This document shows positions 1-33,449 of a stretch of 33,449 nt of DNA, piece after piece; position 1 is the first letter of the stretch; each line of letters begins with the position of its first letter. Under the pieces are notes generated by a model, which had not been told where the DNA came from, made no database searches, and saw only the letters and a list, made by a program, of their open reading frames with translations. The DNA is from Bacteroidota bacterium (GTDB lineage Bacteria; Bacteroidota; Bacteroidia; Palsa-948): positions 1 to 33,449 of the forward strand of contig JACRAL010000142.1 of the NCBI GenBank assembly GCA_016213435.1. Direction: 5' to 3'. The translations under genes and the position numbers were made by a program.

Positions 1-102
1 CGGTACTTTATAGGACAAACCAAATGATACAACAATAAATTTTTATTGTGTCGCTTATATATATGCTCACTCACACAACAAAGATACTAAACACTAACAG
101 CC

Positions 103-124
103 ACCCCGCAGCAGAGCTGCGAGG
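103..124. repeat. 22-bp imperfect palindrome ACCCCGCAGCAGAGCTGCGAGG, copy 1
   Basis: Identical 22-mer at 33319-33340; stem CCCCGCAGC/GCTGCGAGG with an AGA loop and one mismatch. Confidence 0.8.
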
Positions 125-498
125 AATTCATTCGATTAAACAAGTAAGTCAGCTATTCCTTTACTACATGGAAATTTTTGACTGAACGAGGTCTGTTGGT
201 AGCTAATCTGCTTTCTAGATTCTGATGTATAAAAGCCGTGTAGATAGCATGCCTTCATCCGTTTTTCATACATCCCTAAATTTTTCCCTTAACAGAATTT
301 AACATTTTGCAATTTGCCTGTCAGGCATAAAATCGTACTTTCGAATCCTCTCTGATGCGAATCGCTGCTTCGGAAAGGAATTCATTATCTAAACATTTGA
401 AGAAAAAAATACTTTTTTTTTTTTTTGATTATTGTTAATCTTCTCTTGAAATAAGTAAACAAAATTCGATTTAAAATACCCAATCAAAAAATCATATC

Positions 499-3381
499 AT
501 GCGTACAACAAAAATTATTTCTGTCCTGATTCCACTTACTATCGGGGCATTTGCTTTTTCTTTCACAACAAAACAAAGTTCTGAAAAATCTGCAGCAGTT
601 CCCTCACAGGAAGGCGCCAAGATGATAGAGAAGGTTACCAAAAAACCAGGCGAGCTTATTATACCCTACGAAAAATGGCAGTTATCAAATGGCATGATCA
701 TCGTAATCCACGAAGATCATTCAGATCCGATTGTTTATACGGATGTTACTTATCATGTTGGTTCGAACAGAGAACAGGTTGGACGTTCGGGATTCGCGCA
801 TTTTTTCGAACACATGATGTTTCAGGGATCAGAGCATCTCGGAAAAGGAGAGCATTTCAAAATAGTTTCTGATGCAGGAGGAACATTAAATGGGTCAACA
901 AATTTTGATCGCACTAATTATTGGGAAATTGTTCCATCCAATTATCTTGAAAAAACATTTTGGCTTGAATCTGATCGTATGGGATTTTTGCTCGATTCAG
1001 TTACTGTCACAAAGTTCGAAAATCAACGCGAGACCGTAAAGAACGAACGTGGTCAAAATTATGATAACCGTCCTTATGGATTATCATTTGAAAAAACGCT
1101 CGAAGCGCTTTTTCCTTATGGACATCCTTATTCCTGGTCAACGATCGGTTACATAGAAGATTTGAATCGTGTAGATGTAGGAGATCTGAAACGATTTTTC
1201 CTACGCTGGTACGGACCGAACAACGCGGTTCTTACAGTGGCAGGCGATGTGAATCCTGCTGAAGTGGTGAAACTTGCAGAAAAATATTTTGGTTCTATTC
1301 CGCGAGGTCCGGAAGTTAAAAATATCGAGAAGAAAACTGCAGTACTGGATAAAGACAGATATATCTCATACGAAGACAATATCCGTTTCCCGATGCTTAT
1401 GGTTACTTTTCCTTCTGTTCCTTCTTATGATAAAGACGAAGCTCCTCTTGATGCGCTTGCTTCTATATTATCAGATGATAAAAATTCCATCTTTTATCAG
1501 AATTTTGTTAAAAAACAAGTAGCCTATGATGCAAACGTAAGTAATTTTTCCAGTGAAGTTGCAGGAATGTTTTTGGTATCTGTCCGCTCTATGCCTGATA
1601 AAACTTTGCCGCAGATGGATTCGCTTATACATGCCTCCTTGGCGGAATTTGAAAAACGCGGTGTAACAGAAGACGATCTAAAAAAGTACAAAGCAAATTA
1701 CGAATCAAGTACTATTAATTCTCTTAACAGCGTACGAGGAAAAGGAACGCAATTGGCTGCATATCAAACTTTCACCGGCAATGCTAACCAGATAAAAATA
1801 GACATGGAGCGCTACATGAAGATCACAAAAGAAGATGTGATGCGGGTATACAAACAGTACATAAAAAATAAATCTGCCGTTTATCTCAGCGTTGTTCCGA
1901 AGGGAAATCCAAACGCGGTGGACAAACCCAATAGTTTTGAAACGCCAAAACGCAATCCGGAAGATGGAAAAGAAAGTGCGGAATACAAAAATCTTTCTTA
2001 CAACAAAGCGAAAGACTCTTTTGACAGAAACAAAAGACCTGAAGCGGGATCAAATCCTGTGGTTAAGGTTCCTGATTTTTGGACAGAAAATTTTCCAAAC
2101 GGTTTGAAAACCATCGGGATGAAAAACGATGAAACTCCCACCGTGAACATTACTGTCTCTATGGAAATAGGACACCGCATGGATGCGCTTGGGAAAGCGG
2201 GACTCTCTTATCTTACTGCAAATCTGATGAATGAATCCACAAAAATGCATAGTGCAGAACAAATCAGCGATATGCTCAGCAGGCTCGGCAGTGCAGTATC
2301 CGTTAACACAGACGATGAAGAAATAACTATGAGTATTTCTTCTCTTACAAAAAATCTTGATGCCACACTGAAGATTGCAGATGAAATGCTTTTTCAGCCC
2401 AAGTTTGATAAAGAGGATTTCGACCGCCTGAAAGAAGAACAACTGCAAACCATCAATAACCAGTCAACTCAGCCGGTGGTGATAGCGAACAATGTTTACA
2501 AAAAAGTGCTTTATGGAAAAACCCATATCCTTTCCACTCCTGTTATCGGAACGAAAGAATCTGTGGCTACTCTCACGCTGGAGGATGTAACTAATTTTTA
2601 CGCAAAAAACTTTTCGCCTTCCATTGCCAAAGTGGTGGTAGCTGGAGATGTAACTAAAGAATCAGTTCTTCCAAAACTCGCTTTCTTAAAATCATGGCAG
2701 ACGAAGGAAGTGCAGAAAACTGAACAGCCGCCAATTCCGACAATTGAAAAAACAAAAATTTATTTTGTAAACAAAGACAACGCACCCCAGTCGGAGATCC
2801 GTATCGGCTACATCGCAATGCCCTATGACGCTACCGGAGAATATTACAAATCCATGTTAATGAACTATGTGCTGGGCGGTGCGTTTAACAGCCACATCAA
2901 CATGAATCTGCGTGAAACAAAGGGATGGACCTACGGTGTACGCTCCGGATTCTCAGGGAATAAATATGCAGGACCATTTACTGCCAGCGGAGGAATCAAA
3001 AGCAATGCCACTGACAGTTCTGTAGTTGAGTTTATGAAAGAGATAAAGAATTTTACTGCAATAGGAATCACGTCTGAGGAATTGCAATTTGTAAAAAATT
3101 CCATCGGTCAGCAGGATGCCCTCCGTTATGAAACCAACGGACAAAAAGCAGGTTTCGTAAAACGCATTCTTGAGTACAATCTTTCAAAGGATTTTGTAGA
3201 CAAACAGCAAGAAATTCTGAAAGCCATCACCAAACAGGATATTGATGAACTTGCAAAAAAACATCTGCCTTATAATAATATGGCAATTGTTATTGTAGGC
3301 AATAGGGCCAAAAATCTTGATCGCGTGAAAGCACTTGGCTACGAAGTGGTGGAATTGGATGCGGATGGGAATCAATTGTAA
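499..3381 (+). CDS. M16 family zinc metallopeptidase (two-domain, insulinase/pitrilysin type), secreted
   Basis: 960-aa ORF with a signal-peptide-like N-terminus, inverted zinc motif HFFEHMMF (HxxEH), and a second M16-like half (LGGAFNSHINMNLRETKGWTYGV). Confidence 0.93.
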   Translation: MRTTKIISVLIPLTIGAFAFSFTTKQSSEKSAAVPSQEGAKMIEKVTKKPGELIIPYEKWQLSNGMIIVIHEDHSDPIVYTDVTYHVGSNREQVGRSGFAHFFEHMMFQGSEHLGKGEHFKIVSDAGGTLNGSTNFDRTNYWEIVPSNYLEKTFWLESDRMGFLLDSVTVTKFENQRETVKNERGQNYDNRPYGLSFEKTLEALFPYGHPYSWSTIGYIEDLNRVDVGDLKRFFLRWYGPNNAVLTVAGDVNPAEVVKLAEKYFGSIPRGPEVKNIEKKTAVLDKDRYISYEDNIRFPMLMVTFPSVPSYDKDEAPLDALASILSDDKNSIFYQNFVKKQVAYDANVSNFSSEVAGMFLVSVRSMPDKTLPQMDSLIHASLAEFEKRGVTEDDLKKYKANYESSTINSLNSVRGKGTQLAAYQTFTGNANQIKIDMERYMKITKEDVMRVYKQYIKNKSAVYLSVVPKGNPNAVDKPNSFETPKRNPEDGKESAEYKNLSYNKAKDSFDRNKRPEAGSNPVVKVPDFWTENFPNGLKTIGMKNDETPTVNITVSMEIGHRMDALGKAGLSYLTANLMNESTKMHSAEQISDMLSRLGSAVSVNTDDEEITMSISSLTKNLDATLKIADEMLFQPKFDKEDFDRLKEEQLQTINNQSTQPVVIANNVYKKVLYGKTHILSTPVIGTKESVATLTLEDVTNFYAKNFSPSIAKVVVAGDVTKESVLPKLAFLKSWQTKEVQKTEQPPIPTIEKTKIYFVNKDNAPQSEIRIGYIAMPYDATGEYYKSMLMNYVLGGAFNSHINMNLRETKGWTYGVRSGFSGNKYAGPFTASGGIKSNATDSSVVEFMKEIKNFTAIGITSEELQFVKNSIGQQDALRYETNGQKAGFVKRILEYNLSKDFVDKQQEILKAITKQDIDELAKKHLPYNNMAIVIVGNRAKNLDRVKALGYEVVELDADGNQL

Positions 3382-3383
3382 AA

Positions 3384-3447
3384 CCCATCCCCCAACCCCT
3401 TCCCTTCGGACAACCGAAGGTTGGGAGCGAAGCTCGTTTAGGATGGG
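3384..3447. terminator. GC-rich palindromic repeat between convergent genes, possible bidirectional terminator
   Basis: Outer arms cccatcc/ggatggg; inner ccaacc...cttcgg-acaa-ccgaag-gttgg; lies between convergent M16 and deaminase genes. Confidence 0.6.
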
Positions 3448-3884
3448 CCTCTCTTCCTCCTAAAAAACTCTTTCATCAATTCGGAACATTCTTCTTTGAG
3501 AATGCCTGAAACTATTTTTGTTTTCGGATGAACTATTTTATCGTTTAGAACAGAATATCCCCTCTTTTCATCTTTCGCTCCGTAAACTATTTTTCCAAGT
3601 TGCGTCCAGAAACTTGCGCCTGCGCACATGGGGCAAGGTTCTATTGTAACGTACAATGTACACTCGTTCAGGTATTTTCCTCCAAGATAGGATGCTGCGG
3701 AAGTAAAAGCCTGCATCTCTGCATGCGCGGTGGAATCGGTGAGCCGTTCAGAAAGATTATGAGCCCGGGCAATTATTTTTCCATCGCACACTACCACAGC
3801 TCCTACAGGAACTTCATCCAGTTCAAATGCTTTGCGGGCTTCTTTGAGTGCCTCCTGCATGTAGTATTCATCATCTTTTTCCAT
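3438..3884 (-). CDS. Nucleoside/tRNA-adenosine deaminase family (CMP/dCMP-type zinc deaminase)
   Basis: HAEM and PCPMCAGA zinc motifs; VPVGAVVV near the N-terminus. Confidence 0.9.
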   Translation of the reverse strand: MEKDDEYYMQEALKEARKAFELDEVPVGAVVVCDGKIIARAHNLSERLTDSTAHAEMQAFTSAASYLGGKYLNECTLYVTIEPCPMCAGASFWTQLGKIVYGAKDEKRGYSVLNDKIVHPKTKIVSGILKEECSELMKEFFRRKRGPS

Positions 3885-4001
3885 GGTACGGATAACTAAT
3901 CATTGCGAAATTACAAATTGTGGTGGTTGTTATTTTGAACGAAGCAAAGAATCTTTTCTGCTTTTACATTTTCCTTAACTTCGCTTCTCAATTTTATATT
4001 T

Positions 4002-5846
4002 ATGTTACGTACACATACTTGCGGTGAGTTAAAAAAAGAAAATGAAGGGCAAATAGTATCCCTTTGCGGATGGGTTTCTACAACTCGTTTATTAGGTAAA
4101 TCTCTAGCATTTATTGACCTAAGGGATAGATATGGAATCACACAGATTAATTTTAATCTATTAGGGAAATTTTCAGAAAATGATAGTGCAGAAAAGAAAC
4201 AGTCAGGTTGGGAATCAAACTTGAATCTTATAAATAAATTAGGAAGAGAATTTGTAATTCAAGTTAAAGGGGAAGTTGTAGAGCGAAAAGCAAAAAATAA
4301 AAATATTCCAACGGGAGAAATTGAAGTCGAAATACATTCAGCAGATGCAATAACCATATTGAATGAATCCAAAACGCCACCTTTCACTATTGAAGATGAA
4401 TCCGATGGAGGCGATGAGCTGAGGATGAAATACCGTTACCTGGATCTTCGAAGAACTCCTATAAAAAATAATTTATTGCAGCGCCATAAAGTGGGTCAGG
4501 CAGTGCGCGAATATTTTGACAAGAATGGATTTGCAGATATAGAAACTCCTTTCCTCATCAAATCTACTCCTGAAGGAGCACGGGATTTTGTGGTGCCTTC
4601 ACGATTGAATCCCGGAGAATTTTATGCGCTTCCGCAGTCGCCACAAACCTTCAAGCAGTTGCTGATGGTTTCAGGCTTTGATCGTTATTATCAAGTTGTG
4701 AGATGTTTTCGTGATGAAGATCTGCGTGCAGACCGCCAGCCCGAATTCACTCAGATCGATTGCGAGATGAGCTTCGTGGAGCAGGAAGATGTTCTGCATA
4801 TGTTCGAAGGAATGGTGAAACACGTTTTCAAAAAAGTGCGCAATCTTGATCTGCCGAAGTTCCCAAGAATGACCTATGCCGATGCAATGAAATACTATGG
4901 CGTGGATAAACCGGATACAAGGTTTGAAATGAAGATTGTTGACCTCACCCCCAACCCCTCTCCCAAAGGAGAAGGGAGCGAAAACCTTGTGAGAGGTAAA
5001 GGCTTCAAAGTATATGACGATGCGGAGCTCATAGGAGGAATTTGCGCGAAGGATTGCGCTGAATACACACGCAAACAATTAGATGAACTTACAGAATGGG
5101 TAAAACGCCCACAGATCGGTGCCGGAGGATTGGGATATATCAAATACAATGCTGACGGAACACTAAAATCTTCTTTCGATAAATTTTTTGACGAAGCATC
5201 GCTGAAAAAAATTGCAGAGAAATTTTCTGCAACAACTGGAGACTTAATCTTAATTCTCGCAGGAGCTGAAACAAAAACCAGAAAAGCTTTGGGAGAACTT
5301 CGTTTGGAAATGGGAAATCGTTTGGGATTGCGCGACAAAAATAAATTTGAATGTCTGTGGGTTGTTGATTTTCCTTTGCTTGAATGGAACGAAGAAGAAC
5401 AGCGCTGGTTTGCAATGCATCATCCGTTCACTTCACCCAAGAAAGAAGATATGGACTGGATGTATAACGGATATACAGAAAAGAATTCTGCACATGCACC
5501 AAAAGCAAATGCTTATGATATTGTGATTAATGGAGTGGAAATAGGCGGAGGTTCTATCCGCATTCACAACAAAGAATTGCAGCAGCAAATGTTTAAAGTG
5601 CTTGGACTCACGAAAGAAGAAACAGAACAAAAATTCAGCTTCATCCTCAACGCTTTTGAATATGGCGCTCCACCGCATGGAGGAATTGCTTTTGGATTTG
5701 ACCGCCTATGCTCTATGGTGATCGCTAACGAAGATTATATCCGCGATTATATTGCCTTCCCGAAAAATAATTCAGGACGTGATGTGATGCTGGATTCTCC
5801 TTCACCGATTGATGAGAAACAGAAGAAGGAATTGGGATTGAAATAA
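4002..5846 (+). CDS. aspS: Aspartate--tRNA ligase
   Basis: Class II aaRS motifs ([53 protein letters not shown]). Carries an unusual [12 protein letters not shown] insert. Confidence 0.96.
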
Positions 5847-5847
5847 T

Positions 5848-6001
5848 AACCCCGCCCATTCCCTCCCCATTAGGGAGGGAGAAAAAATATTGCGATAGAC
5901 AATATCTTTCGTAAATTCGTGTTCATATTTATTGTCTCTCCACTTCATGAAAAATGAATATAAAGTCCTCCCTGAAGGGGAGGATTTAGGTGGGGCTCCT
6001 A
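5848..6001. repeat. Pair of inverted GC-rich repeats flanking an AT-rich spacer
   Basis: Left aaccccgcccattccctccccattagggagggag; right, reverse-complemented, agccccacctaaatcctccccttcagggaggac; similar and inverted. Confidence 0.6.
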
Positions 6002-6013
6002 AATTGAAATCAC

Positions 6014-7852
6014 ATGTGCGGCATAGTAGCATACATCGGAAACAAAGAAGCGTATCCTATCCTTATTAAAGGACTTCATCGTCTTGAATACCGAGGATAT
6101 GACAGTGCAGGAGTTGCGATTCTCAACTCAAAGCTCAATGTTTATAAATGCAAGGGGAAAGTATCGGACCTCGAAAAATACATAGCCAAAAAAGACACGC
6201 AGGGGAATATCGGCATCGGGCATACACGCTGGGCAACTCATGGAGCGCCAAACGATGTCAATGCCCATCCTCATTTTTCTCAGACAAAAAATCTTGTCAT
6301 TATTCACAACGGCATTATTGAGAATTACGCTCCGCTGAAAAAGGAATTGAAGAAACGAGGACATAAATTCCATAGTGATACGGATACAGAAGTACTTATC
6401 CATCTTATTGAAGATATTTATGTAAACGAAAGTGTTGAACTTGCGGAAGCAGTGCGTCAGGCGCTTACAGAAGTAATTGGCGCCTATGCAATCGTTGTTC
6501 TCTCGAAAGATAATCCGGATGAACTCATTGCGGCAAAAAAATCAAGTCCGCTTGTCATTGGGATCGGTAAGGGAGAATATTTTGTAGCATCGGATGCAAC
6601 ACCAATCATTGAATACACAAAAGATGTTGTTTATCTCGAAGATGAACAAATTGCTGTCATTCCACGAAAAGGAAAACTCCAGATAAAAACGATCCGCAAT
6701 AAAGCAAAAACTCCTTACATACAAACACTTGAAATGAAATTGGAAGCGCTTGAAAAAGGCGGCTACCCTCATTTCATGCTCAAAGAAATTTACGAGCAGC
6801 CTCGTTCCATCCGCGACAGCATGCGCGGGCGGCTTGTTGCAAAAGAAGGAAAAGTAAATCTTGGCGGCATAAAAGAGTATGAGCAGAAAATAATAAACGC
6901 AAAACGAATTATCATTGTTGCCTGCGGAACATCCTGGCACGCGGGGCTGGTGGCTGAATATTTATTTGAAGACCTTGCGCGCATACCGGTGGAAGTGGAA
7001 TACGCTTCAGAATTCCGCTATAGAAACCCTATCATAGGAGAAGATGATGTGGTGATAGCAATTTCCCAATCAGGCGAAACAGCAGACACACTTGCTGCGA
7101 TTGAACTTGCTAAATCAAAAGGAGCAACCATCATTGGAATATGTAATGTGGTAGGTTCAACTATTCCGCGCACCACACACGCAGGTTCCTATACACACGC
7201 AGGACCTGAGATCGGAGTAGCATCCACAAAAGCATTCACAGCACAAATTACCGTTCTCACCTTGATGGCGCTTCGCATTGCAAAGAAGCGGGGCACTATT
7301 TCTGTATCAAGATATTTTGAACTGATCAACGAACTGGATCAAATTCCTGCCAAGATCGAAAAAGTTCTTAAAAAAAATGACGAGGTTAAAAAACTTGCCA
7401 AAGTTTTCAAAGATGTAAAAAACTTTCTCTACCTCGGAAGAGGATATACTTTCCCCGTTGCGCTGGAAGGAGCACTGAAGTTGAAAGAAATTTCCTACAT
7501 CCATGCAGAAGGGTATCCTGCCGCTGAAATGAAACACGGACCTATCGCGCTCATAGATGAAAATATGCCCGTGGTTGTCATTGCTACGAAAGGTGCCTGG
7601 TACGAAAAAGTAGCGAGCAATATTCAGGAAGTAAAAGCGCGTAAAGGAAAGATTATTGCTATCGTTACCGAGCGTGACAAATCTGTGAAGAATCATGCCG
7701 ATTATATGATTGAAATTCCAGAAACGGACGAGATTCTCGTTCCACTTATATCTGTTGTTCCGCTCCAGTTACTTGCTTACCACATTGCCGTAATGCGTGG
7801 ATGCAATGTTGACCAGCCTAGAAATCTGGCAAAGAGTGTTACCGTAGAATAA
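6014..7852 (+). CDS. glmS: Glutamine--fructose-6-phosphate aminotransferase (isomerizing)
   Basis: N-terminal MCGIVAYIG (Ntn Cys2), GIGHTRWATHG, two SIS domains, C-terminal DQPRNLAKSVTVE. Confidence 0.97.
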   Translation: MCGIVAYIGNKEAYPILIKGLHRLEYRGYDSAGVAILNSKLNVYKCKGKVSDLEKYIAKKDTQGNIGIGHTRWATHGAPNDVNAHPHFSQTKNLVIIHNGIIENYAPLKKELKKRGHKFHSDTDTEVLIHLIEDIYVNESVELAEAVRQALTEVIGAYAIVVLSKDNPDELIAAKKSSPLVIGIGKGEYFVASDATPIIEYTKDVVYLEDEQIAVIPRKGKLQIKTIRNKAKTPYIQTLEMKLEALEKGGYPHFMLKEIYEQPRSIRDSMRGRLVAKEGKVNLGGIKEYEQKIINAKRIIIVACGTSWHAGLVAEYLFEDLARIPVEVEYASEFRYRNPIIGEDDVVIAISQSGETADTLAAIELAKSKGATIIGICNVVGSTIPRTTHAGSYTHAGPEIGVASTKAFTAQITVLTLMALRIAKKRGTISVSRYFELINELDQIPAKIEKVLKKNDEVKKLAKVFKDVKNFLYLGRGYTFPVALEGALKLKEISYIHAEGYPAAEMKHGPIALIDENMPVVVIATKGAWYEKVASNIQEVKARKGKIIAIVTERDKSVKNHADYMIEIPETDEILVPLISVVPLQLLAYHIAVMRGCNVDQPRNLAKSVTVE

Positions 7853-8103
7853 TTATTTTTCTTTGCCAAGAAAATCAAACGTTCTGCAGATTTACTGTTA
7901 GGAAAAATGTATTTCCAAATCTATTCCGTTGTCAATGATTATTGATTTCTATCTGCTAAGTTTTATAGTGTAGTAACTTAACGGAAATCCTGGACCTAAA
8001 GTATCTAATCCGTTAGAGAAAACTAGATCGTTTACTTTAGCATAGGAACTTGGGTTACCTGAAAAAACGAAAAAAATTCTCCTCACTTTATTAAGTAGAA
8101 AAT

Positions 8104-10182
8104 TTAATACTTCAATAGCTCCATGAACTTTTTTTCAAACCTTTCTTTGGGTAAAAAGTTTTTCTCCAGTGTTTCGGTAAAAGGAACAGGAGTATCTAAA
8201 GAACCTTCGCGCATAACAGGAGCATCTAAATATTCAAAACAATGTTCGGTGATGAGTGCAGATAGCTCTCCTCCTATTCCTCCCGTGAGTGTGTCTTCGT
8301 GAAGGATGATTGCTTTCCCTGTTTTCTTTACAGAATTGAAAATAGTTTCAGTATCTAAGGGAACAAGTGAGCGAAGATCCACAAGTTCAACATTATCCAA
8401 TTTGTTTTTTTCAATTATTTCAAGAGCCCAGTGAACGCCCATGCCGTAGGTGATAACTGTCATCCCCTTTTCCGTTTCCCCCAAAGGGGGAAAAACTCCC
8501 TCCCCTTTGGAGGGGGTTGGAGTGGGGTAAATTCTTGCCTTCCCTATCGGAATCGTATAATATTCCTCCGGCACATTCTGCGTTATGCTTCTGTAAAGTG
8601 ATTTATGTTCGAAGAACATGACAGGATTACTATCTTCAAACGCAGCAAGTAAAAGTCCCTTCGCATCAGCTGGAAAAGCAGGGTAAACTATTTTCAATCC
8701 GGGAATGTGAAAAAACCATGCTTCGTTGCTTTGCGAATGAAACGGTCCGGCTGCAGACCCTGCACCTGTAGGCATGCGTACCACCACACTTGCATTCTGT
8801 CCCCAACGCCAATACGCCTTCGCTAAATTGTTGCATATCTGTGTCATGCCTTCACTCACAAAATCAGCAAACTGCATTTCCACCATCGCTTTCATTCCGT
8901 TGATTGAAAGTCCAAGTCCCGCACCAAGAATCGCGCTTTCGCAGAGCGGAGTGTTGCGCACTCTTTCTTTTCCGAACTCTTTTACAAAACCATCTGTGAT
9001 CTTAAAAACGCCTCCGTAATCTGCAATATCCTGTCCCATTAATATGAGGTTGGGATGTTTTCGCATGGCTAATCTCAATCCATCTGAAATGGAATCGATC
9101 AATCTCATCGACCTCCCCCTTTCCTCGTTTCGTCCTTTCTCCATTTCTTCTTGACGAATCGGGGAATCGGGGAATCGGGGAACAGGAGCAAATACATCTT
9201 TCAATTCTTCTTGAGTGGATGGCTCAATATTTTTCTCGTCAAAAGCAATTTCAATTCCTTGCTCAATTTCTTTTCTAATTTCTGATTTATATTTAGAAAT
9301 TATTTCAGTATTCAGAATTTTTTCGGCAAGAAGAAAATTCTCATAATTCAAAATCGGATCTTTTTTTCCCCATTCCTCAAAAAGTTTCGGGTCAATGTAT
9401 TTTGTCCCGCTCGCTTCTTCGTGCCCCCGCATGCGAAATGTGATGCACTCAAGTAGTATCGGTCTTGGATTTTCTCGAATAGATTCTGCGAGAGATTTTA
9501 CTGTATCATACACTTCCAGCACATTATTCCCATCGATCTGAACGGCTTCTATTCCATAGCCGATCGCTTTATCAATAAATTGTTTGCAGCGAAACTGTTC
9601 AGTACTTGGCGTACTCAAACCATAGCCGTTATTTTCTATCGCAAAGATTACGGGTAAATCCCACACCGCGGCAACATTAATACTCTCGTGAAAATCTCCT
9701 TCCGAAGTTCCTCCATCGCCAGTGTAAACAAGCGTAACTTTTTTTTCTTTTTTCAAAAGATGACCGAGAGCGATTCCATCCGCCACACCCATCTGAGGGC
9801 CAAGATGGGAAATCATTCCTATAATTTTATATTCCTGTGTGCCGAAATGAAAACTCCGATCGCGCCCTTTTGTAAAACCGCTTTTCTTTCCCTGAAACTG
9901 CGCGAACAATTTTTCCATCGGAATACCGCGCACCGTGAAAGTTCCGAGATTGCGGTGCATCGGCAGAATATACTCATCTTTCTGAAGTGCCATAGCAGAT
10001 CCTACACTGCTTGCTTCCTGCCCGATTCCAGAAAACCATTTTGTAATTTTTCCCTGCCTGAGAAGAATGAGCATCTTTTCTTCGATCATTCTTGGCTTTA
10101 TCAATTCCTTGTAGAGCGAAAGAAGTATTTCGTCAGAATATTTTTTCTTATTGAATTTTACGGGGGAATCTGCGGTTATCAT
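8104..10182 (-). CDS. Fused alpha/beta E1 component of a 2-oxoacid (pyruvate or branched-chain) dehydrogenase
   Basis: N-terminal half has the ThDP motif GDGGTSEGDFHESINVAAVWDLPVIFAIENN; C-terminal half has transketolase-like beta features (MGQDIADYGGVFKIT, MPTGAGSAAGPFHSQSNEAWFFHIPGLKIVYPAFPADAKGLL). Confidence 0.92.
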   Translation of the reverse strand: MITADSPVKFNKKKYSDEILLSLYKELIKPRMIEEKMLILLRQGKITKWFSGIGQEASSVGSAMALQKDEYILPMHRNLGTFTVRGIPMEKLFAQFQGKKSGFTKGRDRSFHFGTQEYKIIGMISHLGPQMGVADGIALGHLLKKEKKVTLVYTGDGGTSEGDFHESINVAAVWDLPVIFAIENNGYGLSTPSTEQFRCKQFIDKAIGYGIEAVQIDGNNVLEVYDTVKSLAESIRENPRPILLECITFRMRGHEEASGTKYIDPKLFEEWGKKDPILNYENFLLAEKILNTEIISKYKSEIRKEIEQGIEIAFDEKNIEPSTQEELKDVFAPVPRFPDSPIRQEEMEKGRNEERGRSMRLIDSISDGLRLAMRKHPNLILMGQDIADYGGVFKITDGFVKEFGKERVRNTPLCESAILGAGLGLSINGMKAMVEMQFADFVSEGMTQICNNLAKAYWRWGQNASVVVRMPTGAGSAAGPFHSQSNEAWFFHIPGLKIVYPAFPADAKGLLLAAFEDSNPVMFFEHKSLYRSITQNVPEEYYTIPIGKARIYPTPTPSKGEGVFPPLGETEKGMTVITYGMGVHWALEIIEKNKLDNVELVDLRSLVPLDTETIFNSVKKTGKAIILHEDTLTGGIGGELSALITEHCFEYLDAPVMREGSLDTPVPFTETLEKNFLPKERFEKKFMELLKY
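8464..8528. repeat. GC-rich palindromic repeat inside the E1 coding region
   Basis: cccctttggagggggttggagtgggg and neighbouring cccccaaaggggg; encodes YPTPTPSKGEGVFPPLGETEKG in frame; resembles intergenic and aspS copies. Confidence 0.75.
9157..9180. repeat. Octanucleotide tandem repeat (AATCGGGG)x3
   Basis: Three perfect copies read directly; lies between the alpha and beta halves of the E1 ORF. Confidence 0.9.
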
Positions 10183-10370
10183 AGAGAATAATACCGAAAA
10201 AAAGGTAGAAATATGAGTAACAAAGGTAGTAACTTTGGGGAGTTCAAACAGCTACGAATTCAATGCAGGAAATACTTGTTTACCTTATATTATCTCTGGT
10301 ATCGCGGATATCTTACTTTCAGAAAAAAATCTGTTAAGGGGTGCAGTTCCTGTCCTGCCAACAAAAATGT

Positions 10371-10892
10371 TTAATTGCTTGATTCAATAATTTTTTTCAA
10401 CTGCTCATACATTTTCTTCTCTCGTTTTATAAAAATGGATTTTGAAAGAACCAATAATGATTTTTGGAAAATATTTTTTCCTATAACATGATTGGTAGAT
10501 GTGATCTCTGTAACCGTTCCTTTATCAGTAAATCTTACTTCCATAACATTTGTCATCTCATCGTTTTCCATTTTAACAGCAAATACTTCGTTTTCTTTAA
10601 AAGTGACAAGTTCTTCCCTCATTACATAGGTATTTCCATCCTGCTCTATGATCATTTCCCATTTGCTTCCGGCTTCATTTTGTCTTCCGCTGATCCATTT
10701 TACATTTTTCAATCCCGGAATCCATTCTGATAACGCAAAAGGGCTGTTAAAAATTTTGAATGACTGTGCAACCGGTTTATTTACTGTGATCCTGTTCTCA
10801 AAATTAAGAGACGGCACAAAAATCCCCAGAGAGAAAAATACAGCTGCAAGCAAAAGAATGGCTGTCAAAATAATTTTTGAACTTTTTTTCAT
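10371..10892 (-). CDS. SRPBCC-family protein (polyketide cyclase/START-like) with N-terminal membrane anchor
   Basis: MKKSSKIILTAILLLAAVFFSLGIFV then FENRITVNKPVAQSFKIFNSPFALSEWIPGLKNVKWISG. Start placed at MKKSSK because the upstream ORF extension runs into a repeat. Confidence 0.72.
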   Translation of the reverse strand: MKKSSKIILTAILLLAAVFFSLGIFVPSLNFENRITVNKPVAQSFKIFNSPFALSEWIPGLKNVKWISGRQNEAGSKWEMIIEQDGNTYVMREELVTFKENEVFAVKMENDEMTNVMEVRFTDKGTVTEITSTNHVIGKNIFQKSLLVLSKSIFIKREKKMYEQLKKIIESSN

Positions 10893-10910
10893 GTAATTTA
10901 TTTTTATGTA

Positions 10911-10977
10911 ATTGCGAGGGGGATAAACGAGGAAAAGCAATCTCCGATAGGAGTACCTTACTTCGTTCGCAATGACA
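10911..10977. repeat. Palindromic repeat (attgcga...tcgcaat ends, internal ctcc-gata-ggag hairpin) overlapping the kynU 3' end
   Basis: Minus strand tgtcattgcgaacgaagtaaggtactcctatcggagattgcttttcctcgtttatccccctcgcaat; inverted ends read directly. Confidence 0.7.
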
Positions 10978-12226
10978 TGGTTACTATTTCTCCAAAACGA
11001 TACACATCCTCAAACGAATTATACAAAGGCACAGGCGCCATGCGGATCACATTCGGTTCGCGCCAGTCGGCAATAACTCCCTGCCGGGTTAGCTGTTCAT
11101 GAAAAGGTTTTCCCAGTCCATGCGCAATCATGGAAAGTTGACATCCTCTTTCTTTAGGAGTTATTATTTCAAGTTTTTTATTTTTAAAATTTAAATTAAT
11201 CTCTTCAATGACAAATTCCAAATAACCTGTCAACTTCTTACTTTTCTCCGCCAAAGCATTCATCCCAGTTTCTTCAAAAATATCAACCGCTGCTTTGTGA
11301 CAAGCCATGGAAATGATCGGCACATTGCTCAGCGCCCAGGATTCTGCAGTAGGAATCGGCTTGAAACCTTTTTCCATTTTGAAGCGTGTAGATTTATCGT
11401 GACCCCACCATCCTGCAAAACGCGAAAGATCGTTTGTGTGGTGACGCTCGTGAACGAACGCACCTCCCACACTGCCGGGACCGGAGTTCAAATATTTATA
11501 GGTACACCATGCAGCAAAATCCACATTCCAGTCGTGTAAATTCAGTTTGATATTTCCTGCCGCGTGCGCCAGATCAAAACCAACCATCGCTCCTGCATTA
11601 TGCGCAACTTCGGTGATGGATTGCATATCAAACACCTGTCCGCTGTAATAATTTACGCCCCCGATGAAAACAAGCGCGAGTTCATTTTTATTTTTTTCGA
11701 TGGCAGATAAAACATCCTCGTGGCGGATAGTGTGTTCGCCTTTTCTTGGAGCAACTTCTATGATTGCATCGTCAGGAGCATAGCCATGAAATTTTACCTG
11801 TGATTCCAGAACATATTGATCGGATGGAAATGCTTTTGCTTCGCACAAAATTTTGTATCGTTCTTTAGTGGGGCAATAAAACGACACGAACAAAAAATGA
11901 ATGTTGCTCGTCAATTGATTCATCATTATCACTTCACTTGATTTTGCCCCAACGATCTTTGAAACCGGTTTTGCAAACAATTCGTGATAGGAAAACCAAG
12001 GATGCTTTGCCTGAAAATGTCCTTCCACTCCGTACTTCGCCCAATCGCTTAACTCCTGCTGAATGTATTTTGCAGTGGATCTCGGCTGAAGCCCGAGAGA
12101 ATTTCCTGTAAAATAAATTACATCCTTGCCTTTATGTTTCGGAAATAAAAACTTTGTTCGAAATTTTCTTAGCGGATCTATTGTATCCTGTGCTTTTGAA
12201 AACGGAAGTGTATTCGAATATTTCAT
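10958..12226 (-). CDS. kynU: Kynureninase
   Basis: PLP-dependent fold: YFTGNSLGLQPRST, MNQLTSNIHFL, VGFDLAHAAGNIKLNLHDWNVDFAAWCTYKYLNSGPGSVGGAFVHERH. Confidence 0.93.
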   Translation of the reverse strand: MKYSNTLPFSKAQDTIDPLRKFRTKFLFPKHKGKDVIYFTGNSLGLQPRSTAKYIQQELSDWAKYGVEGHFQAKHPWFSYHELFAKPVSKIVGAKSSEVIMMNQLTSNIHFLFVSFYCPTKERYKILCEAKAFPSDQYVLESQVKFHGYAPDDAIIEVAPRKGEHTIRHEDVLSAIEKNKNELALVFIGGVNYYSGQVFDMQSITEVAHNAGAMVGFDLAHAAGNIKLNLHDWNVDFAAWCTYKYLNSGPGSVGGAFVHERHHTNDLSRFAGWWGHDKSTRFKMEKGFKPIPTAESWALSNVPIISMACHKAAVDIFEETGMNALAEKSKKLTGYLEFVIEEINLNFKNKKLEIITPKERGCQLSMIAHGLGKPFHEQLTRQGVIADWREPNVIRMAPVPLYNSFEDVYRFGEIVTMSLRTK

Positions 12227-12237
12227 TGGGGTTTCTT

Positions 12238-12299
12238 GCTTCTTAGTGTCTTTACGGTAAAATATTAACCGCTAAGTCCAGAAGACACGAAGCCCAAAG
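12238..12299. repeat. Intergenic imperfect inverted repeat between divergent kynU and hemL
   Basis: cttcttagtgtctttacggt ... accgctaagtccagaagacacgaagcccaaag. Confidence 0.5.
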
Positions 12300-12327
12300 A
12301 TATATCTTTGTAGAGAATACCTTTTAT

Positions 12328-13650
12328 ATGAAGAAAGATAAATCCGAAAAACTTTTTGAAAAGGCAAAAAATTACTTTCCCGGTGGAGTTAACTCGCCTG
12401 TGCGTGCTTTTCGCTCGGTAGGCGGAACTCCATTGTTCATTGAACGCGGAAAAGGTTCTCACATCTGGGATGCCGATGGGAACGAATATATTGATTTCTG
12501 CTGTTCATGGGGACCGTTGATTCTGGGGCATGCAAACCCAAAGGTGGTGGATGCAATAAAAAAAACTGTAGAGAAGGGAAGTTCTTTCGGTGCGCCAACT
12601 GAACTGGAAAATAAACTGGCGGAATTGATTCTGACTAATAACAAATTCATTGAGAAAATAAGATTTGTGAGTTCGGGAACAGAAGCCGTGATGAGTGCAA
12701 TACGTTTGGCGAGAGGATTTACAAAGAGAAATAAAATTTTAAAGTTTGAAGGATGTTATCACGGACACAGCGATTCACTCTTGGTGAAAGCAGGTTCGGG
12801 CTTGGTAACTTTTGGAAATACTTCTTCTGCAGGAGTTCCTGAAGCGTTTGTGAATGAAACTATTGTTTGTCCGCTAAATAATAAGGATGCTGTAAAGGAA
12901 GCTTTCTCAAAATTCAAAAATGAAATCGCCTGTATCATCATCGAACCAATACCTGCCAACAATGGTTTGCTTTTACAAGACAAGGATTATATACAATTTC
13001 TCCACGATATCTGCACCGAAAATAAATCACTCCTAATTTTTGACGAGGTGATCTCGGGATTCAGAATCGGGTTCACTGGTGCAGCAGGTCATTACAATAT
13101 CAGACCAGATATTATTACTTACGGAAAAATTATCGGTGGCGGACTTCCGGTGGGAGCTTACGGAGCGAGTGCAGAAATTATGAATCATATTTCTCCAGAG
13201 GGTAATGTTTACCAGGCAGGAACTCTTTCCGGAAATCCTGTAGCAATGGCGGCAGGAATAGCACAGCTTACTGAATGCCTGAAACCGGGATTTTATGCTT
13301 CTCTTGAACGGAAGACACAGTTTTTAATAGAAGAAATTAACAAGTTGCAGGGTATAATCCCGATAACTATCGGGAAGAAGTTACAAGTTAAAATATTTTC
13401 AATTGGAAGTATTTTCTGGATTGCATTTTCAGATAAAGAAAAAATTCAAAGTGCTGAAGAAATTGCTGCTGATTCTATAAAACATTTTAGAAAAATGCAT
13501 CACGCACTTCTGGAGCATGGTGTTTATTTCGGACCCTCAGGATACGAAGTAAGCTTTGTGAGCAAAGCGCATACGGTCGAGGATTTGAGAAAATCAGCCG
13601 AAGTGATTGGGAAAATTTTGAAAAATATTCACTCCGTGGAAAACATGTAA
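12328..13650 (+). CDS. hemL: Glutamate-1-semialdehyde 2,1-aminomutase
   Basis: FPGGVNSPVRAFRSVGGTPLFIERGKGSHIWDADGNEYIDFCCSWGPLILGHANP; Lys motif ITYGKIIGGGLPVGAYG; NVYQAGTLSGNPVAMAAG. Confidence 0.96.
   Translation: MKKDKSEKLFEKAKNYFPGGVNSPVRAFRSVGGTPLFIERGKGSHIWDADGNEYIDFCCSWGPLILGHANPKVVDAIKKTVEKGSSFGAPTELENKLAELILTNNKFIEKIRFVSSGTEAVMSAIRLARGFTKRNKILKFEGCYHGHSDSLLVKAGSGLVTFGNTSSAGVPEAFVNETIVCPLNNKDAVKEAFSKFKNEIACIIIEPIPANNGLLLQDKDYIQFLHDICTENKSLLIFDEVISGFRIGFTGAAGHYNIRPDIITYGKIIGGGLPVGAYGASAEIMNHISPEGNVYQAGTLSGNPVAMAAGIAQLTECLKPGFYASLERKTQFLIEEINKLQGIIPITIGKKLQVKIFSIGSIFWIAFSDKEKIQSAEEIAADSIKHFRKMHHALLEHGVYFGPSGYEVSFVSKAHTVEDLRKSAEVIGKILKNIHSVENM
13340..13390 (+). repeat. 17-codon palindromic element in frame in hemL (KLQGIIPITIGKKLQVK)
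   Basis: aagttgcagggtataatcccgataactatcgggaagaagttacaagttaaa; core cccgata-ac-tatcggg; aligns codon-for-codon with the element at the start of the PorU-like gene. Confidence 0.8.
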
Positions 13651-13678
13651 CAGGCAGAAAAAAGAACGAAAAATAATT

Positions 13679-16600
13679 TTACCGTATTAAATACATTTTT
13701 CCATAATCCTGAGTGAAAAACTGATCAGCTCCGCTCTCGCGCTGCTCAAGCGATTTGCCGTTTAGCTGTGTAACTACCCGATAAAGATAAATTCCATTTG
13801 CCAGCTGGTCGCCAAACATGTCTTTCCCGTCCCATGCGTAATCGGTAATGTTCCTTCCAATGTGAATTGGTCCAAGTTCAAATTTGTCAATTTCCTTCAC
13901 CAATTTTCCGGTAACAGTAAGAATTTGTATTTTAAAATAATCGGGCACAGCAGATCCTGTGAGTGTAAATACAAAGCGCGTGGAAGTGGAAAACGGATTC
14001 GGATAGTTTAGCGCATGGGTAACTGTTGGTCTATTGATTACTTCATAAGAAATATTGTATTCATTTCTGCCCGAAAAATTTCCGCTTTTATCTTTCCCCT
14101 GAACTTTTAACTGATAAACCCCATCGCTCAATGTAGGAGTATAATTGATTTTGCAACTATTATTACCCGGCAACACCGCAGGAGTGAATGAAAACTCTTG
14201 CAAATCAATTTTCTCAAAATCACTTTGTGAGGGACGTTTAAGAAAAAGCTGGAAACTGGTTATGTCAACTGCAAGAAATGTATTTTCATCTTTTACATTA
14301 ATAAGTATGTTCGGTTTTGCCGAAACAATATCCCCATTCATAATATGTACACCGTCAAAGGTAACATCCAGAAGAGGATTTACTTTGTCCACAGAAACAG
14401 AGAATGGAACCGTACCAATATTATTGAAATGATGTTCTTCCAACTGATGTTCTGTGTTGAAAGGATTTGCTTCAATCCATACGTAGTTTTGACCTCCGGG
14501 AAGATTTGTGGTTGAAAATCCGACATTAGCAATTAAAATGCTATCAACCAACAATGGTTTGAGTTTGATTGAATCGAACTGGACCTGATGTCTGTTCGCA
14601 TCATAAATCCAGGTATTCACCCACATACTATCCATGTTATAATCACCAATATTTTCAATTGCCAAACTAAACTTCATACTGTCGCCTTGCTGAACAGCAG
14701 GATTATGAAAAACATAATGCTTCACCGGATTGAGTGATGCCTCCGGAACACCGTCATAATATACCTGCCATTTTTTTAACTGGGGAGGTGTTTTCTTTAA
14801 TCGGTCCTTTACATAACCAAGCAATTGCAGATTCGGATAAGTGTCGGCATTGATAGTGGTATTAAGATTATAAATGTCAAATGAATCTTTTGAAATGCTT
14901 CTTATCAGTGTATCCATAGTTCCATCTTTTCGGATACCGATTATAGTAACTTTAAGGGTATCATAGGCAGCAGCAGCAGGATTACTATTCTGCTCGGGCG
15001 AAACATAACGCCAGTGCATGGAACTCCACTGGGAAGCAGGACCCACTATTTCGGAAAAAATTATCCCGCTGGATCTTTTTACGGAAAAAGTATCGGATAA
15101 AAAAATAGTATCGGTTTCTCTGTCTCCCAGTTTTTCAACTGCATTACCGCATTTATTGCCGATAAGAATATATGGCAAATTATTTTGCAAGTTTGGAAAC
15201 TGCGTACCGCCTATGGACTGAAATGCATGCACAAGACCGAGATTTGTATGCGGACTGTTTCCTCCGAGAAGATCCCCAAGGTTGTTATCATCATCTGTAT
15301 AAACAATCACTTTATAGCCGCAGGGGATAGAATCCTGTAAAAAACGTCTGAGTATATCCTGTTGGGCAGGAGTTTGAGTATAAAATTCCAATGCTTCTGA
15401 CTGATCATTTGGAATGCTGCCATATTTACCAGAACTATTGTTTTTCCAAGCTACGCCTGTAACAGGATCCAGCACCGAAACAATTACAGGAATATTCGGA
15501 TAAGAGAGGTGTAAAGCAGACCCCAAAGAATGGAGTGTATGCTGAAGTCCATCCATATAAAACCAAATCCGACTGAAATAGTTTCCACTTCCTTTTTTTG
15601 TATAGTTAAGAGTGCTTATTTCAATAATATGATTTTGTTTTTCAAACTCAAAGGTTCGGGTAATTCTGTTTGTATCTATATATTTAAATCTGTCTCCTTT
15701 CAGGAACTGGAAGAAATGCGACTGCCCCCATCCGCGTTTGCCCGGGATGTATTGAAAAGAACTTTCGCGCCACCTAAAATTTAAAAAATCACTCGTATCC
15801 CTTCTCACCCGCCAGAAATAAACAGTGCTGTCAGTTAATATTAACGGAGAAGGAGACCATGCGTTATACGGAACTTTAACTACTGATCCGCCCTGTGTAA
15901 CATATGCTGTTTTTTTCTGAGGGCTGTTAAATAAATCAGTCGTATCAATTTCAAAAATATAGCGGGCAGGAGCAGCAAATGGATTTGCTGTATTTGCCTT
16001 CAACATAATGGTGTCATTGGGAACAATTGCATACTTATACGGATAAACAGGAATAATATCTCCCGAATAGATCATGAGTGATACAGCATTCGAAATAGAA
16101 ATATCATTATTAAATTCATTCAGTTCTGTAATGGCGTTCCCCGAGTCCACATAAACTTCAAATTTGTTCAAACCGGAACCTTTCACAGGGTCAACAGGCA
16201 TGCGGATGGTGAGTGTGTCTTTATAATAAATATGAGGAAGGGTTCTGGAATAGGATGCGGATGTGCCGTCAGAAAAATGCCGGATAACAGTTATTGTTAC
16301 ACTGTCGTTAGTTGCTTTTCCAATATTAGTAATGATCACATTTACATCAAAAGAGTCCTGATCGGTGGAAACATACGAGGGAGAAAAATACAAGGAAGAG
16401 GTTGTTACAGCATAATCGGGCAATTTGCTCGAGTGAATGATAATAGAAGGATCTCCATGCAAGGTCAATTCAAGAATAGCAGCATTCATGAAAATATTTA
16501 CAGCATTCCCTTGTATGCTTTTGAAAGCTGCCTGAATATTTTTTCCAACAGATTGACCATATAGCTGCCGAGCCACTCCGTTATAAAATTGGGTGGTGAA

Positions 16601-18862
16601 TGCATTTAACTCGATGGGCGTTCCGGGTCCTGAAGAAGCAAGAACAGCAATCATTCCCCTATTTGAAAGAGTGTAAATCTCACTGGAGCTTATACCACCG
16701 GAGTAAGGAGACTGGTGAATATCTCCTGCCACACAGCCATCGGCAAGAAAAAAAGGATACTTGCCATTGGTATTATCATATTCATCAGGAGGCAAAATAT
16801 TGAATTCAAAAACAGTAGCTGAAGTATGACCAAAAAAAGAAATAATGGAAACTCCCGAATTAATAAGCCCTTTGATGGAATCAGAAAAAGAAACTTGTGT
16901 GGGAGAAGAAGAGTTTTTACAGAAAACATGTCCATGCCCTCCAAAACTTGTGTCTTCAATTATCTTTGCATAGTTATGTACATACCCGCAAAACCACTGC
17001 TGCTGATTTGCATCGGCTCCACCCGCAATAAAAATAGCATGCTTCATCCATTCATCGGGATCTGGAAGCGGATGTTCGTATTCCTTTACTTTAGTGAGAT
17101 AGGTATTTACTTCACTGATGTTCTTTGCTGCAAGCCGTCCGATGGGCACCGGTGATTCCAGCAAAGTGCCATTAAGACCTGCAACCAGCATGTTGTCGCA
17201 TGTGGGATAAGCAATAGAAGGCACAAAACTGATGGCATAATTCTTTCCGGTTGGATCAGAATAACTATTTTGATTTCTGATTTTATCCGGCTGAACGGAC
17301 TTGCCGATGAGGAAAAGATTTTGTGGGAGTGTTGGAAATTTATCCAGACAATAGTCCACAAAATGACGAATAGAGAATGGAAATTTTGGAATGCCGTAAC
17401 CAAATTCATCATACAAGTCATCAATATCTACTACCAATACATTATGATTTCCGCCTTCTGAACTTGCGCGGTAATCGGCATAAGCCGTAACTCCCTCATT
17501 TGCATTTGCTCCCATCAAAATTTTATTCGTGATAATAATAAATGCGGAGTCAACAGCCAATGCGGAATAATCTACAAAAGAGCCCGTTCCTCCCACCGGT
17601 TTGATAGAACTAATTGGAAGAAATTGTTTTTCCGACTTTACCACACAAAATTTTTCTACTCCTGAATTCGGTACAAGAGATTTATAAATACTGCCATTTT
17701 TTGTAATGGGAATCCGTACATGATTTGTTAGATCGTAGAGATAGGGGGACGAATTCAAATCAGTAAAATCGGAAAAATTATAATAAGATTGTGATTGCGA
17801 TAAATCCTGCGGTACATACATCTCATAATAAGTTTTATTTTCAAGATTTGATGTATGGGGGTATTTCAGGGTCACATACGGAACGGTGTTTCGACTGACA
17901 GAAAAACTTCCCGTAAGAGCAGCTATCACCACCTCGGTGCCGGGGGTACTAAAAGAAGCTGCCGGAAAAGAAAAGGATCCACTCAATAATCGGTATCCAT
18001 CAAAAGAATTAGTAGCGATAACAGAGTAAGTATTCGAACTGTTTTTGTATTTCACTTCTATAATATGGTCAGGGATTGCATACCAGTCATTCGATTCACC
18101 CATCATCGCATATTTTATTTGAACATTTGGAGCCATTGCTCCGGAATAAAGATTGGAAGTATTAAAATTTGCAGTATAGTTGCTGCCGGCATAAAAATCT
18201 CCACTGGACCAACCTTCCGATTCCTCATATTCAGGAAAATCAATATTTGTTACAGTAGAACTTCCATAATAATAGAGCGAATGATTCTCAATAATATCTT
18301 CTTTCAGAAAATAAGCTGAGGGAGAGAAATAAGTATAATTCGTATCTGAAAGAAAATCTATAATTCTTTTATTAGCAACTGAATTATTCCATGTGAGGAA
18401 ATAGGCCGAAGTGTCATTGAACAAGCTGTAATATGGATTGGGCTGGCGAACAGATTTATTGTACAATACCCCCTTGTACATAATCGAATCAAGCGATCCG
18501 TCATTCTTCTTTCCATAGAACTCTATGTAATCGGAAGAATTAAAAATGCCATCGGCTTCTCCTTTTACATAGATATGCTGCTCCTGTCCCCTAAAGAATA
18601 ACTGGAAGTTATGCGGGTCCAGAGATAAAAGAGAAATTCCTGCATTTGCCAAAGTCAAAGAGTCAATCCGATAAACCCCATTTTGCGCAACAGGAATTTT
18701 ATAATACTTCTGAGAAAAATTAATCCATTCGTTCCAATATACCTGTGACTGTGAAAAACCGAAAAAAGAAAGAAGAAAGAAGAAAGAAGAAAGAAGAATC
18801 TTCTTAACTTGTAATTTGTTCCCGATAGTTATCAGGATTACAACTTGCAATTTTTGCTTCAT
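13679..18862 (-). CDS. Type IX secretion system sortase PorU-like protein (long C25-family cysteine peptidase)
   Basis: 1727 aa; candidate catalytic His in ISFFGHTSATVFEF and Cys in LADGCVAGDIH (gingipain-like C25); C-terminal NYPNPFSTSTRFVFTL... secretion/FlgD-like region; ATGA overlap with the PorV-like gene. Confidence 0.82.
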   Translation of the reverse strand: MKQKLQVVILITIGNKLQVKKILLSSFFFLLSFFGFSQSQVYWNEWINFSQKYYKIPVAQNGVYRIDSLTLANAGISLLSLDPHNFQLFFRGQEQHIYVKGEADGIFNSSDYIEFYGKKNDGSLDSIMYKGVLYNKSVRQPNPYYSLFNDTSAYFLTWNNSVANKRIIDFLSDTNYTYFSPSAYFLKEDIIENHSLYYYGSSTVTNIDFPEYEESEGWSSGDFYAGSNYTANFNTSNLYSGAMAPNVQIKYAMMGESNDWYAIPDHIIEVKYKNSSNTYSVIATNSFDGYRLLSGSFSFPAASFSTPGTEVVIAALTGSFSVSRNTVPYVTLKYPHTSNLENKTYYEMYVPQDLSQSQSYYNFSDFTDLNSSPYLYDLTNHVRIPITKNGSIYKSLVPNSGVEKFCVVKSEKQFLPISSIKPVGGTGSFVDYSALAVDSAFIIITNKILMGANANEGVTAYADYRASSEGGNHNVLVVDIDDLYDEFGYGIPKFPFSIRHFVDYCLDKFPTLPQNLFLIGKSVQPDKIRNQNSYSDPTGKNYAISFVPSIAYPTCDNMLVAGLNGTLLESPVPIGRLAAKNISEVNTYLTKVKEYEHPLPDPDEWMKHAIFIAGGADANQQQWFCGYVHNYAKIIEDTSFGGHGHVFCKNSSSPTQVSFSDSIKGLINSGVSIISFFGHTSATVFEFNILPPDEYDNTNGKYPFFLADGCVAGDIHQSPYSGGISSSEIYTLSNRGMIAVLASSGPGTPIELNAFTTQFYNGVARQLYGQSVGKNIQAAFKSIQGNAVNIFMNAAILELTLHGDPSIIIHSSKLPDYAVTTSSLYFSPSYVSTDQDSFDVNVIITNIGKATNDSVTITVIRHFSDGTSASYSRTLPHIYYKDTLTIRMPVDPVKGSGLNKFEVYVDSGNAITELNEFNNDISISNAVSLMIYSGDIIPVYPYKYAIVPNDTIMLKANTANPFAAPARYIFEIDTTDLFNSPQKKTAYVTQGGSVVKVPYNAWSPSPLILTDSTVYFWRVRRDTSDFLNFRWRESSFQYIPGKRGWGQSHFFQFLKGDRFKYIDTNRITRTFEFEKQNHIIEISTLNYTKKGSGNYFSRIWFYMDGLQHTLHSLGSALHLSYPNIPVIVSVLDPVTGVAWKNNSSGKYGSIPNDQSEALEFYTQTPAQQDILRRFLQDSIPCGYKVIVYTDDDNNLGDLLGGNSPHTNLGLVHAFQSIGGTQFPNLQNNLPYILIGNKCGNAVEKLGDRETDTIFLSDTFSVKRSSGIIFSEIVGPASQWSSMHWRYVSPEQNSNPAAAAYDTLKVTIIGIRKDGTMDTLIRSISKDSFDIYNLNTTINADTYPNLQLLGYVKDRLKKTPPQLKKWQVYYDGVPEASLNPVKHYVFHNPAVQQGDSMKFSLAIENIGDYNMDSMWVNTWIYDANRHQVQFDSIKLKPLLVDSILIANVGFSTTNLPGGQNYVWIEANPFNTEHQLEEHHFNNIGTVPFSVSVDKVNPLLDVTFDGVHIMNGDIVSAKPNILINVKDENTFLAVDITSFQLFLKRPSQSDFEKIDLQEFSFTPAVLPGNNSCKINYTPTLSDGVYQLKVQGKDKSGNFSGRNEYNISYEVINRPTVTHALNYPNPFSTSTRFVFTLTGSAVPDYFKIQILTVTGKLVKEIDKFELGPIHIGRNITDYAWDGKDMFGDQLANGIYLYRVVTQLNGKSLEQRESGADQFFTQDYGKMYLIR
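18765..18795. repeat. Heptanucleotide tandem repeat (minus strand TTCTTTC x4 plus an imperfect unit) in the PorU-like signal-peptide region
   Basis: Minus strand gattc-ttctttc-ttctttc-ttctttc-ttctttc-ttttttc. Confidence 0.9.
18801..18853 (-). repeat. 17-codon palindromic element in frame at the PorU-like N-terminus (KLQVVILITIGNKLQVK)
   Basis: aaattgcaagttgtaatcctgataactatcgggaacaaattacaagttaag; homologous to the hemL element. Confidence 0.8.
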
Positions 18863-19938
18863 TTACCTTGTTTATTAATATCCAGTCTCAACGAAAAAAT
18901 ATTTGAATATAAAGCGATGGATTTGTTTCCTATATCTGTTCGTGCATAATCAATACTGATACGTTTGATTTTTACGCCAATTCCAAAGTTTGGTTGCATG
19001 GTTGTGACTCTTTTTCCGGTCACATCACTTTCATGCTGAATATTCATAATACCTGCTCTTAGAAATACTATGCTTTTATAGCCAAACTCCAATCCAAAAT
19101 GGGGGTCCCCGTTTATTAAGTTACTTTTAAGCACTACATTACGCATTCCATCAAAGGTTAAATCCATATTCATTTCAGCAAGCAGGGTAAGATCTTTCAT
19201 TAAATTACCTTTTTTTGCAACACCAATGATAAGACGCGGCAAAGTAAGCTCAATGGAATTGATAGGAATTTCATTGCCGGTTGCAGCAAAAACATCTTGC
19301 ATTTCCTGAGGTAAGTTGAAACTCCATGCGTTAAAGGTGGTGGTAATATCTCTTGCCATCGCTCCGAATTTCCATCCTTTGTAATCGTATTGCGCTCCGG
19401 CATCTAACCCAAATCCCCATGCTCCGGCAAATTTACCGACTATCCTGCGAATGATCTTAGCATTTGCACCCAGCGTAAGCCCTTTGATCTTTGGGGCACG
19501 GGCGTAGGAAAGAACAAAAGCGTAATCTGCCGCAGAAAATGGTTTAATATTATCATAATTCACATTTCCGGATGCATCAATTAATTCCGTAGTGTTAGGA
19601 ATATTGTCCACGGCAAATCGAACAACACTCAGCGCAATTGCACTGCTGCTGTCTAACCTTCTTGCAATGGCACCATAATCATATTTCGCTATACCCGCAA
19701 AATATTCTGCATGCATTAGTCCTACCTGCATGTCATTTTTGATTCCCATCAAACCGGCCGGATTCCAATAGCCGGAAGTTATATCGTTTACTGAAGAAAC
19801 ACAGGCATTTGACATTCCAAATGCACGTGCACCAATACCAATGGAAAGAAATTCATTGCTGTATTTGGGTGCTTGTCCAAACAAAAAATTTGGAAAAATA
19901 CTTGTAAAAATAAAAAAATGGAAAATGTATTTTTTCAT
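18859..19938 (-). CDS. PorV/PorQ family outer-membrane protein (T9SS-associated)
   Basis: Signal peptide, then FLSIGIGARAFGMSNACVSSVNDITSGYWNPAGLMGI, the typical PorV/PorQ opening; predicted beta-barrel-like. Confidence 0.85.
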   Translation of the reverse strand: MKKYIFHFFIFTSIFPNFLFGQAPKYSNEFLSIGIGARAFGMSNACVSSVNDITSGYWNPAGLMGIKNDMQVGLMHAEYFAGIAKYDYGAIARRLDSSSAIALSVVRFAVDNIPNTTELIDASGNVNYDNIKPFSAADYAFVLSYARAPKIKGLTLGANAKIIRRIVGKFAGAWGFGLDAGAQYDYKGWKFGAMARDITTTFNAWSFNLPQEMQDVFAATGNEIPINSIELTLPRLIIGVAKKGNLMKDLTLLAEMNMDLTFDGMRNVVLKSNLINGDPHFGLEFGYKSIVFLRAGIMNIQHESDVTGKRVTTMQPNFGIGVKIKRISIDYARTDIGNKSIALYSNIFSLRLDINKQGK

Positions 19939-20088
19939 TCTGAAGTAAAGTTAAAAATTATTTGGAGAATTACTAATTCATGGTAACATATTTTTGACCA
20001 GAATATTGTGCAATCATTCAGCCTTTTTACTTTGCTGCTATTTCATCCTCTCACCAGTCCGATTAGTGGAGAAGAAAGGAATACAAAT

Positions 20089-20145
20089 CCTCTCCGCCTA
20101 GGTGGAGAGAATTCTCGCTACCGGACGAGCAGATAGGTGGGATTT
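20089..20145 (-). terminator. Hairpin(s) downstream of the RCC1 gene
   Basis: ctctccacctaggcggagag stem-loop between the RCC1 stop and the PorV-like gene. Confidence 0.4.
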
Positions 20146-20148
20146 TTT

Positions 20149-23100
20149 TTATTTTATTACAAACTGCTTTTGTGTTTTTTCAAGATCACCATTGGTTACC
20201 TGCAATAAGTAACTTCCGCTGCTGAGGGCTGCGGTGCTTAGCTTTCTGGTAACAACTCCACTTTCGAGTGTTTCGGTATTGCTTATTACTTTTCTTCCTA
20301 TTATATCATATACTTTTACGCTCAGTTCTCCGCCATCTTCGCTGGCAATTATGTATTGTATGCTTCCGTCTGTGGAAGGATTGGGATAGATGGTAATAAT
20401 ATCCAATGTGCCGATATATACGGGGCGTATCTCGGAATAAGTAAACGCTCCGTTATAATCCATAGGTCTGAGGCGGTAATAAGAAATACCGCTATAGGGT
20501 TCATGGTCGTAAAAAATATAATTACGAGTAACGCTGCTGTTACCTGCACCCTTAACAGTTCCTATTTGTTCAAAGTTGATTCCATACTGGCTCCGCTCCA
20601 CAGCAAAGTAATCGCTGTTTATTTCGGTGGCCGTACTCCAGTAACACTTCACTAAACTATTGTTTTTCGCTATGGCATTAAAATACAGTAATTCAATGGG
20701 AAGCGGAACAAGAGAAATCTTGCAAAGTCCTATAGTTTGTACTGGAGTTTGGCGTTGTGTTGTTGTATTATCGCCTATTTGCCCCGTACTATTTCCACCC
20801 CAAGACCAAAGTGTGCTGTCATTTTTTATGGCATAAGAACCATTCCATCCTGTTGATACAACCCTTATTCCTGTAAGAAAGCCCACACCACCGGGGCCAA
20901 GTACCTGAACGGGAGCATTTTTATCTACCAACGTATTATCGCCTAACTGCCCATTGCTATTTAGTCCCCATGCCCAAACCGTGCCGTCATTTCTCAGTGC
21001 AATGGATTGATTATATCCTGCTGATATATCTGTAATGTTACATAAATTGGTGGTGCAGCCGGAGGCGCCAGTTACTACCTGTACAGGGGTTTTAATACAC
21101 CAACACCCGCCTGCAAAAACTGGAGCCAGTCCGTTACCTAATTGACCAAAAAAATTATTTCCCCATGCCCAAACCGTGCCGTCATTTTTTACGGCAAGGA
21201 CATGATCAGCTCCTGCATCAATTGCGAAAATGTTGCATAAATAGGTACCACAACCTGATGCTCCGGCCAATACTTGCACAGGAGTACTACTGGGAGTATT
21301 CCCTGGCGAATTGTTGCCTAATGCACCCTCTGCATTCTTACCCCAAGCCCAAACCGTACCATCATTTTTTAATGCAATTGAAAAATCATTTCCAGATGAC
21401 ACAGCAACAATACCCGTAAGAAATCCTACCCCTCCAGGTCCAACCACTTGTACTGGAGTAGAACGGTTTGTGGTCGTTCCATCGCCTAATTGACCCGATG
21501 GATTATTTCCCCAAGCCCAAACGGTGCTATCACTTTTCAGCGCAAGAGAATGTTGATACCCTGACGATACCTGTATGATCCCCGTAAGAAATCCTACTCC
21601 TCCAGGTCCGAGCACCTGCACGGGAGTTCTTCTCTCTGTAGTGGTACCATCACCCAATTGATATACAGTATTATCACCCCAAGCCCAAACGGTACCGTCA
21701 TTCTTTAAACCAAGTGAAAAATAATATCCCCCTGATCCCACAGATATGATATTGCTAATTGTCCATACCGCTGTTGGCACATGTTTTTCAAGGATGGTGT
21801 TATCGCCTATTTGACCATGATTATTGTATCCAAAAGACATGGCGCTGCCGTTAGTGCATACGGTAACGGCATTAGTGTTTGAAGCTGCAATAGTTTTGGC
21901 AGCTTTCCAACTGGGTAAAAAACCACCTATTCTTCGGCTTCCTGTGTATGATGTAGGGCTTGGAGTATAATTGGCTGTACCAATGGTTAAGGAAGTGCAT
22001 TCTGCATCTACCACATCACCAACAGTTGCTCCGGCAGGAACATCGTATGTTAACCAAAAATAATTTGTGCCTGCAGACAAAGTTTGTGTTCCTGTGATTG
22101 CGAATGAACCATTGGGAGATGCCAATGTGCCAAACAGTGTGGTGGTGGTAAATACGGATGAGGAGCCGGTATAATAAACATTGGCAGTAGTGATGTCGGT
22201 ACCCGGGTTTGTGCTTCCTGTTGTGTTTAAAGCAAAAGAAGTTACAGTTGGAGAACAACCTGCGGCCACAACAATTCGGATACCAATTATTTCAGCATTG
22301 CTTGTTCCCGGATTAATATTCGCAATATTATCTTGCGTAACGCTGCTGCCGGAATAAGCGGATCTTAGCGTTGCAGAAGTTGAGTTTATCGAACATGCAT
22401 TGGTTACTACGCACCTGTACGTATAATTATTCATACTAGTAGTTACTCCGGTAAGGGTTAATATATCGGTAGTGGCTCCGCTGTAAATTCCTCCATTGGT
22501 AATGTTGTTCCACGAAGAGATAAATTCCTGCCATTGATAAGTCAGTCCTCCTCCTGTAGTGGTAACACTAAACGAAGTAATGCCTGTTGAACATAGTTGA
22601 TCAACAGGCTGAACAGTAATGGGCTGATAAAAGGTTTGTGTTCCGCTTGTATCTGTAGACCCGGAATAGGCTGTAATACCTGTAAGGATAACAAAGTCTG
22701 CCGGAACTGTAGCGCTCACTTGAATGGTGTTTCCAGAAGTAGCAGAAGCAGCAATATCCATCGTTATCCAAAAATATTCAGTAGTAACTTTAGCGATGCC
22801 TATATAACTACTATAATTTGGAAATGTTTGAACACCCGGACCTGTAGGCGCAAGATTTGCACCGCATTGTGTAGCAGTAGAAAAATCATTGATGGCAGAA
22901 GCCCAAAGTTTAAAATTCAATATATCAGAGGCTATGTAAGTTCCAGTAGTTGTAAATGTAAATTGCCGTAAATATGCAAAACTTGAAGTCCCACCCGATA
23001 CATATACTGAAAAAGCATGAATAGGAACATTTAATGAACTTACACAAACATTAGCGGCAGGTATAACTATAGTATCTAAAGTTGCCGTATTAGCATATCC

Positions 23101-23172
23101 CGGCTGCCAAAAACAAAACTGGCAGAGGAAGATAAGCAGCGGTGCTACGAGGATAAAGATTTTGTTTTTCAT
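20149..23172 (-). CDS. Secreted RCC1-repeat beta-propeller protein with C-terminal T9SS sorting domain
   Basis: Start assigned at MKNKIFILVAPLLIFL. Seven WxWG-type RCC1 blades (GTVWAWGxNxxGQLGDGTT...PVQV). C-terminal TIYPNPSTDGSIQYII...LSSGSYLLQVTNGDLEKTQKQFVIK is type A T9SS-like. Confidence 0.88.
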   Translation of the reverse strand: MKNKIFILVAPLLIFLCQFCFWQPGYANTATLDTIVIPAANVCVSSLNVPIHAFSVYVSGGTSSFAYLRQFTFTTTGTYIASDILNFKLWASAINDFSTATQCGANLAPTGPGVQTFPNYSSYIGIAKVTTEYFWITMDIAASATSGNTIQVSATVPADFVILTGITAYSGSTDTSGTQTFYQPITVQPVDQLCSTGITSFSVTTTGGGLTYQWQEFISSWNNITNGGIYSGATTDILTLTGVTTSMNNYTYRCVVTNACSINSTSATLRSAYSGSSVTQDNIANINPGTSNAEIIGIRIVVAAGCSPTVTSFALNTTGSTNPGTDITTANVYYTGSSSVFTTTTLFGTLASPNGSFAITGTQTLSAGTNYFWLTYDVPAGATVGDVVDAECTSLTIGTANYTPSPTSYTGSRRIGGFLPSWKAAKTIAASNTNAVTVCTNGSAMSFGYNNHGQIGDNTILEKHVPTAVWTISNIISVGSGGYYFSLGLKNDGTVWAWGDNTVYQLGDGTTTERRTPVQVLGPGGVGFLTGIIQVSSGYQHSLALKSDSTVWAWGNNPSGQLGDGTTTNRSTPVQVVGPGGVGFLTGIVAVSSGNDFSIALKNDGTVWAWGKNAEGALGNNSPGNTPSSTPVQVLAGASGCGTYLCNIFAIDAGADHVLAVKNDGTVWAWGNNFFGQLGNGLAPVFAGGCWCIKTPVQVVTGASGCTTNLCNITDISAGYNQSIALRNDGTVWAWGLNSNGQLGDNTLVDKNAPVQVLGPGGVGFLTGIRVVSTGWNGSYAIKNDSTLWSWGGNSTGQIGDNTTTQRQTPVQTIGLCKISLVPLPIELLYFNAIAKNNSLVKCYWSTATEINSDYFAVERSQYGINFEQIGTVKGAGNSSVTRNYIFYDHEPYSGISYYRLRPMDYNGAFTYSEIRPVYIGTLDIITIYPNPSTDGSIQYIIASEDGGELSVKVYDIIGRKVISNTETLESGVVTRKLSTAALSSGSYLLQVTNGDLEKTQKQFVIK

Positions 23173-23180
23173 TTTGTGTG

Positions 23181-23402
23181 TTATAAAATTGTTCTTACTC
23201 GCTCGTTCCATATTTTTTCTCTTTCAGCACTAATCTTTTCTATCTCTTGGGGCGTTCTAACGCTGTGGGCATAGATGCTCACACTCGTTCTCCAGATTTT
23301 GTGCCGCTCGGCACGGACTGTTCTTCTCTCGGCACGAAACCTGACTTGCTCTCTTGTTTGTGCAGAGAACTTTTTGCGGAATAAGGGATTTAGTATTTTC
23401 AT
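23181..23402 (-). CDS. Hypothetical 73-aa Arg/Glu-rich small protein
   Basis: 12-nt gap to the upstream gene and 8-nt gap to the RCC1 start; repeated AERxKIW motif. No recognised family. Confidence 0.45.
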   Translation of the reverse strand: MKILNPLFRKKFSAQTREQVRFRAERRTVRAERHKIWRTSVSIYAHSVRTPQEIEKISAEREKIWNERVRTIL

Positions 23403-23414
23403 TTTGTTTTTGTT

Positions 23415-23861
23415 TTACGCATACACTCTTATTTCTATGGATGTATTGGTCATAAATCCATCGGTTGCTGTACCATTGGTGGAAAGCACTGTGCCCACTA
23501 TTATTCTATCGGCATCCACCGCTTTTGCCTGAATCATGTTGCTTCCTGCAGGATTTGCTGTGCATAGCACCAAGGTTTTATTGAGCGTGAACATGCCTGT
23601 TAAGGTTCCATAATATGCTCCGGCAGATAACCGTGTCCATACTATATTGCCTACGGTGTTTTCCAGCACAATGGCGGTGGGCGCAGCAGTGCCTGCCTGG
23701 GTGAGCAGCGCCACATATTTTTTATACCCGCCCGTGAGCAAGCCGGCTTTTACGCGTTTGTTTTTTGTTGCTGTGTTTGCATCCTCGCTGTCTATAATGA
23801 GCAGTTCGTCATTAGAAACAAGTGTTAGTTTTTCTGTTTTTTCCGACCATTTTTTTGCCAT
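23415..23861 (-). CDS. Hypothetical 148-aa protein, tail-fibre/surface-structure-like N-terminal motif
   Basis: MAKKWSEKTEKLTLVSNDELLIIDSEDANTATKNKRVKAGLL resembles DxxxIxDxxDxxTxxxKxVxxxxLL openings of phage/prophage structural proteins; C-terminus IIVGTVLSTNGT. Confidence 0.7.
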   Translation of the reverse strand: MAKKWSEKTEKLTLVSNDELLIIDSEDANTATKNKRVKAGLLTGGYKKYVALLTQAGTAAPTAIVLENTVGNIVWTRLSAGAYYGTLTGMFTLNKTLVLCTANPAGSNMIQAKAVDADRIIVGTVLSTNGTATDGFMTNTSIEIRVYA

Positions 23862-23875
23862 AGTGTGGAGCCCCC

Positions 23876-23899
23876 CTTAGTCCCCCCGAAGGGGGGAGA
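23876..23899 (-). promoter_or_regulatory. UUCG-capped GC hairpin in the leader of the 148-aa gene
   Basis: Minus-strand ccccccttcgggggg followed by actaaggggggctccacactATG; a second G-run could pair with the same C-run. Confidence 0.45.
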
Positions 23900-23921
23900 T
23901 TGGAGTTTTATTAGTTATTGT

Positions 23922-24035
23922 TTATGTGTTTATTTTTTCTATGAACTTTTCCAGATTAGATACCAAAAGCATAGCAGATAATATCTGATGATTCTTAACC
24001 AATATTGTTTTTTCTTGCTTTTGTTCACTTTTCAT
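23922..24035 (-). CDS. Candidate 37-aa micro-ORF MKSEQKQEKTILVKNHQILSAMLLVSNLEKFIEKINT
   Basis: Translated by hand from the minus strand; below the length cutoff of the supplied track. Confidence 0.3.
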   Translation of the reverse strand: MKSEQKQEKTILVKNHQILSAMLLVSNLEKFIEKINT

Positions 24036-24059
24036 AAGTATTGTTTCATTTTATTTCAA

Positions 24060-24221
24060 ATTTCTACTCGTTTAACTTAAAGTTTTCCCCATTTAGTTCA
24101 AATTTTCTCCCCCGAAGTTTAATCTTTCTCCCCCATTTATGAGTCTTTCTCCCCCGAATGTCAAAAATATTCCCCCGATATTGAATCTTTTTCCCCCTAT
24201 TTTCATTCTTTTTCTCGTTTA
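24060..24221. repeat. 21-bp-period direct repeat array with C5 tracts (G5 on minus strand)
   Basis: ccccc at 24109-24113, 24130-24134, 24151-24155, 24172-24176, 24193-24197: exact 21-nt spacing; degenerate flanking units at 24087 (cccc), 24067 (ctcgt) and 24214 (ctcgt). Confidence 0.9.
24093..24206 (-). CDS. Candidate 37-aa heptad-repeat micro-ORF MKIGGKRFNIGGIFLTFGGERLINGGERLNFGGENLN
   Basis: Hand translation, in the same frame as and just past the stop of the 341-aa gene; ATG to TAA without interruption. Confidence 0.3.
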   Translation of the reverse strand: MKIGGKRFNIGGIFLTFGGERLINGGERLNFGGENLN

Positions 24222-25244
24222 TCTGTTTCGTAATACCCTGAATTTACATGTAACGGTAGTAGAAGGGTTCACAACGGTAATCGTGCTATATCCTTTAATC
24301 ATTCCTAATATTTCACTTGGCTGAACGATGGCAGGTGTGCCTGTAGCGGTTTCCCCTTTATATACATGAACGGCAACGGTGCCTATATTGGTTAAAACAC
24401 TTCCAATAATAATACTGCTGATAGTAATTTGTTCGGCAGGTAGCACGGTGCTTATGCGTTCAGTGGGCGCTTGTGGCGAATCATCCACCGTGATGCCCCA
24501 TTCGCCTAATTTTTTTTCGCTGCCTTTATAAAGTTTCATCAGGTAATCTGTAATGGCATGCAGATGATCGAGCACAGGCTCCCATAAATTATCTCTCAGC
24601 TGGGTGGCTTCTTCGGCATTACGGCTCATGGCTAAGTGATTGGCATGAGCGGTCTCGGCTTCGGCAACGGCTATTGCATCTGCATTGATATCAACGCTAT
24701 GTTCGGTGAGGTAAGCGTTTAAAGGTCTTATGCTGGTGGCTGTGGCGGATTCGTAAAGCATGGTCTCGCTGTCTTCATACAGCATTTCTTCTTCGTCTTC
24801 GGCAAGCATATCGGCTATTGCTGCATAATTATTGTGCGTTGCTGCGATGTCTTTTACAAGCGCGGCACGGCTTATGAAATCGGGCGGATAATTTATCCGG
24901 TTTTGATTATCAACGGTAACGCCCCAGTCGCCTAGCAGCTGCACATTGGGGGCGTAAAAGGATTTTAGGAACTGAACTTCTGCGCGTGTGTTTGAAAAAA
25001 CGGGCTCGAATTTCAAATCGCGCAGCTGCACCTGCTCTTCGGCATCGCGCATAAATTGTTTTTGATTGGCATCGTGCGTGGCGGCTGTATTGGAGGCAGT
25101 GGTATCGTCATTCAGGTTGATGTTTTTCTGCACCAGCAGAGCGCTAAGCACGCTGCCTGCGCCATCGGCATCGTGTTTGGTTTTAACAAGCCGGAGCAGC
25201 TCTTTCTGCTCTGAAAAACTTTCCGGAAAATTTCTTCTTGCCAT
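24219..25244 (-). CDS. Hypothetical 341-aa protein with internally duplicated helical module
   Basis: HDANQKQFMRDAEEQVQLRDLKFEPVF...LGDWGVTVD and HANHLAMSRNAEEATQLRDNLWEPVL...LGEWGITVD are two copies of one unit. Confidence 0.75.
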   Translation of the reverse strand: MARRNFPESFSEQKELLRLVKTKHDADGAGSVLSALLVQKNINLNDDTTASNTAATHDANQKQFMRDAEEQVQLRDLKFEPVFSNTRAEVQFLKSFYAPNVQLLGDWGVTVDNQNRINYPPDFISRAALVKDIAATHNNYAAIADMLAEDEEEMLYEDSETMLYESATATSIRPLNAYLTEHSVDINADAIAVAEAETAHANHLAMSRNAEEATQLRDNLWEPVLDHLHAITDYLMKLYKGSEKKLGEWGITVDDSPQAPTERISTVLPAEQITISSIIIGSVLTNIGTVAVHVYKGETATGTPAIVQPSEILGMIKGYSTITVVNPSTTVTCKFRVLRNR

Positions 25245-25265
25245 GGGGTGATGAGTTATTTGGAC

Positions 25266-25463
25266 CTAGTTTTTTTTGAAGCCACTCGTTTTTTGAAGGG
25301 GTAGGGACGCCTTTCTTCCCCTCTTTGAAGGGGCAAGGGGGCTTTTTGTTCCGCTCAGATCAGCTTCCCACAGCTTCTTCATCTCCTTTTGCCATTTTTT
25401 CCATTGGCGGATTTCCTTTTTGGTGGGTGGTGGTCCGGGTAATTCAAATCCGAGTGCTATCAT
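25266..25463 (-). CDS. Hypothetical 65-aa basic protein whose C-terminus is repeat-encoded
   Basis: MIALGFELPGPPPTKKEIRQWKKWQKEMKKLWEADL then TKSPLAPSKRGRKASLPLQK from a GC-rich palindromic repeat; 21 nt upstream of the 341-aa gene. Confidence 0.5.
   Translation of the reverse strand: MIALGFELPGPPPTKKEIRQWKKWQKEMKKLWEADLSGTKSPLAPSKRGRKASLPLQKTSGFKKN
25293..25345. repeat. GC-rich palindromic repeat within the 65-aa ORF
   Basis: gaaggggtagggacgcctttcttcccctctttgaaggggcaaggggg. Confidence 0.6.
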
Positions 25464-25478
25464 AGTGTTTGGTTTAGT

Positions 25479-25542
25479 CCCCCTTCGGGGGGCAATCCGC
25501 TCCGAAGGATTCCTTACAGAAAGGACTCCTTCGGAGCGGATT
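25479..25542. repeat. Two adjacent hairpins in a divergent intergenic region
   Basis: cccccttcggggg, then perfect 16-bp arms aatccgctccgaagga (25494-25509)/tccttcggagcggatt (25527-25542) with an inner tcctt/aagga stem. Confidence 0.85.
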
Positions 25543-25713
25543 TGGTGTTTTGTTTTTTCTATAACAAAGGTCGGTCAAAGAAACCGTGCCGGAGGAATAA
25601 CTTTCATTAGTATCTTACAAACATGATTTATAATATTTATTCGAAAGAATCTTTTCTTTGCTACGCATTAACAGAATTATGAATACCTTGCATCCTCATT
25701 ATATCTTACAATC

Positions 25714-27255
25714 ATGAAAAAGACCAGTGCTGCTCTTTTTGAGTTGATCCGCTCACTCAGCATGGCTGAAAAGAAGTATTTCAAAATTTTTTCCTCCTTG
25801 CAAAGCGGAGATAAAAGCTATCTGAAATTATATGATGCGATAGAAAGACAACGCGTGTATAATGAAGATGACATTCGCAGAACTTGCCGCGGACAAAATT
25901 TTCTGCTGCAGCTTCCTGTAGCCAAGAATCGTCTTTACAGCTATATTCTTCGAAGTCTTGAAATTTATCATAACAACGCAGACATTAATCTGCGCAGACA
26001 AATAAGCAAAGCCGGAATTCTTTTAGAAAAGGGACTTACCACGCAGGCGCTGAGATTATTAAAGACTTCCAAAGCAATCGCCTACGAGCATGAGCGATGG
26101 GAATTGCTGATGGAAATATTGGTGATAGAAAGAACTCCTTACACAACACTGGATTTGTTGGACATTTCTCATCTAAACAAAGAAATGGAAGCCGTATTGA
26201 AAAAATTAAACAACATTAATGACTACCGAAAAATACACCTTAAGGTAACAAACATGTTGAGAGAAGCAGGAACCATGCGCACAAAAAAGGAAGAATCGCT
26301 TGTTGAAAAACTACTACAACATCCTCTTTTACGCAATTCCAAACAGGCATCCTGTGCAGAAGCAAAAGCATGTTATTATGAAATTTGGTCTTTTTATTTT
26401 AGCTTTAAGCGGGACTTTGTTAGAGGATACAAAACATCAAAAGAACAATGTGATTTTATAGAAACACACTTTCACCAATTAAGAGATCCTGAAAAAAGAC
26501 ATTTGTTTGCCTTGAATATGTCCGTGATCTTCATTGGATATCTTTTACCTTCCTACTGCAATATGTATGGCGAAATGCAGGATCTGTTGCAAAAAATCCG
26601 CACTTATCCAACTGCTTCTCTTGTACTTAAAGCCACATTTTGGACATCTTCCTATGTAAATGAATTAAATACGCTCATGCTTACAAGTGACTTTGAAAAA
26701 GTATTTCCGGCTATAAAAGCGATAGAAGAAAATAAAGAGCTGCTGAATCAAGCCCCTGTTGTTTACAAAATGAACCTCTATTACAATATGTCCTATATGC
26801 TTTTTGGCGTAGGCAGCTATGACGAAGCATTGCACTGGATCAAAAAAATCTTGGACCAGCCCACAGACGAACTCCGGCAGGATGTACAGGCAGGTGCACG
26901 AATTCTCGATCTGCTCATCCATTACGAATTGCACAAGGACGAAGAATTTCTGGATTCATTGAAACGCAGCGCCCTGCATTTCCTTTCCACACGGCACCGA
27001 TTTTTCAAAGTAGAAGAGGCATTGATGTATTGCTTGCATCAAATTATGGGCAAGTCAATCAGCAGAAAAAAACGGAGCGCTGCTCTTCAAGAATTAAAAA
27101 CAAGCTTGCTGAAACTGATGAAGAACCCAATGGAAAAAGCAGCGTTAGAGGACTTTGACTTTCTGAGCTGGGTAGAAAGCAAAATTCAGAATAAAACTTT
27201 TGCGGAAGTGGTGAGAGAGAAAGCGAAACAATCTATAGGGTATCATGACCATTAA
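25714..27255 (+). CDS. Hypothetical 513-aa helical (TPR-like) protein
   Basis: Long intact ORF; helix-rich MKKTSAALFELIRSLSMAEKKYFKIFSSLQ..., no catalytic motif recognised. Confidence 0.75.
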   Translation: MKKTSAALFELIRSLSMAEKKYFKIFSSLQSGDKSYLKLYDAIERQRVYNEDDIRRTCRGQNFLLQLPVAKNRLYSYILRSLEIYHNNADINLRRQISKAGILLEKGLTTQALRLLKTSKAIAYEHERWELLMEILVIERTPYTTLDLLDISHLNKEMEAVLKKLNNINDYRKIHLKVTNMLREAGTMRTKKEESLVEKLLQHPLLRNSKQASCAEAKACYYEIWSFYFSFKRDFVRGYKTSKEQCDFIETHFHQLRDPEKRHLFALNMSVIFIGYLLPSYCNMYGEMQDLLQKIRTYPTASLVLKATFWTSSYVNELNTLMLTSDFEKVFPAIKAIEENKELLNQAPVVYKMNLYYNMSYMLFGVGSYDEALHWIKKILDQPTDELRQDVQAGARILDLLIHYELHKDEEFLDSLKRSALHFLSTRHRFFKVEEALMYCLHQIMGKSISRKKRSAALQELKTSLLKLMKNPMEKAALEDFDFLSWVESKIQNKTFAEVVREKAKQSIGYHDH

Positions 27256-27291
27256 TTGAGTATCCTATTTTTTGACTAAACTAAAGTGAAA

Positions 27292-28911
27292 TCATTCTGC
27301 TTTTTTCCATATTCCGTTTGAGGTGTATATGAATATGGCATTTGAAGGAACCTCTTTCTTGAAAATAAGTTTATACGAGCATCCTGTGGAATCAAAAATA
27401 ACTTTGTATTCCTGTGTTTCATACGATTTTGGCCAGCCGTCAATACAAAAATGAGGCGTACGCTTTGCAGGACCGGTCACTTCAATAATATTATCTGATA
27501 TTTTTACCGATAGCAATGTATCAGTCCATGATTCCTGGTATGTTCCTGATATGACATGAATTTTTTCTACGGAATATTTATTATACCGCATATAAATTGT
27601 TTCCGGAAAAGACGAACGGAATGCCGCCACACCTTTGTAATAAGAAGGGACGTTGAGTACATATATATTATCGTATTTCAAAAACGGTTTATAATTTTGA
27701 ATTAACTGTGTGTAATATTCATTCGCAGAATTCCAAACAGTAATTGTCTGCATAAGCAGCATCCAGCTGAGAACGCAATACCCGATCAGCACAGGCAATG
27801 CAAACTTTTTCAGAAAGAAATACACTGCGGATACCAGAAAAATATAAAAGAAAGCGGAAGATTGATATCCGTATCTATCCGGATAAACATATTTTAAGAA
27901 GGAAGAATCGAGTGGCAAAACCGGAAGAAGCGCAATCGTGAAGCACACAAACATTGTCAGTAAAAAATATCCGTATTTTTTACTACTTTTTATTATTCTC
28001 TTGACAATAAGAGTAAAAACTGCACCTGATATGACGAGCAGCACAATACCTGTATAATAATTGCTGAAAATATTTCTTGCAAAAAGATCAACATTGTTAA
28101 GTGGCAAGTACCTGTAGAAAAGAAAAAACTTTGCCAGGTATTTTAGAAAAGTTTTTGCGTAATCGGTGGATTGAGTAATGCTTTCCACAGTTCCTCCATG
28201 CCAGAACCAGTGTCCGCTCCAGATCTTACATGCAATAAAAAAAACAGCTATGAAAAATAACTGCACTACGATTACCTGAGTAAATAACTGTTTGATAGAA
28301 ATCGAAGTTTTGTTTGTCCTCCTGAATAAAAGAAAGAGGACAATGTAGATCAGCGGGCATATTATCGTAAACTCATAGGAAAAAATTCCGAGTAAAAATA
28401 ACAGCTGAATGACAATTAATTTTTTTACGGAAGTAGCCGAAAGGAACAGGATAAAAAAATAAAATCCCATGAATGTTACAAATGCATGGAAAAGTCCGCG
28501 AAATAAAAGAGGCATCCAGACAACATATTCTGTCTGGTAGGGAGAAATTAAAAAAGCAAGAGCCGAAAAAAAAGCAATGACTGTTTCCTGTTTATGAAAA
28601 AAAAGTGTGAGCAGTTTCCTGGCAATTAAAAAAACAAGAAATGCATTAACAGCATGCAGCAGCGTAGAAGTAAGTATCCAGCAAACTGATGACATTCCAA
28701 ATACTTTATAAAGTAACTGGAGCAAAGGCAAGCCGACAAAATAAGGAGCGGAAAAATGTGCGCTTTCGTTGAAACCGGCAACAAATCCTTTTTCAAAAAG
28801 TAATAAATGCGAATAGTTATCGCCCGGAACAAAAATATTCAGGCAGTCTTTGTAGGTAAAAAATCCTATGGCGGTAAGAAGAAAAAAAACAATAAGGTTT
28901 TGCCTGCGCAT
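27292..28911 (-). CDS. Polytopic membrane protein, possibly GT-C type glycosyltransferase-like
   Basis: 539 aa with many hydrophobic segments and a soluble C-terminal domain; family assignment weak. Confidence 0.6.
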   Translation of the reverse strand: MRRQNLIVFFLLTAIGFFTYKDCLNIFVPGDNYSHLLLFEKGFVAGFNESAHFSAPYFVGLPLLQLLYKVFGMSSVCWILTSTLLHAVNAFLVFLIARKLLTLFFHKQETVIAFFSALAFLISPYQTEYVVWMPLLFRGLFHAFVTFMGFYFFILFLSATSVKKLIVIQLLFLLGIFSYEFTIICPLIYIVLFLLFRRTNKTSISIKQLFTQVIVVQLFFIAVFFIACKIWSGHWFWHGGTVESITQSTDYAKTFLKYLAKFFLFYRYLPLNNVDLFARNIFSNYYTGIVLLVISGAVFTLIVKRIIKSSKKYGYFLLTMFVCFTIALLPVLPLDSSFLKYVYPDRYGYQSSAFFYIFLVSAVYFFLKKFALPVLIGYCVLSWMLLMQTITVWNSANEYYTQLIQNYKPFLKYDNIYVLNVPSYYKGVAAFRSSFPETIYMRYNKYSVEKIHVISGTYQESWTDTLLSVKISDNIIEVTGPAKRTPHFCIDGWPKSYETQEYKVIFDSTGCSYKLIFKKEVPSNAIFIYTSNGIWKKAE

Positions 28912-28985
28912 TTATTGCTGTCGTTTATAAAATCAAAGATATTAAAAGAAGATATGCAAGAAAAAACCTTTCTTACCTTCGTGTT

Positions 28986-29711
28986 GTGATAAAGAAAAAC
29001 ATCCCCAATCTTTTAACGCTTTGTAATTTGCTTTGCGGATGCATTGCTATTGTATTTGCGTTTGAAGGAAACCTAGTTTGGAGCGCATACATGGTTGGCA
29101 TTGCCTGTATTTTTGATTTCATGGATGGAATGTTTGCACGTCTTTTGAAAGCACATTCAGAAATAGGCAAGCAACTGGATTCACTGGCGGATATGGTGAG
29201 TTTTGGGGTTGTTCCCGGTATGATTATATTTAAATTAATAAATCAAACAATGATAACATGTGGAGCTGATATATTTGTAGCAGCACCAATTTCATTTTCA
29301 GGTTTTTTAGTAACTGCCTTTTCAGCAGTTCGTTTAGCTAAATTTAATTTAGATACAAGACAAACAGATTCTTTCATCGGAGTCCCCACACCTGCCAATA
29401 CAATTCTAATCTCATCACTACCTTTAATACTTCAATTCAATATTTCTAACACTTCATTTATTTTAAATCCATATTTTCTAATTGGACTGACTCTTATTAT
29501 GTCTTATCTCCTCATTGCTCCTCTCCAGCTCTTTGCACTCAAATTCAAAAATTTTTCATGGGCAGACAATAAAGTACGATACCTCTTTCTTGCACTCTCA
29601 TTATTGTTGTTGATTGTATTTCAGTTTGTAGGTATTCCTTTAATTATAATTTTGTACATCGTTTTATCCGTTATCAGTAATATTTTGACAAGAAGTAAAA
29701 CACAATCTTAG
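28986..29711 (+). CDS. pssA: CDP-diacylglycerol--serine O-phosphatidyltransferase
   Basis: CDP-alcohol phosphatidyltransferase motif DFMDGMFARLLKAHSEIGKQLDSLADMVSFGVVPG; NIPNLLTLCNLLCGCIAI. GTG start. Confidence 0.93.
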   Translation: MIKKNIPNLLTLCNLLCGCIAIVFAFEGNLVWSAYMVGIACIFDFMDGMFARLLKAHSEIGKQLDSLADMVSFGVVPGMIIFKLINQTMITCGADIFVAAPISFSGFLVTAFSAVRLAKFNLDTRQTDSFIGVPTPANTILISSLPLILQFNISNTSFILNPYFLIGLTLIMSYLLIAPLQLFALKFKNFSWADNKVRYLFLALSLLLLIVFQFVGIPLIIILYIVLSVISNILTRSKTQS

Positions 29712-29715
29712 CAGT

Positions 29716-29973
29716 ATGCCAAAGTTCAAAGCAGAAATCAACGTAATGCCTCTCAAGGCACTTCTCGATCCGCAGGGAAAAGCAGTTACAGGCAGTATGA
29801 AAAATATCGGCCTGGCTGAAATAACAAATGTCCGTATCGGCAAGCATATTTCACTCGAAGTGGAAGCTTCCAGCAAAGAAGCCGCACAGAAAAAAGCCGA
29901 AGAATCCTGCAAAAAACTTCTCTCCAATCCTATTATGGAATACTTTGAACTTACGATAGAAGCAAGTAAGTGA
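29716..29973 (+). CDS. purS: Phosphoribosylformylglycinamidine synthase subunit PurS
   Basis: 85 aa: KFKAEINVMPLKALLDPQGKAVTGSMKNIGLAEITNVRIGKHISLEVEA...LLSNPIMEYFEL. Confidence 0.93.
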   Translation: MPKFKAEINVMPLKALLDPQGKAVTGSMKNIGLAEITNVRIGKHISLEVEASSKEAAQKKAEESCKKLLSNPIMEYFELTIEASK

Positions 29974-30019
29974 TTTCTTTCAGGTTCCTTACTCTTGCAT
30001 ACAAGAGAGTTTTTATCAA

Positions 30020-31060
30020 ATGACAAAAAAAATAATTTTTTTTGACTGGTTAATTCTATCTGTTATCCTGACAGTTATTATAGCTGAATACAAAGGAAAC
30101 GAATGGGAAGAAACCATCAGAAAAGGTTATTACAACTCAGTCCTTACAAAAGATTCTATTCCTGCAGAATTTAAAATCTCGATTGATTCATGCGGAATTC
30201 CCTATGTAAATTATTATAAGCGTAATGGAATAACAATCGGTAAGCAATACAATCCCACCATCATAAGCAACTATGCCCTTCAATACTATACCCCTTTTGA
30301 TCAGTCTAAAAATTCAGAAACTGAAAAATATTTTTACAACTGCGCACAGTGGCTCATTAACAATTTAACCTATACGGATGACTATGCGCTGTATATATTT
30401 AACTGGCAAGCTCCTTTTTATCCGCAACTACAAACTCCCTGGACATCCGGTATTGCATCAGGTTCTGCATTAAAAGTATTTGTGTATGCATACAAAAATT
30501 CTCACTCTGAAAAATATCTGGAAGTATCAAAACGTATTTTAAAGGGATTTTATGTTCCGATTGAGCAAGGCGGATTTTCTTGCCAAACAGATAGTGGCTG
30601 GTGGTTCGAAGAGTATGCCGATAAAAATGCAAAGGGACCTCATGTTTTAAACGGACATGTTTCTGCTCTTTTAGGTATCTATGATTTCTACAGAATTACA
30701 AAAAATGATTCTGCCTTTTTTTTATTTCAACAAGGAATAAAGGCGCTTAAACATTCTGTTCACTTATATGACCAAGGAGAAAACAATTGGAGTTATTATG
30801 ATATTTATAAAAAACCTGCTGACAAAAAATACCAGAGAACTATTGTTAAACAAATGAAACAATTATACGCGATAACCGGGGATTCTACTTTTTACAACTA
30901 TTGTATAAAATGGGAAACTCCTCTTAAAGAACCGTATTTGATCAGAATAGTAAAAGAAAAAAATCGCTCTGGGGGATTACTCGTTATAGGATTATGGGCG
31001 GGAATAATCATTGCAGGCATCTGTATCAGGAAATTGTTTTGCAATAAGAGTCCATCCTAA
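30020..31060 (+). CDS. D-glucuronyl C5-epimerase C-terminal domain-like protein
   Basis: PWTSGIASGSALKVFVYAYK, GGFSCQTDSGWWFEEYADKNAKGPHVLNGHVSALLGIYDFYRIT. Confidence 0.75.
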   Translation: MTKKIIFFDWLILSVILTVIIAEYKGNEWEETIRKGYYNSVLTKDSIPAEFKISIDSCGIPYVNYYKRNGITIGKQYNPTIISNYALQYYTPFDQSKNSETEKYFYNCAQWLINNLTYTDDYALYIFNWQAPFYPQLQTPWTSGIASGSALKVFVYAYKNSHSEKYLEVSKRILKGFYVPIEQGGFSCQTDSGWWFEEYADKNAKGPHVLNGHVSALLGIYDFYRITKNDSAFFLFQQGIKALKHSVHLYDQGENNWSYYDIYKKPADKKYQRTIVKQMKQLYAITGDSTFYNYCIKWETPLKEPYLIRIVKEKNRSGGLLVIGLWAGIIIAGICIRKLFCNKSPS

Positions 31061-31161
31061 ATGAGCTACGCTCGCAAGCCATGCTTGTCCGAAGGGAATA
31101 ACTTTCAGTTCGCATGCATTATATGGATTTATCTCCCCCCCCTTCGGGAGGGACGGGGTGG
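31051..31161. repeat. Palindromic repeat region between convergent C5-epimerase and lepA
   Basis: tccatcctaaatgagctacgctcgcaagccatgcttgtccgaaggg is homologous to the repeat at 3384-3447; then cccccccttcgggaggg hairpin. Confidence 0.7.
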
Positions 31162-31165
31162 GCTT

Positions 31166-32962
31166 TTAATCTAATTTCAGTACCGCCACAAACGCACTTT
31201 GTGGAATTTCCACATTGCCGATCTGTTTCATTTTCTTTTTCCCTTCCTTTTGTTTTTCCAGAAGCTTACGCTTACGGGAAATATCCCCGCCATAACATTT
31301 TGCAGTGACATCTTTTCTCATAGCGGAAATTGTTTCGCGCGCAACAATTTTTGCACCGATAGCAGCTTGTATCGCAATCTGAAATTGCTGTTTAGGGATT
31401 AACTCTTTTAATTTTTCGCAGATCTTTCTGCCGAATTCGTGAGCGCGTGCCCGGTGTATGAGCGCAGAAAGCGCATCCACCTGATCACCATTCACCAGAA
31501 TATCAAGCTTCACCAAATCTGATTCTCGAAAATCAAAAGCATGGTAATCGAAGGATGCATATCCTTTAGAAATGCTTTTCAGCTTATCGTAAAAATCAAA
31601 TATCACTTCGCCCAGCGGAAGTTCAAAGGTAAGTTCCACTCTATCGGTAGTAAGATAAACTTGATTCTTGAAAATGCCACGTTTGTCCATGCAAAGATTC
31701 ATGATACTGCCAACAAACTCAGCTTTTGTAATTATGTTTGCAAGTATGATTGGCTCTTCCACTTTTTGCATTCTCGTTGGATCAGGCATTTCTGAAGGAT
31801 TGTTCATCACTTTCATTTCACCTTTTGTATCGAACACGCGATAACTTACGTTCGGCACGGTGGTGATCACGTTCATATTAAATTCACGATCCAATCTTTC
31901 CTGAATAATTTCCATGTGAAGCAATCCCAAAAATCCGCAGCGGAAACCGAATCCGAGAGCGGCAGAAGATTCCGGTTCCCAAGTTAACGAAGCATCGTTA
32001 AGCTGTAATTTTTCCATCGCCTCGCGTAGCTCTGCAAAATCATCGGTGCTTACAGGATAAATTCCTGCGAACACCATCGGTTTCACATCTTCAAAACCCT
32101 GGATGCGTTCCGCAGGATTTGACACCAGCGTAATGGTATCGCCTACTTTTACCTCGCTTGCTTTTTTAATTCCTGAAATAATATATCCTACGTTTCCTGT
32201 CTCCACAATATCTCTCGGAGATTGTTTCATTTTCAGAATTCCGATCTCATCTGCATTGTATTCATTGCCCGTTGCCAGAAATTTTATTTTGTCTCCTTTT
32301 TTTAATTCTCCATTGAAAATACGGAAGTATGCAACAATCCCTCTGAACGAATTGAACATGGAATCGAAAATGAGCGCTTGCAAAGGTTGTTTGGAATCTC
32401 CTTTTGGTGCAGGAATTTTTTCTATGATTGCAGCAAGAACTTCATCCATGCCCATTCCGGTTTTTCCGCTGGCTTTCAGAATGTCTTCACGTTTACAGCC
32501 AATGATGTCCACCATCTGGTCAGAAACCTCATCCGGCTTTGCCGCCTCCATATCGCATTTGTTCAGCACCGGAATAATTTCCAGGTTGTTATTCAGTGCG
32601 AGATAAAGATTTGAAATGGTTTGCGCCTGAATTCCCTGCGATGCGTCCACCAAAAGCAAAGCTCCTTCACAGGCGGCAATGGCGCGTGAAACTTCATAGG
32701 AAAAATCTACGTGACCAGGAGTATCAATCAGGTTGAGATAATATTTCTCTCCCTTGTACATGTACTCCATCTGAATCGCGTGGCTCTTGATAGTGATTCC
32801 GCGTTCGCGTTCAATGTCCATGTCGTCCAGTACCTGCGCCATCATATCGCGCTTAAGAACAGTTTGAGTGATTTCGAGCAAACGATCAGCCAGCGTGCTC
32901 TTGCCGTGATCGATGTGTGCAATAATACAGAAGTTGCGGATGTTTTTTAATGCAATGGACAT
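31166..32962 (-). CDS. lepA: Elongation factor 4
   Basis: 598 aa; [42 protein letters not shown]-terminal [44 protein letters not shown]. Confidence 0.98.
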
Positions 32963-33142
32963 ATTGAAGACAAAAAATTAAAGTATAAATACCTGAAATC
33001 CCGATAACGCAGTTCATCGGGAAGGGGTGCGAAGGTAACTAAAAAGAAGAATGGAGGAAATGCGTTTAAGGTATTGTTGCTGAGTGTACAATACTTTAAA
33101 AATTCAATAGAAATTTTTACATGCAGTTTCCGTTTTTGAAAC

Positions 33143-33346
33143 TTATTTTTTCTTAATACTCTTTGAAGCAATAAAGGCAAATAGTCCCTGAACTAATCCT
33201 GAAACAATTCCGATAACAGGTCCCATCATTAACATCATCAGTCGTGGATGTTCAGGCATAGGCATCTTTGCAGTTGATGCCCACATTTCAGGATTAAGCT
33301 GCATATAGGGAATGAATGACCCCGCAGCAGAGCTGCGAGGTATCAA
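33143..33346 (-). CDS. Hypothetical small membrane protein, N-terminus overlaps a palindromic repeat
   Basis: MQLNPEMWASTAKMPMPEHPRLMMLMMGPVIGIVSGLVQGLFAFIASKSIKKK; upstream residues PRSSAAG are repeat-encoded, so the true start is probably internal. Confidence 0.5.
   Translation of the reverse strand: MIPRSSAAGSFIPYMQLNPEMWASTAKMPMPEHPRLMMLMMGPVIGIVSGLVQGLFAFIASKSIKKK
33319..33340. repeat. 22-bp imperfect palindrome ACCCCGCAGCAGAGCTGCGAGG, copy 2
   Basis: Identical to 103-124. Confidence 0.8.
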
Positions 33347-33361
33347 TACAAATACATTATA

Positions 33362-33449
33362 CTAAAATAGACGCAATTGATTCTTATGAAAATTTTTGTA
33401 CGTCCCCTTATCAGTCCCTTGCTCATGAATATATCGTTGAATCACTTCC
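33362..33449 (-). CDS. Partial C-terminus of an unidentified protein, possibly IS200-like/REP-associated transposase (runs off the window)
   Basis: Hand translation ...EVIQRYIHEQGTDKGTYKNFHKNQLRLF*; resembles tails of Y1-type transposases, from memory only. Confidence 0.3.
   Translation of the reverse strand, partial: EVIQRYIHEQGTDKGTYKNFHKNQLRLF

Follow-up and report, generated by a model that had tools for sequence, protein, structure and literature searches.

A 21-bp-period array behind a two-domain DWG gene of a Bacteroidota bacterium and its place among arrays with a common step and unrelated units

An intergenic array with a period of 21 bp was found directly after the gene for a 341-aa protein in the window, which is the whole stretch of 33,449 nucleotides that was analysed (contig C90 of G000, a 3.7-Mb Bacteroidota genome in 216 contigs). 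The array is best read as a helically phased, non-coding element of an accessory gene module. Arrays with a period of 21 bp or a multiple of it (21n), built from unrelated units and tied to particular gene families, very probably make up a class; the window array shares the 21n period and adjoins a recurring family, the two-domain DWG genes, on the usual 3' side. A description of such a period-conserved, sequence-free array class tied to gene families of this kind was not found in the open-licence full-text literature. The features of the window are:

19939 to 27291, no strand: accessory segment of ~7.3 kb between porV and the gene for a 539-aa protein, absent in five congeners
19973 to 20030, no strand: direct repeat bracketing the segment, porV-side copy, 74% identity over 47 columns to 27259-27306
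20149 to 23211, minus strand: gene for a 1020-aa RCC1-repeat protein with a type IX secretion tail (Pfam), within the inserted segment
23415 to 23861, minus strand: 148-aa gene downstream of the array and on the same strand, product with 39% identity over 91% to a Flavobacterium phage protein
23872 to 23900, no strand: G/C-rich palindrome ccccccttcggggggac between the array and the 148-aa gene, similar short pieces dispersed in the genome
24067 to 24218, minus strand: 21-bp-period array, minus-strand unit approximately TTCGGGGGAGAAAGATTAAAC (TRF, autocorrelation with shuffles, tract positions)
24093 to 24206, minus strand: 37-aa ORF across the array (MKIGGKRFNIGGIFLTFGGERLINGGERLNFGGENLN) with ATG and stop (translation)
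24219 to 25244, minus strand: 341-aa gene with two DWG units of ~140 aa and a C-terminal extension (ORF and family searches), array after its stop
25714 to 27255, plus strand: 513-aa BT2802-like gene (NCBIfam NF058569), divergent from the 341-aa gene
27256 to 27309, no strand: second bracketing copy of the direct repeat, where the 539-aa gene ends

The clear units of the array lie at 24097-24211, where TRF reported a period of 21 with 5.5 copies and 68% matches, and they are flanked by degenerate units on both sides. Five CCCCC tracts start at 24109, 24130, 24151, 24172 and 24193, in steps of exactly 21 bp and just where the first-pass annotation had placed them; in none of 2000 dinucleotide shuffles were more than two such tracts in phase. 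The lag-21 identity amounted to 0.64 (24081-24215) compared to 0.55 for the best of 2000 dinucleotide shuffles at any lag from 10 to 59. An autocorrelation without a significant 21-nt period had been named as a refutation; the one obtained has a significant 21-nt period that 0 of 2000 shuffles reached, and with head-to-tail units of 10-60 bp repeated beyond chance the array is a minisatellite. The degenerate units had been described as continuing the phase: ctcgt is present at 24067 and 24214 as claimed, but at the outer CCCC at 24087 the phase slips by one base (22 instead of 21 bp to the next tract). The array separates the stop of the 341-aa gene from the 148-aa gene and begins, as claimed, at the stop codon, a TAA at 24219-24221 on the minus strand. 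A search of the genome for the array, suggested earlier as a check, was run and found it to be unique: no second copy of array and flanks was detected in its own genome, where only short pieces of the nearby palindrome recur. A CRISPR array was ruled out, the 21-bp units being contiguous and without spacers. The proposal of an iteron-like locus gained no support; the contig carries chromosomal genes (porU/porV, lepA, glmS), and no replication initiator was noticed on reading the ORFs of the window.

A pattern search revealed GGGG tracts at 21-bp steps elsewhere in the window genome (C76, C106, C122 and C155), in unrelated units. TRF was applied to stretches of the window genome, three congeners and ~19 genomes of other families, and a period of 21 was dominant in the window genome and in the congener G005; many arrays of 21 bp, or of 42/63 bp, with unrelated units were present in the stretches from the genus and the class. 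Of 157 intergenic gaps of at least 300 bp, 18 had an array at lag 21, 42 or 63; the numbers for base periods of 17, 18, 19, 20, 22, 23, 24 and 25 were 0, 0, 0, 1, 2, 1, 0 and 0. Arrays were called at a fixed identity threshold of 0.68 over 63 bp, on which the association counts depend, and some of the loci that miss it do show an array, with a period of 20, 41, 43 or 44 bp or with an identity slightly too low. Steps other than 21n were 20/40/61 bp (L226), 41 bp (L238, L393), 43 bp (L243) and 44 bp (L223), which fit helical rather than codon spacing; 21 bp correspond to two turns of the double helix as well as to seven codons. The main arrays have 5-22 units and no shared motif. The same 21-bp step with a different unit each time suggests that spacing matters rather than sequence. 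Should conservation concern the step instead of the sequence, the arrays would provide a natural example in which a function of helical phase can be tested in bacteria.

One 21-bp array (TTTAACGTTGGGGTCGCTTCG) was seen in two dispersed copies, at C106:15513-15701 of the window genome and at the contig ends of C122/C155, with leader and tail in common; C122 and C155, both broken inside this array, are probably neighbours. Because several contigs end inside or near arrays, some assembly breaks are possibly due to them.

The families associated with the arrays are DWG, Fn3-like proteins with a C-terminal fibronectin type III fold (PDB profile), single-domain LytTR regulators and small HTH proteins, and the arrays mark a set of accessory gene families left unnamed by the annotation libraries searched. 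DWG genes occur patchily in 11 and Fn3-like genes in 31 of 198 related genomes. A 21n array was present within 800 bp of 32 of 49 Fn3-like loci and 13 of 17 DWG loci, compared to 26 of 600 control ORFs (P 4e-26 and 6e-14, respectively). The enrichment persisted against long intergenic gaps (P 8e-11 for Fn3-like, 2e-8 for DWG) and when each genome contributed a single Fn3 locus (15/29 with an array vs 18/157 gaps, P 4e-6). Arrays above the threshold are absent from a fair share of the family members, and L029, L056 and L080 have arrays away from the associated families. The side is characteristic: 29 of the Fn3 arrays lie on the 5' side and 3 on the 3' side, and members of the small HTH family have 5' arrays in L362, L363, L398, L399 and L401. 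In L280 and L284, inverted repeats that seem to have changed in a compensatory way (ACACGTTGC..GCAACGTGT; ACTCGATGC..GCATCGAGT) were seen just before the start codon of the Fn3-like gene, and L281 has a similar, less regular leader; the L280/L284 leaders had no match in Rfam and are a possible structured leader or transposon-like end.

The DWG unit of the 341-aa protein comprises ~140 aa and ends in LGxWGxxVDxSP; the two units of the protein are 32% identical to each other. The protein had no match in Pfam, NCBIfam or PHROGs and no credible relative among PDB sequences, and the AlphaFold2 models of its two units are helical, with a mean pLDDT of 46 too poor for use. Viral, phage or plasmid links of the 341-aa and the Fn3-like genes were searched for and not found. 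In the genus-mate G005 the stop of the homologue (L018) is immediately followed by a 21-bp array with another unit, and all seven array-bearing loci of two-domain DWG genes (window, L018, L247, L250, L258, L260 and L261), which represent two genomes of the genus of the window and three other family-level lineages, have the array 3' with otherwise unrelated neighbours. One-domain DWG genes have arrays on the 5' side. The link of the array to the 341-aa gene is thus borne out by its recurrence directly 3' of homologues. At L018, a palindromic, MITE-like element with GGACTTACGCA ends (3380-3512), of which many near-identical copies are present in G005, was seen right after the array.

In three module loci the array is closely preceded by a single-domain LytTR gene, in two of them with a significant match to PF04397 of Pfam. 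The array is directly 3' in 7 of 9 close homologues; the first three loci were found through the modules, and only the further six are independent evidence. Of these, L392, L394 and L397 reach the threshold with arrays directly 3', L395 is at the threshold limit, L393 has a 41-bp array and L396 is truncated. Distant LytTR loci had no array (0/27). The array is followed by an orphan gene of the same orientation in L332, L333, L283, L393, L394, L395 and L397, counted over loci extending far enough (L392 was followed only as far as its array), and a LytTR gene is present in the related modules L332, L283, L394 and L397. Directly after the LytTR stop of L332, L393, L394 and L395 there are 20-21-bp direct repeats (ACCGCTGCTCnGGAGAA) which resemble LytTR boxes such as ACCGCTTAT (comparison with PMC6193735), are conserved and are separate from the variable main arrays. 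In the window, no LytTR gene was recognised among the ORFs, the genome search for close LytTR homologues gave no match on C90, and a relaxed consensus gave no pair of LytTR-like boxes at a 19-23-bp step within 22901-25720.

The module of the window is an accessory one. In five genomes of the same genus (G001-G005) porV adjoins the 539-aa gene at a distance of ~80-205 bp; the window has 7.3 kb at this place, with the RCC1 gene, the array and the genes for the 148-aa, 341-aa and 513-aa (BT2802-like) proteins. The Flavobacterium phage relative of the 148-aa protein is annotated as DUF285 domain-containing, and a homologue of the 148-aa gene is present in another array module of the window genome (L277, 2476-2934). 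The 513-aa protein matched NF058569 over 499 of 513 residues (E 2.4e-45), yet below the family cut-off; the BT2802 family we take to be ribose-utilisation regulators. Two paralogues of its gene (L030, L177) are present in the sampled parts of the window genome, both beside array modules; scans of the genome_contigs collection gave no homologue of the 513-aa gene. Elsewhere in the window, the housekeeping genes for aspartyl-tRNA synthetase (4002-5846) and a dehydrogenase E1 (8104-10182) have short in-frame repeat-peptide insertions, which look like palindromic elements inserted in genes, and a second recurring insert peptide (ITIGKKLQVK / ITIGNKLQVKK) was seen in an aminotransferase (12328-13650) and near the N-terminus of a PorU-like protein (13679-18862).

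How the arrays change can be seen from paralogues. The coding DNA of L250 and L261 in G128 is 91% identical, but identity ends at the stop codon and different arrays follow; L285/L286 of G006 (78%) likewise carry different arrays. Related arrays were kept in L220/L288 (84% over 2.5 kb) and L253/L266, and when empty sites for L220 were looked for within its genus, none of the matches was informative. In many arrays the repeat is stronger at 42 or 63 bp than at 21 bp, the higher-order pattern expected of unequal exchange. Over 30 arrays other than the short one of the window, conserved positions were on average concentrated in one part of the unit (mean z 0.9); this was clear in about one quarter of the arrays and clearest in L247, L261, L236 and L258.

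We propose that the array is a non-coding minisatellite with a step fixed at two helical turns (21 bp) and a free sequence, which would be the cis-acting part of a small accessory module of one gene from a limited set of families and one array, whose side is conserved. That the step stays constant while the sequence is free suggests geometry, with sites on one helix face. Many copies of a short site on that face would most likely provide a multi-site scaffold for cooperative binding by a protein, and the bound array would control or insulate the module genes next to it in their expression. Unequal recombination would make the units turn over quickly in number and sequence. We give nearly an even chance to the view that the arrays work by phased protein binding. 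Of this view, also raised in the first-pass annotation, the phasing stood, together with the recurrence of the step in unrelated units and the helical variants, but the bound protein and its effect on expression are what we infer from the DNA. The binder may be an architectural protein or a regulator of the LytTR-like or HTH type; the LytTR modules would be the best guide to its kind, an architectural protein being equally possible. Sequence-specific binding by the product of the adjoining gene is hard to square with the 91%-identical gene copies of G128 and their unrelated arrays. We suggest tentatively, and somewhat less firmly than phased binding, that this is an undescribed bacterial cis-element, a sequence-independent, period-constrained satellite whose unit is replaced and which forms mobile two-part modules with several uncharacterised families across Bacteroidia, some of them regulators and one phage-related. 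Centromeric satellites keep their monomer length, to which the 21-bp step, kept while the unit is replaced, can be likened.

The main rival is a neutral or selfish minisatellite that arises by slippage or recombination with a preferred 21-bp step in islands which tolerate functionless arrays. Unrelated units and 42/63-bp higher-order repeats would be products of unequal exchange, and the arrays away from the families (L029, L056, L080) fit as well, but the conserved side in each family and the strong enrichment by particular families over other genes and long gaps would need an extra cause, and we regard this explanation as rather unlikely. The end of L250/L261 identity at the stop codon, where the arrays differ, is also what would be seen if arrays were favoured targets at which small gene cassettes insert or recombine, which would bring related genes next to unrelated arrays. 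The window segment is indeed an insertion bracketed by a diverged ~47-bp repeat, and the module genes are patchy (31 and 11 of 198 genomes). However, the bracketing repeat differs from the array, no sign of a recombinase was noticed among the module genes, and gene and array were kept together in some paralogues (L220/L288); we regard landing sites as improbable. Still smaller is the chance that the array is, like BrickBuilt of Porphyromonas gingivalis, a minisatellite within a MITE: it has tandem ~21-bp units and is intergenic in a Bacteroidota genome, but array and flanks have no second genomic copy save the short palindrome pieces, and a reading of the flanks brought up no terminal inverted repeats. 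We consider this next to negligible.

Since 21 bp are seven codons, the array may also encode a microprotein of heptapeptide repeats. Across the window array runs a 37-aa ORF that has both an ATG and a stop, and sense ORFs of LytTR modules run through the array, some with similar starts (MKTSATYKE, MKTRVTYQR, MKAVALYKE). However, changes between the units of the window array have no synonymous bias in any reading frame, and pairwise tests of 18 and then 39 arrays found no consistent frame or strand (z = -0.9 for the most open sense frame of the 39). The seven 3' arrays of two-domain DWG genes alone gave a z of 2.3, treated as chance among many tests. Stops block the sense frame in the homologous arrays L235, L236, L276, L363 and L402, openness of array-spanning ORFs was barely higher in sense (32/63) than in antisense (25/63), without a clear difference, and the frame is broken by the periods of 20, 41, 43 and 44 and by the 1-bp phase slip of the window array. 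The peptide-repeat reading of the first pass is not supported and we consider it very improbable, though less so than a MITE, and the 37-aa ORF is judged to be a by-product of the 21-bp period; arrays may explain some repeat-peptide ORFs in Bacteroidota genomes. Sense ORFs through the arrays of L283, L393, L394, L397 and L194 begin alike ahead of the repeats (MKTQATDTK, MKTSATYKE, MKTRVTYQR, MKAVALYKE, MKSATNTYEK), and these MKTxATYKE-like starts are possible leader peptides.

Intrinsic curvature is not supported, the units having no 10.5-bp W/S or AA/TT harmonic. A search of Rfam found no known RNA in the arrays, and RNA folding was slightly better than in column-permuted controls (mean z ~-1 on both strands), driven by a minority of arrays to which the window array does not belong.

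The nearest published systems resemble the 21n arrays in part. LytTR operators consist of 9-bp direct repeats 11-13 bp apart, corresponding to a 20-22-bp step (PMC6193735). Like the arrays, they are short direct repeats on one helix face beside LytTR genes, and several related modules open with a LytTR gene and LytTR-box-like repeats, but the operators are mostly pairs of a loosely conserved 9-mer, whereas the main arrays run to 5-22 units with no motif in common, and no LytTR gene adjoins the array of the window. BrickBuilt and MITE464/PgRS of P. gingivalis are also intergenic, spacerless tandem arrays of a Bacteroidota genome, with units of 23 or 41 bp and proposed effects on neighbouring transcription (PMC4596501). 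Unlike the 21n arrays, BrickBuilt forms a single sequence family, of 19 copies with terminal repeats like those of IS5 (PMC4596501); each 21n array has its own unit, and the arrays have only the step in common and are tied to gene families. The TAACTGA heptamer repeats of Beggiatoaceae, Cyanobacteria and Bacteroidetes (PMC4679880) are likewise intergenic, possibly regulatory direct-repeat arrays, but they use one fixed 7-mer and their adjoining genes follow no pattern, in contrast to the free sequence and the recurring gene families of the 21n arrays.
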